This document shows, in pieces, positions 1 through 64,000 of a DNA stretch of 64,000 bases; positions within the stretch are counted from its first letter, which is position 1; every line of letters starts with the position of its first letter. The position numbers and the translations under genes are program-made. The stretch spans positions 33,194-97,193 of the forward strand of contig NZ_JAEFCF010000015.1 of assembly GCF_016405985.1 (NCBI RefSeq). The letters run 5' to 3'. Source of the DNA: Paracoccus sp. IB05 (GTDB taxonomy: Bacteria > Pseudomonadota > Alphaproteobacteria > Rhodobacterales > Rhodobacteraceae). The notes beneath the pieces were generated by a model. The model saw only the letters and a list, made by a program, of their open reading frames with translations, made no database searches and was not told the DNA's origin.

Positions 1-42
<42 letters not shown>

Positions 43-44
43 CC

Positions 45-65
45 GGTTGCGCCTTTGGCGCAACC
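45..65 (-). terminator. Inverted repeat downstream of the EamA transporter gene
   Basis: GGTTGCGCC, a TTT loop and GGCGCAACC form a perfect 9-bp stem 15 bases past the stop codon of the leftward transporter gene. No T-run follows on the minus strand; the poly-C edge follows instead, so the tail cannot be judged. A possible transcription terminator. Confidence 0.4.
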
Positions 66-79
66 GCATCTCCCTGAGA

Positions 80-985
80 TCAGCCAAAGACCAGAAGGAC
101 AAGGATCCCGCCCGTGATCAACAGGCTGCCGGTCACTTCGCGCGGCGCGATCTTTTCGCGAAAGAAGAACACCGTCGCCGCAAAGGTGAATAAAAGCTCG
201 ATCTGACCAAGCGCCTTCACCACTGCCGCATTTTGCAAGGTCATCGCCGAAAACCAGCACAGCGAGGCCCCTGCCCCGCAGACACCCGCAAAAAGCGATA
301 CTTTCCAGGCCTTTGCGATGCGGGAGAATTCCTCCCGCTCGCGCCAGAGCATCCAGCCCCCCATCACCACCACCTGCACGACCAGGGTCGCCACCAGCGT
401 CAGGGTCGCCTGGGTCAGGAAATCCGGCCCGCCAAGCGAAAGCGACGCCGCCCGGTACGACACCGCCGACCCCCCGAACGTCGCCCCGGACCCCAGCCCG
501 ATCAGCGCATTGCGCGAGAAAACCGAGGTCAGGAGGCTCCGCCACCCCCCCTGGACATGCGCGACTGATATCAGCATCACACCCGCCACGCTGATCGCGA
601 TCGCAGCCAGCGCGCCCGGCGTCACCCGCTCGCCCAGAAAGATCAGTCCGAACAGCGCGGCCTGGGCGGGCTCGGTCCGCGAATAAGCCGTCCCGACCGC
701 AAAATTCCGAAAGGAAAACAGGTGGATCAGCAGGAATGTCCCCGCAATCTGCGACAGCGCTCCAAGCAGAACCCAGACCGCGAAGTCGATCTGCGGCACC
801 GGCAGTGGCCCGCGCCCCGAGGCCAGCATCCCCGCCAGCATCAAAAGCGCCACCGGCAGACCAAAGCCAAAGCGCACGAAGGTCGCGCCGGTCGTGCCCA
901 TCGCGCCTTTCAGATGCTTCTGCGCCGCCGAGCGCAGATTTTGCAAAAAGGCACCGGCAAGGGTGATCGGGATCCAGATTTCCAT
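80..985 (-). CDS. EamA/DMT-superfamily inner-membrane transporter
   Basis: A 301-residue, highly hydrophobic protein with about ten predicted membrane segments in two homologous halves, the organisation and length of the drug/metabolite transporter (EamA, 10-TMS) family. The second half contains the usual LGE-like motif (FLGERVTPG, near residue 117 to 125) and a C-terminal FFFREKI...G segment, both typical of EamA repeats. Such proteins export or import small metabolites; the substrate cannot be read from the sequence. The ATG lies at 985. It appears monocistronic; its neighbour to the right is on the opposite strand. Confidence 0.85.
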   Translation of the reverse strand: MEIWIPITLAGAFLQNLRSAAQKHLKGAMGTTGATFVRFGFGLPVALLMLAGMLASGRGPLPVPQIDFAVWVLLGALSQIAGTFLLIHLFSFRNFAVGTAYSRTEPAQAALFGLIFLGERVTPGALAAIAISVAGVMLISVAHVQGGWRSLLTSVFSRNALIGLGSGATFGGSAVSYRAASLSLGGPDFLTQATLTLVATLVVQVVVMGGWMLWREREEFSRIAKAWKVSLFAGVCGAGASLCWFSAMTLQNAAVVKALGQIELLFTFAATVFFFREKIAPREVTGSLLITGGILVLLVFG

Positions 986-1192
986 GCTCAGAACCTCCAG
1001 TTTTCAAGGGACTATGCGAGCCAGGCGCCACTGGCAAGCGCTCAGGGCATGCGCCTTCCCCACAGGGCGGCACGCGCCCCGGTGAAAGCGCCCCGAATGA
1101 AAGCACCCCGATGAAAATAGCCGGAAAACCCTCCCTTGCGCCTCAGGGCATTTCCCTCCAGCCTCGCGTGAAACCCGATTTCAGGATGTCCG

Positions 1193-1690
1193 ATGCGCCC
1201 GTTTGCTCTTGCTGCCCTTGTCCCTCTGGTCGCCGGCCTGCTCTCCGCCGCCCCCGCCTTTGCCGCCTGCCAGGGCGAGGGTCTCTTTGAATGCCGCATC
1301 GGCAAGAAAGAGCTGGAAGTCTGCCGTACCGGCAGTGCGGTGAGCTATCGCTTCGGCCCCGCAGGCAAGCCCGAGCTCGAGATCGCCACGGCGCTGAGCG
1401 AACTGCAGTACCAGCCCTGGCCTGGCGTCGGCCGCGCGATCTGGGAGGCTGTCACATTCCACAATGACGGCACCAGCTATGAGGTCTGGTCCAGCTTTGA
1501 CCGCCAGGACTCAGATGCAAAGCCCGAAGGCGGGGTGAATGTGCTCAAAGGCGAGAAGCTGATCGCCGCGCTCGACTGCACCAAAGGCTCGGTGCGAAAC
1601 GGGCTCGATCTGCTTTACGGCGCGAAAGAGAGCATCGGCCAATGCTGGAGCTTTGAGAATCACCGCTGGACCACCGCGCCCTGCAACTAG
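1193..1690 (+). CDS. Hypothetical secreted protein, 165 aa
   Basis: Begins with a clear Sec signal peptide (MRPFALAALVPLVAGLL...AAPAFA, cleavage expected near residue 24), then a mature domain with six cysteines (CQGEGLFEC, EVC, DC, QC, PC) suggesting disulfides in the periplasm. A GSAVSYRFG...PELEIATALSEL stretch looks like a small beta-rich domain, and it ends WTTAPCN. A second, unrelated secreted protein of similar design is at 56168-56686. I do not recognise a named family. Start chosen because the signal peptide begins at this ATG; AGGAT just upstream may serve as ribosome binding site. Confidence 0.7.
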   Translation: MRPFALAALVPLVAGLLSAAPAFAACQGEGLFECRIGKKELEVCRTGSAVSYRFGPAGKPELEIATALSELQYQPWPGVGRAIWEAVTFHNDGTSYEVWSSFDRQDSDAKPEGGVNVLKGEKLIAALDCTKGSVRNGLDLLYGAKESIGQCWSFENHRWTTAPCN

Positions 1691-1752
1691 GCCAAATCCC
1701 CTTTTGATTGCCCCTGCCGTCCGCCCCGGGCGGACCGATCTGCTGCGGACCC

Positions 1753-2187
1753 TCAGGCAGGATCGGTTTTCTTCGCCGGCGGAACGGCGTCAGGGGGAAG
1801 CGCGCGCCCCACCCCACCCGCGCGCGGCGCGGTCGGGCCCGCGCCGTCCCAGGCCTCGCCCATCGCGAGAAGGCAGCTCAGCCCATCCGCATAATTTTGC
1901 AGCAAAAGCCAGTTTCCATCCACATCGGCACGGATCTCGATCATCGCCTCGGAATCGCGCAACCCCTGGCCCTGGGCGGCAAAGTCCCGCCCATGTTCCA
2001 GACGCGCCAGCAGCCGGGCCCTCGGGGCGCAGATCGTCTCGCCGCCGGGTCCCTTTTCCGCCGGGCCTGTCTCTGCCGGGCCTGTCTCTCCCGGGCCTTT
2101 CAGGGCCTCCTGCGCCGATAACCCAGGGGCACCGCCCGGAAACACGGCGAGACAGGCGGCGGATAAAAGGGCGAGGCGCTGCGTCAT
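1753..2187 (-). CDS. Hypothetical secreted protein with GPxE repeats
   Basis: Read from the ATG at 2187 the product has 144 residues and starts with a hydrophobic signal-like segment (MTQRLALLSAACLAVFPG). The next 25 residues are a low-complexity run of Gly-Pro-x-Glu/Thr units, encoded by imperfect 15-bp tandem repeats. The remainder contains two cysteines (ETICAPR, GLSCLL) and a DGNWLLLQNYADG segment, then a Pro/Ala-rich tail. Family unknown. An upstream ATG at 2283 would give an implausible leader. Convergent with the 1193-1690 gene. Confidence 0.55.
   Translation of the reverse strand: MTQRLALLSAACLAVFPGGAPGLSAQEALKGPGETGPAETGPAEKGPGGETICAPRARLLARLEHGRDFAAQGQGLRDSEAMIEIRADVDGNWLLLQNYADGLSCLLAMGEAWDGAGPTAPRAGGVGRALPPDAVPPAKKTDPA
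2061..2096. repeat. 15-bp tandem repeat inside a coding region
   Basis: Two near-identical 15-mers beginning CCGGGCCTGTCTCT, followed by a partial third copy. On the minus strand they encode the GPAET/GPAEK/GPGGE units of the 1753-2187 protein. Likely replication slippage; copy number may vary between strains. Confidence 0.7.
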
Positions 2188-2407
2188 GCATGAAATCGTA
2201 ACATAGAAATGACAGATGCCATGCAAAAACACGCCCCTCCGGGGGGCCGCGTTTGAGTCCTCCCGGCCACACCTGGCCCACACAATATCCGGTGGTTAAC
2301 TTTTTCCCTTTCTCCTCATCCGGTGGTGGTGCCTATAGTCAGAGCAATGAACCGGGGGGAACACCCGGTCTTGAGGCAGGCCAATAACAACAAGCAAGGA
2401 GGGCGCG

Positions 2408-2878
2408 ATGCGCTGCCCGTTCTGCGGTAATATCGACACCCAGGTGAAGGACTCGCGTCCCGCCGAAGATCACGTCTCGATCCGTCGTCGCCGTTTCTGC
2501 CCCGCCTGTGGCGGGCGTTTCACCACCTATGAGCGCGTGCAGCTGCGCGATCTGGTGGTGGTCAAATCCAATGGCAAACGCGAGGATTTCGACCGCGACA
2601 AGCTGGAGCGTTCGATCCGGATCGCGATGCAGAAGCGCCCCATCGACCCCGAGCGCATCGACCAGATGATCTCCGGCATCGTGCGGCGGCTCGAAAGCAT
2701 GGGCGAAACCGATGTGCCCTCGCGCACCATCGGGGAAATTGTGATGGAATCCCTCGCCAGGATCGACACGGTCGCCTATGTTCGCTTTGCCAGCGTTTAC
2801 AAGAACTTCCAGGCTGCGGGTGATTTCGACCGCTTTGTCAGCGAGCTGCGGCCCGCCACCGACAAGGCCGAGGAATAA
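2408..2878 (+). CDS. nrdR: NrdR, transcriptional repressor of ribonucleotide reductase genes
   Basis: 156 residues, the family's normal length. The N-terminal zinc ribbon is complete (MRCPFCGN at 1-8 and CPACGGRF near 31-38), followed by the ATP-cone domain ([20 protein letters not shown], about 49-68) that senses ATP/dATP. NrdR represses nrd operons by binding NrdR boxes when dATP is high. An AAGGAGG ribosome binding site precedes the ATG at 2408. It is followed 34 bases on by ribD, the usual alphaproteobacterial neighbour. Confidence 0.97.
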
Positions 2879-2882
2879 TCCC

Positions 2883-2905
2883 CCGGGGCCTGAAAAAGGC
2901 CCCGG
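2883..2905 (+). promoter_or_regulatory. Hairpin between nrdR and ribD
   Basis: CCGGGGCC, a seven-base loop (TGAAAAA) and GGCCCCGG form an 8-bp GC-rich stem. The right arm abuts the GGAG ribosome binding site of ribD (ATG at 2913), so it could tune ribD translation or attenuate read-through from nrdR. No T-run follows, so it is not a canonical terminator. Confidence 0.4.
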
Positions 2906-2912
2906 AGCGACC

Positions 2913-4007
2913 ATGACCCGCCAGATCGACGAGACCCATATGACCCATGCCCTGCGCCTCGCGGCGCGGGGCAATGGCACGTGCTGGCCCAACCCTTCGG
3001 TCGGCTGCGTGCTGGTGAAAGACGGGCGGGTCGTCGGGCGCGGCACCACACAGCCCGGCGGGCGCCCCCATGCCGAACGCGTGGCGCTGACCCAGGCCGG
3101 CGCGGCTGCGCGCGGCGCCACCGCCTATGTGACGCTGGAGCCCTGCGCCCATCACGGCAATACCAGCCCTTGCGCCGAGGCGCTGGTGGCGGCAGGTGTG
3201 GCGCGGGTCGTCACCGCGATCACCGATCCCGACGCCCGCGTCGCCGGTCGGGGCCACGCGATCCTGCGCGCGGCGGGAATTGAGGTCACCGAAGGCATCC
3301 TCGCCGCCGAGGCCACGGAAATCACCGCAGGTTTTCTGAAACGCGTGACGCGCGGATTGCCTTTTGTGACGCTGAAACTCGCCACCACACTCGATGGCCG
3401 CATCGCCACCGGCACCGGCGAAAGCCGCTGGATCACCGGGCCGGAGTCGCGCCGCGCAGTCCATGCCATGCGGATGGAGCATGATGCGGTGATGATCGGC
3501 TCCGGCACCGCCCGCGCCGATGACCCGGATCTGACGGTGCGCGACCTCGGCGCCCCCCGCCAGCCGGTGCGCATCGTGATCGACAGCCGGCTGAGCCACC
3601 GCCCCGGCAGCCGCCTCGGCCGCACAGCGCGCGAGGTGCCAGTCTGGCTGCTGCATGGGTCCGACGCGCCCTCCGCCGCACAGGCGGCCTGGGCCGCAAC
3701 GGGCGCGAAACTGCTCCCCTGCCCCAGAACCGGCGCCCATCTCGACCTGACGGCCGCGCTGAAAACCCTCGCCGCCGAGGGCCTGACCCGTATCTTCTGC
3801 GAAGGCGGCGGCAGCCTCGCCGCAGCGCTGATCCGCGCGGGCCTCGTCGATGAACTGGCATGCTTCACCGCCGGCGCGCTGATCGGAGAAGACGGGCGCG
3901 CCGCCCTCGGCCCGCTGGGGCTCAGCGCCCTGCAAGACGCGCCCCGCCTGCGGCTGATCTCAGAACGGCGGACAGGCGCAGATCTCCTCTGTCGCTGGAA
4001 ATTCTGA
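2913..4007 (+). CDS. ribD: RibD, bifunctional riboflavin deaminase/reductase
   Basis: 364 residues starting at the ATG that follows CGGAGCGACC. The N-terminal deaminase domain shows the zinc site PHAERVAL (near 49-56) and PCAHHGNTSPCAEAL (near 76-90); the C-terminal reductase domain begins around residue 147 (FVTLKLATTLDGRIAT) with ESRWITG and a GGGSLAAALI segment. It deaminates and then reduces the pyrimidine intermediate of riboflavin synthesis in the cytosol. Unlike many relatives, no ribC/ribE, ribBA or ribH follows: the next gene is convergent, so the riboflavin operon is split here. Confidence 0.96.
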   Translation: MTRQIDETHMTHALRLAARGNGTCWPNPSVGCVLVKDGRVVGRGTTQPGGRPHAERVALTQAGAAARGATAYVTLEPCAHHGNTSPCAEALVAAGVARVVTAITDPDARVAGRGHAILRAAGIEVTEGILAAEATEITAGFLKRVTRGLPFVTLKLATTLDGRIATGTGESRWITGPESRRAVHAMRMEHDAVMIGSGTARADDPDLTVRDLGAPRQPVRIVIDSRLSHRPGSRLGRTAREVPVWLLHGSDAPSAAQAAWAATGAKLLPCPRTGAHLDLTAALKTLAAEGLTRIFCEGGGSLAAALIRAGLVDELACFTAGALIGEDGRAALGPLGLSALQDAPRLRLISERRTGADLLCRWKF

Positions 4008-4112
4008 CCCTCGGCGCGCCACAGAGAAACAAGGCGCCCGTGTGGCACGCCCCGCCCCCTGCCTGAAAGGCCGCGGCGTGCTTGTGGCCCCCGCATGCCG
4101 GGATCAACAGGC

Positions 4113-5711
4113 TCAGAAATCGGTCGGCGCGCCGCCTTCCTGCTTGCGCCGCGCCACAAAGCGCGCGAGCTCCTCCTGCGCCGTATGATCCATGGCCGGA
4201 GGCTCGAATTCCGCAAGGATCTGCTTATAGATCCGATGCGCCCGCTCGGCGGTCCAGGTCGCGCCATCCAGCGCCCAGGCCTCATAATTGCGCCAGTCGC
4301 TGGCAAAGGGCTGATAGAACGCGGTCTGATAGCGCGCCTGGGTATGGGCGCAGCCAAAGAAATGCCCGCCCGGTCCCACCTCACGGATCGCATCCAGCGC
4401 GATGTCGTCCTCGCCGGAAGCAAAAGTCGCCTCCTCGAAATAGCGCTGGATCATCTGCAGGACCTCGCAATCCATCACGAATTTCTCAGGGCTCGCTATC
4501 AGCCCCCCTTCGAGCCAACCCGCCGCGTGATAGACCATATTGGTCCCTGACTGCACCGCCGCCCAGAGCGAATTCGAGGTCTCCCACATCGCCTGGCCAT
4601 CGGGCACATTGGCCGCGCAAACGCCGGAAGACCGCAGCGGCAACCCGTAATATCGCACCAGCTGCCCGGTCATCTGCGTCGCGCGCATATATTCCGGCGT
4701 CCCGAACGCGGGCGCACCCGATTTCATATCGACATTCGAGGTGAAGGTTCCGATCGCCACCGGACAGCCCGGATTGATATACTGGAGCAGCGCCACCGCT
4801 GCCAAAGCCTCGGCCAGTGACAAAGCCACCGCCCCCGCCATCGTGACCGGCGCCATAGCCCCCGCCAGCGTGAAGGGTGTGATCACCACCGGCTGGCCAC
4901 GGCGCGCGAGCCGCATCGCGCCATCCAGCATCGGATAGTCATGCTTCAGGGGCGAGACCGAATTGATATTCGTGTACATACGCGGCTTTGCGTCAAATTC
5001 GGAATGCGAAAGCCCGCCCGCGATGCGGACCATCTCCATCACATCCTCGACCCGCTCGGCGCCCAGGCTATAGGCATGGACCACCTTATCACTCACCACC
5101 AGCTTTTCCTGCAAACAGTCGAGATGGCGCACGCTTGCGTGAATATCAATCGGTTCGACCGGATAGCCGCCCGCGACATGGATGCAGTTGAAATACTGCG
5201 TCAGTTTGATGAATTCCTGGAAACTCGCGAAATCGCCGGATCTTTTGCCGCGCTCCAGATCCCAGGAGTTCGGCGGTGACGACACATTTACAAACACCAT
5301 GTGTTTGCCGCCGATCACGATCTCCCGCTCGGGGTTGCGCGGCGTGATGGTGAACTGGCTGGGAGCATGGCCCAGCATCTCCATCACAAAGGCCTCATCC
5401 ATCCGCACATTGGTGCCGTTGATGATGCAGCCCGCCTTACGCATGATCTCCAGCGCTTCGGGGTTCAGGAACTCAATGCCGATCTCCGAGAGGATAGTCA
5501 TCGCACCCCGGTGGACACGCTGGACGCCATCTGCATCCAGCGGCTCGGTCGGGCGGTCGGGGTTCAGCGGGATCCGCCAGGGCATCTGTTCAATGGCCAA
5601 AGCGCCGCGAGATTTCATCCCGGCGCGACCGCCGCTGCGCTTGCGCCGACCCGTGTCAGCCCCGCTGTCAGAAGCGTGGTCACCTGCCTGGATCTCTGAA
5701 TCCCCGGTCAT
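4113..5711 (-). CDS. Trimethylamine methyltransferase (MttB) family protein, non-pyrrolysine type
   Basis: 532 residues from the ATG at 5711, which has AGGGAGG just upstream. An N-terminal low-complexity tail of about 45 residues precedes the conserved TIM-barrel MttB body (VHRGAMTILSEIGIEFLNPEA, ...; NMVYHAAGWLEGGL; EVGPGGHFFGCAHTQ). The open frame contains no in-frame amber codon, so this is the pyrrolysine-lacking branch, whose characterised members (MtgB, MtpB, MtcB) demethylate quaternary amines such as glycine betaine, proline betaine or carnitine onto a corrinoid protein. No corrinoid-protein or methyltransferase partner is adjacent. Sarcosine oxidase genes at 52-58 kb make a betaine-to-glycine role plausible, but the substrate is not shown by the sequence. 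Confidence 0.85.
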   Translation of the reverse strand: MTGDSEIQAGDHASDSGADTGRRKRSGGRAGMKSRGALAIEQMPWRIPLNPDRPTEPLDADGVQRVHRGAMTILSEIGIEFLNPEALEIMRKAGCIINGTNVRMDEAFVMEMLGHAPSQFTITPRNPEREIVIGGKHMVFVNVSSPPNSWDLERGKRSGDFASFQEFIKLTQYFNCIHVAGGYPVEPIDIHASVRHLDCLQEKLVVSDKVVHAYSLGAERVEDVMEMVRIAGGLSHSEFDAKPRMYTNINSVSPLKHDYPMLDGAMRLARRGQPVVITPFTLAGAMAPVTMAGAVALSLAEALAAVALLQYINPGCPVAIGTFTSNVDMKSGAPAFGTPEYMRATQMTGQLVRYYGLPLRSSGVCAANVPDGQAMWETSNSLWAAVQSGTNMVYHAAGWLEGGLIASPEKFVMDCEVLQMIQRYFEEATFASGEDDIALDAIREVGPGGHFFGCAHTQARYQTAFYQPFASDWRNYEAWALDGATWTAERAHRIYKQILAEFEPPAMDHTAQEELARFVARRKQEGGAPTDF

Positions 5712-5836
5712 CTGCGGCCCTCCCTGAAGCTCCGGGCGCGCGGCCCGGTCAGGAATCACGATGACTGAGCCGGCGCGCACAGGCGCAACAAACCGGCGAC
5801 ATGCTGGTGTCGTTTTTGGCGCGCGGCTGCAGATAA

Positions 5837-6529
5837 TCAGTCCGACAGCTGATCCAGCCAGGCCGGCAACGCACCGATATCACGCAAGACCAGATCGGCA
5901 TGCGGCGCCAGATCGGCCTCGGTGGCGATCCCGGTCAGCACCGCGATCCGCGTCATGCCCGCCGCGTGCCCCGCCTCCATATCATGGCGCGAGTCGCCGA
6001 TCATCGCCACCCGCTCGGGCCTGAGGCCCTGTTCGCGCAGAAAGGCGTTCAGCATCCCCGGCCCCGGTTTCGCACCATGGCCGCTGTCATAGCCGGCGAT
6101 GTAATCGACCAGCCCGGTCAGCCCATGTGCCGCCATATGTGCCTTCGCCGGGCGTTCGGAATCATTGGTGACGATGCCAAGTTTCAGCCCGCGCCCCCGC
6201 AGCGCGGTGAAAAGCGGCACCAGCGGCACCGCCTCGACCATGCCCGCCTGGGCCGCCGCCTGGTCGATCCGCCCGGTCAGTGCGGCAAGTCCGGCCCCCG
6301 GCAGATGCGGTTGCAGCGTTGCGGCAATATCCGCCGCTGTCGCCGCGATGACCGGGCTGTCGGGGTGAAAATCATTGGTATCAGGCAGATAGCCGATAGC
6401 CGCCGCCAGCCGGCTGGCATGATCCGCATCGCTCGCGATCTCGGTCAGAAAGCTTTGCGCCCAGGCGCCCCAGCTTTTACGGAAGTCGAAAAGCGTGCCA
6501 TCCTTGTCGAAAAGCAGGGCGTCGATCAT
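5837..6529 (-). CDS. HAD-superfamily hydrolase, phosphoglycolate-phosphatase-like
   Basis: 230 residues from MIDALLFDKDGTLFD, which contains HAD motif I (DxDGT with K in between: DKDGTLFD, nucleophile D8). Motif II is TND (IVTNDSERPAKAHM), motif III the lysine in HGAKPGPGML, and motif IV GDSRHDMEAGHAAGM. The helical cap between motifs I and II is the subclass I form seen in Gph and related phosphatases. Substrate unknown: 2-phosphoglycolate or another small phosphoester. The longer open frame up to 6604 lacks family similarity before this methionine. Confidence 0.88.
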   Translation of the reverse strand: MIDALLFDKDGTLFDFRKSWGAWAQSFLTEIASDADHASRLAAAIGYLPDTNDFHPDSPVIAATAADIAATLQPHLPGAGLAALTGRIDQAAAQAGMVEAVPLVPLFTALRGRGLKLGIVTNDSERPAKAHMAAHGLTGLVDYIAGYDSGHGAKPGPGMLNAFLREQGLRPERVAMIGDSRHDMEAGHAAGMTRIAVLTGIATEADLAPHADLVLRDIGALPAWLDQLSD

Positions 6530-6645
6530 CACTCGGGTTCCTCTGGCTGCGGCCCTTTGCACCATAGGACCGGGGGTATGCATCAGGATCGTCTCACAGA
6601 TCACAGCCGCCGCCGAAAACGCGCATGCGGCCTGATCCGGGCGGC

Positions 6646-6927
6646 TCAGGTCCAGTCGGGCACCTCGCCCCCGGGCAAAGCTGCCCGCGCCGCCGCCACC
6701 TCTGCGGGCGCACGCCCCGCCCCGGCCGCGAATTCAAGGACCCGTGCATCATCGCCCAGCAGGAAATCCATCACCGCTGCCAGGACCTCTGTCTCGCCGG
6801 CCCGCGTCTGCAAGTCCTGGATCCCGATACCGCTTTGCGCCAGGAACGGACCAATCCGGTCCTCATCCGCCGCAAGCCAGGCCAGGGCCTGCAGGGCCAG
6901 GATCTGCGCATTTTCCTGCTGTGTCAT
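6646..6927 (-). CDS. DUF3572 family protein
   Basis: 93 residues, all-helical and acidic: MTQQENAQILALQALAWLAADEDRI... then FLAQSGIGIQDLQTRAGE and VMDFLLGDDARVLEFAA. This pattern and length match DUF3572, an alphaproteobacterial family of unknown function often found next to pleD, as here (divergent from the pleD-type gene at 7386). Reported as a recognised family from sequence alone; no function can be assigned. Confidence 0.8.
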   Translation of the reverse strand: MTQQENAQILALQALAWLAADEDRIGPFLAQSGIGIQDLQTRAGETEVLAAVMDFLLGDDARVLEFAAGAGRAPAEVAAARAALPGGEVPDWT

Positions 6928-7385
6928 CGGGGCGGGCTCCTCATGTCATCGCGCGCGTCCTAAGCCTCATCCATTCCACAGACACCCGCGGCCGGCAATG
7001 CCGCATGTCCCGGCCGGGCCGGGATGGGTCGCCAAAACAGGCGGCGAATCCGCACCGGATCTTTGGAAAAGTTTCTGCCAGATCAACCTTCGGGAGAAAC
7101 ATTTTTGACCAGTCAAGGTCGCCGCCATACCTGGCCCTTGCTGTTATCCAGACCTTTACCCACAGATTCCAGGAATTATCCCCGAAAGGTGACCAGATTC
7201 GAAAGGATTTGTTAACCATCTGCGTAACAAAATCCTCACCAGTGAAACCACACTGTCATTCCTGCTTCCTGCCGACTGATGATCATACAATCTGACCCTT
7301 TGTCGGGCCGCCCCCTGTCGTCCGCCACTGCCCCAACTCTCCTCCGCGCCCCATTCCGACCTCTGTTCCAGCATGGAAGCCTTAT
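6928..7385. other. Intergenic region between DUF3572 and pleD
   Basis: 458 bases without a supported gene. It holds a perfect 5-bp-arm inverted repeat TTGAC-CA-GTCAA (7105-7116) and a GTTAACCAT motif (7211-7219). Otherwise nothing recognisable. Confidence 0.6.
7211..7219 (+). promoter_or_regulatory. CtrA-like half site upstream of the pleD-type gene
   Basis: GTTAACCAT contains TTAACCAT, the half-site form of CtrA boxes known from Caulobacter and Rhodobacter. It lies 167 bases before the pleD-type start. A short motif, so chance occurrence cannot be excluded. Confidence 0.3.
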
Positions 7386-8771
7386 ATGCAACGCCGTATC
7401 CTGATCGCGGATTCTATCCCGGCGAACCGGGTCATCTTCCAGGCCCGGCTGGGCGATGGCTTTTTCCGGCCCCTGCTGACGGCGGATGCCGGCTCCTGCC
7501 TGCGCGCGGCGCGGCGCGAGCGCCCCGATCTGATCGTGGTCGATTGTGACCTGCCCGATATGCCCGGCCCGCAGCTGATCGCCGCCTTGCGGAGCGATCC
7601 GCGCACCCGCAACCTGCCGGTGATCGCCCTTGTCGCGCCCGACTCGGCACAGCGCCGGCTTGTCGCCCTGCGCGCCGGTGCGGATGATGTGATGGTCAAG
7701 CCCCCCGATATGTCGGTCCTGCTGGCGCGAATCCGCAATCTGCTGCGCCAGCGCGAGGAACGCCAGATCATGTCGCGCGCCTGGGGCAGCGAGATTCCCG
7801 AGATGCTGGGCCTCGCCGACCGCAAGGACAGCTTTCTGCCGGTCGGTCCCATCGGTCTGATCGCCGCCCGGCCCGAGACCGCGCAGAGCTGGAAACAAAA
7901 GCTGGCACCAAGGCTGCGTGACCATGCGCGCGTGCATGCCCCGGTCGAGGTGGCAAGCTATGGCGAGCAGCCGGCCCCCACCCATGTCTTTCTGATCGAG
8001 GCCGATACCGGCACCCATGGCGGCGGTCTGCGACTGATGACCCAGCTTTCCGGCATCTCGCATTTCCGCCACAGCATGTTCTGCATCATGGCGCCGGAAA
8101 CCAGCGACACCGCCGCGCTGGCCTTTGATATGGGCGCCCATGACGTGCTCGACCCTTCGGTCAGCGCCGAAGAGCTGGATCTGCGCATCCGCCTGCTGTT
8201 GCGGCGCAAACAACAGGCCGATGCCGAGCGGAGCTCGATCGAAGCCGGGCTGCGGCTGGCGATCATCGACCCGCTGACCGGCGCCTATAACCGCCGCTAT
8301 GCTTTCCCGCGCCTGGCAGGCATCGCCGAACAGGCGGCGGTCGAGGGCAGCGAATTCGCGGTGCTGGTGATCGACCTCGACCGGTTCAAATCCGTCAATG
8401 ACTGCTATGGCCATACCACCGGCGACACTGTCCTGGTCGAAGTGGTCCGCCGCCTGCGCGACAATCTGCGGATCGACGATATGCTGGCGCGGATCGGCGG
8501 CGAGGAATTCCTGATCGCCCTGCCCGAAACCACTGCCGCCGAGGCGCAGCGCATTGCCGAACGGCTGCGCTGCGTGGTCGGCGCTACGCCGGTCGATGGC
8601 GGCAAGGGGGTCGCGCTCAGCGTGACGGTCTCCATCGGCCTGAAAACCGGCGGCGGCCCGATGGCGCCTTCCGAGGATATCACGGCCATGGTGGATGCGG
8701 CCGATGGCGCGCTTTTGCAGTCGAAAACCCTGGGCCGCAATGTCGTAACGCTCAGCCATACCGCCGTGTGA
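7386..8771 (+). CDS. pleD: PleD-type response regulator, REC-REC-GGDEF diguanylate cyclase
   Basis: 461 residues. REC1 (about 1-125) keeps the acidic pocket and the phosphoacceptor D53 (VVDCDLPDMPG) and the conserved K in VMVKPPD. The second receiver-like domain (about 150-275) lacks a clear phosphoacceptor, as in Caulobacter PleD. The GGDEF domain (about 295-455) has an active-site GGEEF and, five residues upstream, RIDD, an intact inhibitory RxxD site. So it should make c-di-GMP with product inhibition, activated by phosphorylation-driven dimerisation. Its role in Caulobacter is pole development; here probably the motile-sessile switch. No divK is adjacent. Confidence 0.93.
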   Translation: MQRRILIADSIPANRVIFQARLGDGFFRPLLTADAGSCLRAARRERPDLIVVDCDLPDMPGPQLIAALRSDPRTRNLPVIALVAPDSAQRRLVALRAGADDVMVKPPDMSVLLARIRNLLRQREERQIMSRAWGSEIPEMLGLADRKDSFLPVGPIGLIAARPETAQSWKQKLAPRLRDHARVHAPVEVASYGEQPAPTHVFLIEADTGTHGGGLRLMTQLSGISHFRHSMFCIMAPETSDTAALAFDMGAHDVLDPSVSAEELDLRIRLLLRRKQQADAERSSIEAGLRLAIIDPLTGAYNRRYAFPRLAGIAEQAAVEGSEFAVLVIDLDRFKSVNDCYGHTTGDTVLVEVVRRLRDNLRIDDMLARIGGEEFLIALPETTAAEAQRIAERLRCVVGATPVDGGKGVALSVTVSIGLKTGGGPMAPSEDITAMVDAADGALLQSKTLGRNVVTLSHTAV

Positions 8772-9107
8772 CGCCACCACTTGCCGCCATCCTGTGGCGC
8801 CCCCGTGATATGGTCTGGCGGGAAGAACCCGCGTCCAGCGCCTTGCCCGAACCGGGTGCCAGACCTCGCCCTCGTATCCTCAGGCCAGGCAGCGCCGCAC
8901 CTGTCGCTGCAGGAGACCTTCGGGCGGCCCCTGCGCCCTGGTCATGAAGCCAGCTTTCCAGCCGTTGCCAGAGAGCGCAAAACGCGATCGGGCAGAGCTT
9001 ATCCGCCGCCGCGTTTTGCGGAAGAACCCTTGCTGGAAACCGGTCCCACAGCCGCCCCGCCGCGGTCCCCACAGGCAAAACAGCGCGGACGGGCCCGGTG
9101 CGCCAGG
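8772..9107. other. Intergenic region between pleD and pdxY
   Basis: 336 bases between convergent genes. Several open frames cross it but none has a ribosome binding site or a credible protein composition. No strong hairpin was seen. Confidence 0.6.
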
Positions 9108-9974
9108 TCAGCGGCGGATCGCCGCCAGTTCCGCCAGACCCGCCAGAAATTCCGCGCTGCTCAGCATGACCTCCTGCCGTCCGAGCGCCGCTGCCTCCCC
9201 CATTGCAACCCCGGTGAGCTTTTGCGCAAAAACAACGGCTTCGGACAGAGAACGACCGCGCCCCAGCCCGGCAATGATCAGTGCGGCGAACAGATCCCCG
9301 GTCCCCGACAGCGCCAGCGGCAAATGCGGCGCGGGGTGACGGCTCACGCCGTCCGGCCCCGGCTCCGGCCCGATCACCACGCTTTCAAGGCAGCCCGCCG
9401 GGCTGTCTTCCAGCACGCATCCGGTCGCAATCACCCGCGCCCCGGGGCGCAGGTTCAGCCCCGCCCGCGCCAGCGCCAGATCTTCGAGCCGCGCAATCTT
9501 CTGCCCCGACAACAGCGACAGCTCAAACGGGTTCGGCGTGGTCAGATCGGCCAGCGGCAGCAATTCGTCGCGGATCACCGCCACCACCGCTTCGGGCACA
9601 TAGCGCCCCGGCCCGGCATCGCCGATCACCGGGTCGCAGAGATAGACCAGTCGCGGGTTGATCTCGCGCGCTTTTGCAATGAATTCCGCCGCCAGATGCG
9701 CGATCGCGGCCGAACCGATATAGCCCGTCACAATGTAATCGGCCCGTTCGGGCAACCCGCGCTCCATCGCGCCCAGAAGCAGATCGGCGAAGAAATCCTC
9801 GGGCAACGCGCGACCGCGCAGGCTCGGGTAATCGGGGGTATTCGAGAACACCACCGTCGGGATCGCTGCCACCTCCAGCCCCGCCGCGCAAAGCGGAAAC
9901 AGCGCCGCCGAATTGCCGACATGGCCGAACACGACCTGGCTCTGGATCGAAATGACGAAAGGCGGTGTCTGCAT
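9108..9974 (-). CDS. pdxY: Pyridoxal kinase PdxY
   Basis: 288 residues from the ATG at 9974, preceded by GGAAGGAC. The start reads MQTPPFVISIQSQVVFGHVGNSAA, typical of PdxY/PdxK (IQSQVVYGHVGNSAA). Further marks: LCDPVIGDAGPGRYVPE, TTPNPFELSLLSG, and the catalytic loop LALSGTGDLFAALI with the anion-hole GTGD motif. It phosphorylates pyridoxal with ATP in the PLP salvage pathway. The product could supply PLP to the DegT-type aminotransferase and other enzymes, but no operon partner is visible. Confidence 0.95.
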   Translation of the reverse strand: MQTPPFVISIQSQVVFGHVGNSAALFPLCAAGLEVAAIPTVVFSNTPDYPSLRGRALPEDFFADLLLGAMERGLPERADYIVTGYIGSAAIAHLAAEFIAKAREINPRLVYLCDPVIGDAGPGRYVPEAVVAVIRDELLPLADLTTPNPFELSLLSGQKIARLEDLALARAGLNLRPGARVIATGCVLEDSPAGCLESVVIGPEPGPDGVSRHPAPHLPLALSGTGDLFAALIIAGLGRGRSLSEAVVFAQKLTGVAMGEAAALGRQEVMLSSAEFLAGLAELAAIRR

Positions 9975-10220
9975 GGCTATGTCCTTCCCGCACATGATCC
10001 CGGTCATGGCTCCGGGCGCGCGGGCAGAGGTTACAACCGCCCGCGCGCAAAAGACCATGGGGTAAACCACGGGGCTTTGGGGAATTTCCGCAAAGACCTG
10101 AAGACGGGGCCCGAATGACAGACCCCCGGCCTGCCGCTCAGGACAGGCCCCGGACGCGCCCTTGTAACGCGCCCGTGAGAACGGGCGTTGACAGACCGCC
10201 ATTGCGGCAGGTAGCGCAGA
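9975..10220. other. Divergent intergenic region upstream of the riboswitch
   Basis: 246 bases between pdxY (leftward) and the start of the riboswitch. The promoters of both units must lie here. A GCCCGTGAGAACGGGC hairpin at about 10171-10186 precedes the aptamer. No other element was identified. Confidence 0.5.
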
Positions 10221-10395
10221 AGCGACGGTTCCCGCGAGGGAGGAAAGAGGGAACGCAGCAGGGCATCCGCCTCATCTGCGGCTGCCCCCGCAACTGTGAG
10301 CGGCGAGGGTTTCGCGATATGCCACTGGGGCCACAAGGCCCTGGGAAGGCGCGAAACCCGGAGACCCGCGAGCCAGGAGACCTGCCGTCGGCCAT
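10221..10395 (+). ncRNA. Cobalamin riboswitch
   Basis: All the conserved blocks of the AdoCbl-class aptamer appear in order: a GCGACGGTTCCC/GGGAAC P2-P3 arm, the CTGCCCCCGCAACTGTGAGC core, GCCACTGGG, CTGGGAAGGCG, and the 3' B12 box AGCCAGGAGACCTGCCG. Boundaries are approximate. The next gene starts about 120 bases further on, so cobalamin binding should lower expression of the receptor and probably of the whole five-gene operon. No clear terminator was seen after the aptamer, which favours control of translation. It reports that the operon responds to corrinoid supply. Confidence 0.93.
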
Positions 10396-10513
10396 ATTCA
10401 CGGGCAGGCGCATCGGGCGGGGGTTCCTGATGGCGAGGGTGACATGCGGGTGAGTGCCCGCCGGTTCCTTGCAGTCTGCAGTGACGTGCAAAACGCCTTT
10501 CGGGGTAAACTTC

Positions 10514-12655
10514 ATGCCGTCCATTTCCCGCCGCACCTCTGTGCGGCTTTTGCTGACACTTACCGCTCTCACCCCCATCGCCGCTGTGCCGGCGCTGGCC
10601 GAAGAGACCACCATCGGCCTTGGCACCATCTGGCTGCCGGTCGATGACGACGCAGGCCAGGGGCTTGAGGCCAGAGCGCCCACCGCCAGCCGGCTGGGCG
10701 AAAAAATCCGCGACATCCCTGCTGCCGTCGAGGTGATCGGCACCGAGACCATGGCCGAACGCGGTCTCCATTCGATCACCGCCGCCGTGTCGCAGACCGC
10801 AACCGGGGTCACCTCTATCTCTGCGCCGGGCTATGACAATGCCTTTGCCGCGCGCGGCTTTCAGGGCACGAGCTCGGTCATGATGCTGTTTGACGGCACG
10901 AGGCAGTTTCCCGGACGCGGCAATATCTCCTTCCCGGTCGACAGCTGGCTGATCGAGGAATTCGAGGTCCTGAAAGGCGGCGGTTCGGTGATCCATGGCC
11001 ATGGCGCGATTGGCGGTTTCGTCAATGCGATGCCCAAACGCCCGTTTGACGGCGCGCCACGTCATTTGCTGACCGCGCTTGCGGGGTCAGATGGCAGGCT
11101 GCGCTTTGGCGCCGACAGTGGCGGCTCGCTCTCGGACACGCTTTCCTACCGCATCGCGGTGATCGCAGATGGATCCGACGGCTGGATCGACGGTGCGGAT
11201 GACAGTCTCGGCGCCGTGACCGCCGCGCTGAGCTGGAAGGCGACGCCTGATCTGACCTTCACCTTGTCCGCCGATTACGCAAAGCGCGAGCCGATGACCT
11301 ATTATGGCACGCCTTTGCGCAACGGGGTCCTCATCGCGGGGACCGAGGCGCTGACCTACAATGTCGAAGACGCGAAGACCGACTTCACCGATCACTGGCT
11401 GCAGCTGAAAACCGAATGGGCGCCGTCGGACGCGGTCCGCGTGTCGGCAGTGCTTTACCGCATCGGCTCTGACCGCAGCTTCCGCAATGCTGAAACCTAT
11501 GAATGGGATCCGGTGACCGATACGGTATCGGTCGGCGAATTCGTCGCCATCGACCAGGATCAGGATCAGACCGGCTTCCGGCTGGATGCAGGCTTTCGCC
11601 ATGGGATCGCGGGCTATGACAGCCATACGGTGATCGGCTTTGACCTGAACCGCTCGAAATCCAGCTATGCCAGTGCCTTCAACTTCGGCTCGGTCACGGT
11701 CGATCCGTTCAACCCGCGCCCCGGCCGTTTCCCCACCGGCCTGACCCCGGTGGCGCAATACCGCTCGACCCTCGACCAGCGCGCGATCTTTCTGGAAAAC
11801 CGCACCGAGCTTGGCCAGGGGCTGGCGCTCAGCCTTGGCCTGCGCCAGGACTGGTTCGACCTGAGCCGCCAGGGCATCGCAAACCCCGCCACGAGCTTTG
11901 ACGCCAGCTACAAGGCCCCATCGGCGCGGGTCGCGCTCAGCTGGGCGGCGACTGAGACCACGGTGGTTTACGGCCAGCTGGCCTGGTCCACCGACCCGGT
12001 GAACATGCCGCTGATGGATTACGCCGCGAATTTCCGCGATTTCGATCTGACCACGGGGCGGCAATTCGAGATCGGGCTGCGCCAGAGCTTTGCCGATGGC
12101 CGCGCCGAATGGTCGCTCACCGCCTATGATATCGTGAAGCGCAATGTGCCGGTGCTGGCGCCGGGCTCTTTCACGATGCAACAGGCCGGGCAGCAATCTT
12201 CGCGCGGGATCGAGCTGGCAGCCAGCGCCAGGGTGACCGATACCCTGCGGCTCAGCGGCAACATCGCCCGCACCAAAGCGCGGTTTGACGATTTCACCTT
12301 CCTCGATTTCAACACCTTTTCCTGGGTGGATTATTCGGGGAATGTGCCGCTGCTCGTGCCGGAAACCTCGGCCAATCTCTGGGCCTCCTGGGAATTCGCC
12401 AATGCCTGGACCGCGCATCTGGGTGTGCAATTCGTCGGCAAGGCCTGGTATGATTACGCCAATACCGGGAAACGCGGCAGTTTTTCACTGATCAATGCCG
12501 GGCTTGACTGGCAGGCGGGCGAGACCTCGACCCTGTCTTTGCGCGTGACGAACCTCTTCGACAAAAGCTATGCGGCATATCTCTACCCCGAAAAGGGTCA
12601 GGTGGCTCTCGGTGCGCCGCGCCGGTTCGAGTTGCAGCTGACCTCGAAGTTCTGA
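10514..12655 (+). CDS. TonB-dependent outer-membrane receptor, cobalamin-riboswitch controlled
   Basis: 713 residues from the ATG at 10514. A signal peptide (RRTSVRLLLTLTALTPIAAVPALA) is followed by a TonB-box-like stretch TIGLGTIWLPVDDDAG, the plug domain (DIPAAVEVIGTETMAERG...; VLKGGGSVIHGHGAIGGFVN) and a 22-strand barrel ending in KF. Plug and barrel resemble siderophore receptors (FhuA/FhuE/FpvA type) more than BtuB, yet the upstream riboswitch points to corrinoids. First gene of a five-gene run with a 10-base gap to the next. Substrate is therefore open: corrinoid, or an iron/cobalt chelate regulated by B12. Confidence 0.9.
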   Translation: MPSISRRTSVRLLLTLTALTPIAAVPALAEETTIGLGTIWLPVDDDAGQGLEARAPTASRLGEKIRDIPAAVEVIGTETMAERGLHSITAAVSQTATGVTSISAPGYDNAFAARGFQGTSSVMMLFDGTRQFPGRGNISFPVDSWLIEEFEVLKGGGSVIHGHGAIGGFVNAMPKRPFDGAPRHLLTALAGSDGRLRFGADSGGSLSDTLSYRIAVIADGSDGWIDGADDSLGAVTAALSWKATPDLTFTLSADYAKREPMTYYGTPLRNGVLIAGTEALTYNVEDAKTDFTDHWLQLKTEWAPSDAVRVSAVLYRIGSDRSFRNAETYEWDPVTDTVSVGEFVAIDQDQDQTGFRLDAGFRHGIAGYDSHTVIGFDLNRSKSSYASAFNFGSVTVDPFNPRPGRFPTGLTPVAQYRSTLDQRAIFLENRTELGQGLALSLGLRQDWFDLSRQGIANPATSFDASYKAPSARVALSWAATETTVVYGQLAWSTDPVNMPLMDYAANFRDFDLTTGRQFEIGLRQSFADGRAEWSLTAYDIVKRNVPVLAPGSFTMQQAGQQSSRGIELAASARVTDTLRLSGNIARTKARFDDFTFLDFNTFSWVDYSGNVPLLVPETSANLWASWEFANAWTAHLGVQFVGKAWYDYANTGKRGSFSLINAGLDWQAGETSTLSLRVTNLFDKSYAAYLYPEKGQVALGAPRRFELQLTSKF

Positions 12656-12665
12656 AAGCGCCCCC

Positions 12666-13619
12666 ATGACCGATGCCCCACAAGATGAAACCTTCGCGTT
12701 GCTTGAACGGCTTTTCGGCGCCGAAGGGCATTTGTGGAGCATCGGCACCCTTGCAGGGTTCATGGGGTTTGACCTGACCGGTATCCCGCAAAAGATCGGC
12801 GGGGCACTGGTGCTGGAAGGTGAGACCGGGCGCGCCCGCCTCGCCCCCGGCGCAAAGCTTCTCGCGTTCGAGACCCTCAGCAGCGAGCCGAGGGGCTGGA
12901 ACCACGGGATCGCGCTCTGCCAGGCGGGCGGGCCGCCGCCCCGGCCCCGCGACCGCCGCCTCACGGTGGTCGCGGATGACGCGGCCCTGGTCACCGCAGA
13001 CCAGGGCGCACCGGCGCTTGATCTGGGGCTGGGCCATGCCGGGCTTCGCTGTCTCTTTCGACCTGCAGCGACGACCCGCGCCCAGGCTCTGCTGCTGGCG
13101 GGCCAGCACTGGAACGATTGCCGCGAGGCGCTGGCCGCTCTGCCGGGTGACTGGATTGCCGAGACGCCTTTTCTGCGCGCCGAGCGGGTGGCGGATGGCG
13201 CCTGCCCGATCCATGCGATCCCTTCGGCCGGGAGCCGGGGCCTGACCCATGCCGCGACCACGCCGGTACCGGAGGGCTGGCTGCCCTTTGCCCATATCTT
13301 CCCGCCGCATCCGGCGCGGGTGCGCCCGGGACAGCTCCGCCCGTTCGATCCCGATCTCCATGCTGCATTCCAGACCATCCTCGCGCGTCACGGCCGCCCC
13401 GACCTGACGGCGCTGAAAGCCGCAACCCGCGCGCGGCTGCAAAACCACCTGCCGCCCGAGGCCACCGATGCGCCCGGTCAGAGACCCGACCGCCACGCCC
13501 AGGCCGTCATCCGCGTCACCCTTCGCCAATGGCTCGCCGAGACCGGCCTCGCCCCGCCCGAAGCCTGGCTCTCGCGCTATGACCGCCCGCTTCTGGCTGC
13601 GGTCCGGGGCCAGATATGA
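12666..13619 (+). CDS. Conserved-looking protein of unknown family in the receptor operon
   Basis: 317 residues, no signal peptide or membrane segment, so cytosolic. Position suggested a FhuF-type ferric-siderophore reductase, but the C-terminal cysteine cluster of FhuF is absent; the four cysteines (ALCQ, LRCLF, NDCRE, GACPI) are scattered through the chain. Notable segments are GHLWSIGTLAGFMGFDLTG near the N-terminus and WLPFAHIFPPHPARVRPGQ near residue 210. It starts 10 bases after the receptor gene and its end overlaps the next gene by 4 bases (ATGA), so it is co-translated with the uptake system. Function unknown; release or modification of the imported compound is one possibility. Confidence 0.75.
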   Translation: MTDAPQDETFALLERLFGAEGHLWSIGTLAGFMGFDLTGIPQKIGGALVLEGETGRARLAPGAKLLAFETLSSEPRGWNHGIALCQAGGPPPRPRDRRLTVVADDAALVTADQGAPALDLGLGHAGLRCLFRPAATTRAQALLLAGQHWNDCREALAALPGDWIAETPFLRAERVADGACPIHAIPSAGSRGLTHAATTPVPEGWLPFAHIFPPHPARVRPGQLRPFDPDLHAAFQTILARHGRPDLTALKAATRARLQNHLPPEATDAPGQRPDRHAQAVIRVTLRQWLAETGLAPPEAWLSRYDRPLLAAVRGQI

Positions 13620-14476
13620 CCCCCTTCCCCCCTTTGACGCGGCGCGGGGCGCTGGCGCTCGGGGTTTCGGCACTCCTTCCGGCCCTTGCGCCGCGCGGGG
13701 CCCGAGCACAGGACGCGCGCGCGCCCCGTTTTGTCACGAGCGAACTGATCCTGACCGAAACCGCGCTGGCGCTTGGGATCAGCCCGCTCGCCGCCGGCAA
13801 TCTGCCGCTCTATCGCCGCCTCGTCGGCGTTCCGGCTTTGCCCGATGGCCTCCATGACCTCGGCCCGCTCAATGAGCCGAATATGGAGCTGCTGGTTCAC
13901 CTTGCCCCCGATCTGATCATCGCCGCCGACTGGCAGCGCGGGCCGCAGGCGGCACTGGAGCGGATCGCGCCGGTCCTCTGGCTGGAGACAATGCCCTTTT
14001 CCCGCCCCGGTCTTGAGATCGCGACCGATCTGGCCCGAAAGATCGCCGAGGCGGGGCAGATCAGCGCGGATGACCTTGTCACCGGATTTGACCGCGCCCG
14101 GAACCGCCTGAGCCGGGCCATCGCCAGCCGCAACCCGCCTCCTGTTCTGCTGGCCCGCTTTCTGGAAGATGGCCGACACGCGCTGGTTTTCACCGAAGGC
14201 TCGCTGCCCGGCGATCTGCTGGCCGGGGCCGGAGGGCGCAATGCGCTTCCCGGCAGCGGCCCGCCGGGCGCCTTGCCGCTTGGCCTCAGCGAGATCCTCG
14301 CGACCGGCGCCCCGATCCTCGCCACCGGGCCGCTGCCGCAGGGCGCGCTCTTCACCCGTGTGATCGAAAGCGGCGCCCTGCGCGCCATTCCCTTGCCGCC
14401 GGTCTTCCCCGCAGGCGGCCTCGCCTCGGCCACCCGACTCGCCGATGCCCTTACAACCGGGATCGGGCTGATCTGA
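13616..14476 (+). CDS. FhuD/FecB-type periplasmic substrate-binding protein, Tat-exported
   Basis: 286 residues. The N-terminus carries twin arginines and a hydrophobic stretch (LTRRGALALGVSALLPALA), a Tat-like signal as in many FhuD proteins. The body shows the helical-backbone binding-protein pattern: FVTSELILTETALALGISPLA, NMELLVHLAPDLIIAADWQ, and a C-terminal lobe with GLSEILATGAPILATG. There is no lipobox. It should hand the compound brought in by the TonB receptor to the permease encoded next, whose ATG overlaps this stop codon (TGATG). Confidence 0.85.
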   Translation: MTPFPPLTRRGALALGVSALLPALAPRGARAQDARAPRFVTSELILTETALALGISPLAAGNLPLYRRLVGVPALPDGLHDLGPLNEPNMELLVHLAPDLIIAADWQRGPQAALERIAPVLWLETMPFSRPGLEIATDLARKIAEAGQISADDLVTGFDRARNRLSRAIASRNPPPVLLARFLEDGRHALVFTEGSLPGDLLAGAGGRNALPGSGPPGALPLGLSEILATGAPILATGPLPQGALFTRVIESGALRAIPLPPVFPAGGLASATRLADALTTGIGLI

Positions 14477-16407
14477 TGCGCGCCCTGCTGATCCTTTTGC
14501 CAGGCCTTGCCGCGCTGGTGCTCTTCGCGCTGAACGCCGGGACTGCGCTGCCGGGCCGCTGGCCAGCCGCGATCCTCTGGGCCGATCCGGGCGATATCCC
14601 GGCGCTTATCCTGCATCTGAGCGCCGTGCCGCGCCTCGTCACCGCCGCTCTGGCGGGGGCGGCGCTCGCGCTGGCCGGTGCTTTGCTGCAGCGCGTTTTC
14701 CGCAACCCGATTGCCGAGCCCGCGACGCTGGGAATCACCGCCGGGGCGCAATGTGCGCTGACGCTGACACTCCTGAACGCGCCGGGCCTTGCGCCGGCCT
14801 GGCTGCCGCTGCCGGCTTTCGCCGGCGCGCTGGCGGCGCTGGCGCTGGCGCTGGCGCTGGCCGCGCTGCAGGGGGTCTCGTCGCTCACGCTGATCCTGTC
14901 GGGGCTGGTGGTGACCACGAGCCTTGGCGGGCTGAATGCCGTGCTGACCCTGTTTCACCATGAGGTGCTGCAAAGCCTGTTCCTCTGGCAGGCGGGCGCG
15001 CTGGAGCAGGAGGGCTGGACCAGTGCCGCACGGCTTGCCCCGGCACTGGCGCTGGCGCTGATGCTCGCGCCTTTCGCGCGCAGGCCGCTCGAGGTGCTGG
15101 CGCTTGGCGATCAGGGCGCAAGGGTGCTGGGGCTGGCGCCGGGCGGCTGGCGGGTCATCCTGGCGACGGCGGCGGTGAGCCTTGCCGCGCTGGTGACCGC
15201 GCTGACCGGGGTTTTCGCCTTTCTCGGCATCATCGCACCGCTGGTGGCCCGCGCGCTGACCGGCCGGACGCCGGGAACCGGCGCGATTGCGGTGACGGGC
15301 GCCGGGATCCTGATGCTGGCGGATCAGCTGGTCCAGCTGCTGCGCCCCTGGATCCCGGTGCAGACCGGCACGCTTCTGGCCCTGATCGGGGCGGTGCTGA
15401 TGATCGCGCTGTTGCGAAAAAGCAGCCAGCCCGCGCCGGAGCATCTCCTGCCCGCTTTACCACGCCGCGCGCGGCCTGTGCCCCGGCTGTCCCTTCTTCT
15501 GCTGGGGCTTTTGGCGCTGTTTGCCGTCGCCCTTGCCATCGGGCGCGGGCCGGAGGGCTGGGACATCTCGCCCCTCGCCATGTTTGACTGGCGGGTGCCG
15601 CGCGTGGCCGGTGCTGCGGCAGCCGGTGCGGCCTTCGGTCTTGCGGGCTGCCTGATGCAGCGGCTGACCGGCAATCCGCTGGCCAGCCCCGAGCTTCTCG
15701 GCATCAGCGGCGCGGCGGCCCTTGGCCTCGTGCTGGCCGTCGTGATGACGGGCGGCGGCGGACGCGGGCTGCTTTACGGCGCCACCAGCCTTGGCGCTCT
15801 CGCAGGTCTTGTCCTGATCCTTGCCGCAGGTGCGCGGCTGCGGTTTTCTTCCGAAGGGCTGCTGCTTGCCGGGCTGGCGGTCTCGATGCTCCTGTCGGCG
15901 GTTCTGGCGATGCTGCTGGCCTCGGGCCATCCGCGCGCGGGGCAGCTGATGACCTGGCTCTCCGGCTCCACCTACCGGATCGCCCTTTCGGATGCCGTCA
16001 TCGCGTTGAGCGTGACGGCGGCGCTTCTTGGCCTCGCGCTGCTGCTCCGGCGCTGGCTCGACCTGCTGCCTCTCGGGCCGAACGCCGCCCGCCTGCTGGG
16101 GCTGCCGCTGACACGGGCCCGCGCAAGCGTGGTGGTGCTCGCGGCGCTGGCCACGGCTGTCGGCACGATCCTGACCGGCCCGCCGGGCTTCATCGGGCTG
16201 ATCGCCCCCGCCATCGCGCGGTTTTGCGGCCCGCCCCGCGCCAGCGCGCAACTGCCGCTTGCCACGATAAGCGGGGCTGCGCTGATGGTTCTGGCCGACT
16301 GGCTTGGCCGCAATCTGGCCTTCCCCTGGCAGATCCCTGCGGGGATGATGGCGCTGCTTTGCGGCGGGGTTTTCCTCATGATCTTTCTCGCAAGGAGACC
16401 GGCGTGA
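14476..16407 (+). CDS. FhuB-type fused FecCD permease (two permease halves)
   Basis: 643 residues, twice the usual 330 of BtuC/FecD, consisting of two FecCD domains in tandem (about 1-315 and 330-643). Both halves show the family's LRLPR-like start (LSAVPRLVTAALAGAALALAG; DWRVPRVAGAAAAGAAFGLAG), the NPLA/NPIAEP segment and the FxGLIAPxxAR motif (FLGIIAPLVARAL; FIGLIAPAIARFC) that contacts the ATPase. This fused architecture is known for hydroxamate siderophore permeases (FhuB) and is not that of BtuC. It pairs with the ATPase encoded next. Confidence 0.9.
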   Translation: MRALLILLPGLAALVLFALNAGTALPGRWPAAILWADPGDIPALILHLSAVPRLVTAALAGAALALAGALLQRVFRNPIAEPATLGITAGAQCALTLTLLNAPGLAPAWLPLPAFAGALAALALALALAALQGVSSLTLILSGLVVTTSLGGLNAVLTLFHHEVLQSLFLWQAGALEQEGWTSAARLAPALALALMLAPFARRPLEVLALGDQGARVLGLAPGGWRVILATAAVSLAALVTALTGVFAFLGIIAPLVARALTGRTPGTGAIAVTGAGILMLADQLVQLLRPWIPVQTGTLLALIGAVLMIALLRKSSQPAPEHLLPALPRRARPVPRLSLLLLGLLALFAVALAIGRGPEGWDISPLAMFDWRVPRVAGAAAAGAAFGLAGCLMQRLTGNPLASPELLGISGAAALGLVLAVVMTGGGGRGLLYGATSLGALAGLVLILAAGARLRFSSEGLLLAGLAVSMLLSAVLAMLLASGHPRAGQLMTWLSGSTYRIALSDAVIALSVTAALLGLALLLRRWLDLLPLGPNAARLLGLPLTRARASVVVLAALATAVGTILTGPPGFIGLIAPAIARFCGPPRASAQLPLATISGAALMVLADWLGRNLAFPWQIPAGMMALLCGGVFLMIFLARRPA

Positions 16408-17198
16408 CCCGCATGACCATTGGCGACCCCGCTGGATTTCATCTGGAAAATCTGGACCTTACCCTAAACGGTCAGCCGGTTCTGCAAGAGATCAGCCTGC
16501 GCCTTGCCCCCGGTCGGGTCTGTGGCGTGATCGGGCGCAACGGCTCGGGAAAGTCGAGCCTTTTGCGGGTGCTTGCCCGGCTGTCCCCGGTCGATGCCGG
16601 CCTGTGCCGCCTTGACGGCATCGCGCTTGACGCCTGGAGGGCGCGCGATTTCGCCCGCCGTGTCGCCCTGATGCCGCAAAGCGCGCCCGCCACCGGGGTC
16701 ATGGTGCTGCAGGATCTGGTGGCGCTTGGCCGCTATCCCTGGCATGGCGCCTTTGGCCGCGCGGGCCCGGAAGACCAGCGGGCCATTGCCGAAGCCATCG
16801 CGCTCTGCGGGCTGGAGGGGCTTGCCACGCGCCCCCTCGACAGCCTCTCGGGCGGTGAGGCGCAACGCGCCCGGCTTGCGATGATGCTGGCCCAGGGCGC
16901 TGACTGGCTGTTGCTGGATGAGCCCTCGGCCTCGCTCGACCTGGCCTGGTCTTTTGATCTTTTATCCGCCCTGCGGGGCCTTGCGCGCACGGCCGGGCGG
17001 GGTGTGGTGATCGCGCTGCATGACATGAACCTCGCGGCGCGGTTCTGCGATGATCTGGTCGCGCTGAAGGCGGGCCGGGTGACCGGCGCCGGAGCGGTCG
17101 CCGACGTGTTCCGCGCGCCGATCCTGAGCGAAACCTTCGGCCTTGCTGTCACCACCGGCAGCCTTTCGGGCCTGCCTGTCGCGATCCCCTCGCCCTGA
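16404..17198 (+). CDS. FhuC/FecE-type ABC ATPase
   Basis: 264 residues from a GTG at 16404 that overlaps the permease stop (GTGA) and has AAGGAG upstream. Walker A is GRNGSGKSS, the signature LSGGEAQRARLA, Walker B WLLLDEPSASLD, and the switch histidine lies in ALHDMNLAARF. Together with the fused permease it forms a type II importer. Last gene of the cobalamin-riboswitch operon; the next gene is convergent. Confidence 0.93.
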   Translation: MTRMTIGDPAGFHLENLDLTLNGQPVLQEISLRLAPGRVCGVIGRNGSGKSSLLRVLARLSPVDAGLCRLDGIALDAWRARDFARRVALMPQSAPATGVMVLQDLVALGRYPWHGAFGRAGPEDQRAIAEAIALCGLEGLATRPLDSLSGGEAQRARLAMMLAQGADWLLLDEPSASLDLAWSFDLLSALRGLARTAGRGVVIALHDMNLAARFCDDLVALKAGRVTGAGAVADVFRAPILSETFGLAVTTGSLSGLPVAIPSP

Positions 17199-17229
17199 TC
17201 TCCCCCTGATCCAATCCTCGGGCCCCATG

Positions 17230-17263
17230 AAAAACGCCGCTCCCGGAAGTTGGGAGCGGCGTT
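17230..17263 (-). terminator. Intrinsic terminator of the leftward TonB receptor unit
   Basis: AACGCCGCTCCC and GGGAGCGGCGTT make a perfect 12-bp stem around a seven-base loop. Read on the minus strand the stem is followed by a T-run, so it terminates transcription coming from the receptor gene at 17321-19417. The plus strand lacks a T-run but the hairpin may also slow read-through from the operon ending at 17198. Confidence 0.85.
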
Positions 17264-17320
17264 CAGAAGACTGACCCCTGTGAGAAACGTGAAGCCCGGC
17301 CAGCCCGTCTGTGGGATGGA

Positions 17321-19417
17321 TCAGAACCTGATCTGCGAGGTCAGATAGAAGGTGCGCCCGGCCTCGGGGTAGCCCTCAACCACCGAGACATTGCGGTCAA
17401 AGAGGTTGCGGATGCCAAAGCCCACATTCGCCTGATCGCTCACCTGCCAGGCCATATCGAAATTGGCCAGCGCGAAGCCGCCCATTTTCGTATAGATCGG
17501 CGCGTTGCGGTTCCCCGAGCCAATGGCCGGATCCGACCAGCGGCCGCCATAGACCTCGACCGAGGGCGAGATGGTCAGCCGGTCCATCGCCTGCCAGTCC
17601 AGCCGCAGATAGGCTTTGTGATCGGGCAGATCGGTCACTTTCGCGGTGGTGACAACCGGATCTTTGACGCTGGTATGCAGGTAGGTGTAATTCGCCGTCA
17701 GCGCGACACTGTCATTCACGTCCCAGTTCGCCGCGATCTCAAAGCCCTTATAGGTGCCTTTCGCGAGGTTCTGGCGCTGCGATTGCGGAAGACCGGAAAT
17801 CGGGTCGATCGTCCCCAGATCAATTGACTGGATCAGATCGGTGATGCGGCTGTAGAACACCGCGCCTTCCAGCTGCACCGGGCCAAGATCGCCCTTATAG
17901 CCCAGTTCGAAATTCAGCGCGCGCTCTGCATCCAGATCCGGGTTGGGCACCATCGAGCCAAAACCGGTCGAATAGCGGTGGAAGAGCGTCGGGAAGCTGG
18001 TCCTGGACGAGAGGCTCGCATGATATTCGCCGCCTGCACCCGGGGTCCAGATCGCAGCCAGCTGCCAGTTCACCGCATCGACCGAGACCGTCGGCTTGCC
18101 CGGACTGGCAGCAGTGCGGTCGGCCTCAAGCACTTTCGCCTTGTCATAGGACAGGCCCGCAACGATGCGCAGCTCGTCATTGACGCGCCAGGTGTCCTCG
18201 ACCGCCAGCGAGAGGGTCTCTTCCTTGCTGTGCTCGGTCGGATCGATCCGTGCCAGCGTCGGATGGTCGGGACGCGCGTAATTGGTGGAGCGGTGGACAT
18301 CGCGGCGGAAGAAAGACGCGATCCGCAGATCGTGATCGCCAAAGCTCAGCCCGTATTCGACGCTGCCGCCGACCGAATAGTCGTCATAGACGCTGTTAAA
18401 GGCCCGCGCGAGGGTCTGGGCGGAATGGTTCGCATTGTCCCAGGCCGAGAGCGTATTGTCGAACGTGTTGTAGAAAAGCCTGGTCTTCAGCGTACCGGAT
18501 CCGACTTCGGTCGTCGAATAGAAGGCGATGCTGCTGATATCCCATTGCGGCCAGGTCCAGTCCCGCTGGTTCGACCCCGGACCGGTGCCCGGATAGCCCA
18601 TGACCGGCAGAAGCGTGCTGTAAGGCGCCGATTTCGACCCTTCCTGGCGGGTATAGCTCAGGACATATTCGTCGGTCGCATTGGGCGTATAGCCAACTTT
18701 AAGGTTCAGACGGCTGTCATCGGTGGCGCTGTCTTTGCGCAGACCTTCGCCCTGATAGGGGTAGCGCGGATCGGGAACATAATCGCGCGACAGGTAGAAA
18801 CCGTCGACATCGCGCCGCATGTAAGAGACCTGGCCGTACCAGAATTCCTGTTTCGTGCCGAGCGAGAGATAGCCCGTGCGCCCCGTCACATCGCCGCGAT
18901 TGCCGGCGTCGATGCCCAGCCGCGCCTCGCCTTCGAAGGGCTGCGTCGGTTTGCGGGTCACGAGGTTGATCGCGCCGCCCATGCCGCCCGGGCCGTTGAT
19001 CACCGAGACATAGCTTTTCTGCACCTGGACCTCGGCAAGATCCGGGGTCAGGAAGCGGCCATGATCCAGCCGGTTGTCGGCAGGCAGAAAGATGCGGATG
19101 CCGTCAATCGACAGCGGCACATGCCAGCGGTCAAAGCCGCGCACGAAAACCTCGCGCTCGTTTCTGGATCCACCGCCCGAGGGGGTGGAAGACACGCCGG
19201 GCAGAACGCTGAGTGTGTCATCAAGCGTGGCGCGGTTCTGTTTCGCGGCCTCTTCGCCGGTCACTTTCGCGGTGGTCCCCCCCTGACCTTCATCATCGAC
19301 GCCAAGCCAGATCGTGCCGAGCGCGAAGGCGGCTTCCTCGGAGGACTGGGCGAAAACGGGGGCGGACAGCCCGGGGAATAACAGACCTGCAATCACCAGT
19401 CGCTGCAATAAAGACAT
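17321..19417 (-). CDS. TonB-dependent receptor of the molbindin-associated uptake locus
   Basis: 698 residues from the ATG at 19417, chosen because GGAAGGA lies 7 bases upstream and the signal peptide (MSLLQRLVIAGLLFPGLSAPVFA) starts there; another ATG sits at 19438. A TonB-box-like LGTIWLGVDDEGQGG follows, nearly the same as in the receptor at 10514-12655. The plug is complete (LDDTLSVLPGVSSTPSGGG; VQVQKSYVSVINGPGGMGGAINLVTR) and the barrel ends in QIRF. It lies 162 bases past the ATPase gene, with an operator-like palindrome in that gap, so it can be transcribed both from its own promoter and with the mop operon. I infer import of a molybdenum or tungsten species or its chelate. Confidence 0.9.
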   Translation of the reverse strand: MSLLQRLVIAGLLFPGLSAPVFAQSSEEAAFALGTIWLGVDDEGQGGTTAKVTGEEAAKQNRATLDDTLSVLPGVSSTPSGGGSRNEREVFVRGFDRWHVPLSIDGIRIFLPADNRLDHGRFLTPDLAEVQVQKSYVSVINGPGGMGGAINLVTRKPTQPFEGEARLGIDAGNRGDVTGRTGYLSLGTKQEFWYGQVSYMRRDVDGFYLSRDYVPDPRYPYQGEGLRKDSATDDSRLNLKVGYTPNATDEYVLSYTRQEGSKSAPYSTLLPVMGYPGTGPGSNQRDWTWPQWDISSIAFYSTTEVGSGTLKTRLFYNTFDNTLSAWDNANHSAQTLARAFNSVYDDYSVGGSVEYGLSFGDHDLRIASFFRRDVHRSTNYARPDHPTLARIDPTEHSKEETLSLAVEDTWRVNDELRIVAGLSYDKAKVLEADRTAASPGKPTVSVDAVNWQLAAIWTPGAGGEYHASLSSRTSFPTLFHRYSTGFGSMVPNPDLDAERALNFELGYKGDLGPVQLEGAVFYSRITDLIQSIDLGTIDPISGLPQSQRQNLAKGTYKGFEIAANWDVNDSVALTANYTYLHTSVKDPVVTTAKVTDLPDHKAYLRLDWQAMDRLTISPSVEVYGGRWSDPAIGSGNRNAPIYTKMGGFALANFDMAWQVSDQANVGFGIRNLFDRNVSVVEGYPEAGRTFYLTSQIRF

Positions 19418-19483
19418 CAGGAATCCTTCCAGTGGCATGGCTTTTCATCCGCACCCGCCGGGCTTTCGGCGGATTTTCGCGAA

Positions 19484-19509
19484 TCGATATGTATGATGAA
19501 ATATATCGA
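19484..19509. promoter_or_regulatory. Mo-box-like operator before the TonB receptor gene
   Basis: A 26-bp imperfect palindrome with arms TCGATATGTA and AATATATCGA around a 6-base spacer; 8 of 10 arm positions pair. The layout resembles ModE-type Mo-boxes (inverted CGxTATATA-like halves, spacer about 6). It agrees at 19 of 26 positions with the element before mop (23110-23135). It lies 67-92 bases upstream of the receptor ATG. Binding of a ModE/MopA-type regulator is inferred. Confidence 0.55.
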
Positions 19510-19579
19510 AACGAAATTGGCAAGAAGCCCGGGCGCAGGTTCCGGGGTCTTTTTCCCGGGCGTAGCAATCCGATCACTG

Positions 19580-20365
19580 TCAGTAGAAATGCGGCCTTCC
19601 GTCAGGCCCCTCGATCCGGCGCACCGGAAGGCCGTAAAGCCGGCTCAGGGCGGCTTCCTGCATGACGTCGGAAACCGGCCCCGAAGCGATCACACCGGCG
19701 CGGCTGACCAGCAGCGCCTCATCGCCCAGCATTGCCGCCTGGCCCGGATCATGGGTCGAGACCACCACCGCCTGGCCCGCTGCCGCCAGACCAAGGATCG
19801 CGGCCTCCACCGCTTTGACATTGGCAAAATCGAGGCTGGCGGTCGGCTCGTCCATCACCAGAACCTGCGCCTCCTGCGCGAGGGCGCGGGCGATCAGCAC
19901 CATCTGACGCTGGCCACCCGAAAGCCGCGTGACATCCTCATCCGCCAGATCCGCAATGCCGAGCCGGTCAAGCGCGGCCATTGCGCGGGCCTCTTCGGCG
20001 CGACCGGGACGGGCAAAGGCACCGAGGCCCACCGAAGCCCCCATCAGCACAATATCCCGCGCCGTATAGGCAAAAGGCGAGGCCAGCGCCTGGGGCACAT
20101 GCGCCAGCCGGGCGGCAATCTGGCTGCGGCTCAGACCGTCCAGATCGGCGCCGCCCAGCAAGACCTTGCCCGCAACCGGCGGGATCAGCCCCAGAAGGGT
20201 GCGAAACAGCGTGGTCTTCCCCGCCCCGTTCGGGCCGAGGAGGCACAGAACCCGCCCCGCATGAAGGTCGAACCCAATGCCCCGGATCAGTGCCCGGGCG
20301 CCATGGCCGACCGCCAGATCACGCGCCGACAGCAGCGGCGCCCCAGTCGCTGTCAGCCGTTCCAT
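19580..20365 (-). CDS. FecE/MolC-type ABC ATPase
   Basis: 261 residues. Walker A GPNGAGKTT, Q-loop HVPQALASPF, signature LSGGQRQMVLIARAL, Walker B VLVMDEPTASLD and switch histidine VSTHDPGQAA are all present. It overlaps the permease gene by 13 bases, so the two are translationally coupled. Energises the type II importer of the molbindin operon. In Haemophilus influenzae the structurally related MolBC transporter carries molybdate/tungstate, which supports the same use here, though sequence alone cannot separate it from siderophore ATPases. Confidence 0.93.
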   Translation of the reverse strand: MERLTATGAPLLSARDLAVGHGARALIRGIGFDLHAGRVLCLLGPNGAGKTTLFRTLLGLIPPVAGKVLLGGADLDGLSRSQIAARLAHVPQALASPFAYTARDIVLMGASVGLGAFARPGRAEEARAMAALDRLGIADLADEDVTRLSGGQRQMVLIARALAQEAQVLVMDEPTASLDFANVKAVEAAILGLAAAGQAVVVSTHDPGQAAMLGDEALLVSRAGVIASGPVSDVMQEAALSRLYGLPVRRIEGPDGRPHFY

Positions 20366-21357
20366 GCCCGCGCCCCCCTGGCCAGCAGGACCACGAAAAC
20401 CGGCGCGCCAAGCACGGCGGTCAGGATGCCCAGCGGCACTTCCATCGGTGCGATCATCCGGGCGGCGGTATCGACCAGCACCATGAACGATGCCCCCGCC
20501 AGCAGCGCCGCCGGCAGCATCCGGTCAAAGCGCGGCCCCGCCACCAGTCGCGCCATATGCGGCACCATCAGCCCGATCCAGCCGATCACCCCCGCCAGCG
20601 CCACCGCCGCCGCCGTGATCAGCGTCGCCGCCGCGATCACCACAAACCGCAGGCGCCCGGCCTCGATCCCCATCGCGCGGGCCTCGTCATCGCCCATCGC
20701 CAGAAGCCCGATCCGCCAGCGCAGCGCGATCAGCGGCACGAGGCCCAGGATCACCGCAGGCGCCGCCGCCAGCAGATCGACCCGCTTGACGCCGGCAAGG
20801 CTGCCCATCAGCCAGAAGGTGATCGCGGGAAGCTGCTCATCGGGATCAGCGAGCAGCTTCACCAGCGAGATCCCCGCCCCCGCCAGCGCGCCGATCACGA
20901 TCCCGCATAAGACCATGACCAGAAGCTGCGCACCGCCCCTGAGCGCCAGTGTCAGCCCGATCACCAGCGCCACCGTCGCGAGCCCAAAGCCAAAGCCCAT
21001 CAGCTGGATCGCCATCACCGGCAGGCCCAGCAAGATCCCGAGCACCGCGCCAAACCCCGCCCCGGCCGAGACGCCAAGGATATCGGGCGAGACCAGCGGG
21101 TTGCGGAACACCACCTGATAGGCCGCCCCCGCCGCTGCCAGCCCCGCCCCGATCAGCGCCGCAGAGATCACCCTTGGGCCGCGGATATTCCACAGCACCA
21201 CCTGCGCCTGGCGATCATCCCCAGCCCCCGTCAGGCCGCCGGTCAGCCCGCCGGTCAAAGCATCGAAAATCTGGCCGGGGCTCAGCGGGTAAGGCCCGAG
21301 ACCGATCCCGAGGATCAGCGCGAAGACCAGCGCCAGCGCCAGCAGGGAAAGCCGCAT
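20353..21357 (-). CDS. BtuC/MolB-type FecCD permease
   Basis: 334 residues from the ATG at 21357; a longer frame begins at 21408 inside the binding-protein gene. About ten membrane segments, with family landmarks IRGPRVISAALIGAGLAAAG, FRNPLVSPDILGVSAGAGFG and IGWIGLMVPHMARLVAG. One FecCD domain, so it works as a homodimer, unlike the fused permease at 14476-16407. Forms the membrane part of the importer with the ATPase encoded next. Confidence 0.92.
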   Translation of the reverse strand: MRLSLLALALVFALILGIGLGPYPLSPGQIFDALTGGLTGGLTGAGDDRQAQVVLWNIRGPRVISAALIGAGLAAAGAAYQVVFRNPLVSPDILGVSAGAGFGAVLGILLGLPVMAIQLMGFGFGLATVALVIGLTLALRGGAQLLVMVLCGIVIGALAGAGISLVKLLADPDEQLPAITFWLMGSLAGVKRVDLLAAAPAVILGLVPLIALRWRIGLLAMGDDEARAMGIEAGRLRFVVIAAATLITAAAVALAGVIGWIGLMVPHMARLVAGPRFDRMLPAALLAGASFMVLVDTAARMIAPMEVPLGILTAVLGAPVFVVLLARGARAWNG

Positions 21358-21373
21358 TCTTCTGGTCCCGATC

Positions 21374-22417
21374 CTATTCGCCCAGCAACGCGTCCAGCGC
21401 TGCCGCATCCGGCGTCACCTGGTAGAAGAGCGTGTAGAAATCCGCGATCTCCTGGCGCAGATCACCCTGTTCCAGATCTCCCCCGACCAGGTCCGGGTAG
21501 AAGACATGCGCCAGATATTTCAGCCCGATCAAGCGGTTGACCGAAGGCGGCGCGTCGATAAAGCCAAAGGGCTCACCGGGTGCAAGATAGACGCGGCCCT
21601 GATCGACCGCCGGGATCCCCTGCCATTCCGGCATCCTGCGCACATTGGCCGCGAAATCGCGGTCCACCGTCAGAATGATATCCGGCGCCCAGGCCTGGAT
21701 CTGTTCGGGCGAGACCGTCACCAGCCCGCGCGTCTCGGCCTCGACCACATTGATGCCGCCCATCCGTTCAATGATCTCGGCATTGATCGAGCCGCGCGCC
21801 GGGCTTTCCAGCCCCTCCGGACCACGGGCCAGGTAGACGCGGGGGCGGTCTGCATCGGGCACCTGGGCAAGCAAAGCGTCAGCCTCCGCATAGGCGGCTT
21901 CTGCGTAAGTTGCGAGCTGCTCGCCCCGCGCTTCGACCCCAAGGATCGCCGCCATCTCACGGATCGCCTGCGGCGTCGCGGCAAAGCTGCCATCGATCAG
22001 CACATAGGGCAGCCCCGCCTGATCCTGCACCCGCGTCGCAAGGTCGCGGTACGTGGCATTGACGGTGCCGAAATCGACGATCAGCTCGGCCCCGGTGGTC
22101 AAAAGCACCTCAAGGTTCAGCGTATCGCCCTTGCCGGTCAGCCGCCCCAGCGCCGGCAACCCGCGCGTCTCAGGCAAAAGATAAGGCAGATCGACGGGTT
22201 TTGGCGCCATCACCCAGCCGACCATCGCTTCGGGCTTCAGCGCATAAAGCAGCACCGAGGCAGGCGGCCCGGCGGCAAAGACCTTTGCCGGGTTCAGAGG
22301 CACCAGCACCTCGCGGCCGGTGGCATCGGTCACGCTTTGACCGTCAAATGCCAGAACCGGCGCGGCCAGGGCGGCAAAAACCGCGGCCAGCATGGCGCGG
22401 CGGGTTGGGAAGCTCAT
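21374..22417 (-). CDS. Periplasmic binding protein of the molbindin operon (FecB/MolA-like)
   Basis: 347 residues with a signal peptide (PTRRAMLAAVFAALAAPVLA). The mature protein reads as a two-lobed helical-backbone binding protein: DATGREVLVPLNPAKVFAAG, LLYALKPEAMVGWV, and the segment YLARGPEGLESPARGSINAE followed by IIERMGGINVV, a pattern I associate with metal-oxyanion or metallophore binding proteins of this class rather than FhuD. No lipobox. Its ATG overlaps the stop of the TsaA-like gene (ATGA), tying it to the mop operon. Confidence 0.85.
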   Translation of the reverse strand: MSFPTRRAMLAAVFAALAAPVLAFDGQSVTDATGREVLVPLNPAKVFAAGPPASVLLYALKPEAMVGWVMAPKPVDLPYLLPETRGLPALGRLTGKGDTLNLEVLLTTGAELIVDFGTVNATYRDLATRVQDQAGLPYVLIDGSFAATPQAIREMAAILGVEARGEQLATYAEAAYAEADALLAQVPDADRPRVYLARGPEGLESPARGSINAEIIERMGGINVVEAETRGLVTVSPEQIQAWAPDIILTVDRDFAANVRRMPEWQGIPAVDQGRVYLAPGEPFGFIDAPPSVNRLIGLKYLAHVFYPDLVGGDLEQGDLRQEIADFYTLFYQVTPDAAALDALLGE

Positions 22418-22872
22418 GGAATCGCTCCGAATTCGCCTTTGATATCAACAAGCGGCGTGCCATCGACACAATCGAGGCCGCGCACATGCAGAACCGCGCC
22501 TTCAACCCGCAACAGCCGCACCACCGTTGCCGCGATCGGATTGGGCCGGACCGGCGAGCGCAGCGAGAATGTCCCCACAGAGGCATCGCCGAAATTCGGG
22601 TTCTGCCGCATCAGATCGCGGCGCGAGAGATGCATCCAGTATAACAGCTGGATCCGCTCGCGCCCCTCGACCCCCGCCAGGCCCTCGATCCAGCGCGGGT
22701 CAAGTTCGACCCGGCAATCGGGCCCAGTCTCGGGATCGCCCCGGCGCGGGCACTGGCTGCGATCGGTCCAGGGGGTGCGCAACCGGCCGATGAACCAGAT
22801 CGAGGCGTCGAATGCCCCGGGCAGCGGCACCGCCACCTCATGCGGGCGCAGGTCGGTCACGTGATCAGTCAT
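22414..22872 (-). CDS. TsaA/TrmO-like domain protein in the molbindin operon
   Basis: 152 residues. The core FSLRSPVRPNPIAATVVRLL followed by GLDCVDGTPLVDIKG matches the TsaA/TrmO (YaeB, VirR) domain; TrmO N6-methylates t6A37 in some tRNAs with SAM. This protein is only the N-terminal domain in size and lacks the C-terminal part of full TrmO (about 235 residues). Two short Cys-containing segments (QCPRRGD, PDCRVE) are unusual. It overlaps mop by 8 bases and the binding-protein gene by 4, so it is locked into a metal-uptake operon, which suggests a role other than general tRNA modification. Confidence 0.8.
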   Translation of the reverse strand: MTDHVTDLRPHEVAVPLPGAFDASIWFIGRLRTPWTDRSQCPRRGDPETGPDCRVELDPRWIEGLAGVEGRERIQLLYWMHLSRRDLMRQNPNFGDASVGTFSLRSPVRPNPIAATVVRLLRVEGAVLHVRGLDCVDGTPLVDIKGEFGAIP

Positions 22873-23074
22873 CGGTGCCGATCATCACATCCGAGGCCTT
22901 GATCACCGCCGAGGCCTTTGCGCCCACGGTCAGACCCAGCTCTTTCACCGCCTCATTGGTGATCGCCGCCGTGACAATCGAGCCGCCAAGATCAAGGCGG
23001 ACATGGCTCGTCACCGCGCCGGTGACAATCTCGATCACCGTTCCCGGCAGGACATTTCGGGCGCTCAGTCGCAT
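22865..23074 (-). CDS. mop: Molbindin, Mop-type molybdate-binding protein
   Basis: 69 residues consisting of one TOBE/Mop domain: MRLSARNVLPGTVIEIVTGAV, SHVRLDLGGS, SIVTAAITNEAVKELGL and AVIKASDVMIGTDD are near-identical to known molbindins such as Mop of Rhodobacter and Clostridium MopII. These form cytosolic hexamers that store or buffer molybdate and tungstate. First gene of a six-gene leftward series. The Mo-box-like site lies 36-61 bases before its ATG. It gives the operon its metal assignment. Confidence 0.95.
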   Translation of the reverse strand: MRLSARNVLPGTVIEIVTGAVTSHVRLDLGGSIVTAAITNEAVKELGLTVGAKASAVIKASDVMIGTDD

Positions 23075-23109
23075 CTCGGTCTCTCCCCTGATGGCGGCCC
23101 TATGGCCGC

Positions 23110-23135
23110 GCCATATGTATGGTGCAACACATCGG
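23110..23135. promoter_or_regulatory. Mo-box-like operator before mop
   Basis: A 26-bp element with arms GCCATATGTA and AACACATCGG (6 of 10 arm positions pair) around a 6-base spacer. It matches the element at 19484-19509 at 19 of 26 positions, including most of the spacer. Position just upstream of the molbindin gene fits a molybdenum-responsive regulator. Confidence 0.5.
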
Positions 23136-23268
23136 AGGGAGCAGCAAGCCCCGGCGCCCTGGCCACTCGGCCTGCCATGTGCAAAGCTGCGTGCAAAGCT
23201 GCGCGGAAAATATGCGTTTTGCCCGGGCGCCCGCTCTGCCAGGATGGACAGAGCAACCGGAGAACCGC

Positions 23269-24009
23269 ATGCGGATCGCCCTTCTCAGCGATATTCATGG
23301 CAATCGCGAAGCGCTGGAGGCAGTGCTTGCCGATGCGGCGGCGCGGGATATCGGGCGCTGTGTGATCCTTGGCGATATCGTCGGATATGGCCCGGATCCG
23401 GCCTGGTGCGTGCAGCGGATCCAGGAGATGGAGGCCGCCGGCGCCCTGGTGATCCGGGGCAATCATGATGCCGCCATCGCAGGATCGGCGCGCGATATGA
23501 ACGCCACGGCGCGGGCATCCATCGACTGGACGCGGCCACGGCTTTCCGCCGCGCAGACCGGCTGGCTTGCCGCGCTGCCGCTGACGATCCGCGAGGAGGA
23601 CCGGCTTTACACCCATGCCTCGGCCCATAGCCCGGGCGACTGGATCTATGTCACCTCGGACCGCGATGCGATGGCAAGCTTTCGCAGCTCTGACGCCGGT
23701 GTGATCTTTTGCGGTCACGTCCATGTGCCGGCGCTTTACAGCAGTGACATCCATGACCGCATCCAGGCCCATGCAGAGAGGCCCCGGATCCCGGTGCCGC
23801 TTTTGGCGTCGCGGCGCTGGCTGGTGGTGGCAGGCTCGGTCGGGCAGCCCCGCGATGGCAGCCCCCAGGCCGGCTGGGCCATCTTTGACACTGCGACCCG
23901 CGAGCTCAGCTTTCGCCGCACGCCCTATGATACCGCCGTCACCGCCGGAAAAATCCAGGCTGCCGGCCTGCCCGAAGAGCTTGCCCTGCGCCTGAGGAGC
24001 GGAGAATGA
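23269..24009 (+). CDS. Metallophosphoesterase (calcineurin-like), partner of a Ser/Thr kinase
   Basis: 246 residues from MRIALLSDIHGNREAL, which holds the first metal motif DIHGN. Further motifs: VILGDIVGYGPDP (GD), VIRGNHDAA (GNHD), YTHASAHS and FCGHVHVPAL (GHxH). This is the YfcE/ApaH/PrpE-like branch that includes Ser/Thr protein phosphatases and cyclic-nucleotide phosphodiesterases. Its stop overlaps the start of the kinase-USP gene (ATGA), so the two are co-translated; a kinase-phosphatase pair is a natural reading but unproven. The longer upstream frame from 23119 is not protein-like. Confidence 0.88.
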   Translation: MRIALLSDIHGNREALEAVLADAAARDIGRCVILGDIVGYGPDPAWCVQRIQEMEAAGALVIRGNHDAAIAGSARDMNATARASIDWTRPRLSAAQTGWLAALPLTIREEDRLYTHASAHSPGDWIYVTSDRDAMASFRSSDAGVIFCGHVHVPALYSSDIHDRIQAHAERPRIPVPLLASRRWLVVAGSVGQPRDGSPQAGWAIFDTATRELSFRRTPYDTAVTAGKIQAAGLPEELALRLRSGE

Positions 24010-25415
24010 GCCGCAGCCAGAAACGCCCGGCCGAGGGGCTTCAGATCGACGGTTTCACGCTTGGCCCGCTTTTGCATCGCGGCGGCTTTGCCACGATATG
24101 GGAGGTCACCCATCCGGACCATCCCGGGCCAATGGTGATGAAAGTGCCGACCATCCTCGACGGTGATGACGGGCCGACGATTGTGGGATTCGAGATTGAA
24201 CAGATGATCCTGCCGCGCCTTTCGGGCCCGCATGTACCCCGGCTGATCGCGGCGGGCGATTTCGCGGTCATGCCCTATCTGGTGACGGCAAAACTGCCAG
24301 GCACCTCGTTCCAGGAGCTGTTTGACCGCGCGCCGCTGCCGCCCGATCAGCTGGTCGCGCTGGCCATCGAGATCGCGACGGCGCTGCATGAGGTGCATCG
24401 CCAGCGGGTGATCCACCTGGACCTCAAGCCCGGCAATCTGATGCGCGATGAGGCCGGGCGGCTGGTGCTGATAGATTATGGCCTCGCACGCCATCTTGAT
24501 CTGCCGGACCTGCTGGGCGAGGAATTTGCCATTCCGATGGGCACTTTCCCCTATATCGCGCCCGAACAGTATCTGCATCACCGCGATGATCCGCGTTCGG
24601 ATATTTTCGCTTTCGGCGCCATGCTTTACGAGCTTGCGACCGGAAGGCTGCCCTTTGGCCGGACCACCACGCTGCGCGCCGTGCGCCGCCGCCTCTGGCG
24701 CGACCCACAGCCGCCGCGCGCGCTGAACCCCGACCTGCCGCCCTGGTTGCAGGAGATCATCCTGCGCGCGCTGGAGGTCGAGCCGGAAGATCGCTTTCAG
24801 TCGGCGGCGCAGATGGCCTTTGACCTTGGCCATCCCGATCAGGTGCAGCTGACCGCCCGCGCCACAAAGCTGGAGCAGGACGGCGTCTGGCCGGTCCTGC
24901 GGCGGCGCTGGCGCGCGCGGCGGATCCGGGGCTACCTGCCGGCACCGACACAAGAAGACACCGCCCGCGCCCAGGTGGTGATGGCCGCCGTCGACCTCTC
25001 GCCCGAGATGGAGGCTTTGTCGCAGGAGATCCTCAGCGCCACACGCGAGATCCTGCATTTCCGCCCCGAGGCGCGGCTCGCCTGTGTCAATGTGCTGCGC
25101 AGCGCGCGGATCCAGCTGGATCAGGGCACCGATGAAGCGGGCAACAATCTGCATGTCGCCCGCCTTGTCGCGCTGAAAGCCTGGGGCGAGGCACTGGGCC
25201 TGCCCGAAGGCCGCGTGACCTATACCGTGCTGGAGGCCCCCGACCCCGGCAATGCGCTGACCGAACACGCGACCCGTATCCTTGCCGGTCATATCGTGAT
25301 GGGCGCGCGGGCAAGTTCGGCGCTCCGCCGCTATCTTGGCTCGGTCTCGGCCCAGGTGGTGGCCGAAGCGCCCTGCACCGTGACCATCGTGCGTCTGCCC
25401 GCCCCCGGAATCTGA
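24006..25415 (+). CDS. Ser/Thr protein kinase fused to a universal stress protein domain
   Basis: 469 residues. The kinase domain (about 15-290) has a short glycine loop (LLHRGGFATIWEV), catalytic-lysine candidate K46 (MVMKV), catalytic loop HLDLKPGN (137-144, so a non-RD type), DYG in place of DFG (157-159) and APE (185-187). A basic linker (RRRWRARRIRGYLPAP) leads to a UspA-like domain (about 329-465) with VVMAAVDLSPEM, and the nucleotide-binding signature HIVMGARASSALRRYLGSVS followed by VAEAPCTVTIVR. No membrane segment. It probably couples phosphorylation to a stress or ATP-sensing Usp module. Overlaps the phosphoesterase gene by 4 bases. Confidence 0.88.
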   Translation: MSRSQKRPAEGLQIDGFTLGPLLHRGGFATIWEVTHPDHPGPMVMKVPTILDGDDGPTIVGFEIEQMILPRLSGPHVPRLIAAGDFAVMPYLVTAKLPGTSFQELFDRAPLPPDQLVALAIEIATALHEVHRQRVIHLDLKPGNLMRDEAGRLVLIDYGLARHLDLPDLLGEEFAIPMGTFPYIAPEQYLHHRDDPRSDIFAFGAMLYELATGRLPFGRTTTLRAVRRRLWRDPQPPRALNPDLPPWLQEIILRALEVEPEDRFQSAAQMAFDLGHPDQVQLTARATKLEQDGVWPVLRRRWRARRIRGYLPAPTQEDTARAQVVMAAVDLSPEMEALSQEILSATREILHFRPEARLACVNVLRSARIQLDQGTDEAGNNLHVARLVALKAWGEALGLPEGRVTYTVLEAPDPGNALTEHATRILAGHIVMGARASSALRRYLGSVSAQVVAEAPCTVTIVRLPAPGI

Positions 25416-25498
25416 GACCTCTGCGCTGAGAGCGGGGCCTTTTCGTGCCCGGCAAATCAGGCTAGCCATGGGCGGAACAATTCTCCCGGGGAAATCCG

Positions 25499-26290
25499 AT
25501 GCCGCGCTCCTGTTCTTTCAGCCACGCAATCAGCCGCAAACCGGCGCAATCGATCATCCGGGGGCTGCGCGCTGTTGATACCGGCAACCCGGATCTTGCC
25601 CTGATGGAGGAACATCACAGCGCCTATATCGCAGCCTTGCGCTCGACCGGGGCCGAGGTCACGGTGCTGGAGGCGCTGGACGCCTATCCGGACAGTGTTT
25701 TTGTCGAAGACACCGCGCTCTGCCTGCCCGAAGGGGCGGTGATCATGCGGCCCGGCGCGCCCTCGCGCCTTGGCGAAGCGGCTGAGATGGAGCCGCATCT
25801 GCGCGCGCTTTACAGCGAGATCCGCCGCATTGAGGGCGAAGACAGTTTCATCGAAGGCGGCGATATCCTGATGGGCGAGACCGAGATCCTTGTCGGCCGC
25901 TCGGCCCGGACCAATGAGGCCGGGATCGCGGAGCTTGCGCGTCTGGTCGCCGATTGGGGCCAGGTGGTGCGCGAGGTCCATACCCCGCCGGGCGTGCTGC
26001 ATTTCAAGACCGATTGCTCGCTGATGGATGCGGAAACCGTGCTCGCGACCGACCGGCTGGCGGCATCGGGCTGTTTCACCGGCTATAAGGTGATCGCGGT
26101 TGCCGAAGGGGAAGAGGCCTCGGCCAATGCGATCCGCTTCAACGGGATCGTGCTCTTCCCCGCCGGTTTCCCAAAAACCCGCGACCGGCTGGTGGCGGCG
26201 GGCTATGAGGTGGTCGAGATCGGCAATTCCGAATGCCAGAAAATCGATGGCGGCATGTCCTGCCTGTCCTTGCGTTTCACGCCACGCTGA
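25499..26290 (+). CDS. Dimethylargininase (DDAH) family hydrolase
   Basis: 263 residues. Guanidino-modifying superfamily marks are complete: FVEDTA (E70, D71), IEGGDIL (119-124), catalytic histidine H168 (GVLHFKTDCS) and nucleophile C255 (GGMSCLSLRF). The length and the C-terminal GGMSCLSLRF match DDAH, which releases dimethylamine or methylamine from methylated arginines; arginine deiminases are much longer. Start at the ATG at 25499, preceded by CGGGGAAATCCG. Downstream gene begins within a few bases of the stop. Confidence 0.9.
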   Translation: MPRSCSFSHAISRKPAQSIIRGLRAVDTGNPDLALMEEHHSAYIAALRSTGAEVTVLEALDAYPDSVFVEDTALCLPEGAVIMRPGAPSRLGEAAEMEPHLRALYSEIRRIEGEDSFIEGGDILMGETEILVGRSARTNEAGIAELARLVADWGQVVREVHTPPGVLHFKTDCSLMDAETVLATDRLAASGCFTGYKVIAVAEGEEASANAIRFNGIVLFPAGFPKTRDRLVAAGYEVVEIGNSECQKIDGGMSCLSLRFTPR

Positions 26291-26295
26291 GCGGG

Positions 26296-27294
26296 GTGGC
26301 TCCGGTGGCCCCTGCCCGCCCGTTCAATATCGCCGCCGTGGTGCAACGCGGCCGCCTTGGGCATGAGGCGCTCTTGCTCGCGGCGTCGCTGCGCGCGGCG
26401 GATCCCGGTTTTCAGGGGCGCCTTTTGCTGGCCGAGCCACAACCGGGCCCGCTTTGGCCCGAAGATCCGCGCCTGCCAAAAGGCGCGCTGCGCGACCGGC
26501 TCGAAGAGCTGGGCGCCGAGTTCGTGCCCTTTGACAGCAAGGTCTTTGGCGCCGCCTATGCGATCGGCAACAAGATCGAGATGCTGGCCGCGCTGCCAGA
26601 TGAGCCTTTCCTCTTTCTCGACACCGATACGCTGGTGACGGGGCCGCTCTCGACGCTGGCGCCGGATTTCTCGCGCCCCTCGGCTTCGATGAAACGCGAG
26701 GACACCTGGCCGGTGATCGAGCTTTACGGCCCCGGCTATGCCGAGACCTGGGCCGCGCTTTATGACCGGTTCGGGCTGGATTTCGCGGGATCGCTGGATC
26801 TGTCCTGGCCCGATGAATACTGGCAGCGTTACATGTATTTCAACGCGGGCTGGTTCCTGCATGACCGCCCGCAGGACTTTGGCCGCCGGTTTCTGGATTA
26901 CGCGGTCGCGATCCACAAAGACCGCCCGGCGGCGCTGGTCTGTCAGGAGCTCTGGCCCTGGCTGGATCAGATCGCTCTGCCGCTGGTGATCGCATCTTTC
27001 GGGGGCGGCAGGCCAGGGACTGATCTGGCCGGGCTCGATGGTGATCTGACGCTGCATTACCGCACGCTGCCGCTGTTATACGCCACCGGGTCGGACCGGG
27101 CGGTGGACGTGCTGGAATCGGTTGCGAAAGAGAAAGAGAACCGCCGCCTGCTGCGCGACTGGGAACAGGCGAAACAGATGGTTTATCAGAACCGGGGCCG
27201 CAAGGCGCGGGCGCTGTTTGACCAGAGCGATCTGCCGGGCCGCGAGAAAGTGATCCGCAACACGCTGAAACGCGAAGGGCTCTGGCTGCGCTGA
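26296..27294 (+). CDS. Putative glycosyltransferase-like protein
   Basis: About 332 residues. FLFLDTDTLVTGPLSTL contains a DxD motif in the setting expected of GT-A fold sugar transferases, preceded by AIGNKIEMLAAL, as in GT8-like enzymes. MYFNAGWFLHD and QELWPWLDQIALPL are also reminiscent of that family. No signal peptide or membrane segment. Start uncertain: GTG codons at 26296 and 26305 follow the DDAH stop directly, while an ATG at 26233 would overlap DDAH by 58 bases. Possible co-transcription with DDAH has no obvious functional logic. Confidence 0.65.
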   Translation: MAPVAPARPFNIAAVVQRGRLGHEALLLAASLRAADPGFQGRLLLAEPQPGPLWPEDPRLPKGALRDRLEELGAEFVPFDSKVFGAAYAIGNKIEMLAALPDEPFLFLDTDTLVTGPLSTLAPDFSRPSASMKREDTWPVIELYGPGYAETWAALYDRFGLDFAGSLDLSWPDEYWQRYMYFNAGWFLHDRPQDFGRRFLDYAVAIHKDRPAALVCQELWPWLDQIALPLVIASFGGGRPGTDLAGLDGDLTLHYRTLPLLYATGSDRAVDVLESVAKEKENRRLLRDWEQAKQMVYQNRGRKARALFDQSDLPGREKVIRNTLKREGLWLR

Positions 27295-27580
27295 GCTGCG
27301 GCCAGGCCGGTTTCGGCGCATCAACAGCGGCAAAACCAGCATGAGTTCGCGCAGGCCTTATCCGGTCTTACGCGGCACCGGCGGCCCTTCTCCGCCGAAC
27401 TCCACTTAAACGCCTTTAAATTCAGATATATAGAAGAAAGGACTTTCGGTTCCCCGCCGGGATCTGCCCCAGGGGCACGGGAACCGACATGCTGGCCCGC
27501 GTGTTTTCCCTGCATCTGGAACCGTGCCGCGTAAGATGCCGGACATTCCCGGACGTGGCCGCAGAACAGGAGTATTTCGC

Positions 27581-28102
27581 ATGACGTTTACTGTGACCCG
27601 GATGAAAACCACCATCGCCGGAACCATGGCTGCCGCCCTGACAATGGCCGCTCTGGCGCTGCCGGCCTTTGCCGTTGATCGCGCGGATGCGGTGAAAAGC
27701 ATCGAGGTGACCGCAGATATGGGCGCGGTGCAGAATACGGCTGCAGCCGCCTATTGGGCGACACTCGACAAGGATCTCGAAACCGCGATCCTGACCAAAG
27801 TGACCGACCGGATGGGAGATGAAGGCGCCGCGATCACCGTCGATATTGACGAGGTTTCGCTGGCCAGTGGCTTCGCGGAATCGATTGGCCTCGCGGACTC
27901 GAAGCTTTCGGGCCTCGTCAAAGTGTCCGACCCGACCCAGCCGGGGCGCGGCGATTCCTATACGCTGACGGTTGACATGAATTCGACACTGCCTGCGCTT
28001 GGGGCCGGGTTCGATATCACCTCACCCGAAGTCGATACCGCCGCGGTCTATGCCGCGATGCTTGACACATTTGCCGCCCAGGTGGTGACCAACCTGAAGT
28101 AA
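27581..28102 (+). CDS. Hypothetical secreted protein, 173 aa
   Basis: The ATG at 27581 follows CAGGAG by 8 bases. A signal peptide (TRMKTTIAGTMAAALTMAALALPAFA) leads to a cysteine-free mature domain of about 143 residues rich in Ala, Asp and Thr: AVKSIEVTADMGAVQNTAAAAYW, DEGAAITVDIDEVSLASGF. A beta-strand-like second half ends VVTNLK. Family not recognised. It ends in a strong terminator. Confidence 0.7.
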   Translation: MTFTVTRMKTTIAGTMAAALTMAALALPAFAVDRADAVKSIEVTADMGAVQNTAAAAYWATLDKDLETAILTKVTDRMGDEGAAITVDIDEVSLASGFAESIGLADSKLSGLVKVSDPTQPGRGDSYTLTVDMNSTLPALGAGFDITSPEVDTAAVYAAMLDTFAAQVVTNLK

Positions 28103-28105
28103 CGC

Positions 28106-28136
28106 AAAAAGGCGCGGGAGCTATCCCGCGCCTTTT
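28106..28136. terminator. Bidirectional intrinsic terminator
   Basis: GGCGCGGGA, loop GCTA and TCCCGCGCC form a 9-bp stem flanked by A-run and T-run on the two sides, so it works for both the secreted-protein gene (rightward) and phyR (leftward). Confidence 0.9.
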
Positions 28137-28159
28137 CAACCTTTGATCCCTTGACCGTC

Positions 28160-29071
28160 TCAGCCGTTCAGGGTCTCGGTCGAAGAAAAGAACATCGCCT
28201 GGCTCACCGCCGAGCGCACCTGTTCCTCGGTATAGGGTTTGTTGATCAGGAAGGTCGGCTCTGGCCGTTCGCCCGTCAGCAGGCGTTCGGGGAAGGCGGT
28301 GATGAAGATAACCGGGATCGGCCCAAGACCGGCCAGAATATCATTGACCGCATCAATGCCCGAGGAATTATCCGCGAGCTGAATATCGGCAAGGATCAGA
28401 TCCGGCACCTTTTGGGCGGCAAGCGCCACCGCCTCGCTGCGGGTCCGCGCAACGCCGGTCACCGCATGGCCCATCGCCTCGACAATGGCGGTGATATCCA
28501 TGGCGATGATCGCCTCATCCTCAATCACCATGACCTTGCCGAGGATCGAGCTGGCCATTTCGGCAAAGGCGCGTTCAACCAGCGATGTGGCACTGGCGGT
28601 GTCAACGCCAAGGATCGCCGCAACCTCGGCCGGGCTGAAGCCCTCGATGGTCTGCAGCAAAAGCGCCTCGCGCGAATTCGGGGTCAGCCGCGCCATATGC
28701 TGCTGCGCCGCAACCGCCAGACGATCTTCGGCGGCAGTCACCGGCGAATCGGCTTTTTGCCAGACCTCATGAAAGCAGGCGAAGAGCCCGACCTTCACCG
28801 AAACCGCCCTCAGCACCGGGGACGGATCCGCCAGAACCGCCTCGATTGCCGCAATAGCATAGGCATCGCCGCTGGCCTGATTGCCGGTCAATGCGCGCGC
28901 ATAGCGCCGCAGATAGGGCAAATCCTGCGCAATTGCGCGGGAAAGATCTTCGCCGGACGCCACATGCCCGGCCATTTGCCCCCCGGCAGACACCGCAGCG
29001 GAAGCATCATCTGCCGCTGCCCCCGTCGCGGCTCCCGCAGGAGCCCGGGCCGGAGCCCTGGAATCGGCCAT
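28160..29071 (-). CDS. phyR: PhyR, anti-anti-sigma response regulator of the general stress response
   Basis: 303 residues from the ATG at 29071. An Ala-rich N-terminal extension (about 1-35) precedes the sigma-like domain (about 44-163: AQDLPYLRRYARALTGNQ...), then a receiver domain (about 178-300) with phosphoacceptor D229 (LILADIQLAD) and conserved K in INKPYTEEQV. When phosphorylated, the sigma-like domain binds NepR and frees EcfG. Related proteins are about 265 residues, so the real start could be the methionine at 28975, which would remove the extension. Divergent from nepR-ecfG across a palindromic promoter. Confidence 0.93.
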   Translation of the reverse strand: MADSRAPARAPAGAATGAAADDASAAVSAGGQMAGHVASGEDLSRAIAQDLPYLRRYARALTGNQASGDAYAIAAIEAVLADPSPVLRAVSVKVGLFACFHEVWQKADSPVTAAEDRLAVAAQQHMARLTPNSREALLLQTIEGFSPAEVAAILGVDTASATSLVERAFAEMASSILGKVMVIEDEAIIAMDITAIVEAMGHAVTGVARTRSEAVALAAQKVPDLILADIQLADNSSGIDAVNDILAGLGPIPVIFITAFPERLLTGERPEPTFLINKPYTEEQVRSAVSQAMFFSSTETLNG

Positions 29072-29101
29072 AAAAAAATCTCCGTTCTGCGCAGTTCTTA
29101 C

Positions 29102-29134
29102 GGAACCAAACGCAACGAAGCCGCGTTTGGTTCC
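29102..29134. promoter_or_regulatory. Palindromic double EcfG-type promoter between phyR and nepR
   Basis: A 33-bp element with perfect 12-bp arms (GGAACCAAACGC and its complement) around 9 bases. Each strand reads GGAAC-N17-CGTT, the EcfG -35/-10 pattern. On the plus strand it faces nepR-ecfG (ATG at 29163), on the minus strand phyR (ATG at 29071). The same DNA thus encodes two opposed, fully overlapping stress promoters and implies autoregulation of both units. Confidence 0.85.
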
Positions 29135-29162
29135 GTAGAGCAATGGCAGGACCACGAAAAAA

Positions 29163-29339
29163 ATGCTACCAGGCAAACCCTCAGTCGCGACAGATCGCTC
29201 AGCGATCCGCACTCAGATCGATGAAAATCTGAGGCGGGTTTATGATGAGGTCCTGACTGAAGCGGTGCCTGACCGCTTTCTCCAGCTGCTCGCCCAGCTG
29301 AATTCTGCGCCGCCGGCCAATGCCGATGCCGATAAATGA
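29163..29339 (+). CDS. nepR: NepR family anti-sigma factor
   Basis: 58 residues starting at ATG 29163. The conserved core reads IDENLRRVYDEVLTEAVPDR followed by FLQLLAQL, matching NepR helices that clamp the EcfG sigma factor. The N-terminal 15 residues and the tail (NSAPPANADADK) are short and disordered, as usual. It overlaps ecfG by 4 bases (ATGA). The gene is short enough to be missed by automatic calls. Its partner PhyR is encoded divergently. Confidence 0.93.
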   Translation: MLPGKPSVATDRSAIRTQIDENLRRVYDEVLTEAVPDRFLQLLAQLNSAPPANADADK

Positions 29340-30001
29340 CCCCGACAAATGACCCCGCTTCCGGCCGGACTGCCGGCTCCGGAGCCGCGCAGGACAAGGT
29401 GGTGAAAGACAGGGCCGTGAATGACCAGTCTCCTCCCGCTCAGGCCATACCTGATCCGCGCGAGCAGCTGGCGGCCCTTTTGCCCAATCTGCGGGCTTTC
29501 GCGATCAGCCTGTCGCGGAATGTGGTTCTCGCCGATGATATCGTGCAGGAGACCATCCTGAAGGCCTGGTCCAATATGGACAAATTCGATCCTGCAACCA
29601 ATCTGGAAGCCTGGCTCTTCACGATCCTGCGCAACACCTATTATTCGTTCCTGCGCAAAACGCGCCGCGAGGTGCAGGACAGCGACGGCGTCTTCGCCGC
29701 CAGCCTCTCTGAGGCCCCGGCCCATGACAGCCGTCTCGCCTATGGCGATTTCCAGCGCGCCTTTGACCAGCTGTCGCCGGAGCATCGCGAGGTTCTGATC
29801 CTGATCGGCGCCTCCGGCTATTCGGTGGAAGAGGCCGCGCAGATGATGGGTGTGGCGCCGGGAACCGTCAAAAGCCGCGCCAGCCGCGCACGCAAGCGCC
29901 TGTCCGAGCTGATGGGCCTTGCCGAAGGCGAGGACCTGTTCTCTGGCTTCAGCAGCGTCACCGCCGCCGTGATCAGCCGCCCGACCACCCCGGCGACATG
30001 A
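29336..30001 (+). CDS. ecfG: EcfG-type general stress sigma factor
   Basis: 221 residues, somewhat longer than typical because of a Thr/Ala/Pro-rich N-terminal stretch of about 40 residues. Region 2 is QLAALLPNLRAFAISLSRN with DDIVQETILKAW and LEAWLFTILRN; region 4 is LSPEHREVLILIGASGYSVE with APGTVKSRASRARKRL. It directs RNA polymerase to GGAAC-N16/17-CGTT promoters, which occur at 29102-29134 and 34153-34177. Both ends overlap neighbours by 4 bases (nepR and the kinase gene). Confidence 0.94.
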   Translation: MTPTNDPASGRTAGSGAAQDKVVKDRAVNDQSPPAQAIPDPREQLAALLPNLRAFAISLSRNVVLADDIVQETILKAWSNMDKFDPATNLEAWLFTILRNTYYSFLRKTRREVQDSDGVFAASLSEAPAHDSRLAYGDFQRAFDQLSPEHREVLILIGASGYSVEEAAQMMGVAPGTVKSRASRARKRLSELMGLAEGEDLFSGFSSVTAAVISRPTTPAT

Positions 30002-31857
30002 AACTCTTCGCGGCACGCGAGATCACGTCCGGCCTTGCGCTGCGGCTGGCCGCGATGGTCATGATCGCCCTTTTGCCGCTTGGCCTGCTGGCGCTGGCCC
30101 AGACCTTTATGACCATGCGCCAGACCGACGAGACCCGCCTTGCGGCCTCGGTCGGACGGACCCTCCAGGAGGCGCTGCGCGAGATCCGGCTGATCCGCGC
30201 CTCGCAGGTGACCGCCCAGCTTTTGGCCAGCAGCCTGCGCAAGGATCCCGGGGATTGTGCCAGCCGGATCGCCGCCTATGCCACCAGCGACGGGCGCATC
30301 GCGCGCGCGGGCGTTGTGTCGGCAGATGGCCGGATGGACTGCAGCTCCGACGGCAGCACGCGCGATTTCTCGCAGACCGACCGCTTTGCCGGGATTCTCG
30401 CTTCGGACCAGCCACGTATTTTCCATGACCCGCAATGGTCCGAGCCCGGGCAATCGGATATTTCGCTGACCTGGCCGCTCGGCAATGTCTCAGATCAGAC
30501 CGGTTCTCAGTTGGGCAACCAGCCTGAGGGGTTTGTCCTGCTCTGGCTGCCGGAAAGCGCGCTGATCGACCTGCCCGAAGACCCGATTGCCCTTCCCGGT
30601 GGCGCAATGCCCGAAGTCGGCGACCGACCACTGGCGCTGATCGCGGCCAATGGCGCGGGCGAGGTGATCTATGCTTCGACCGGGATTGCCGATGCCGGGG
30701 CATATCTGCCCGGCGAAGCCAGCCTGAACAGCCTGATCCCGCAGAAAGCGCATAGTTTCTTTGACCGCCCGAAGGGTGGAGAAACCCTGATGTTCTCCTG
30801 GGTGCCGGTCAATCGCGATCTCTTTTTGCTGGGCGCCTGGCCCCTGCCGGTCGAGGAAAACTTCCTGAACCGCCATGTGCTGCCCTATCTTTTTCCGGCG
30901 CTGATGTGGCTGACCGGGGTTGGCGTGACCATTCTCGGCGTCGAGCGGCTGGTCACCCGCCATGTCCGCCACCTGTCGCGCGCGATGCGCGATTTCACTT
31001 CGGGGAACCGGCTGCTCACACAGGAAGTCACCCTCGCACGCCCCCCCGCCGAGATTGCCGGCCTGGCCGAGGAATACCGCGCGCTGACCGCCACGATCCT
31101 GCGCGATGAGGCCGAGCTGGAAAATCTCGTGCGACAAAAGGATGAACTGCTGCGCGAGGTGCATCACCGCACCGGCAACAGTCTGCAACTGATCGCCTCT
31201 TTCCTTCGGATGCACCGGCGCGAGGCCGAGGACGAGACCATTCGCCTTGTGCTTGACGACCTGCACAACCGGGTGATGTCGCTTTCTTCAGTGCATCTCG
31301 GGCTTTACCGGATGGCCGGGGGCACCGCGGTCACGGTCGACCTGCTGATGGCCGAGGTGATCACCAAGGTCGATCTGATCCATGGCCGGGCGGGACTGAA
31401 AGGGGCGGTCCAGGCCGATCTGATGCCCCTCCTCCTCCAGTCGCAACAGGCGGTACCGCTGGCGCTTTTGCTGGCCGAGATCCTCTCCTGCTTCCCGCCC
31501 TCCGAGGCCGGAAATCAGCCGGTGCGAATCCGGCTGAGCCATGGCCGGGCCGAAGATCAGCCAGGGCCTGCCTCTGTTGCAGCGCCCCCGCCCGAGGCGA
31601 AGGCCGATCCGGGCGCGGGCACCGAGATCGCCCGGCTTGAGGTCTCCGGCGCCATTTCCGCGCGTGGCCGACTGACCGGAGAACATGCCGGCGCCCCTTC
31701 TGTGATCGGCGCAAGGCTGATCCGTGGATTTGTCACGCAGCTGCCCGGCGACCTGCAAATCATCGAAGACAGCGCGCGGGTCCGGGCAGTGGTCACCTTT
31801 GCCTTCGATCCGGCGCTGACGCAGGTGCCAGAGATCGCCGCCGCCAGTCGCGCCTGA
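29998..31857 (+). CDS. Membrane HWE/HisKA_2-type sensor kinase with degenerate ATPase domain
   Basis: 619 residues, overlapping ecfG by 4 bases. Membrane segment near 13-35, a periplasmic sensor region of about 260 residues (two Cys: GDCASRI and MDCSSD), a second membrane segment near 297-318, a HAMP-like linker, then the dimerisation/phosphoacceptor helix EVHHRTGNSLQL (H389; relatives have HRVKNNLQ). The ATP-binding domain is odd: where an N-box with a conserved Asn should lie, it reads LLLAEILSCFPPSEAG, followed by a Pro/Ala-rich insertion. It may be a weak kinase, a phosphatase or a pure signal relay to PhyR. Confidence 0.85.
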   Translation: MKLFAAREITSGLALRLAAMVMIALLPLGLLALAQTFMTMRQTDETRLAASVGRTLQEALREIRLIRASQVTAQLLASSLRKDPGDCASRIAAYATSDGRIARAGVVSADGRMDCSSDGSTRDFSQTDRFAGILASDQPRIFHDPQWSEPGQSDISLTWPLGNVSDQTGSQLGNQPEGFVLLWLPESALIDLPEDPIALPGGAMPEVGDRPLALIAANGAGEVIYASTGIADAGAYLPGEASLNSLIPQKAHSFFDRPKGGETLMFSWVPVNRDLFLLGAWPLPVEENFLNRHVLPYLFPALMWLTGVGVTILGVERLVTRHVRHLSRAMRDFTSGNRLLTQEVTLARPPAEIAGLAEEYRALTATILRDEAELENLVRQKDELLREVHHRTGNSLQLIASFLRMHRREAEDETIRLVLDDLHNRVMSLSSVHLGLYRMAGGTAVTVDLLMAEVITKVDLIHGRAGLKGAVQADLMPLLLQSQQAVPLALLLAEILSCFPPSEAGNQPVRIRLSHGRAEDQPGPASVAAPPPEAKADPGAGTEIARLEVSGAISARGRLTGEHAGAPSVIGARLIRGFVTQLPGDLQIIEDSARVRAVVTFAFDPALTQVPEIAAASRA

Positions 31858-32023
31858 CCCACGGCGCGCGCGCCTGAGCGCATCCCGTCCGGAATCAGAT
31901 CGGCCCCCCTCCCTCACCGGAGAGCGACCCGAAACACGGCCCGGGCAGGCGCCCTTTCGCAACTGAGCCACCTCAGAGCCCCGGTTGAGCCCCAGTCTGA
32001 CGGCAGATACCGAGCCATGCCCC
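31858..32023. other. Short intergenic region between convergent genes
   Basis: 166 bases between the kinase gene and the DUF3618-like gene. No clear hairpin with T-run and no gene seen. Confidence 0.5.
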
Positions 32024-32944
32024 TCAGGCCGCGCCCGCATCCTTATCGTGCAAAGCCGCCTCCGCCGATGTCTCGCCCCGCCGTGTCGCGGTGCTGCCCG
32101 CTCGGGAGACGGTCTCGTCCACCACCGATCGCAAGGTCGAGGTCAATCGGGTCACAAGCCGGCTGAGCTGCTCCAGATCATCACGCAGCTCCTCGCGTGC
32201 TGCGGCCTCTTCCGCCCCGGTTTCGTCCGGGGCTCTCGCCGCCGCCTCTGCAGACGGCTGGCCCCGCGACAGCAGGCTGGCGACAAAGCCACCGGCCGCC
32301 GTCAATGCGGCTCCGGCCGTGACAATCTTCCCGACCCGGCCCAGCATTCCACCATTCTGTCCGGATGCGCCGGACCCGCCCTTGCCGAATTCGCGCCTGC
32401 AGGCGGCCTCGCGCGCGGCAAGCGCCGCAGTGCGGGTCTCTGCATCCAGCCCGTCCAGGCCCTGGCCGATTTCCTGGCGGATCGCATGGTCCAGCGAGGC
32501 CGCGATATCCTCGAGACTGTCACGCGCCGCAACCTCATCCAGCGCACCGCTGTCTCTGGAGCGCGCCACCCGGGCGCGCAACCGGTCGGCCTCCTCCCGC
32601 AGCGCGGCAATCCCGTCCAGCCATTCCGGTCGCGCCGCACGCGAAGATGTCACACGGCGCCGAATTCCGCTCCAGGCGAGCCAGGCCAGCCCCGCGCCGG
32701 CCAGCGCCGCCGCCCGCGGATTGGCCCGGATGGCAGCGCCTGCCGCCTCGATCACCGGCATCACCGCCGCGCCCGGCGCAGCGGGCTCTGCACGTCCTGA
32801 CGCATCCGGGCCTGCTGAGCGGCCATGTACGCTCCCGAAAAACCGTGTAATATCAAAATTTTGCTTAAGCGCCGCAATGGCCTCGGCCAGATCCTTGCGG
32901 CTGCGGGCGAGATCTTCACCGATCCGGTCCCGATCATCCATCAT
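32024..32944 (-). CDS. DUF3618-like envelope protein
   Basis: 306 residues from the ATG at 32944 (GGAGGAACGG upstream). The N-terminus RIGEDLARSRKDLAEAIAAL fits DUF3618, then a short hydrophobic stretch (AAGAAIRANPRAAALAGAGLAWLAW), a long charged helical region and a second hydrophobic stretch (GRVGKIVTAGAALTAAGGFV) before a Glu/Arg-rich tail. No signal peptide. DUF3618, holin-like and Ala-rich proteins often travel together near general-stress genes. Overlaps the holin-like gene by 11 bases. Confidence 0.75.
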   Translation of the reverse strand: MMDDRDRIGEDLARSRKDLAEAIAALKQNFDITRFFGSVHGRSAGPDASGRAEPAAPGAAVMPVIEAAGAAIRANPRAAALAGAGLAWLAWSGIRRRVTSSRAARPEWLDGIAALREEADRLRARVARSRDSGALDEVAARDSLEDIAASLDHAIRQEIGQGLDGLDAETRTAALAAREAACRREFGKGGSGASGQNGGMLGRVGKIVTAGAALTAAGGFVASLLSRGQPSAEAAARAPDETGAEEAAAREELRDDLEQLSRLVTRLTSTLRSVVDETVSRAGSTATRRGETSAEAALHDKDAGAA

Positions 32945-33410
32945 CCGTTCCTCCACCATTGGGTCCCCGTTCACTGGCAACCCGTTCACTGGCAACCCGC
33001 TCGCTGCCTGCCCGTTCCCCCGCCGTGCCGCGCTGAAGTGCTCCGCCCCGCGCGAAGATCTCGCGACGCGCAAAATAGGAGGCGTGGCTGATGCGGCGCA
33101 ATTGCCACCAGATCAGACCGGCGGCGATGAGGCACAGCCCCACCCCCAGCACCAGCGAGGCCCAGACCGGTGCCAGCCCCGCCATGACGAGGAGCGCATG
33201 AGCCGCCCCTGCCAGCTGCACAAGACCCAGCAAAACCAGCGCAAACCCGATCAGAATGACCACCAGTGCCCGGATCACGATCAGCGCGACCTCGCGCGCC
33301 TCGGCCTTGCGCATCGCGATCTCGCCGCGCAAGAGCCGCATCGCGGCACCGGCGATCTGCAGGATCAGACCACCAGGCGTCACCTCTTCACCTTCCGGAG
33401 CGCCGCTCAA
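32934..33410 (-). CDS. Phage-holin-like (DUF1469) inner-membrane protein
   Basis: 158 residues with two strong membrane segments (VALIVIRALVVILIGFALVL and VWASLVLGVGLCLIAAGLIW) separated by a short loop, preceded by an amphipathic helix (MRLLRGEIAMRKAEAREVAL). This is the Phage_holin_3_6/DUF1469 pattern, a bacterial envelope family despite the name. The C-terminus has short repeats (ERVASERVASER) coded by a 15-bp tandem repeat. Middle gene of a three-gene leftward operon, overlapping both neighbours. Confidence 0.8.
   Translation of the reverse strand: MSGAPEGEEVTPGGLILQIAGAAMRLLRGEIAMRKAEAREVALIVIRALVVILIGFALVLLGLVQLAGAAHALLVMAGLAPVWASLVLGVGLCLIAAGLIWWQLRRISHASYFARREIFARGGALQRGTAGERAGSERVASERVASERGPNGGGTDDG
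32967..33011. repeat. 15-bp tandem repeat in the holin-like gene
   Basis: CCGTTCACTGGCAAC occurs twice in direct tandem (32967-32981, 32982-32996) and a third degenerate copy follows. On the minus strand it encodes the SERVA repeats of the C-terminus. A length-variable segment. Confidence 0.75.
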
Positions 33411-33892
33411 TCCCTGCGATCTCCGCGCGGCGTCAACAGTCGCGCAAGGGCAAAGCCCGCCAGCGCGGCGCCTGCCATGAAGACCCCGGGATGGCGCTTT
33501 GCCATATGCCGCAGATCGGCCGCGATCTCACCGGCAGTGCTGCCTTTCAGCCGCGCCGCCGCGTCGGACGCCGCTTCAGTCGCGCGCGCCGGGATCTCAC
33601 GGGCGTAGCTTTCGGCAGTGGAGGCCGCCCTGCGCAATTTTTCATTCAGCCTCTCGCCGGAGTCGGTCAGCGCATCGCGCGCGGCATCGCGGGCGGAAGC
33701 AGCCCGTTCCAGCACCGCCTCACCCGCCGCACGCGCTGGCCGGCTGATCCGCCGCAGAACCTCCTGCCCGCTGTCCTGGACGCTTTCGGCGGCATCGCTC
33801 ACCGCCTCGGCCATGGTCTTGGAGGCACTGGCCTGTTTGCCAGACCGTCTGGCTGACGCTTGCCGCGGGGGTTGCCTGGGGGTTTGTGCCAT
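33407..33892 (-). CDS. Ala/Arg-rich protein with C-terminal membrane anchor
   Basis: 161 residues from the ATG at 33892, with AGGAG 8 bases upstream. A basic N-terminus (PRQPPRQASARRSGKQAS) is followed by a long amphipathic helix of Ala/Glu/Arg repeats (AEAVSDAAESVQDSGQEVLR...; ARDAARDALTDSGERLNEKL), then a C-terminal hydrophobic segment HPGVFMAGAALAGFALARLL. The design resembles ElaB/YgaM-type ribosome- or membrane-associated stress proteins and DUF883 proteins, but similarity is compositional. First gene of the operon with the holin-like and DUF3618-like genes. Confidence 0.7.
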   Translation of the reverse strand: MAQTPRQPPRQASARRSGKQASASKTMAEAVSDAAESVQDSGQEVLRRISRPARAAGEAVLERAASARDAARDALTDSGERLNEKLRRAASTAESYAREIPARATEAASDAAARLKGSTAGEIAADLRHMAKRHPGVFMAGAALAGFALARLLTPRGDRRD

Positions 33893-34152
33893 TTCAACGC
33901 TCCTGTCTTCGGGTTTCGTCTTCCGGTCCCGGCCTTTGCAGATGTGGCCGATCAACCGTTACCGCAATCCCATTGAAGACAATTCGGGATCTCCTGTCGC
34001 CAAAAGACGGGCACACAGGCTGTCTTTCGCCGACCCGGAGCCTCAACTGCGGAAATTCTTCCGGATTTTGCAATTTTGGATTGCGCAACGATCCGGGGTA
34101 AAACACGCGTCGGATGAAAGAATCTAAAATACAACTTTTTTGTATTTTTCCG

Positions 34153-34177
34153 GGAACCACCCCCATAGCACCGCGTT
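34153..34177 (+). promoter_or_regulatory. EcfG-type promoter without an obvious downstream gene
   Basis: GGAAC, 16 bases, then CGTT, matching the EcfG consensus and the element at 29102-29134. It points rightward into the gene-poor stretch. The nearest supported gene on that strand starts at 35182, about 1 kb away. Confidence 0.55.
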
Positions 34178-34683
34178 AACGGTTTGACAGGACACGGAGC
34201 AGGCCGAAATGCACAACTCCTTGTTCACATTATAAAATACCATGCTGCAACCGCGTAGAGGATTATGAGAGGGTGACGGTGACGAAAATATGTATCGGCG
34301 AGAATTTGCCGGCTTATCTTTCGGGTAACCGAACCCATTGCGACCCCTTCTTCATCGACCGGCAAGGGACGGTCAGCGGCGGCAAAGCCCCGTCTGCACC
34401 TGCCCCGACAAGGTCACGCAACTCAGGCTGACTTCCTGAAAACCGGAGAGGTTCAAAGGCGGCGCCAACCGCCCGCTGTCGTGCTGCCTGCTGGCAGGCG
34501 ACGGTCTAAGGACAGATGTGCTTTGACGCCCCAAGGGCACAAGTTCAGAGCATATCCAAAATCCGCAGCCAGCCCCCAGACTGGCTCGGTCGCACCCCCG
34601 GTCAGGGAGGCGAACAGGACGCGGCTTTCGGCATTACGAGTGTTTTTTTATGTGCCAGTCACCGAAAGCAACGACCACAAAAC

Positions 34684-34832
34684 GACGGGCCCGGTCCCAG
34701 GTAACCAGTGCGATTTTTTCCAGTCGCCGGGCCCGTCACCTTATCTCGCGCCGTTGTGCGAGATAGCCTGAGGCCGCTGTACCTCCACTGTATTCGGTTG
34801 TGTGACCGGGGGGCAGCGGCCTTATATTTTTT
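34684..34832 (+). ncRNA. Candidate structured RNA: three consecutive hairpins and a T-run
   Basis: Hairpin 1: GACGGGCCCGG (34684) pairs perfectly with CCGGGCCCGTC (ends 34737). Hairpin 2: TATCTCGC / GCGAGATA (34742-34765). Hairpin 3: AGGCCGCTG / CAGCGGCCT (34771-34822), followed by TATA and six T. The order stem-stem-stem-T-run suggests an RNA ending at an intrinsic terminator. The minus strand also gives hairpins, so orientation is not certain. It does not match 6S, SRP, tmRNA or RNase P consensus as far as I can see. Confidence 0.4.
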
Positions 34833-34861
34833 CGGCCATGTATTCTTTCGGCCATGTATTC
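34830..34861. repeat. Two-copy 16-bp tandem repeat
   Basis: TTTCGGCCATGTATTC is repeated exactly at 34830-34845 and 34846-34861, with a third partial match (TTTCGGC) directly after. Confidence 0.85.
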
Positions 34862-35181
34862 TTTTTCGGCGCCGTTTTCCGCGGCGCACCGGCCTGGCCG
34901 ACGAAGCCCCAGAATCATTCTCGCCGCATCAGGTCCAGCTGGCATGCGCGAAGTCGGGTTCGGAACGGCATTGACCGCGATCCGCGCTCATGCCGTCGAC
35001 AGGGCTTTCTGCATATTGTGGTGCCGGCACATTCCGACACGACAGCATCCGGAATTCCCGACCCCCTGCCAGCAATCTGCTCAGCTCCTGGCAAGAATGT
35101 GAGAACAATCCCGCCGGCAAATGCTTGATTATGTGCGCAATCGCACTAGACTTGAGCGAGATCCAGCCAGCAGGTGAACAA

Positions 35182-35994
35182 GTGCGCCTTAATAGTATTC
35201 TCAGCGGCCTTTCTGCAACGAGCGCGTTGCTCATCGCTCTCTCGTCTCCGGCTCTCGCAGCTTTTTGCTCAGACAGCGGCGGTCGCTATGAAGAGTGGAA
35301 ACCTGTTATCGCCAATGAGGCCCGTGCGGCCGGCGTCGGAGAGCGTGGGATCCAGGCCCTGATGGGCAGCTCTTATTCCAAGGCCACGATTTCGGCCGAC
35401 CGGAACCAGAAGAGCTTTAAATACTCGCTTGAAAAATTCATGCAGGTGCGCGGCGCCGATACGATCGTGAAACAGGCGCGGTCGCGTAAGGCGAAGAACG
35501 CCGATTTCTATGCTTCGATCGAGCGGCAATATGGCGTCCCGGTCGGAGTATTGCTGGCCATTCACGGCATGGAAACCGCCTTTGGCAATTATATGGGCGA
35601 TACCAATGTGGTTTCCGCCATTGCGACGCTGTCCTATGACTGCCGGCGCAGTGACTTTTTCACCCCGCATATGATTGCTGCCCTGATTTTGGTTGATCGC
35701 GGCTCGATCAGCCCGCAGAGCATTGGCGCGAAACATGGCGAGCTGGGCCATACCCAGTTCCTTCCCGGCAATGCGCTGCGCTATGGTGTTGATGGCAATG
35801 GCGACGGCAGGATTGACCTGAACAATGTGACCGATGCCCTTGCTTCTACAGCGAATTTCCTGCGCCAGAAAGGCTGGCAGCCGGGTCAGGGCTATCAGGA
35901 AGGCCAGCCGAATTTCGCGGTGATCCGCGAATGGAATGCCGCAACGGTCTATCAACAGGCCATCGCCATCATGGGCGGCCGCATCGACGGCTGA
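35182..35994 (+). CDS. Lytic murein transglycosylase, MltB/SLT_2 type
   Basis: 270 residues from a GTG at 35182 with AGGTGA upstream; the signal peptide (LNSILSGLSATSALLIALSSPALA) begins right after. Catalytic glutamate lies in HGMETAFGNYMG; other MltB marks are ALMGSSYSKATI, GAKHGELGHTQFLPG, and an EF-hand-like loop DGNGDGRIDLNN as in E. coli Slt35. No lipobox, so soluble periplasmic. It cleaves peptidoglycan glycan strands to 1,6-anhydro products. ATG starts further upstream would add a leader unlike any export signal. Confidence 0.9.
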   Translation: MRLNSILSGLSATSALLIALSSPALAAFCSDSGGRYEEWKPVIANEARAAGVGERGIQALMGSSYSKATISADRNQKSFKYSLEKFMQVRGADTIVKQARSRKAKNADFYASIERQYGVPVGVLLAIHGMETAFGNYMGDTNVVSAIATLSYDCRRSDFFTPHMIAALILVDRGSISPQSIGAKHGELGHTQFLPGNALRYGVDGNGDGRIDLNNVTDALASTANFLRQKGWQPGQGYQEGQPNFAVIREWNAATVYQQAIAIMGGRIDG

Positions 35995-36315
35995 GCCAGG
36001 GGCTGACGGCACGGGGGGCTCACGGGGGGCTGCCCCCCGTGCTGATCCCTCTTGCGCCATGACGTCCTGGTGATGCCTCCCTTGCCGGTTGCGGCATCCG
36101 CCTTTCTGATACGTCATACAAAAAATACGCCTTCTGGCAGAGAAAGCCGGTCTTTCAGAGCGACTTCTGTCTCGCATCTCCGTTTGTAAATTCTGCAAAG
36201 GTGGCGCTCCCGCAGCAACGCGGACGGCGCGCCAGTCAGATGGGCAGGCTGCTCTGCCGCGAAAGCCATTCCGGCAAGACCGTCGACGCTGCGATGCAGC
36301 CGGAAGATCTGCGCG
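35995..36315. other. Intergenic region after the transglycosylase gene
   Basis: Contains a duplicated CACGGGGGGC (36010-36019 and 36021-36030) and its complement GCCCCCCGTG (36032-36041), which can form alternative hairpins and probably ends the transglycosylase transcript. The rest, up to the GGDEF remnant, shows nothing recognisable. Confidence 0.55.
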
Positions 36316-36590
36316 CTATCGCGGCCTTTCCCCGATCACCAGCTGCACCGGCCTCACGGGAGCTGCAACAGCGCCGGACATATTTTCCTCTGCCACCGCC
36401 ACCTTACCGGTGACAAGCACCACACGGCCTCGCCCCGCGGCCCTGGCGGCATAAAGTGCTTTGTCTGCCTCGCCCAGCAGATCCGCCGGGTTCGGGGTCT
36501 CGCCTGCGGGGACAGTGACCAGACCGATGCTGGCCGCCGGGCCCGGTATCGCAGCCCCCCTGACCTGCCGCAGATCAGGGGGCGGGTCAC
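36316..36590 (-). pseudogene. C-terminal remnant of a GGDEF (diguanylate cyclase) domain
   Basis: On the minus strand a frame reads GAAIPGPAASIGLVTVPAG, then DLLGEADKALYAARAAGRGR and VVLV, which is the end of a GGDEF domain (SIGxA...LLxxADxALYxAKxxGRNRV). It continues to a stop at 36316-36318. The N-terminal two thirds, including GG(D/E)EF, are missing, and the frame runs into the glyoxalase gene end. No start codon or ribosome binding site. A decayed gene; its upstream part was probably lost when the neighbouring DNA arrived. Confidence 0.7.
36555..36583 (-). terminator. Hairpin downstream of the glyoxalase gene
   Basis: CCCCCTGA and TCAGGGGG form an 8-bp stem (11-base loop) a few bases past the glyoxalase stop codon. 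No T-run, so a weak or factor-assisted terminator. Confidence 0.4.
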
Positions 36591-36594
36591 GGGT

Positions 36595-37023
36595 TTACCA
36601 GTGACCGATATTCTGCTTCGTGCTCCAGGGCTCTGCCGGCGGCAGCGCGCCGCCCTTTTGCAACAGCTCGATCGAGACATTGTCGGGGCTGCGCACAAAG
36701 GCCATACGACCGTCGCGCGGGGGTCGGTTGATCACCACACCATTGGCCTCGAGATGCGCGCAGGTGGCGTAGATATCGTCAACCTCATAGGCGAGATGCC
36801 CGAAATGACGGCTGTCCGAGGGCAGCCCGTCATCGCCATCCCAGTTGAAAGTCAGCTCGACCGGGCAGTCCGGCTGACCGGGCGGCGCAAGAAAGACCAG
36901 CGTGAAGCGGCCATTTTCATTGTCAATGCGGCGGGTCTCTTCCAACCCGAGAAGCCGGTAGAATGCCATGGATTTCTCAAGGTCCAGCACCCGGACCATG
37001 GTGTGAAGATAGCGGATCGTCAT
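36595..37023 (-). CDS. gloA: Lactoylglutathione lyase (glyoxalase I)-like VOC protein
   Basis: 142 residues from MTIRYLHTMVRVLDLEKSMA at 37023. One VOC domain with the glyoxalase I landmarks HTMVRV (metal His8), ELTFNW (Glu), HFGHLAYEVDD (His) and VSIELLQKG (Glu). GloA converts the hemithioacetal of methylglyoxal and glutathione to S-lactoylglutathione. The upstream open frame to 37074 is not conserved in type. Stands alone, leftward, next to the GGDEF remnant. Confidence 0.9.
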   Translation of the reverse strand: MTIRYLHTMVRVLDLEKSMAFYRLLGLEETRRIDNENGRFTLVFLAPPGQPDCPVELTFNWDGDDGLPSDSRHFGHLAYEVDDIYATCAHLEANGVVINRPPRDGRMAFVRSPDNVSIELLQKGGALPPAEPWSTKQNIGHW

Positions 37024-37349
37024 CCTGATTTCCTTTGCCAAAGGGTGTGTTATGGCTAACACGACACAGGGCAAGGCGACAGACGGGATTTCCCCCCGAT
37101 GTCCCGCAGCCGGCGCAGTGGCGCATAATCGCCCCGCGACACTGACCTAAGTCATTGCTCAAAATGCCAATTTATAGCGCAGGCAGGTCGCGGCTTCCCG
37201 GCCCCGGATCTGTGATATTGCCGAAGCCAGCGGGCCTGCCTATAGTCAGGGGACCTCAGGCCCCGTGGCCCGCGCGCATCCCCCTGTCGGCTGTCGAATG
37301 GCGGCCCCCCGGGCCAGACCCGCCACCACCTCACCAGGAAAGCCCCGCA
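37024..37349. other. Divergent region between gloA and thyA
   Basis: 326 bases; must hold both promoters. No repeat, hairpin or additional gene stands out. Confidence 0.5.
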
Positions 37350-38246
37350 GTGCGACACCCGGAATATCAATATCTCGACCTCATCGACCGCATCTTGAAA
37401 AGTGGCGATGAGAGGGTCGACCGGACGGGTGTCGGCACGCGGTCAATCTTTGGCGCAATGACCCGGTTTGACCTCTCCGACGGGTTTGCGCCCATCCTGA
37501 CCACGAAAAGGGTCTATTGGAAAACCGCGATCAAAGAAATGCTCTGGTTCCTGAAAGGCGGCACCAATATTCAGCCGCTCCTGCAGGACAATGTGCGGAT
37601 CTGGACCGACTGGCCGCTTGCGAAATACCGCAGGGAGACCGGCACGGCGATCTCTCAGGAGGAGTTTGAGCGCCGCATCATCGAGGATGACGATTTTGCG
37701 AAAACCTGGGGCGAGCTTGGCCCGGTTTATGGCAAGCAATGGCGCAGATGGGTCGGCTCAGATGGGCGCGAACATGATCAGATCGCCACGCTGATCCATA
37801 CGCTGCGGACAAATCCGTCGAGCCGCCGGATGCTGTTCCACGCCTGGAATGTGGGGGAGCTGGAGGAGATGGCGCTGCCGCCCTGCCACATGGTCTATCA
37901 ATATCATGTCACCAGCGATGGCAGGCTGAACAGCCTGTGTTTTCAAAGATCTGCCGATCTGCTGCTGGGGGTTGCGTTCAACTGGGTCGGGGCGTCCGCC
38001 CTGCAACTGATGATCGCACAGCAGGCGGGGCTGAAACCCGGCGAGCTGGTCTGGTGCGCGGGCGATGTCCATTTGTATCTCAACCACCTGGACCAGGCCC
38101 GGGAACAGCTGCAAAGAGAGCCCCGTGAAATGCCGAAGCTGCGGATCATTCGCGAGGTTGCGCGCATCGAAGATTATCGGATCGAGGATTTCGAAGTCGA
38201 AAACTATGCGCCTCATGCGGTGATCAAAGCCGAGGTCGCGGTCTGA
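37350..38246 (+). CDS. thyA: Thymidylate synthase
   Basis: 298 residues from a GTG at 37350 (CAGGAA upstream), beginning VRHPEYQYLDLIDRILKSGD. Conserved blocks: RTGVGTRSIFG, LTTKRVYWKTAIKEMLWFL, the catalytic cysteine in LPPCHMVYQYHV, QRSADLLLGVAFN and CAGDVHLYLNH. It is longer than the 264-residue E. coli enzyme because of an insertion after WPLAKYRRETG. Makes dTMP from dUMP with methylene-THF. folA follows 368 bases on and recycles the dihydrofolate formed. Confidence 0.96.
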   Translation: MRHPEYQYLDLIDRILKSGDERVDRTGVGTRSIFGAMTRFDLSDGFAPILTTKRVYWKTAIKEMLWFLKGGTNIQPLLQDNVRIWTDWPLAKYRRETGTAISQEEFERRIIEDDDFAKTWGELGPVYGKQWRRWVGSDGREHDQIATLIHTLRTNPSSRRMLFHAWNVGELEEMALPPCHMVYQYHVTSDGRLNSLCFQRSADLLLGVAFNWVGASALQLMIAQQAGLKPGELVWCAGDVHLYLNHLDQAREQLQREPREMPKLRIIREVARIEDYRIEDFEVENYAPHAVIKAEVAV

Positions 38247-38613
38247 ACCTTTGCTGCATCGCAGGGCTTTTCTGCGTGCCGCCGGACGCGGCGCACAGAT
38301 CTCTCTCAGACTTCATACGGGCCTCACGGCACGGCTGCCCCAGGCCCGCGATGCGGCCCTCGCAGTTTCGGTTGCCCCGAAACACACTTATACCTGAACA
38401 TCATTTGCGCCGGCTGTCGGGCAGGGAGATCACAGTGAAATCAGGACATTCCGGGCGGGTCAGAGCGCCCTTCACCATTGCCCGTCCGCCCCATATGCAG
38501 GGGCGCGCCCTGCAAAGCATCCGTAAAGGGGCCGGTGAAACCCTGCCTGCCCTTGGCTGCGTCTGCTTCACATCAACCCTGATCGGGCCGGCGGCCTCCA
38601 AAGGCGGTGTTCC
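38247..38613. other. Region between thyA and folA
   Basis: 367 bases. Several frames run through it but none is convincing. A CTGC-N3-GCAG string (38254-38264) is probably accidental. Confidence 0.5.
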
Positions 38614-39093
38614 TTGCTGAGCCTTATCGTTGCCCGCTCGAAGGAAGGTGCCATCGGCCGCGACGGCGATATTCCCTGGCACGCGCCCGAAGATCTCGGC
38701 TTTTTCAAGCGCGAAACCCTTGGGGGGGCGGTGATCATGGGGCGGCGCACCTGGGAAAGCCTTCCCTTCAAGCCTTTGAAAAATCGTGACAACATTGTCG
38801 TCTCTTCGACGATGGAAGAAGATTTCGCAGTCCCCTCTCTGGAAGAAGCCCTCGCCCGTGCCACGGCGCTCGGCCATCGTCGGATCTATGCGATTGGCGG
38901 CGCCAGCATCTATGCGGCGGCGCTGCCGCTGGCCGACCGGCTGCTGATCACCGAGGTCGATCTATCGGTCCCCGATGCCGATACGTTCTTCCCGCATTTC
39001 GCCCCCGAAGACTGGCGGCTGGCAGGCTCGCAGGATCTGCGCCGCGAGGCACCGTCTTGCCGGCTGGATGAATATCTGCGGCGCCAGCACTGA
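38614..39093 (+). CDS. folA: Dihydrofolate reductase
   Basis: 159 residues. The best start is a TTG at 38614, because the conserved N-terminus LSLIVARSKEGAIGRDGDIP begins there. Other marks: W and D/E of the active site (IPWHAPEDLGFFKRETLGG), VIMGRRTWESLPFKPLKNR, and YAIGGASIYAAALPLADRLL. It reduces dihydrofolate made by ThyA. Slightly different from E. coli in lacking the loop after residue 120. Confidence 0.94.
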   Translation: MLSLIVARSKEGAIGRDGDIPWHAPEDLGFFKRETLGGAVIMGRRTWESLPFKPLKNRDNIVVSSTMEEDFAVPSLEEALARATALGHRRIYAIGGASIYAAALPLADRLLITEVDLSVPDADTFFPHFAPEDWRLAGSQDLRREAPSCRLDEYLRRQH

Positions 39094-39191
39094 AGGCACA
39101 GCGGGACCGTCAGGCCCCGCGCAGCGGGCGGAGGCCCCTTCCGGCAGCGTCGCCTTTGAGCTAGGCTGCCGCCTGATACAGGAGTTCCCCC

Positions 39192-39539
39192 ATGTTCTTG
39201 CGCATATCCGCCCTTGCCATGATGCTCGCCTCGCCTGCTGTGGCGCAGATGTATTACGAACCATTCGAACCCAATGCCGAGCGCACCCGCGTCACCGGCG
39301 GTTATGAGCGCTATCAGACCCATGTGCTGAAACTCTCGAAACATCGCTATGCGGTGCTGTTCCAGCCGGGCTATGTCGATTTTGACACCGCTGTTCGCGC
39401 AGTGACCCCGCTTTGCGCGGCGCAGGGACGTGTGGCGCAGGGAGACAGCCGGGTCGCGCCGGTCGATGTGCTCCTGGAAAACGGCGCACCCGCGGTCCAG
39501 CAGGGCATCCGCGTAACCTGCGTGAAATCGGAGAAGTAA
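39192..39539 (+). CDS. Hypothetical periplasmic protein, 115 aa
   Basis: Signal peptide MFLRISALAMMLASPAVA then QMYYEPFEPNAERTRVTGGY and a compact alpha/beta-like domain ending in VTCVKSEK. Two cysteines (PLCAAQ, VTCVK) could form a disulfide. Directly followed (1 base) by the ArsC-like gene. Family not recognised. Confidence 0.7.
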   Translation: MFLRISALAMMLASPAVAQMYYEPFEPNAERTRVTGGYERYQTHVLKLSKHRYAVLFQPGYVDFDTAVRAVTPLCAAQGRVAQGDSRVAPVDVLLENGAPAVQQGIRVTCVKSEK

Positions 39540-39540
39540 C

Positions 39541-39870
39541 ATGATCCTCTACGGCATCCCGACCTGTGACACCTGCAAAAAGGCGATCCGCACGCTGGAA
39601 GCGGCCGGGCGTGAGGTCACGTTCCGCGATATCCGCAAGGATCCGCTCTTGGAGGCCGAAATCCAGGAGATCGTCACCGAATTCGGCGAGCGCGCGATCA
39701 ACAAACAATCGACCAGCTACCGCGCCTTTTCCGATTTCCTGAAAGCATCAGAACCGGAGGCGCAGATCGCCGCACAGCCCACTGTGATGAAGCGCCCGCT
39801 GATCCGCGACGGGGCCAGCTGGACCATCGGCTGGGACGAGGCCATCGAGACCCGTCTGACCGCAGGCTGA
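39541..39870 (+). CDS. ArsC/Spx-family thioredoxin-fold protein
   Basis: 109 residues. The N-terminal CxxC (IPTCDTCKKAIRTL), the helix with TFRDIRKDP and the RPLIRDG loop near the C-terminus are typical of the ArsC/Spx/YffB group. The P-T-V-M-K-R-P-L pattern with a cis-proline fits arsenate-reductase-related proteins such as YffB. There is no arsenic gene nearby, so general disulfide reduction is more likely than arsenate reduction. Coupled to the preceding secreted-protein gene. Confidence 0.85.
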   Translation: MILYGIPTCDTCKKAIRTLEAAGREVTFRDIRKDPLLEAEIQEIVTEFGERAINKQSTSYRAFSDFLKASEPEAQIAAQPTVMKRPLIRDGASWTIGWDEAIETRLTAG

Positions 39871-40170
39871 AGCCGGTCAGATATAAGCGCGGTAATACCA
39901 GGGGGAAACCGTTGCAGGCCCGTGGCCTGCGGCGCGTCTTTCGCAAATCGCCCCTGCCCTCGCGCACGGAACAGCCGGGGCACCTCATATAAGGGCAAAG
40001 CGCAGCGGTCTTTCGTCCGGTTCAGTTACCGCGCCCGGCGAACCGGACAGCGGCAAAGACTTTGCGTCCTCAAGACTTTCGTCCCTTAGACTGGCAGGCA
40101 ACTGACGGGAAAGCCGGCTCCGCTCAGGTTCCGGCAGCGCCATCAGCGCTCAGCTGGTCAACGCGGGCGG
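39871..40170. other. Intergenic region between ArsC-like and cspA genes
   Basis: 300 bases between convergent genes. No gene, tRNA or clear terminator seen. Confidence 0.5.
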
Positions 40171-40377
40171 TCAGAGCAGTTTCAGCTCGCTGGCCGAGGA
40201 CTTGCCGTCACGTCCGGTTTGCAGCTCGTAGCCGATCTTTTGATTGTCGTTCAGACCCTTCAGACCGGCGCGTTCAACCGCCGAAATATGCACGAAGACA
40301 TCTTTGCCGCCATCATCGGGCGCGATGAATCCGTAGCCCTTCGTTGCGTTAAACCATTTTACGGTGCCAGTCGGCAT
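40171..40377 (-). CDS. Cold-shock-domain protein
   Basis: 68 residues, a single CSD: GTVKWFNATKGYGFIAPDDG (RNP1 KGYGFI) and DVFVHISAVERAG (RNP2 VFVHI). It binds single-stranded nucleic acid and acts as an RNA chaperone. AAGGGAGAGACGGG provides the ribosome binding site. The 278-base gap to the thrS stop leaves room for a long 5' leader, usual for cold-inducible csp genes, but no cold-shock box could be identified. Confidence 0.94.
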   Translation of the reverse strand: MPTGTVKWFNATKGYGFIAPDDGGKDVFVHISAVERAGLKGLNDNQKIGYELQTGRDGKSSASELKLL

Positions 40378-40654
40378 TCCCGTCTCTCCCTTAGTAACCC
40401 TCCGGGCTGCGGAATTGCGGCCCGGTCGTAGCCGCCAGGTCTTCCGGGCCTGTCAGGGTAGAGAGGCTAGTCAGAAAGTCTGTCGTTACAGGGGCAGGAT
40501 GCCACGGAGATATTGGAAATCAAGAATTTTGCCACGATTTCACAGGGAATCGCGGTTTCATGCCGGGTTTCAGAGGGGAATCTCTTAAGAAACTGGCCGA
40601 TCCCGGTGGTTTTTTGACCATTTGATCGAAAAATCACCAGAATCAGCCCATTCC

Positions 40655-42601
40655 TCAGTTCATTGGCGGCGGCAGCGCGTCAAAGGCCAGCGTGGCAAGT
40701 GCGGATTCGAATCCCATGCTTTCGGTACGGTTTTCGCCCAGACGGCGCAGCGAGACGCTGCGCTCCTCGACCTCTTTCATCCCCACGGCCAGAATCACCG
40801 GCACTTTGCCGACGGAATGCTCGCGCACCTTGTAATTGATCTTTTCGTTGCGGGTATCCGCCTCGGCCCGCACACCGGCCTTGCGCAGCGCAGCGACCAC
40901 TTCGGTCACATAAGGGTCGGCATCCGAGACGATCGAGGCCACCACCACCTGGCGTGGCGCCAGCCAGAACGGCAGTTTGCCCGCGTAGTTCTCGATCAGA
41001 ATGCCGATGAAACGCTCGAACGAGCCAAGGATCGCGCGATGCAGCATATAGGGGCGGTGTTTTGCACCATCCTCGCCGACATATTCCGCATCCAGCCGCT
41101 CTGGCAGGTTCGGGTCGACCTGGAAAGTGCCGCATTGCCATTCACGGCCAATCGCATCAGTCAGTTTGAAATCAAGCTTTGGCCCGTAGAATGCACCGTC
41201 GCCGGGGTTGATCTCATAGGGCAGGCCGAGGTTCTCAATCGCAGACTGTAGCGCGCCTTCAACCTTGTCCCATTGCGCATCGGTGCCGATACGGACCTCG
41301 GGGCGGGTCGAGAGCTTGATGTCGAATTTATCAAAGCCAAGGTCGCGGTAGACGGAAGACAGCAGTTTGATGAAAGCGCCGCATTCCGATTCAATCTGAT
41401 CTTCCGTGCAGAAGATATGCGCATCATCCTGCGTAAAGCCGCGCACCCGCATCAGCCCATGCATCGAGCCTGAGGATTCGTAGCGGTGGCACGATCCGAA
41501 TTCCGCCAGACGCAAAGGCAGGTCGCGGTAAGACTTCAGACCCTGGTTATAGACCTGGACGTGGCAGGGGCAGTTCATCGGCTTCAGCGCGTTGATGCGC
41601 TTTTCCTTCGCGCCCTCTTCGTCCACTTCCACGATGAACATATTCTCGCGGTAGGCTTCCCAATGGCCGGATTTCTCCCACAGCACCCGGTCGACGACCT
41701 GGGGCGTGCGGATTTCCTGATAGCCGGCGGCGCGCAGACGGCCGCGCATGAAATCTTCAAGGCCCCGCCAGATCTGCCAGCCATTCGGGTGCCAGAACAC
41801 CATGCCCGGCGCTTCCTCCTGGAGGTGGAACAGATCCATTTCACGGCCCAGCTTGCGGTGGTCGCGTTTCGCGGCCTCCTCCAGCATGGTCAGATGCGCC
41901 TTGAGGTCGTCGCGATTGCGGAACGCCACACCGTAGATGCGTTGCAGCATCGGACGGGATGCATCCCCGAGCCAATAGGCGCCCGCGACATGGGTCAGCT
42001 TGAATGCATCCGCCGGCACCTGGCCGGTATGTTGCAGATGCGGCCCACGGCAGAGATCCTGCCAGTTCCCGTGCCAGTACATGCGGATGTCTTCATCGCC
42101 GGGGATGCGGTCGAGGAGCTCCACTTTGAAGGGCTCGCCGCGCTCTTCATAATATTTACGGGCGCGCTCTCGCTCCCAGAGCTCGGTTTTCACCGGCTCG
42201 CGCGCATTGATGATCTGCTTCATCCGCGCCTCGATGGCGCCAAGGTCTTCCGGCGTGAAGGGCTCTGCCCGGTCGAAATCATAGAACCAGCCCTGATCGC
42301 GGACCGGGCCGATGGTGACTTTCACATCCGGCCAGAGCTCCTGCACGGCGCGCGCCATGATATGGGCGAGGTCATGGCGGATCAGCTCAAGCGCCGGGGC
42401 CTCGTCTTTCATCGTATTGATGGAAAGCTGCGCATCCGTCTGGATCGGCCAGGCCAGATCCCAGTGCTGACCGTCAACCTGCGCCGAAATCGCTGCTTTC
42501 GCGAGCGAGGGTGCAATCGAGGCGGCAACCTCGGCAGGCGTTACACCGGCCTCATAGGTCCGGATATTGCCATCTGGAAAAGTAAGGGAAATCTGGGCCA
42601 T
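40655..42601 (-). CDS. thrS: Threonyl-tRNA synthetase
   Basis: 648 residues, standard length. TGS domain (about 1-60), editing/SAD domain ([14 protein letters not shown] near 85), class II catalytic core (about 245-535) with motif 2 region [13 protein letters not shown], the zinc-binding cysteine/histidines (CPCH...), motif 3 [20 protein letters not shown], and the C-terminal anticodon-binding domain. Starts at ATG 42601. Charges tRNA-Thr and clears Ser-tRNA-Thr. It appears to be its own unit. Confidence 0.98.
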
Positions 42602-43111
42602 CGGCCTTGCTCCTCGTCGGTCTGGCGCCCACTGCGCGCCCGGTTGCGGGTTATATCCGCGCCCATTTGCGCCTGCGCCGGTCCGAGGTCAAGCGCATTG
42701 GCGGGAAAATTTGCGAAGGGGACCTCAGAGCGCCGGGACGGCTTTGCCGGACCTGTTGCTCTGGCCGGATGCGGGCGATTGCGGCGAAGAAAGGCCGGGA
42801 AATGCAGTAAAGCGCCGGGGGATCCCGTCACAGGCCATGCGCGGTCAGACGGCGAGTGACAGGGACGGAACGGCCGCGATACCAGGAGGCCGCACCTGTG
42901 ATCCTGCCAAATCCTGAATCAGCTAACTCACCCAGCGTTATGATTTCGACGGTCAGCCACCTGAAGCCACACCCCAGCCAGGGGCGCGGAAACCGAAACG
43001 GTTTCCGGCACGATTTCTTTGAAGAAATCGTGAGCCGCGCGATACTGGCGGGGGTACTTCGGCTCTGATAGGCTCCGGCCTGCGCGAAAGACGCCCGTGA
43101 AGGAGCAGCAG
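42602..43111. other. Divergent region between thrS and a hydrolase gene
   Basis: 510 bases holding promoters for both sides and a paired-hairpin repeat (42988-43032). Frames present lack ribosome binding sites. Confidence 0.5.
42988..43032. repeat. REP-like paired hairpin, copy 1
   Basis: Two adjoining palindromes: GGAAACCG-AAA-CGGTTTCC (42988-43006) and CACGATTTCTT-TG-AAGAAATCGTG (43009-43032), linked through a GGCACGAT junction. A second element with the same arrangement, in opposite orientation, is at 50843-50887. Confidence 0.65.
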
Positions 43112-43894
43112 TTGACCGAATTCCTTACCTCGCCCCAGGGCCGCCGGCTCGCCTTTACCCAATCGGCAGGGAGTGACCCGACTGTGGTATTCCTCGGCGG
43201 TTTCAAATCCGACATGCAGGGATCAAAGGCCCTGTTCCTGGAGGCCTGGGCGCGCGACCAGTGCCGTGCCTTCCTGCGGCTCGATTATTCCGGTCATGGG
43301 CAATCCTCGGGTGATTTCGAGGCGGGCTGCATCGGTGACTGGGCCATGGATGCGCGCGCTGTGATCGAGGCCCGGACCGAGGGCCCGCTGATCCTTGTCG
43401 GATCGTCCATGGGCGGGTGGATCTCGCTCCTCCTCGCCCGTGCGATGCCGGACCGGATCGCGGGCCTAGTGGGCATCGCGGCCGCGCCGGATTTCACCGC
43501 CCGTACCTGGGCGGAAGAACTGAGTGACGCCCAACGCGATCAGGTCACTGCCGAGGGCAGGATCGAGATCGCCTCGGATTACGCCGATCAGCCCTATATC
43601 TTTACCCGCAGGCTGTTTGAGGATGGCGCGCAGAACCTGGTGCTGGAACGCCCGCTGCCGCTCCCTTTCCCGGTCCGGTTGTTACAGGGCACGGCGGATA
43701 CCGATGTGCCGCCTTCGGTCGCGCTGAAGCTCCTCGCGCATGCCGATGGACCGGATCTGCGGCTTGCGCTGGTCAAGGGCGCGGATCACCGCTTTTCGAC
43801 CCCGGATTGCCTGGCGCAGATCGCGGCCAGCGTGAGCGAGGTCATCGCGCGCGCGGCCGGGCAGCAGACAGCGCAGGACAGGGCCGCGCGGTGA
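43112..43894 (+). CDS. Alpha/beta hydrolase
   Basis: About 260 residues from a TTG at 43112 with AAGGAG six bases before; a GTG at 43097 would add five residues. Nucleophile elbow GSSMGGW (serine hydrolase), oxyanion strand VVFLGGFKSDMQGSKA, catalytic acid likely in LLQGTADTDVP, and histidine in GADHRFS. It resembles small esterases or palmitoyl-protein thioesterase ABHD10-like enzymes (FLGGFKSDMQGSKALFLE). Overlaps the next hydrolase by 4 bases (GTGA). Confidence 0.85.
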   Translation: MTEFLTSPQGRRLAFTQSAGSDPTVVFLGGFKSDMQGSKALFLEAWARDQCRAFLRLDYSGHGQSSGDFEAGCIGDWAMDARAVIEARTEGPLILVGSSMGGWISLLLARAMPDRIAGLVGIAAAPDFTARTWAEELSDAQRDQVTAEGRIEIASDYADQPYIFTRRLFEDGAQNLVLERPLPLPFPVRLLQGTADTDVPPSVALKLLAHADGPDLRLALVKGADHRFSTPDCLAQIAASVSEVIARAAGQQTAQDRAAR

Positions 43895-44892
43895 TACACC
43901 GCCTTTTCGCCGCTTTGCCGGTGCCCGCACGGCTTGTCGCCGCCCTGCTGATCGCCATGCTGCTGATCGCCGCGCTCTGGGTCTTCGCGCCCCGCGAAAG
44001 GGTCGAGCGCGGCATCAGCTTTACCCCTGCGGTGCTGGGCGATGACCCCGAGGTCTGGCTCCAGGTCAGCGAGCAGCAATATGCCGATATCCGCCCGGGC
44101 GCCGCGAAACGCATCCTCTGGGCCGGTGAAAAGGGGCGCAAAACGCCGCTTGCCATTGTCTATGTGCATGGGTTCACCGCCTCGGCCGAGGAAATCCGCC
44201 CGGTGCCGGATGAGGTCGCCCGGGCGCTTGGCGCCAATCTCTATTACACGCGGCTGGCCGGACAGGGGCGCGCGCCCGAGGCCATGGCCGGGGTCGAAGC
44301 CGACGCCTGGATCGAAGATATGGCCGAGGCTATGGCGATCGGGCGCATGCTGGGTGACCGGGTGATCGTGATCGGCACCTCGATGGGTGGCGCGCTGACT
44401 GCATTGGCGGCAACTGACCCGCAGCTTTCAGAAGCCATGGCCGGGGTGGTGCTGATCTCGCCGGCCTTCGCATTGCACAATCCGGCAAACTGGATGATCG
44501 ACGCGCCCTTCCCCCGGCTCTGGACGCCTTTGATCCTTGGGGCGACCCAATCCACAGCGCCGGTCAACAGCGGGCATGAGAAATTTTGGGCGACCCGCTG
44601 GCCAACCGCCGCGCTCTACCCCCTGGGCGCCCTGATGCGCGAGGCGCGGGCGGCCGATTTCACCGCTGCGATGATGCCGCTTCTGGTGCTTTACGCGCCC
44701 GCAGATCAGGTGATCGACCCCACAGCCATTGCGCCGGTCATTGCGACCTGGGGCGGATCGGTCGCGGTGAACGAGCGCCGGATGCAGGCCGGTGATGACC
44801 CCTATGCCCATGTTATCGCGGGAGACATATTCTCGCCGGGGCAAAGCGAGGCCGTGGCAGAGCTGATCGTGAGCTGGGCGCGCGGGCTCTGA
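43891..44892 (+). CDS. Membrane-anchored alpha/beta hydrolase
   Basis: 333 residues from a GTG that overlaps the previous stop. An N-terminal membrane anchor (VPARLVAALLIAMLLIAALWVF) precedes a periplasm-facing domain with VYVHGFTASAEEIRPVPDEV, nucleophile elbow GTSMGGA, LYAPADQVID (acid) and a C-terminal His (YAHVIAGD). Probably a carboxylesterase or lipase-type enzyme; substrate unknown. Paired with the hydrolase at 43112, so the two may act on the same compound inside and outside the membrane. Confidence 0.83.
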   Translation: MIHRLFAALPVPARLVAALLIAMLLIAALWVFAPRERVERGISFTPAVLGDDPEVWLQVSEQQYADIRPGAAKRILWAGEKGRKTPLAIVYVHGFTASAEEIRPVPDEVARALGANLYYTRLAGQGRAPEAMAGVEADAWIEDMAEAMAIGRMLGDRVIVIGTSMGGALTALAATDPQLSEAMAGVVLISPAFALHNPANWMIDAPFPRLWTPLILGATQSTAPVNSGHEKFWATRWPTAALYPLGALMREARAADFTAAMMPLLVLYAPADQVIDPTAIAPVIATWGGSVAVNERRMQAGDDPYAHVIAGDIFSPGQSEAVAELIVSWARGL

Positions 44893-44943
44893 ACCCGCCC
44901 TCTGAACCCGCGGCCCGCCGTCTCGCCCGCCGTCTCGAAAGCA

Positions 44944-44966
44944 AAAGGGCCCCGAGGGGGCCCTTT
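44944..44966. terminator. Bidirectional terminator between convergent genes
   Basis: AAAGGGCCCC, loop GAG and GGGGCCCTTT form a perfect 10-bp stem whose ends supply T on either strand. It separates the hydrolase pair from phaZ. Confidence 0.8.
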
Positions 44967-45003
44967 ACCATATGTCTCGCAAGATCTGCAGCTGACCCGG
45001 GGC

Positions 45004-46323
45004 TCAGCCCGCCAGATCAGTCGGGCTGCCCTGAACGCTGGCCAGCCGGATCGGCGTCACGGTTCTGGCCCGTTTGCGCTCTGGCTTCGGGGCGGCCGCA
45101 TTGGCGTCGATGAAGTCCAGAACCAGCGGGCGGATGTTCAGCCGCCAGGATTTTCCGGCGAAAATACCATAATGGCCGGCGCCGGGTTCCAGATGCTGCG
45201 CTTTTTTCTCTGGCGGCAGGCCGGTCAGCAGGTCGAGCGCCGCAAGGCATTGGCCGGGCGCGGAAATATCGTCATTCTCGCCCTCAACGATCTTCACCGC
45301 CACCCGGGTGATGGCCCCGATATCGACATGCTTGCCCTTCACGGTAAAGGCATTGCGCGCAATCTCGCGGTTTTTAAAGATCCGTTCGACCGTTGAGAGG
45401 TAGAATTCGGCGGTCATATCCATCACCGCCAGATATTCGTCATAGAAGCGGTTATGACCGTCCTGGTCCGAGGCCTCGCCCCGCGCCTCGCGCATGATCT
45501 GGTCGGAAAACGCCTTGCTGTGGCGTTCGCCATTCATCGAGATAAAACCCGCCAGCTGCAACAGCCCCGGATAGACCAGCCGCCCGGCGCCCTTATACTT
45601 AAAGCCGACGCGCTGGATCATCATATGTTCCAGCTGACCCATGGTGACGCGGTTGCCGAAATCGGTCACTTCGGTCGGCGCCGCATCAGGATCGACCGGC
45701 CCGCCCATCAGTGTCAGCGAACGCGGCTGCGCATCGGGATCTTCCTGCGCCAGCCAGGCCGTGGCCGCGAGCACCAGAGGCACCGGCTGACAGACCGCGA
45801 CGACATGGGTGTCCGGCCCGAGTTCCTTCAGGAAATCCGCGATATAAAGTGTGTAATCCTCGACATCAAAGGTGCCCGCCGACACCGGAATGTCACGCGC
45901 ATTATGCCAGTCTGTGACCCAGACATCTGCATCCGGCAAAAGTGACGCAACCGTAGACCGCATCAGGGTGGCATAATGGCCCGACATGGGCGCAACGATC
46001 AGGATGCGCCGCGCCATCGGCTCGCGGCGCCGCACAAAGAACTGCAGGAGATTGCCGAAGTCGCGCTCGAGCGTGATCTTTTCGTCGACGAGGTGGTCCT
46101 GGCCATCGGGGCCGACCACAGTGCGGATACCCCAGTCGGGCTTTGCCACCATCCGCGCAAAGCTGCGCTCGGTCACCTTGCCCCAGGCCGCCATCACCGG
46201 AAGCATCGGATTCATCGAAAGCGCAAAGATCGGATAGCTCGCAAGCGCCTGCATGGACGCGCCCAGCCACTCATTTGTGTTACGGGCGCTTTCCATCACG
46301 TCATAGGTCGCCATATACTTCAC
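45004..46323 (-). CDS. phaZ: Intracellular polyhydroxyalkanoate depolymerase
   Basis: 439 residues. GTG at 46323 has GGAG seven bases upstream; ATG at 46314 is an alternative. Family marks are RRREPMARRILIVAPMSGHYATLMRSTV, cut as ILIVAPMSGHYATLMR and DADVWVTDWHNARDIPV, the Cys nucleophile in VVAVCQPVPLVLAATAW, and the GHYGIFAGKSWR C-terminal histidine region. It mobilises stored PHB. Divergent from phaC across a region with a PhaR-type box. A longer frame that continues to 47964 is only the antisense of phaC. Confidence 0.95.
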   Translation of the reverse strand: MKYMATYDVMESARNTNEWLGASMQALASYPIFALSMNPMLPVMAAWGKVTERSFARMVAKPDWGIRTVVGPDGQDHLVDEKITLERDFGNLLQFFVRRREPMARRILIVAPMSGHYATLMRSTVASLLPDADVWVTDWHNARDIPVSAGTFDVEDYTLYIADFLKELGPDTHVVAVCQPVPLVLAATAWLAQEDPDAQPRSLTLMGGPVDPDAAPTEVTDFGNRVTMGQLEHMMIQRVGFKYKGAGRLVYPGLLQLAGFISMNGERHSKAFSDQIMREARGEASDQDGHNRFYDEYLAVMDMTAEFYLSTVERIFKNREIARNAFTVKGKHVDIGAITRVAVKIVEGENDDISAPGQCLAALDLLTGLPPEKKAQHLEPGAGHYGIFAGKSWRLNIRPLVLDFIDANAAAPKPERKRARTVTPIRLASVQGSPTDLAG

Positions 46324-46447
46324 GTCACGTCTCCATACCCGCCGGGGGTTCCTGAGGCATTTGCCAAAGATAGCCCGTACCTGCGCTTCGCGCGCGACTG
46401 GTCCGGTCCCACATGGTTTCGGGCGGGGCGGGGCTGGAGTCGTTATG

Positions 46448-46458
46448 CTGCGCAGCAG
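46448..46458. promoter_or_regulatory. PhaR-type box between phaZ and phaC
   Basis: CTGCGCAGCAG fits CTGC-N3-GCAG, the pattern bound by PhaR in Paracoccus. It lies 25-35 bases before the phaC ATG. A single short match, credible mainly because the phaP promoter has two more. Confidence 0.45.
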
Positions 46459-46482
46459 CAAAGTTAGGGGGGAAATTTTTAT

Positions 46483-48294
46483 ATGACAACTACCGAAAAA
46501 AAAGAAGAAACGGATAGTGTCGCAAGGATGGAACGGCTGAATGCCAATCTTGCCCGTATCGAAGAGCTGACGCAGCGCCTCACAGCCGCCGTTTCCGCCA
46601 GGCGCAGCCATGATGCCGCCCTCGATGGTCCTGCCTCGGATGTCTATCTCAAAGCCGCCGCCTCCTGGGTTGCCGGCATGATGCGCGACCCTGGCCGGGT
46701 GCTGGAACAGCAGATCGGCTATTGGGGCAAGACGCTGAAACATTATGTCGAAGCGAATCAGGTGCTTGCCAAAGGCGAGTTCAAAGCCCCCGCCGACCCC
46801 TTCCCCAAAGACCGCCGCTTTTCCAACCCGCTCTGGGAAACGCATCCTTTCTTCAACTACCTCAAGCAGCAATATCAGCTGAACTCCGAGGCGATGACCG
46901 GCGCGGTCGGCCAGATGGAGACGCTTTCGCCCGAGGACAGAAAGCGGGTCGACTATTTCACGAAACAGATTGTTGACATGTTCTCGCCGACGAATTTCCT
47001 CGGCACCAACCCCGATGCGCTGGAACGCGCGGTCGAGACCGATGGCGAAAGCCTTGTCCAGGGGCTTGAGAACCTCGTCCGCGACATGGAGGCCAACAGC
47101 GGCGAGCTGATGGTGACGCTGGCCGATAAAGAGGCCTTTACCGTTGGCGGCAATATCGCGACGTCCGAGGGCGCGGTCGTCTATCGCAACCGGATGTTCG
47201 AGCTGATCCAGTACACGCCGACAACCGACAAGGTTCACAGGACGCCGCTGCTGATCTTCCCGCCCTGGATCAACAAATTCTACATCATGGATCTGAAGCC
47301 GCAAAATTCGCTGATCCGCTGGATCGTCGATCAGGGGTTCACGCTGTTTGTCGTGTCCTGGGTGAACCCCGATGCCTCTTATGCCGATGTCAGCCTCGAT
47401 GATTATATCCGCGACGGCTATCTGCGCGCGATGGCCGAGGTGCGCCGCATCACCGGCGAAAAGCAGATCAATGTCACCGGCTATTGCATCGCCGGCACCA
47501 CGCTGGCGCTGACGCTCGCGCATCTGCACAAGGCCGGCGACAAGACCGTCAAGACCGCGACCTTCTTCACCACCCTCACCGATTTCTCGGATCCGGGTGA
47601 GGTGGGGGTCTTTCTCGACAATGATTTCGTCGACGGGATCGAGCGGCAAACGGCCCAGGACGGCATCCTGTCGAGCCTTTTCATGCAGCGCACCTTCAGC
47701 TTCCTGCGTTCGAATGACCTGATCTACACGCCGGCGATCAAAAGCTATATGATGGGCGAGGCGCCGCCGGCCTTTGATCTGCTCTATTGGAACGGTGACG
47801 CCACCAATCTGCCGGCAAAGATGGCGGTCGAATATCTGCGTGGATTGTGCCAGCAGGACGGGTTCGCGAAGGGCGAGTTCCCCGTTTTCGGCGAGCCGGT
47901 GAACCTGGCCCAGGTTCAGGTGCCGCTTTGTGCGATCGCCTGCGAGACCGATCACATCGCGCATTGGAAAGGCAGTTTCAACGGCATCAAACAGATGGGG
48001 TCAAAGGACAAAACCTTCATCCTGTCGGAATCCGGCCATATCGCCGGGATCATCAACCCGCCCTCCAAGGGCAAATACGGCCATTGGACCAGCGCGGCCC
48101 AGCCCGAGGGCACGCCCGAGGCCTGGCTTGCTGCCGCTGAAAAGACGCCGGGCAGCTGGTGGCCCCGCTGGGGGGCCTGGCTCGCCGCCTCTTCTGGTGC
48201 GATGGTGAAGGCCCGCGCGCCTGGCGGGCCGGAAAACCCGGTTCTTTGCCCTGCGCCCGGAACCTATGTGAAACCGGCGGAGGCTCAGGACTGA
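46483..48294 (+). CDS. phaC: Class I poly(3-hydroxyalkanoate) synthase
   Basis: 603 residues. Helical N-terminal domain (PhaC_N, to about 230), then the alpha/beta core with TPLLIFPPWINKFYIMDL, the lipase-box-like GYCIAG (nucleophile C335), catalytic Asp in CETDHIAHWKG and His in SESGHIAGIIN. Size above 550 and no phaE partner identify class I. It polymerises 3-hydroxyacyl-CoA on granules. GGGGGGAAATTTTT provides the ribosome binding region. Starts divergently from phaZ; phaP and phaR follow on the same strand. Confidence 0.98.
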   Translation: MTTTEKKEETDSVARMERLNANLARIEELTQRLTAAVSARRSHDAALDGPASDVYLKAAASWVAGMMRDPGRVLEQQIGYWGKTLKHYVEANQVLAKGEFKAPADPFPKDRRFSNPLWETHPFFNYLKQQYQLNSEAMTGAVGQMETLSPEDRKRVDYFTKQIVDMFSPTNFLGTNPDALERAVETDGESLVQGLENLVRDMEANSGELMVTLADKEAFTVGGNIATSEGAVVYRNRMFELIQYTPTTDKVHRTPLLIFPPWINKFYIMDLKPQNSLIRWIVDQGFTLFVVSWVNPDASYADVSLDDYIRDGYLRAMAEVRRITGEKQINVTGYCIAGTTLALTLAHLHKAGDKTVKTATFFTTLTDFSDPGEVGVFLDNDFVDGIERQTAQDGILSSLFMQRTFSFLRSNDLIYTPAIKSYMMGEAPPAFDLLYWNGDATNLPAKMAVEYLRGLCQQDGFAKGEFPVFGEPVNLAQVQVPLCAIACETDHIAHWKGSFNGIKQMGSKDKTFILSESGHIAGIINPPSKGKYGHWTSAAQPEGTPEAWLAAAEKTPGSWWPRWGAWLAASSGAMVKARAPGGPENPVLCPAPGTYVKPAEAQD

Positions 48295-48331
48295 GCCCCA
48301 GATGCATCGGTTATGCCCCGTGGGCGATTCG

Positions 48332-48357
48332 AAAAAGCCAGGTTTTCCTGGCTTTTT
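48332..48357 (+). terminator. phaC intrinsic terminator
   Basis: AAAAAGCCAGG, loop TTTT and CCTGGCTTTTTT form an 11-bp stem ending in T. It isolates phaC from phaP, so phaP needs its own promoter. Confidence 0.92.
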
Positions 48358-48544
48358 TGCTGTGTCATCCCCCCGGGAATGGGCGAGCTTCCGCCAGGTC
48401 ACCCAGACCTCTGCCGAAGCAACGATCCGCCTCACGGGCGCAGCGGAAAGCCGGGCGTATGAAAATAGCGTTAAATCACAATTGCCTGCACGAAAGACGC
48501 CGTGGCGGCCTTTGTCACTGCCCTGTGATCCGGTCATGCTAATG

Positions 48545-48582
48545 CTGCATCGCAGAATAATCCTTGAAATGCTGCACCGCAG
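48545..48582. promoter_or_regulatory. Tandem PhaR boxes upstream of phaP
   Basis: CTGCATCGCAG (48545-48555) and CTGCACCGCAG (48572-48582) both fit CTGC-N3-GCAG, 27 bp apart centre to centre. They lie 67-104 bases before phaP, where PhaR of Paracoccus represses phasin expression until granules form. Confidence 0.75.
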
Positions 48583-48648
48583 CATGTATATAGTCCTTCA
48601 GGAAACGGGCTGAACCGCTGCAACCGCCCGATATTCAGGAGAATTGCA

Positions 48649-49098
48649 ATGACCAAGACCACCGACTTCACCAAAGTGTTCCAGGACGTCCTGGCTTCTT
48701 TCCCGGTTGACGCTTCGGCTTTCCAGAACGCTTTCAAAACCCAGGCCGCTTTCGGCGAGAAATTCTCGAAAGTTGCTCTCGAAGCCGCCGAGAAATCGAC
48801 CGAGCTGTCGGCCATCTGGGCCAAAGAGACCTTCTCGCGCCTCTCGGACATCACCAAAGCCAAAACCGATCCGGCTGACTACACCAAAGCCGTGACCGAT
48901 TTCGCCTCGAAATCTGCCGAAGCTGCTGCCGAGAACCTGGCTGCCTTCGCTGAAATCGCGAAAAAAGTCCAGGTCGAGACCGTTGAGCTGCTGCTCGCCG
49001 CCGGCAAGGAAGCCCAGGACGACGCATCCGCCGCAGTGAAAAAAGCCGCGGCCGACGTGCAGTCGGTTGCCAAAAAGGCCACCGCCGCCGCGAAATAA
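48649..49098 (+). CDS. phaP: Phasin, PHA granule surface protein
   Basis: 149 residues, no Cys, rich in Ala, Lys and Glu, with amphipathic helices: FTKVFQDVLASFPVDASAF, ALEAAEKSTELSAIWAKETF and ETVELLLAAGKEAQDDASAA, the Phasin_2 type. It coats granules and controls their number. The GAGAATTGCA leader and codon use dominated by preferred codons fit strong expression. Located between phaC and phaR with its own PhaR-controlled promoter. Confidence 0.95.
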   Translation: MTKTTDFTKVFQDVLASFPVDASAFQNAFKTQAAFGEKFSKVALEAAEKSTELSAIWAKETFSRLSDITKAKTDPADYTKAVTDFASKSAEAAAENLAAFAEIAKKVQVETVELLLAAGKEAQDDASAAVKKAAADVQSVAKKATAAAK

Positions 49099-49166
49099 TC
49101 GCAGCAAATCATAGCCCCGTGCCGGCGCGCCCCTCTCTCCCCAGGGGCCGGCCGGGGACCTGGTTT

Positions 49167-49199
49167 GAGCGGGCTCAGTCGAGCCCGCTCTTGCTTTTT
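49167..49199 (+). terminator. phaP intrinsic terminator
   Basis: GAGCGGGCTC, loop AGTC and GAGCCCGCTC make a perfect 10-bp stem followed by TTGCTTTTT. Confidence 0.92.
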
Positions 49200-49289
49200 G
49201 ATCAGACGCGCCGCTAAGCTTCTCTGCGAGCGCAAACGGAATTGATGCCCTGCAGCGTCCATTACCGTAAATCCCGGGAGGAGAGCAGA

Positions 49290-49847
49290 ATGTCCGCCAC
49301 TGACAAGCCATTGCTGATCAAGCGCTATGCCAGCCGTCGTCTCTATAATACCGAGACCTCGGATTATGTGACGCTCGAGGATATCGCCGGCCTGATCCGC
49401 AAGGGGCGCGAGGTGCAGATCATCGACCTGAAAACCGGCGATGACCTGACGCGGCAATATCTGCTGCAGATCGTGGCGGAACATGAATCCAAGGGCCAGA
49501 ATGTGCTGCCGGTGAATGTGCTCACCGATCTCGTGCGCAGCTATACGACCGGCATGCAGGCGGTGATGCCGCAATTCCTTGCAAGCTCGTTTGAAATGCT
49601 GCGCAACAGTCAGTCGAAAATGGTCGAGAACCTGTCGACCTTCCCCAATCCGATGGCCACTATGCCGGGCTTTGATGCGCTCCGGAAGCAGCAGGAGGCC
49701 TTCCTCAAGACCGTGATGAACGGCATGCCGGGCTGGCCGGGGGCCACTTCGGCGCCGGAAGCCGAGCCGGCAGAGGAAAAGGGCGAAGACCTCGCCGATA
49801 TCCGCAAGCAGCTGGCCGAATTGCAGGCAAAGCTCTCGAAACTCTGA
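49290..49847 (+). CDS. phaR: PhaR, PHA synthesis repressor
   Basis: 185 residues from the ATG at 49290 (GGGAGGAGAGC upstream). N-terminal DNA-binding domain PLLIKRYASRRLYNTETSDY then VTLEDIAGLI (PHB_acc_N) and a granule-binding PHB_acc domain DLTRQYLLQIVAEHESKGQ. A Glu-rich linker leads to a C-terminal helix (ADIRKQLAELQAKLSKL). It senses PHB: free protein represses phaP, granule-bound protein does not. Its likely targets at 46448 and 48545 are in this cluster. Confidence 0.96.
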   Translation: MSATDKPLLIKRYASRRLYNTETSDYVTLEDIAGLIRKGREVQIIDLKTGDDLTRQYLLQIVAEHESKGQNVLPVNVLTDLVRSYTTGMQAVMPQFLASSFEMLRNSQSKMVENLSTFPNPMATMPGFDALRKQQEAFLKTVMNGMPGWPGATSAPEAEPAEEKGEDLADIRKQLAELQAKLSKL

Positions 49848-49871
49848 CCCCAGCCCGCTGCGGAGGCCAAT

Positions 49872-50816
49872 ATGGCGGAAACCGAGGGCCGTGTAACGCT
49901 CTGGGGGATCGAGGTTTTCCTCGCTGCCGCCGAGGAGGGTGCGATTTCTGCAGCCGCGCGGCGGCTCGGGGTCAGCCCGTCGGCGGTCAGCCAGCAGCTG
50001 AGCGGGCTTGAAGCCGCGCTTGGCACGGTCCTGCTGGATCGCGGCGCAAGGCCGGTGCGGATGACCCCGGCGGGGACGATGTTCCGCCGCCATGCCCAGA
50101 CCATGCTGAATGCAGCCCAGGAGGCGCGGGCGGAGCTTGCGCGCTCAGATCTGGCCGGGCTGACGACGCTGCGTCTCGGGATGATCGAGGATTTCGAGGC
50201 CGATGTGACGCCCCGGCTTTTATCGGCCCTGGCGCGCGAATTGCCGGGCTGCCGCTTCCTGCTCGAGACCGGGCCGTCGCACCGTCTGCTGGAGAAGCTC
50301 GACGCGCGGGCGCTGGATATCGTGGTTGCGGCGGATCTGCCCGGCGAAGTGACCTGGGAAGGCGAGCGCGAGCAGCATCCGATCCTGCGCGAGCCGTTTC
50401 TGGCGATCCGGCCGAAAAGCGGCGCGGCGGATCTGCCACTGATCCAGTATTCCGCCCGGCATCTGATGGGCCGCCAGATCGCGGCGCATCTCTTGCGCGA
50501 GGGCCAGCGCCCTGCGGCGCGTTTCGAGCTCGACAGCTATCATGCGATCCTTGCCATGGTGGCCGGAGGCGAAGGATGGGCTATTCTGCCACCGCTGGCG
50601 CTGCATCAGGCGCGGCGCTTCCGCGCCGAGGTAGAGGTATCGCCCCTGCCCTTCGCCGCCCTGTCGCGCAGCCTCTCACTGATGGCCCGCGCGGACGTCA
50701 TGCGTGATATACCGGCCCTGATTGCGGGCCGGTTGCGGATCCTGGTGCGCGAGGAAGTTCAGACCCCTGCCCTGCAGGACTGGCCCTGGCTGAAAGACCA
50801 GCTCTCGATCCTGTAA
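49872..50816 (+). CDS. LysR-family transcriptional regulator
   Basis: 314 residues. The winged-helix HTH lies at about 13-72 (VFLAAAEEGAISAAARRLGV, SPSAVSQQLSGLEAALGTVL) and the effector domain follows from about 95. It starts 24 bases after phaR on the same strand, so it may be co-transcribed. No divergently transcribed target gene is adjacent, which removes the usual clue to its regulon. Confidence 0.9.
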   Translation: MAETEGRVTLWGIEVFLAAAEEGAISAAARRLGVSPSAVSQQLSGLEAALGTVLLDRGARPVRMTPAGTMFRRHAQTMLNAAQEARAELARSDLAGLTTLRLGMIEDFEADVTPRLLSALARELPGCRFLLETGPSHRLLEKLDARALDIVVAADLPGEVTWEGEREQHPILREPFLAIRPKSGAADLPLIQYSARHLMGRQIAAHLLREGQRPAARFELDSYHAILAMVAGGEGWAILPPLALHQARRFRAEVEVSPLPFAALSRSLSLMARADVMRDIPALIAGRLRILVREEVQTPALQDWPWLKDQLSIL

Positions 50817-50842
50817 ACCACGCCCCGCCAGAGACGCGCCAA

Positions 50843-50887
50843 ACGAAATCTTTAAAGATTTCGTGCCGGTTCCTTGTAAGGAACCGG
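50843..50887. repeat. REP-like paired hairpin, copy 2
   Basis: ACGAAATCTTT-AAAGATTTCGT (50843-50864) followed by CCGGTTCCTT-GT-AAGGAACCGG (50866-50887). Same two-palindrome arrangement and CGTGCCGG junction as copy 1 at 42988-43032 read on the other strand. Here it separates convergent genes and may also terminate transcription. Confidence 0.65.
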
Positions 50888-50892
50888 GCGTT

Positions 50893-52116
50893 TCAATCCT
50901 TGACGGCTTTCACCGCGTCAAGCACCGCCGTTGCCAGATAGTCCAGCTCCTCGCGCTTGAGCCGCACCGGCAGCCGCATATCGCAGGCCCGCATCAGCAT
51001 CGCCCTGGTCATCGGCAGCTCGGGCGTCTCACCAAGGAACTGCCAGTTCCAGAAGGCCCGCGCATTGCCCTCGGAAAGGCCGAAAATCTGCACCGGCACA
51101 CCACGCGTTTTCGCCTCGGCCTGGAACTCCCGCGCCTCGGCATCGCTCCATTCGCCGATCAGACTGAACTGGATCGAATCCGGCGCGCGTTCCTCTGGCG
51201 CCAGCGCCTGCGGCACCGAGAGCCAGGGGCTTTCATTCAGCAGCAAAGCCACATGGTCGTGATTGGCCCGCCCCTTCGTCACCCGATCCGCCAGCATCGG
51301 CAATTGCGGCCGGATCACCGCCGCCGACAGGTTCTGCATCCGCACATTGTACAAAGGCAGCTTGTTCTGCCAATGGCCGAAGCTGTTTTGCAACCCGCCA
51401 TGCTTCTTCCAGTTTTCCTCATAGGCGCCCGACATGATGATCGCGCGCGCCGCGAGTTCCGGATCATCGGTGATCAGCATCCCGCCTTCGCCCGCATTCA
51501 CCATCTTGTAAGACTGGAAGCTGAAACAGCCCGCCTTACCGATCGTCCCCAACTTTTTGCCATGCCAGAGCGTGCCAAGGCTATGCGCCGCATCCTCGAT
51601 CACCGGGATGCCGGCGGCATCGGCAAGCGCGCAAATCGCATCCATATCCGAGGTATGGCCCCGCATATGGCTGATCAGCACCGCATCGGCACCCGGCAGT
51701 TTCGCTTTGAAATCAGCGATATCGATGCGCATATCCTGGCCCACTTCGACCAGCACCGGCACGCATTCCGCATGCACCACCGCCGAGGGCACCGCCGCAA
51801 AGGTAAAGGCCGGGATCAGCACTTTCGCGCCCGGCTTCAGATCCAGCGCCTTCATCGTCAGGAACAAGGCCGCCGAGCAGGAGGACACTGCCAGTGCATA
51901 TTTCGCGCCCAGAAGTTCGGCGAATTCGGCCTCCAGCAGCGCGACCGGCGCGTCTTTCGGCGCATTGTAGCGAAAGAGGTCAGCCGATTGCAGCAGTTCC
52001 TCGATCGCGGCACGGGCCGCCGCCGGGATCGGCTCTGCCTCATGCAGATCGGGGGCGTTATGGGCGTTCATACGGGGGGTGTCTTCGATCACCGGGTTCT
52101 GACCATCGGCAGCCAT
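50893..52116 (-). CDS. DegT/DnrJ/EryC1/StrS-family aminotransferase
   Basis: 407 residues, ATG at 52116 with AGGAAAG upstream. PLP-binding lysine in CFSFQSYKMVNAGEGG; other marks are VSSCSAALFLTMKALDL, IPAFTFAAVPSAVVHA and VIEDAAHSLGT. Relatives aminate keto-sugars for nucleotide-sugar or antibiotic synthesis, or perform related PLP chemistry. No sugar-biosynthesis genes are adjacent, so substrate is open. Confidence 0.9.
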   Translation of the reverse strand: MAADGQNPVIEDTPRMNAHNAPDLHEAEPIPAAARAAIEELLQSADLFRYNAPKDAPVALLEAEFAELLGAKYALAVSSCSAALFLTMKALDLKPGAKVLIPAFTFAAVPSAVVHAECVPVLVEVGQDMRIDIADFKAKLPGADAVLISHMRGHTSDMDAICALADAAGIPVIEDAAHSLGTLWHGKKLGTIGKAGCFSFQSYKMVNAGEGGMLITDDPELAARAIIMSGAYEENWKKHGGLQNSFGHWQNKLPLYNVRMQNLSAAVIRPQLPMLADRVTKGRANHDHVALLLNESPWLSVPQALAPEERAPDSIQFSLIGEWSDAEAREFQAEAKTRGVPVQIFGLSEGNARAFWNWQFLGETPELPMTRAMLMRACDMRLPVRLKREELDYLATAVLDAVKAVKD

Positions 52117-52265
52117 GTTCAGCTTTCCTGAAAACTCTATTCAGGAAGCATTTAAACCCGCTCCCTGCGACATGCCAGTGACGAATTTTTAACTGGCCGG
52201 TTTCCGCCAGTCTTTTCTCCTCGGACGCAGGCTGAAAAGAGAAGGATTTACCCTTCCCTCTTCAC

Positions 52266-52838
52266 TCAGCCTGTTCTGGCCGGAGCCGAAGCGCCGCCCT
52301 GCACGGCTGCTGCACGGGCGGCAAGATGCTCCAGCACCTCGACCAGCTCGGCCCAGGCGCTGCGTGCCATGGAACGAAACACCCGGATATGAAACTCCGT
52401 CTCGCCCTCGCGCAGGATGATTGCCGGGATATGGTTCAGCCCGGTCCGGACCACATGACCGACCGGGAATGCCGCGAGCCGCAGATCCGGCGTGACCAGT
52501 CGCGCGAGCGCCGCCTCGCCGCCAATGCCGCTCAGCGAAAACCCCGCCCAGGCGCCGGACTGATCGGTCACCGCTGCCGCCAGCCCCTCGGGCGGGCGCC
52601 CACCGAGGAGGAAGGCCTGATCGCGCCCGGTCCAGATCAGGCGCAGATCACCGGCCCTGTTGCTGCGCCCCGGCGCCGGAAAATCAAGCCCGAGAGCCGC
52701 AAGCGCAGGCGTAAGATCCTCGCCCGGAAAGGGCGCAATCGACCAGACCGGCGCGGGCGGCAGCACAGAAAGCACCAGCCCCGCCCGTGTCACCGGCCCC
52801 TGCCCGTCCAGCGCCGCTTTTGCGATCAGTTCAGCCAC
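52266..52838 (-). CDS. soxG: Sarcosine oxidase gamma subunit
   Basis: About 190 residues from a GTG at 52838 with GGAGG eight bases upstream, overlapping soxA by 8 bases. The sequence VWSIAPFPGEDLTPALAALG and VLPPAPVWSI fits SoxG, as does the GCV_T-like ending HIPAIILREGETEFHIRVFR. Gamma is a structural subunit of the heterotetrameric enzyme. Last gene of the soxDAG series. Confidence 0.85.
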   Translation of the reverse strand: MAELIAKAALDGQGPVTRAGLVLSVLPPAPVWSIAPFPGEDLTPALAALGLDFPAPGRSNRAGDLRLIWTGRDQAFLLGGRPPEGLAAAVTDQSGAWAGFSLSGIGGEAALARLVTPDLRLAAFPVGHVVRTGLNHIPAIILREGETEFHIRVFRSMARSAWAELVEVLEHLAARAAAVQGGASAPARTG

Positions 52839-55758
52839 GCATCCGTCCTCCATCCGCGTCGAAGAACACCGGATGGGTGACTTCGCATTCCACATCAATG
52901 CCGCGCAGGTGGTCGACCAGCCGGATCCTCTCGCCATGCCGCGCACGGCCATCGGTCAGGAAGGCCAGCCCGAGCCAGCTGTCGAGCGTCGGCGACCAGC
53001 AGACCGAAGTGACATAGCCCTGATCATTCTCACGCTCGACGGCAAAGCCGGGGCGGAAGAGATGCGCACCGGCAGAAATCGCCCCGGCAGCCTTGAGCCC
53101 GACCAGCTGCTCGCGCTCCGGCCCCCAAAGGCCGGGGCGCTGGCTTGCCGCGCGACCGATGCAATCCTTCCTCGGGCTGACCATGGCCCCGAGGCCGACA
53201 TCATCAGCCGAGACCCGGCCATGGATCTCGGCATGGGTCAAAAAGCCCTTCTCGATCCGGAGCACATTCAGCGCCTCCATCCCGTAGGGGCCACCGCCCA
53301 TGGTCTCGGCCCGGGCGACCAGATCGCGAAACAGCGCCTCGCCGTAATCGACGGGCACCGCCAGCTCATAGCCTTCCTCGCCAGAAAACGAGATGCGGAA
53401 CAGCCGCGCCTCCACCCCGCCGACCGAGACCGGCCGAACGCCCATGAAGGGCAGATCGCCCAAAGGCTGATCCAGCACCGTGTCGATCAGCGCACGCGCC
53501 TTCGGGCCGGCAATGGCGAATTGCGCGAAGGCCTCAGTGACCGAGATCAGCCGCAGCTTCCAGGTGGCGCAAAACGCCTGCTGCACGAAATCGAGATGGC
53601 GCATCACCTGGCCCGCTGCGGCCGTGGTGGTGGTCATCAGATAGTGGGTCTCTGCCAGGCGCGCCGATGTGCCATCATCCATGACAAGCCCGTCTTCGCG
53701 CAGCATCAGCCCGTAGCGGACCCTGCCGACCGGCAAGGTGCTGAATGTATTGGTATAAACGAAATCGAGGAATCGCCCCGCATCCGGCCCCTGAATGTCG
53801 ATCTTGCCAAGCGTCGAGACATCACAGACCCCGACCGCACCGCGCACCATGCGAACCTCGCGGTCGCAGGCCTCGCGCCAGGTCGTCTCGCCCGGTTTCG
53901 GGAAGTAGGAGGGGCGATACCAGAGCCCGGCCTCGATCATCGGCGCCAGCCGGTCGCGCGAGGCCTGGTCCGAGGTCAGGAAGCGTTCGGGCGCAAAGCC
54001 CTTCGCGCGCCCCCCCGCCCCCATCGCAGCGATGGAAACCGGCACATAGGGCGGGCGGAAAGTGGTCGTCCCGGTTTCCGGGATGCCACGTCCGGTCGCA
54101 TCCGCCAGCACCGCCAGCGCGGCGACATTCGAGTTTTTGCCCTGATCAGGCGCCATGCCTTGCGTCGTATAGCGTTTCATATGCTCGACGCTCGCGAAAT
54201 TCTCCTGCGCCGAGAGCTGCACATCCTTGACCGTGACGTCATTGGCAAAGTCGAGCCAGGCGCGGCCATTGCGGCCCTTTGCACCCTCGACCGACCAGAT
54301 CGCGCGATGGGTATAGGGCGTGTCTTCCGCCGCCGGCACAGCCAGATCCGGCGCGCGCAGGTCCAGTGCCGCCAGCGCCCGTTCTGCGGCCAGCCTGCCC
54401 GCCGTCAGCGCGCCATGGGTCGAGAAAGACCCATTCGCGGCGCCTGCCGCAGCAAGCCCCGGCACCGCCGCTTCGACCGGTACGAAAGCCGCGATCTCCT
54501 CCGACCAGCGCGGACGGCTGTTCATATGGCAGGTCAGGTGCAGGCCCGGATTCCAGCCGCCGGAAACCGCCAGGCAATCGGTTTCGATCCGGAAGGTCTC
54601 GGACCCTTTCCTGACGGTGATCGCCTGCAAAGCGTGGCGGCCTTTGGTGTCGATCACCACCGCGCCTGCATGGACCGGGCACTCCTCGACCACCGAGACA
54701 TCCTCTCGCGGGTCGATGATCGCCGCGACCTGGACGCCTGCCGCCATCAGATCGCGGGCGGTCTGGCGGGCCTGGTCATTGGCGGCGAACAGGGTCACAC
54801 GTTTGCCCGGCGCCACGCCAAAGCGGTTCAGATAGGTCCGCACCGCCGAGGCCAGCATGATGCCGGGCCGGTCATTCATCGGAAAAGCGATATGGCGTTC
54901 CTGCGCCCCGGTGGTCAGCACCGCGCGCCTCGCCACGATGCGCCAGAAACATTCGCGCGGCAGATTGGGCCGGGGTGAGCGGTGGAGGCCCACGCGTTCA
55001 AGCGCGCCATAAGTGCCGTTGTCATAGGCGCCGGTCACGGTTGTCCGGGTCATGATGCGGACATTCGGCATCGCGCGCAGCTCTGCCTCGACCCTATGCA
55101 CCCATTGCGCCGCCGGATCGCCGCCGATCAGCCCGCCATCCGCGATCAGGCGTCCGCCGGTCAGGGGCTGTTCCTCAGCGAGGATCACATCGGCCCCGGC
55201 CCGGGCGGCGGTCAGCGCGGCCATCAGCCCCGCCGGCCCCGCCCCGATCACCAGGAGGTCACAATGCGCCCAGGCTTTTTCATAGACACCCTCGTCATGG
55301 ACCTTTGCCAGGCTGCCAAGCCCGGCTGCGCGGCGGATGATGGGCTCGTAAAGCCCTTCCCAGAAATGGCGCGGCCACATGAAGGTCTTGTAGTAGAAAC
55401 CGGCGCTGAGAAAGGGCGAGACGAGATCATTCACCGCCATCAGATCATGGCGCAGGCTGCCGAGCCGGTTCTGGCTGCGGCTTTCCAGCCCGTCGAAAAT
55501 CTCCTGCATCGTGGCGCGGGTATTGGGGGTGCGCGAGGTCTTGCCGATCACCTCGACCAGCGCATTCGGCTCTTCCGGGCCTGCCGTCAGCAGGCCGCGC
55601 GGGCGGTGATATTTGAACGACCGCCCAAACAGCTTTACCCCATTCGCGAGCAAAGCCGAGGCGAGCGTATCGCCGCGAAAGCCGCGATAGTCGCGGCCGT
55701 CAAAGCGGAATGACACCTCGCGGGTGCGGTCGATGATGCCTTTGCCCTCAAGCCTCAT
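52831..55758 (-). CDS. soxA: Sarcosine oxidase alpha subunit
   Basis: 975 residues, ATG at 55758. N-terminal 2Fe-2S-like fold region (YRGFRGDTLASALLANG), NAD-binding GAGPAG (172-177) in LLVIGAGPAGLMAALTAARAG, a second dinucleotide segment (GKRVTLFAANDQARQTARDL) and a C-terminal aminomethyltransferase (GCV_T) domain (about 590-975) that transfers the formaldehyde unit to tetrahydrofolate. The enzyme oxidises sarcosine to glycine and methylene-THF. The start overlaps soxD by 11 bases. Confidence 0.95.
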   Translation of the reverse strand: MRLEGKGIIDRTREVSFRFDGRDYRGFRGDTLASALLANGVKLFGRSFKYHRPRGLLTAGPEEPNALVEVIGKTSRTPNTRATMQEIFDGLESRSQNRLGSLRHDLMAVNDLVSPFLSAGFYYKTFMWPRHFWEGLYEPIIRRAAGLGSLAKVHDEGVYEKAWAHCDLLVIGAGPAGLMAALTAARAGADVILAEEQPLTGGRLIADGGLIGGDPAAQWVHRVEAELRAMPNVRIMTRTTVTGAYDNGTYGALERVGLHRSPRPNLPRECFWRIVARRAVLTTGAQERHIAFPMNDRPGIMLASAVRTYLNRFGVAPGKRVTLFAANDQARQTARDLMAAGVQVAAIIDPREDVSVVEECPVHAGAVVIDTKGRHALQAITVRKGSETFRIETDCLAVSGGWNPGLHLTCHMNSRPRWSEEIAAFVPVEAAVPGLAAAGAANGSFSTHGALTAGRLAAERALAALDLRAPDLAVPAAEDTPYTHRAIWSVEGAKGRNGRAWLDFANDVTVKDVQLSAQENFASVEHMKRYTTQGMAPDQGKNSNVAALAVLADATGRGIPETGTTTFRPPYVPVSIAAMGAGGRAKGFAPERFLTSDQASRDRLAPMIEAGLWYRPSYFPKPGETTWREACDREVRMVRGAVGVCDVSTLGKIDIQGPDAGRFLDFVYTNTFSTLPVGRVRYGLMLREDGLVMDDGTSARLAETHYLMTTTTAAAGQVMRHLDFVQQAFCATWKLRLISVTEAFAQFAIAGPKARALIDTVLDQPLGDLPFMGVRPVSVGGVEARLFRISFSGEEGYELAVPVDYGEALFRDLVARAETMGGGPYGMEALNVLRIEKGFLTHAEIHGRVSADDVGLGAMVSPRKDCIGRAASQRPGLWGPEREQLVGLKAAGAISAGAHLFRPGFAVERENDQGYVTSVCWSPTLDSWLGLAFLTDGRARHGERIRLVDHLRGIDVECEVTHPVFFDADGGRMRG

Positions 55759-56041
55759 CGCGCGCTCCTTTGCGGGCGGCGACCAGCTCGACGCCGGTGA
55801 TGTCATGGGTGAGCGTGTTGCGGCTGACGAGAAGCCAGGCGGCGCAGCCCTGGTCGTGATACCACAGATCGCGGGTCGGCCCGGCCGGGTTGTCCCGCAG
55901 ATGCAGGTAATTGTCCCAGGCCCCCCCTTGCGAAAGATCGGGCGCGGCATCCGGGCCCGGGCGGTGGAGATATTCCTCCGCCCCGTAATAGGTGAATTCA
56001 CGGCGGTCGCGCGGGCCGCAAAGGGGGCAGGTCAGTCTCAC
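55748..56041 (-). CDS. soxD: Sarcosine oxidase delta subunit
   Basis: 97 residues. CPLCGPRDRREFTYYGAEE is the zinc-binding N-terminus of SoxD; HDQGCAAWLLVSRNTLTHDI is its conserved C-terminal part (C and H zinc ligands). Overlaps soxA by 11 bases. In intact operons soxD directly follows soxB; here 1.3 kb separate them. Confidence 0.93.
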   Translation of the reverse strand: MRLTCPLCGPRDRREFTYYGAEEYLHRPGPDAAPDLSQGGAWDNYLHLRDNPAGPTRDLWYHDQGCAAWLLVSRNTLTHDITGVELVAARKGARDEA

Positions 56042-56167
56042 GTCAGGCTCTCCGCAAAGGGCGGCAGGGTTGATGGCAGGGAGCGAAAAAGGGGGCTCTG
56101 CCCCCCGGCCCTGGCGGGCCTCACCCCGGGATATTTCCGGACAGAAAATGAAAGGTGGGGCATCGGT
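56042..56167. other. Short gap between secreted-protein gene and soxD
   Basis: 126 bases. A soxD promoter would have to lie here or upstream of the secreted-protein gene. Nothing distinctive seen. Confidence 0.4.
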
Positions 56168-56686
56168 TTACTCCCAGGGCGGGCAGGCAGCGGCCGGCGC
56201 GCGGGTCAGGCGGTAGGTGGTTTTGGCGCTGCCGGTCTCAGCCAGATCGCTGAGCCCGCCGCAGCCTGTCTCGGCCCCGGCACCAGGAACCTCCAGCGTG
56301 AAACTGCTGGTCTCGATTTCGAGACTGTCGCCTCTGGCGCTGCGGATGGTGAAATTGCCGCCATCGCATTCGACCTGGCAGGTGGTTTTGCCGCCGGTCT
56401 CGCCGCAAAAGGCGGCCTGGCGGAAGCTGTGGTTCGAGAACCCCTCGCTGCGGGCACGGCCCTGGTCGCTGAACCGGCCGGTCACGATGGCCGAGATAAA
56501 TCCGTTGCCCCAGGGGTCGGGGCCGAGGCTGATCCGCAGCGCGGCGATATGTTGCTTCGGGGTCTTTGCGAGATGGTCAGCCGTATAATCGCGGGCAAAG
56601 CAGCCCTGCGGGATCCGGGCCTCAGCCTGCGTCAGAGCAGAGGTTGCGAACAGGGCGGCAAGGGTAAGACCGGTCAGAAGGCGCAT
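56168..56686 (-). CDS. Hypothetical secreted protein lying between soxB and soxD
   Basis: 172 residues from ATG 56686, preceded by AAGGAG. Signal peptide MRLLTGLTLAALFATSALTQA; the mature part has about six cysteines (QGCFARD, AAFCGETGGKTTCQVECDGG, GCGGLSD, ACPPWE), suggesting disulfides. GGNFTIRSARGDSLEIETSS reads as a beta-rich domain. Family not recognised, and no link to sarcosine is evident. Confidence 0.75.
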   Translation of the reverse strand: MRLLTGLTLAALFATSALTQAEARIPQGCFARDYTADHLAKTPKQHIAALRISLGPDPWGNGFISAIVTGRFSDQGRARSEGFSNHSFRQAAFCGETGGKTTCQVECDGGNFTIRSARGDSLEIETSSFTLEVPGAGAETGCGGLSDLAETGSAKTTYRLTRAPAAACPPWE

Positions 56687-57327
56687 GTCAGTCAACTCCT
56701 TTACAGGTCGCGGGAACGGCGCGGGGCGGGTGGCGCGACGGGCGGGTTCCTTCAGTTTCTGCGAGATCCTGGACCAGCCTGCAGCCCGCTCGGTCCTGGA
56801 GCGCGAAGCAATCGAGGGACATCCTAAGGGCGAATTCCTCAAAGCTTCGGCTGGTGCCGGTGCCGCCATCGCATGCGGCCCTGCCCGGGCTGCCCCGGAA
56901 GAAGCGCGGGTTCTGGCGCATTCGCCCCCCCTGGCAGTTGCCGCAGAACTGGAGGGATCGCGGGGCGCTGCGTTAGGGGCGCCTCTTTCGGGCAGCGAAT
57001 GGGCAGAGGCTGACGGCCTGATCAGACAGTCAGGCGCAGCGCGCGTTTGCACAAGGCCCGGCGATGCGGCGCAGCTGGCGTCCTGCAAACGCGGCTCTGA
57101 CCCGCGCTTCCGGGACCGGACGGGCCAGACGGGGCCTGCCTGATCACGCGACCGTATTACTTCGGGAGAGGTTTCAACCATGGCCGGGCGAAGCTGAAAT
57201 CCTGCCGGACGCGCCAGCGGCTGCGCCGGCCGAACTTTGCCCGGGCAAATATCCGCGCGGGCCCGCGCCAGAGCCGGGCTTGTCACCATCGCCGGCAGAA
57301 GGGCGGCGATCTTATGCAGGCGCCCCC
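56687..57327. other. Gene-poor stretch between soxB and the secreted-protein gene
   Basis: 641 bases. Long open frames on both strands are due to high GC; none has a credible ribosome binding site plus composition. No IS or remnant recognised. Confidence 0.55.
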
Positions 57328-58578
57328 TCAATGCAGGTTATGCTGGCTGCCGGTGCCTTCCTCATCGAGGAGATGCCCGGTCGCGAAACGGTTCAGACGG
57401 AAGCGGCGGGCGAGCGCATGGCTTTCGCCGGTGGCCATCAGATGCGCCATACACCAGCCCGAGGCCGGCACCGCTTTAAAGCCGCCATAGTTCCAGCCAC
57501 AATCGAGGAACAGCCCGTCGATATGGGTTCTATCGATGATCGGCGAGCCGTCGGGCGTCATATCCATCACGCCGCCCCAGGACCTGAGCACCTTTGCCCG
57601 CCCGATCATCGGCATCAGCGTCATACCGGCCTCCATCACATGTTCGACCATCGGCAGATTGCCGCGCTGCGCATATGAGCTGTAGAAATCCAGGTCGCCG
57701 CCAAAGACCAGCCCGCCCTTGTCGGACTGGCTGATGTAGAAATGCCCCATGCCGAAACTGATGACATGGTCGATCACCGGCTTCAGCCCCTCGGTCACAA
57801 AGGCCTGGAGGATATGGCTTTCCACCGGCAGCCGCATCCCGGCCATCGCCGCCACATGGCCCGACCGCCCCGCCGTGATGATCGCGACCTTGTCGGCGCG
57901 GATGACACCACGCGTGGTCTGGACGCCGCGCACGCGCCCACCCTCAATATCGATGCCGGTCACTTCGCAATTCTGGATCAGATCAACGCCGCGCCGGTCG
58001 GCGGCGCGGGCATAGCCCCAGGCCACCGCATCATGGCGCGCGGTGCCGCCGCGCGGGTGCAACAGCCCGCCATAGATCGGAAAGCGGGTCTGTTCGAAAT
58101 CAAGGTAAGGCAGCAGATCGCGCACGCCGTCCTGGTCCAGCAGCACCGCATCATCGCCCTGGTTGATCATGGCATTGCCGCGCCGCACGAAAGCATCGCG
58201 CTGGCCGTCGGAATGGAAGAGATTGATCAGCCCGCGCTGACTGTGCATCACGTTGTAATTGAGATCGGCTTCCAGCCCCTCCCAGAGCTTCAGGCTGTGC
58301 GAGTAGAATTCGGAATTGCCGGGCAGAAAATAGTTCGCGCGCACGATGGTGGTGTTGCGCCCGATATTCCCGCCGCCGAGATAGCCTTTTTCCAGCACCG
58401 CAATATTGGTCATGCCGTGGTTTTTCGCGAGATAATACGCGGTTGCCAGCCCGTGACCGCCGCCGCCGATGATCACCGCGTCATAATGCGGTTTTGGCTC
58501 GGGCTGGCGCCAGACCGGCTTCCAGCCGCGATTGCCGCGCAGCCCCTCAAGAATGACTTTCCAGCCGGAGTAACGCAT
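57328..58578 (-). CDS. soxB: Sarcosine oxidase beta subunit
   Basis: 416 residues. FAD-binding GGGGHG (38-43) in YDAVIIGGGGHGLATAYYL; also LHPRGGTARHDAVAWGYAR, MGHFYISQSDKGGLVFGGD and CGWNYGGFKAVPASGWCMAH, all typical of SoxB. It holds the FAD and covalent FMN and oxidises sarcosine. Same strand as soxDAG but 1.3 kb upstream of them. Confidence 0.96.
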   Translation of the reverse strand: MRYSGWKVILEGLRGNRGWKPVWRQPEPKPHYDAVIIGGGGHGLATAYYLAKNHGMTNIAVLEKGYLGGGNIGRNTTIVRANYFLPGNSEFYSHSLKLWEGLEADLNYNVMHSQRGLINLFHSDGQRDAFVRRGNAMINQGDDAVLLDQDGVRDLLPYLDFEQTRFPIYGGLLHPRGGTARHDAVAWGYARAADRRGVDLIQNCEVTGIDIEGGRVRGVQTTRGVIRADKVAIITAGRSGHVAAMAGMRLPVESHILQAFVTEGLKPVIDHVISFGMGHFYISQSDKGGLVFGGDLDFYSSYAQRGNLPMVEHVMEAGMTLMPMIGRAKVLRSWGGVMDMTPDGSPIIDRTHIDGLFLDCGWNYGGFKAVPASGWCMAHLMATGESHALARRFRLNRFATGHLLDEEGTGSQHNLH

Positions 58579-59367
58579 CAGACACCTCGGGAATCTCTGC
58601 CCCTATCAGACAGCGAAGCCGGCAGAATTACAACGCCCGGGCTCTGGCATGGTGGCGGGCGACGCCTGGTTTTCCCCGACGCGAGGCGTAGCCCGCGGCG
58701 TTTCCCCAGCCGGACCGGGAGCGGGACGGCGGTTTGGGCGGAATTCTGCCATGGCCCGGAACCGGGATCTCTTTTGTCTGGCGCCGCCTTGTTTTGCCGC
58801 GCCCGGGCCGTTTTTCTGATCGCTGCGCCGGCTTCTGCCCGCGCTGCTGTCCGGCGGCAGCCAGGTTATGATTGCAGCCGACAGCAATGCTGGCATCCCC
58901 TCAGATGCGAGGCTCACCGCCCGGCACAGACCGGTCGGCGATGTGTCAGGTCGGCTGATGATGTCCGGACGGAATCTCACGCTGGCGCAGGATGAAAGTC
59001 AGTGGCAGTCGCCGCCCGCAGCGCGCAAACCGGTCGCCGCACCGGATAAGGTCTGCGACATCGGCCCTGACTATGGTTGATCTGCCGGGGAGAGACTGCG
59101 ACCACGCCGAGGCCATTCAGCAAAGCCTCCGGGAATGCCGCCACCAGATGCCCCTCACCCGGAGCATGATCGGGTTCAGGATCCTGCCAGATACCGGAGG
59201 TCCGGGGCCGATGATCGGGATCAGGCGCAGATCAGGCGAACTCTGTCGCTGGCATATCAGCAGCGCCGGATTGCTGGAGGCCCTTGCCAACATCCGCAGT
59301 CAGCAATGACTTCGCCCTGCCCCCGCGATCACAACAGTCCCGGGGACCATGCAGCGCCAGAACAACG
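58579..59367. other. Gene-poor region between gdh and soxB
   Basis: 789 bases. A 78-codon frame from an ATG at 59073 to 59309 (MVDLPGRDCDHAEAIQQSL...; ends ANIRSQQ) has ordinary composition but no ribosome binding site and no family I recognise. Otherwise nothing. Confidence 0.5.
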
Positions 59368-59395
59368 AAAAAGAGCCGGGCGTGATGCCCGGCTC
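59368..59395 (-). terminator. Terminator of the glutamate dehydrogenase gene
   Basis: GAGCCGGGC, loop GTGAT and GCCCGGCTC form a 9-bp stem. On the minus strand it is followed by TTTTTC, so it ends the gdh transcript. Confidence 0.88.
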
Positions 59396-59422
59396 CACTG
59401 TCAGAGATCCGTCAGACCCCGG

Positions 59423-60856
59423 TCAGAGCCCCTTGGACCGGTAGGTCTTGGCCACGCGGTCGATGGCGACGATATAGGCGGCGGTGCGCAGATCCTCGAC
59501 ATCCTCGCGACCATGCCAGACCTCGCGCATTGACTGATAGGCCGTACGCATCGTGTCATCGAGACCCGAACGCACCAGCGCGAGCTCGTCCGAGCCGGTC
59601 AGGAAGCGCTCTTTGAAATCATCCGACAGGGTCCAGCCAAGGCCTTTGTCAGCCGAGAGCTGCTCCAGCTCTTCGACCAGGAGGCGCGAGCGCGCCTCTT
59701 CCGCCCGGCGCTGCATCCGGCCGAAGCGAATATGCGAGAGGTTCTTGACCCATTCGAAATAGCTGACCGTCACACCACCGGCATTGGCATACATATCGGG
59801 GATGATGATCTTACCCTTATGGCGCAGGATCTCGTCTCCGCCAAAGGTGATCGGGCCATTCGCCGCCTCGATGATCAGCGACGCGCGGATGCGGTCGGCA
59901 TTCGATTTGTTGATCACCCCCTCCATCGCGGCAGGGATCAGAATATCGCACGCGCCTTCCAGCAGCGCGGCGCCATCCTCGATGTAAGTGCCGCCAGGAA
60001 AGCCCTTCACCCCGCCATTGCGGGCGATCCAGTCGCGCACCGCATCGACATCGAGGCCCTTTTCATCGGTCAGGGCGCCATCGCGTTCAATGATGCCGGT
60101 GATCGTGCAGCCATCTTCGTCGCAAAGGAACTTTGCCGCGTGATAGCCCACATTGCCAAGGCCCTGGACGATCACCGTCTTGCCCGAAAGCCCGCCTGTC
60201 AGCCCGGTCAGCGCCACATCGCCCGGATGGCGGAAGAATTCGCGCAAAGCATATTGCACACCGCGCCCCGTCGCCTCGACCCGGCCCTGGATGCCGCCGG
60301 CATGGGGGGGCTTGCCAGTGACGCAGGCCTTGGCGTTGATATCGGTTGTGTTCATCCGCGCATATTGGTCGGCGATCCAGGCCATCTCACGCTCGCCGGT
60401 GCCCATGTCAGGCGCCGGCACGTTCTGCGCCGGATGGATCAGGTCGCGCTTGATGAGTTCATAGGCGAAGCGGCGGGTGATCAGCTCCAGCTCATGTTCT
60501 TCCCACTGGCGCGGATCGACACAAAGCCCGCCCTTGGATCCGCCGAAAGGTGTCTCGACCAGGGCGCATTTATAAGTCATCAGCGCCGCCAGCGCCTCGA
60601 CCTCGTCCTGATGGACGGAAAGCGCGTAACGGATGCCGCCTTTGACCGGCTCCATATGTTCGGAATGGACCGACCGGTAACCGGTAAAAGTCTCGATCTT
60701 GCCGCGCAGCCGCACGCCAAACCGCACGGTATAGGTCGAGTTGCAAACCCGGATCTTTTGCTCCAGCCCCGGAGAAAGATCCATCAGCCGCACCGCGCGG
60801 CTGAACATCAGATCGACGGAATCGCGAAAGCTCGGTTCGTCGGCGGTCTGCAGCAT
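59423..60856 (-). CDS. Glu/Leu/Phe/Val dehydrogenase, probably glutamate dehydrogenase
   Basis: 477 residues from ATG 60856 (GGAGG nine bases before; ATG 60862 is closer than usual). ELFV_dehydrog_N with catalytic lysine in VETPFGGSKGGLCVDP and EPVKGGIRYA, and the NAD-binding domain with VIVQGLGNVGYHAAKFL. Also PAPDMGTGEREMAWIADQYA and the conserved IPAAMEGVINKSNADRI. The sequence is of the NAD-dependent GdhA group with an extension (about 30 residues) at the C-terminus. Interconverts glutamate and 2-oxoglutarate. Confidence 0.9.
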   Translation of the reverse strand: MLQTADEPSFRDSVDLMFSRAVRLMDLSPGLEQKIRVCNSTYTVRFGVRLRGKIETFTGYRSVHSEHMEPVKGGIRYALSVHQDEVEALAALMTYKCALVETPFGGSKGGLCVDPRQWEEHELELITRRFAYELIKRDLIHPAQNVPAPDMGTGEREMAWIADQYARMNTTDINAKACVTGKPPHAGGIQGRVEATGRGVQYALREFFRHPGDVALTGLTGGLSGKTVIVQGLGNVGYHAAKFLCDEDGCTITGIIERDGALTDEKGLDVDAVRDWIARNGGVKGFPGGTYIEDGAALLEGACDILIPAAMEGVINKSNADRIRASLIIEAANGPITFGGDEILRHKGKIIIPDMYANAGGVTVSYFEWVKNLSHIRFGRMQRRAEEARSRLLVEELEQLSADKGLGWTLSDDFKERFLTGSDELALVRSGLDDTMRTAYQSMREVWHGREDVEDLRTAAYIVAIDRVAKTYRSKGL

Positions 60857-61305
60857 CGTCATGTTCCTCCAGGGTGAGCCATGGCCTCCCGCCATGTTAT
60901 CACAAGGTGACCGGTCTTTCCGCCTGACCCAAGGGCCAGAATGATCAAAAAACAGTCAGACCTGGACTGGTTGCAGCGTCTTTTCGTCAAAGTGATTCGT
61001 ATCAGTAAGCGTTTTGTAAAGGGTTAATGCGCGAGAAGTCGCCCTCGGGTTGCGCGGCGCTGTTCTCTCTCTCCGCACAATCCAAATTTGGGCAGGAAGA
61101 TCGTTTCTTTGCCACCGGAAAACCCGGGCCGGAACGAAGCTCCGCCACATTTCAGCCTGATCATTAAAGCAGTTTCACCGTGGGTCAGAGCGCCCCGAAT
61201 CCGCTGTTATGTCCCGCAGGACGGTACCAGCTGCCGGGGGGATGAACATTTAGTGGTAAACGAACCGGGCTGATGCGCGCTCCGGGGCAACAGGGACGTA
61301 TGTAT
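60857..61305. other. Divergent region between gdh and the Tad genes
   Basis: 449 bases; must hold both promoters. Local A/T tracts around 60950-61020 and 61240-61260. No hairpin or small gene stands out. Confidence 0.5.
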
Positions 61306-63138
61306 ATGAAGAAGAAGGCATTTGAAGACCTGTCCGTGCGCCTTTCGCGCCAGATGCAGAGATTCACGCTGGAAGAGCGCGGCTCCATGGGGGCCGTCAT
61401 GGTGTTCTTCTTCTTCCTGATGATCCTTCTTGGTGGCATCGCTGTCGATGTGATGCGCTTCGAGACCCAGCGTGTCGCGGTACAGAATACGCTCGACCGG
61501 GCGACACTGGCGGTTGCCAATATGAACTCGGCCCTCAAAACCGACGACGTCTATACGACACGCGAGGCGAGAGCGCAGTTTATCGTCGCCGATTATTTCA
61601 GCAAGGCGGGCCTTCCGGACAATCTCGCCTATGTGCGTCTTGATGACGGGATGAATTACCGCGTGGTCGAAGCGCGCGCCGATGTGCTCTCGCATAACAT
61701 CTTCATGAATCTCATGAATATTCCGACCCTCGAGACCATGAACACCTCGGTGGCCCAGCAAAAGATCACCGATATCGAGATCATGCTGGTGCTCGACGTT
61801 TCAGGCTCGATGTCAAGTAATCGCAAGATCAACAATCTGCGCGTGGCTGCGGCCGATTTCATCGACCAGGTGAAGGCCTCGGATGACGAGAACCGCATCT
61901 CGATCGGTGTGATCCCCTATAACGCGCAGGTGAACCTGGGCGATGAATTGCGCGCGCGCTACAATATCCGCGATCTGCACGGGGTCCCGGACTCGAACTG
62001 CGTCGAGATCCCGATCGGGAACGATGAGAACAACATCTTCCAGACGCTTGCCATGCCGACAGATTACGAGATGCCGCTGATGACTGTGGCGGATACAGAG
62101 AACGCCTCTTCGAACGAGCACATCTATTTCAACTGGCGGACCTCCGGCCAGGCCACCATCGAGAACACCGCTGCAAAACGCTGGTGCAAACCGGACACTT
62201 CGACCGAGATCACGCTGCCGACCAAGAGCATCACCAAGGCGAAAGCCGGGATCAACGCGCTGGAGGCCAGCGGCAATACCTCGATCCTGTTGGGGATGCG
62301 TTGGGCCACCGCCCTGTTGGACCCAAGCGCGCGCGAGGTCTACGATTCCCTGATCATGCGCCACGTGATGGACGAGGATATGGATGGGCGTCCCTTTGCA
62401 TATAACAGCGCGAGTTCCACCGATGAAGACGCGCTGAAAGTGATCGTGCTGATGACCGATGGCGAACATGTCGCCCATAGCCGCATCGCCGATGGTTTCA
62501 AGACCGGCCAGGCGACCATCCGCTTTTCCTATCGCCCTAACGGCGCCAAAGTGGATTCGACTGAGACCGCCACGATCTGGCGTTCGGCAGCGGGCGAATG
62601 GTCGGTCTTCTTTGAAAGCAAGGTGCTCTCAAATGTCTGTGGCAGCAAGCCTTTCTGGGTCCCATCGACGGGATCATGGCAGAACCATCCGCTCGGCCTG
62701 ACAAATACCGGGTGCTTCAATCCGAACCGGATCGTGAAGCCCGATGATCCGGCCCATATCGCAATCTGGCAGGAAGTCTGGGCGTCAGTCAGGATGGACT
62801 ATGCAGTGCGCCAGTTCTTCGCCCGTCCGCTCGGGGCAAACAACAGTACCAACCGCGAAAACGTCTACAAAGGTGTGCGCAAGACCCTCTACACGACCTA
62901 TGCCGATGCAGCGACGATGAACAGCCGTCTGGCCTCCAACTGCGCCGCCGCCCGCAGTGCCGGTGTCCTTGTCTACGGCATCGCCTTCCAGGCGCCCAAG
63001 GCCGGCAAGGACGCGATCCAGAGCTGCACCTCTACCCCGGCTTCGACCTATTACTTCGACGTTACCGAAACCGCGAAGATCAAGGACGCGTTCCGCCTGA
63101 TCGCAACCAATCTTAGCCAATTGAAGCTGACGCAATGA
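61306..63138 (+). CDS. TadG-like pilus protein with von Willebrand A domain
   Basis: About 610 residues from ATG 61306 (AGGGA nine bases upstream; ATG 61300 is the alternative). N-terminal membrane segment near 28-48 (GAVMVFFFFLMILLGGIAVDVMR) with the preceding acidic TadE-like lead (EERGSMGAV). A vWA domain (about 155-600) has the MIDAS motif DVSGSMS, T of a second MIDAS position in LMTDGEH. Assembles with TadE/TadF proteins in the Tad (Flp) pilus system. Overlaps the next gene by 4 bases. Confidence 0.88.
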   Translation: MKKKAFEDLSVRLSRQMQRFTLEERGSMGAVMVFFFFLMILLGGIAVDVMRFETQRVAVQNTLDRATLAVANMNSALKTDDVYTTREARAQFIVADYFSKAGLPDNLAYVRLDDGMNYRVVEARADVLSHNIFMNLMNIPTLETMNTSVAQQKITDIEIMLVLDVSGSMSSNRKINNLRVAAADFIDQVKASDDENRISIGVIPYNAQVNLGDELRARYNIRDLHGVPDSNCVEIPIGNDENNIFQTLAMPTDYEMPLMTVADTENASSNEHIYFNWRTSGQATIENTAAKRWCKPDTSTEITLPTKSITKAKAGINALEASGNTSILLGMRWATALLDPSAREVYDSLIMRHVMDEDMDGRPFAYNSASSTDEDALKVIVLMTDGEHVAHSRIADGFKTGQATIRFSYRPNGAKVDSTETATIWRSAAGEWSVFFESKVLSNVCGSKPFWVPSTGSWQNHPLGLTNTGCFNPNRIVKPDDPAHIAIWQEVWASVRMDYAVRQFFARPLGANNSTNRENVYKGVRKTLYTTYADAATMNSRLASNCAAARSAGVLVYGIAFQAPKAGKDAIQSCTSTPASTYYFDVTETAKIKDAFRLIATNLSQLKLTQ

Positions 63139-63728
63139 AACCCAGGTCCTTTTCATATGTCGGTCGTCGCCTGCGCCGCCTCTGGCGTCGCGAAGACGGC
63201 GTGGCCTCGATCGAGCTCGCCTTCTGCCTGCCGGTCCTGCTGATGCTTTTCATGGCCTCCATGGAGGCCGGCCTCTTCATGGTGCGCAGCGCCATGCTCG
63301 AGCGTGGTCTCGATATCGCGATCCGCGATTTCCGGCTCGGCCATATGCGGAGTATGGATGCTGATCAGATCCGGAACCGCGTCTGCCAGTTCACGCTTGC
63401 CGTGGCGGATTGCCCGAACAACCTGAAGGTCTGGATCGAGCCGGTCAACACTAGCACCACGCCCTGGACCCTTCCGTCGCGCTTCGATCCCCGGACCGGC
63501 CAGCTTCGGGTATTCTGTGGCGACCGCAACGTTCCCCTGACCTCGCCGATTCCCGGCACGGTCCCGGATGATGCACATGACCAGAACCGCATCATGCTGA
63601 TCCGTGTCTGCGCGCTTGAGGATCCGATTTTCCCCTCGACCTATTTCTCGATGCGTCTGACCAAGGACTCGGCCACCGGAAGATATGAGCTGGCCAGCGC
63701 AACGGTCGTTGTGACCGAACCGATCTGA
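63135..63728 (+). CDS. TadE/TadF-like pseudopilin
   Basis: 197 residues. Basic cytoplasmic start (MKPRSFSYVGRRLRRLWRRE) then the TadE hallmark DGVASIELAFCLPVLLMLFM, with the conserved Glu in the hydrophobic helix used by pseudopilins. The periplasmic part has several Cys and a tail VVVTEPI. ATGA overlap with the TadG-like gene. Confidence 0.88.
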   Translation: MKPRSFSYVGRRLRRLWRREDGVASIELAFCLPVLLMLFMASMEAGLFMVRSAMLERGLDIAIRDFRLGHMRSMDADQIRNRVCQFTLAVADCPNNLKVWIEPVNTSTTPWTLPSRFDPRTGQLRVFCGDRNVPLTSPIPGTVPDDAHDQNRIMLIRVCALEDPIFPSTYFSMRLTKDSATGRYELASATVVVTEPI

Positions 63729-63741
63729 GGAGATGCGCGTA

Positions 63742-64000
63742 ATGTTGATCCTGTCCCTTAAAAAATTGCGGCAGTTCGCCAAGGACGAATCCGGTGTCAT
63801 CATGACCGAATTCCTCATTGTCCTGCCCCTGATGACCTGGTCCATTATGGCCCTGGTGGTCTGGTGGGATACCTGGCGCACCATCAACGAGGGCCAGAAA
63901 GCCGCCTATGCCGTGGCCGATCTGGTCTCGCGTCAGAAGGAGGTGGACATGAATTTCATCAACGGTATGGAAACCGTGATGGCAGGGCTGCTGGACCGCC
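63742..64000 (+). CDS. TadE-like protein, cut by the window end
   Basis: Starts at ATG 63742, with GAGGAG nine bases upstream (ATG 63733 would abut it). It reads MLILSLKKLRQFAKDESGVI, then MTEFLIVLPLMTWSIMALVV, again with a Glu near the start of the hydrophobic helix. Third consecutive TadE-like gene; the frame is open to 64000, so the rest lies outside. Confidence 0.8.
   Translation, partial: MLILSLKKLRQFAKDESGVIMTEFLIVLPLMTWSIMALVVWWDTWRTINEGQKAAYAVADLVSRQKEVDMNFINGMETVMAGLLDR

Follow-up and report, generated by a model that had tools for sequence, protein, structure and literature searches.

In the window, the 64,000-nucleotide stretch of Paracoccus sp. IB05 DNA analysed here, a cluster of six genes on the minus strand appears to encode proteins that take up a molybdenum(VI) or tungsten(VI) species across both membranes and to belong to a ModE-type regulon, and we put the probability of this reading at about 0.83. 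The gene set, its ModE-type boxes, the conserved neighbourhood, the receptor clade and the fold neighbours were all obtained by computation. The initial annotation had proposed that the locus moves molybdenum or tungsten across both membranes, and the computed evidence supports this: boxes lie at both transcription units, molybdenum-linked genes recur near related loci when compared with a control set, the binding protein has the fold of MolA, and relatives of the receptor gene adjoin a ModE-like gene. Because of these observations, the molybdenum or tungsten link extends beyond the small mop gene alone.

Results

Gene order and transcription units

The genes are, in order of reading, mop, a TrmO_N-like methyltransferase, a binding protein, an FecCD permease, an ATPase and a TonB receptor. 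The first (22865..23074) encodes a small protein of 69 aa with one Mop domain, which passes the curated Mop cut-off (TIGR00638, 79.5 bits against 55) and is a molbindin by domain; its SARN and KASDV motifs are mostly retained across 17 aligned copies, with the copy of locus L025 diverged. It overlaps by 8 nt the gene of a SAM methyltransferase of 152 aa (22414..22872; PF01980, 93.4 bits), which overlaps by 4 nt the gene of the periplasmic binding protein (21374..22417; Peripla_BP_2 PF01497, 65.4 bits). When the longest starts are taken, the overlap is 35 nt between the binding protein and the FecCD/BtuC-type permease (20353..21408; PF01032, 275.4 bits). The permease gene in turn overlaps that of the ABC ATPase (19580..20365; ABC_tran PF00005, 110 bits) by 13 nt. 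The methyltransferase is too short for the C-terminal TrmO domain and misses the equivalog cut-off of the TrmO tRNA methyltransferase (TIGR00104, 88.0 bits against 93.25), so that its class was kept at TrmO_N-like; its closest solved structure is 3okx (RPA0152), with an E value of 2.6e-42.

The TonB-dependent receptor (17321..19438; PF00593, 137.4 bits; Plug PF07715, 48.2 bits) overlaps no gene of this series. It had been described as the last member of the overlapping mop-led series, and the order and the overlaps from mop to the ATPase do hold, while the receptor stands apart behind a gap of 141 nt (19439-19579). Since this gap carries its own ModE-type box, the receptor gene is probably a second transcription unit. 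The receptor start is probably at 19417 rather than 19438, judging from the Rhodovulum copies, which start at the equivalent of residue 8. A sigma-70 scan of 17000-23400 gave 2 promoter-like sites compared with 1.0 expected, none of them in the intergenic gaps, and RNA folding of the gap between ATPase and receptor gave a z value of -1.59, with 16 of 200 shuffles equally stable.

ModE-type boxes

The boxes were called with what we take to be the ModE consensus, and with a matrix of 22 sites hand-selected from the best consensus matches in loci L006-L024 of other species, from which the window's own sites were excluded. Upstream of the receptor gene, both identify a box at 19483..19510 with the core TCGATATGTA-N6-AATATATCGA. 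It agrees with 17 of 20 consensus positions, as against 12-14 in 20 Markov sequences, and its matrix score of 44.1 bits, from a matrix not trained on it, is the first in the window, against a maximum of 14.9 in 30 Markov sequences. It is also the only pattern match with 0 mismatches in the 5.29-Mb genome. Five sites in the genome have at most 2 mismatches: besides the receptor box there is one at modA, one at a gene of formate dehydrogenase-N, one at a DUF2478 gene and a single further site. A weaker box upstream of mop (23109..23136) is second in the window with 16.0 bits. The 30 Markov sequences, each 64 kb long, reach no more than 14.9 bits, and 300 Markov pieces modelled on the promoter region of 251 nt reach no more than 3.7 bits.

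The same comparison was performed on 28 receptors, namely 22 from the receptor clade described below, that of the window and 5 others. A box of at least 12 bits between -300 and +60 was found at 17 of them and at 0/11 control receptors; at ten of the 28 (three from Rhodovulum, and those of L042, L044, L063-L065, L101 and L102), nothing reaches 5 bits. Among loci outside the matrix, a box of at least 16 bits occurs in 12/40 compared with 1/18 controls (p 0.046), and in L032-L066 alone in 10/35 compared with the same 1/18 (p 0.07). In the sole control locus with a box (L078), the box precedes a formate dehydrogenase gene.

The window genome encodes a ModE-like protein (85.1 bits), as do L098 (73.1) and L099 (94.2), all three being under the cut-off of 98.5, and no molybdate-binding domain was found in any of these proteins. 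ModABC is also encoded in the window genome with the same type of box, and therefore the mop-receptor system would be an addition to it.

Conservation and molybdenum-linked neighbours

When genomes were searched for conserved synteny, it was found in other Rhodobacterales species, which excludes an arrangement limited to this strain. Among 17 loci from such species, all carry the TrmO-like gene as well as that of the binding protein, while the receptor occurs in 13/17 (with fragments in L008, L020 and L022) and the small mop gene in 11/17 (partial in L021 and L022).

For the wider survey, we counted genes of Mop, ModA, ModE, ModD, DUF2478, MoeA and MsrP as molybdenum-linked, with thresholds that were fixed after the profile-search results were known. 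Such genes lie near 19/35 surveyed loci (L032-L066, with L046 counted as a doubtful family member) and near 0/18 control FecCD loci, giving a Fisher p of 4e-5 for loci that are partly related; on this contrast, the view of mop as a chance neighbour was rejected. The surveyed loci are the only ones free of profile seeds, which came from the window, L007, L010, L016, L021 and L024-L031. Once the seed-bearing and hand-picked loci are added, the count becomes 41/60, where the hand-picked loci favour molybdenum linkage by the way they were chosen (plasmid hits supplied L023-L029 and L031, and a TrmO search supplied L026 and L027). In 16/40 loci of L026-L066, no counted molybdenum-linked gene is in reach, and L050 has only the TrmO-like gene. 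The 18 control loci were chosen from profile hits, leaving out three hits that belong to the family studied here, the Fhu permease of the window itself, second permeases per locus and hits below 60 bits; two of them (L074 and L085) are short, and one (L083) carries a TrmO_N-like gene.

Receptor clade

The receptors adjoining this binding protein, that of the window included, fall in one clade of 23 members with support 100/100, spanning Alpha- and Gammaproteobacteria, and all 10 control receptors lie outside it. Three receptors near the binding protein (those of L038 and L060 and one in L065) are also outside. The clade is distinct from the control receptors and has ModE-type boxes. Two genomes in which the binding protein is missing at the threshold applied have the receptor next to a ModE-like gene, and in one of them it is also beside ModA and ModB. 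In a sample of the phylum, 5/10 receptor-bearing genomes are without the binding protein; L101 and L102, which are among these five, have no molybdenum link. On the other hand, a receptor of at least 400 bits is near the importer in only 3/29 loci of the same family or same class (L032-L041 and L046-L064), and the importer is thus independent of the receptor.

Comparison with known transport systems

The AlphaFold model of the binding protein has a pLDDT of 93.4. Its PDB fold neighbours are 4pag (Z 37.4), 4ovk (28.8), 4hn9 (28.8) and MolA, 3psa (27.0); the first three rank ahead of molybdate-binding MolA, but among structures whose titles name a ligand MolA comes first. YiuA, which was solved with iron and catecholate, is also a neighbour at Z 25, two units under MolA. 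The parts of a MolABC-type importer, an FecCD permease and a binding protein of MolA fold, are therefore present, as in HI1470-1472 of Haemophilus influenzae. MolA and the window's protein have about 22% identity, and the ARGPxGLE and PFGxxDxPPxxNR motifs of the window's subfamily are absent from the aligned MolA stretch. In contrast to MolABC, the window's importer has genes for Mop, for a TrmO-like protein and for a TonB receptor linked to it. According to passages of PMC4031551, MolBC-A imports molybdate, expression of molB is repressed by this ion and MolA has low affinity; the low affinity is at odds with a scavenging role of the present system.

The receptor model (pLDDT 82.5) is rich in long strands, and Plug and beta-barrel are both present. 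The TonB-dependent metal receptors PirA, BtuB, Fiu and OprC have the same fold, with 15-19% identity to it. This likeness, together with the YiuA neighbour, the public annotation of relatives as 'iron ABC transporter', and FecCD, Peripla_BP_2 and receptor domains that are those of iron and B12 systems, speaks for an importer of ferric siderophore, heme or cobalamin in which mop is a passenger. Against it, none of the iron, heme or B12 cut-offs is passed among the matches listed (for the ATPase, 25 of 187 families), and the permease falls short of the cut-off in each of the 16 NCBIfam families that it matches. The siderophore and heme cut-offs are missed widely (IsdE 28.1 against 298.65 bits, TonB-siderophor 131.8 against 223.5, TonB-hemin 146.1 against 316.85). 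Cobalamin uptake was rejected on BtuF (20.9 against 234 bits), BtuC (202.6 against 461) and TonB-B12 (98.3 against 599.7), and on the missing cobalamin riboswitch, since no Rfam family matches at gathering score in 12000-26000.

A further counterpart is an enterobacterial locus (E. coli, Proteus) with genes for a binding protein, FecCD permease, ATPase, methyltransferase, ModD and TonB receptor. Its binding protein is homologous to that of the window (34-39% identity), its receptor belongs to the same clade and ModE-type boxes stand in front, while a class I methyltransferase and ModD replace the TrmO-like protein and Mop. This locus is present in 2102/5426 complete E. coli genomes, where it is annotated as iron transport. 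ModABC is a type I importer at the inner membrane only, whereas the window's system has an outer-membrane receptor too.

Discussion

From these results we infer a direction of transport, a substrate, repression, energy coupling and a role for the methyltransferase as follows. When molybdenum is scarce, a ModE-type repressor would come off its two boxes, at 19483 and at 23109. Energised by TonB, the receptor would then pull the molybdenum or tungsten species through the outer membrane, the MolA-like protein would capture it in the periplasm, and the FecCD permease and ATPase would carry it inwards. In the cytoplasm, the molbindin may hold the oxyanion and supply the synthesis of cofactor for enzymes such as the two formate dehydrogenases that lie near similar boxes. 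The proposed target of the TrmO_N-like methyltransferase is the imported complex or else the carrier of that complex.

As a more tentative extension, which we hold to be possible but on the whole improbable, the receptor and importer might carry a molybdenum chelate, a substrate that the initial annotation named as an alternative, instead of free molybdate. The linked methyltransferases are TrmO_N-like in Alphaproteobacteria, whereas in enterobacteria they are of class I and come with ModD, a phosphoribosyltransferase-like protein. These enzymes might modify the carrier in such a molybdophore pathway in the cytoplasm and so release the metal to molbindin and cofactor synthesis. If this were true, metal release would be by alkylation, compared with reduction or hydrolysis for siderophores.

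A variant of molybdenum or tungsten uptake, in which tungstate rather than molybdate is the main cargo, is unlikely. Molbindins and ModE bind both ions, and formate dehydrogenases of this kind use tungsten in some bacteria. MolA also takes both molybdate and tungstate, according to a passage of PMC4031551. Nevertheless, ModABC has a box of this type too, which points to a molybdenum economy.

Considerably less probable is a member of the molybdenum regulon that imports other cargo when molybdenum is short, such as iron for alternative enzymes, or vanadate. There is a precedent for this in Azotobacter, where VnfA1 activates receptor genes in operons with ABC genes in the absence of molybdenum and vanadium, as a passage of PMC9542535 states. 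However, Mop, an oxyanion-binding type of protein, is encoded in the operon, and relatives carry genes of ModA, ModD and MoeA. NifH, the one nitrogenase protein searched for, is not above cut-off in the window genome; there is thus no sign of a nitrogenase switch, and iron for an alternative nitrogenase was rejected. Slightly weaker still, the import of a ferric siderophore, heme or cobalamin has against it the ModE-type boxes at both transcription units and the molybdenum-linked genes that lie near related loci but near none of the 18 control FecCD loci, and we consider it very improbable.

Porins are the usual presumed outer-membrane route of molybdate. We know of no molybdenum receptor of the TonB-dependent type, and none was found among titles and abstract openings in the open-licence literature that pair TonB with molybdenum terms. 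If this cluster does import molybdenum or tungsten, a transporter of a familiar kind would be serving a new purpose. The ModE-type boxes of the receptor clade imply that TonB energy is used for molybdenum in some Proteobacteria, and hence that there is, outside the cell, a molybdenum species too scarce or too large for porins. Since so many E. coli genomes carry the related locus under an iron annotation, a common cell function may be mislabelled. Natural molybdophores, and the role of ModD and TrmO-like proteins, become directly testable.

Operon organization and conservation

Six genes lie on the minus strand at 17321-23074: mop, a TrmO_N-like methyltransferase, a MolA-like binding protein, a FecCD permease, an ATPase and a TonB-dependent receptor. 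Both Pfam and NCBIfam returned the same domains for all six as the initial annotation had claimed. The overlapping series it described holds for the first five genes (overlaps of 4 to 35 nt) but not for the receptor, which is 141 nt apart. A Fhu-type siderophore system at 10454-17198 on the plus strand, consisting of a receptor, a DUF6925 protein, a binding protein, a fused FhuB and an ATPase, lies convergent with this putative molybdenum receptor gene.

The conserved synteny proposed as a check was searched for in bacterial and archaeal genomes, and it is not limited to this strain: close relatives were found at 17 loci from the genera Paracoccus, Pseudogemmobacter, Rhodovulum, Rhodobacter, Sinirhodobacter and Xinfangfangia. 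All 17 loci carry the TrmO-like gene, the binding protein and the ATPase (the last partial in L009 and L022); the permease is present in 16/17, the receptor in 13/17 (fragmented in L008, L020 and L022) and the small mop in 11/17 (partial in L021 and L022). The receptor placement varies: the gene lies downstream in L006, as in the window, is divergent in L007 and several more, and is convergent in Rhodovulum. In the Rhodovulum locus L016, ModE, ModA, ModB and a DUF2478 gene adjoin the system. In Pseudogemmobacter bohemicus (L022:7200-13000) the entire system is split over several frames, resembling a decaying copy. In Paracoccus denitrificans DSM 413 (L021) the importer is accompanied by DUF2478 and TrmO-like genes; mop is matched only in part, and no receptor match was found within this 17-kb locus.

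The binding protein has a wide but sporadic distribution. With E up to 1e-60, its profile matched 7/198 genomes of the family, 20/385 of the class, 10/398 of the phylum and 4/274 of a second class, where the samples overlap and the window's genome is inside three of the four.

ModE-type boxes in the window and genome

For the box search we used the ModE consensus ATCGNTATATA-N6-TATATANCGAT. The best match to this consensus in the window is at 19483-19510, upstream of the receptor, with 17/20 positions, compared with at most 14 in 20 Markov sequences of 64 kb. A matrix built from 22 sites of other species also ranks this site first (44.1 bits), followed by 23109-23136 directly upstream of mop (16.0 bits). 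The maximum over 30 Markov sequences is 14.9 bits, and so the mop box is only just above chance at the scale of the whole window; 300 Markov pieces sized to the 251-nt mop promoter region scored no higher than 3.7 with the matrix.

In the whole genome, the single perfect pattern match is at the receptor. There are two sites with one mismatch, the first 14 nt before modA and the second flanked by a LysR-type gene at 61 nt on one side and a formate dehydrogenase-N alpha gene at about 365 nt on the other. Two sites with two mismatches precede a DUF2478 gene and a Fic-domain gene without evident molybdenum role, and one of the 17 three-mismatch sites lies before a second formate dehydrogenase-N gene. 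As a control, the pattern was reversed; in that form it occurs at 9 places versus 22 for the true pattern. From this list and control, the ModE-type motif is a marker of molybdenum genes in this genome, and its best copy is at the receptor.

Elsewhere in the genome, the box of the DUF2478 gene (L092:966-1481) is 20 nt upstream. Both formate dehydrogenase-N alpha genes (L090, L078) have a ModE-type box nearby. Judged by eye, the usual selenocysteine position holds a cysteine in one and a stop in the other, which adjoins selD. The genome's own ModE-like protein (L067:9818-10207) has the DNA-binding domain only, scores 85.1 against the curated cut-off of 98.5 bits, and adjoins modABC with the box just before modA.

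Boxes and molybdenum genes at other loci

With the tested locus always omitted from the matrix, a box of at least 12 bits between -300 and +60 relative to the start was found for 17/28 receptors (the window's, the 22 that adjoin the binding protein and 5 others) versus 0/11 control receptors (p 7e-4); random pieces drawn from these loci, with the true sites left in, gave 2.9%. The enrichment is weaker for whole loci, where a box of at least 16 bits occurs in 12/40 loci without matrix sites versus 1/18 controls (p 0.046), and in 10/35 for L032-L066 alone (p 0.07). The sole control-locus box is at a formate dehydrogenase gene.

Profiles for Mop, TrmO-like, ModA, ModB, ModE, ModD, DUF2478, MoeA, MsrP, class I methyltransferase, the transporter parts and the receptor were run on 60 binding-protein family loci and 18 control loci (other FecCD permeases of own or related genomes). 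With TrmO-like and receptor genes left uncounted, molybdenum-linked genes neighbour 17/20 loci in L006-L025, 24/40 in L026-L066 and 0/18 controls. The 16 negatives among L026-L066 include L059 and L061, cut by contig ends, and L046, whose membership is doubtful. L032-L066 form the cleanest set, since these loci were taken as profile matches in order of arrival with none a profile seed; here the count is 19/35 versus 0/18 (p 4e-5), for loci that are partly related and with thresholds fixed after a first look at the data.

ModA normally works with a type I importer. At 8/40 loci (L026:8152-8961, L033:7961-8950 and six more), a lone ModA-like binding protein lies within the FecCD importer operon or next to it. 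DUF2478 proteins (PF10649, a family of unknown function) also recur beside the importer (L016:6606-7154, L042, L045).

Receptor clade

In a tree of 37 receptors, rooted by midpoint only, 23 form a clade with support 100/100. It holds the window's receptor and 22 from Alpha- and Gammaproteobacteria (E. coli, Proteus) that adjoin the binding protein. All 10 control receptors and the window's other receptor (10454-12655) fall outside, as do three receptors that lie near the binding protein and have low scores (L038, L060 and one in L065).

The receptor profile (E up to 1e-80) matched 10/398 genomes, five of which also have the binding protein. Among the five without it, the receptor of L098 adjoins a ModE-like gene, with ModA and ModB (over cut-off) and a ModC-like gene (under cut-off) divergent, and this locus has a box of 19.3 bits; in L099 a ModE-like gene lies immediately upstream of the receptor and the box scores 12.7, and L100 has a box of 34.6. 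The ModE-like proteins of L098 and L099 have the DNA-binding part only and score 73.1 and 94.2, under the cut-off of 98.5. Neither a ModE-like neighbour nor a box was found in L101 and L102. Thus the receptor accompanies molybdenum genes even where the binding-protein importer is absent.

Predicted structures

The closest structures to the binding protein model (pLDDT 93.4), among 1000 chains compared, are 4pag, 4ovk and 4hn9, then MolA 3psa (Z 27.0, rmsd 2.9, 297 aligned). YiuA with iron and catecholate comes after MolA (Z 25.1), and the modelled fold by itself would not settle an oxyanion versus a catecholate ligand. The receptor model (pLDDT 82.5) fits PirA, BtuB, Fiu, PfeA and OprC about equally.

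Known systems and proposed mechanism

The closest characterised importer is MolBC-A of Haemophilus, for which low affinity and repression of molB by molybdate via an unknown factor are reported (PMC4031551). Azotobacter receptor genes that accompany ABC genes are activated in the absence of Mo and V (PMC9542535). In open-licence literature searched for TonB together with molybdenum, we found no TonB-dependent molybdenum receptor. A related enterobacterial locus with ModD is present in 2102/5426 complete E. coli genomes, where it is annotated as iron transport; its genes (L029:7929-14355) encode a homologous binding protein along with a FecCD permease, an ATPase, a class I methyltransferase, ModD and a receptor. 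L029 is an E. coli plasmid copy; elsewhere the locus is mostly chromosomal.

The importer has no strong receptor match in 26/29 same-family or same-class loci (L032-L041, L046-L064). This, together with the lone ModA-like neighbour, suggests that its substrate can pass porins too, and favours a free oxyanion or small chelate.

The best reading is ModE-type repression with Mo or W uptake through the receptor, binding protein and FecCD importer. With ample molybdenum, a ModE-type protein would repress the system, and the operon's molbindin might, as a guess, provide the sensing part absent from the genome's own ModE-like protein. When molybdenum is scarce, a Mo or W species would be taken up via the receptor, then the binding protein and then the FecCD importer, with Mop as the probable acceptor in the cytoplasm.
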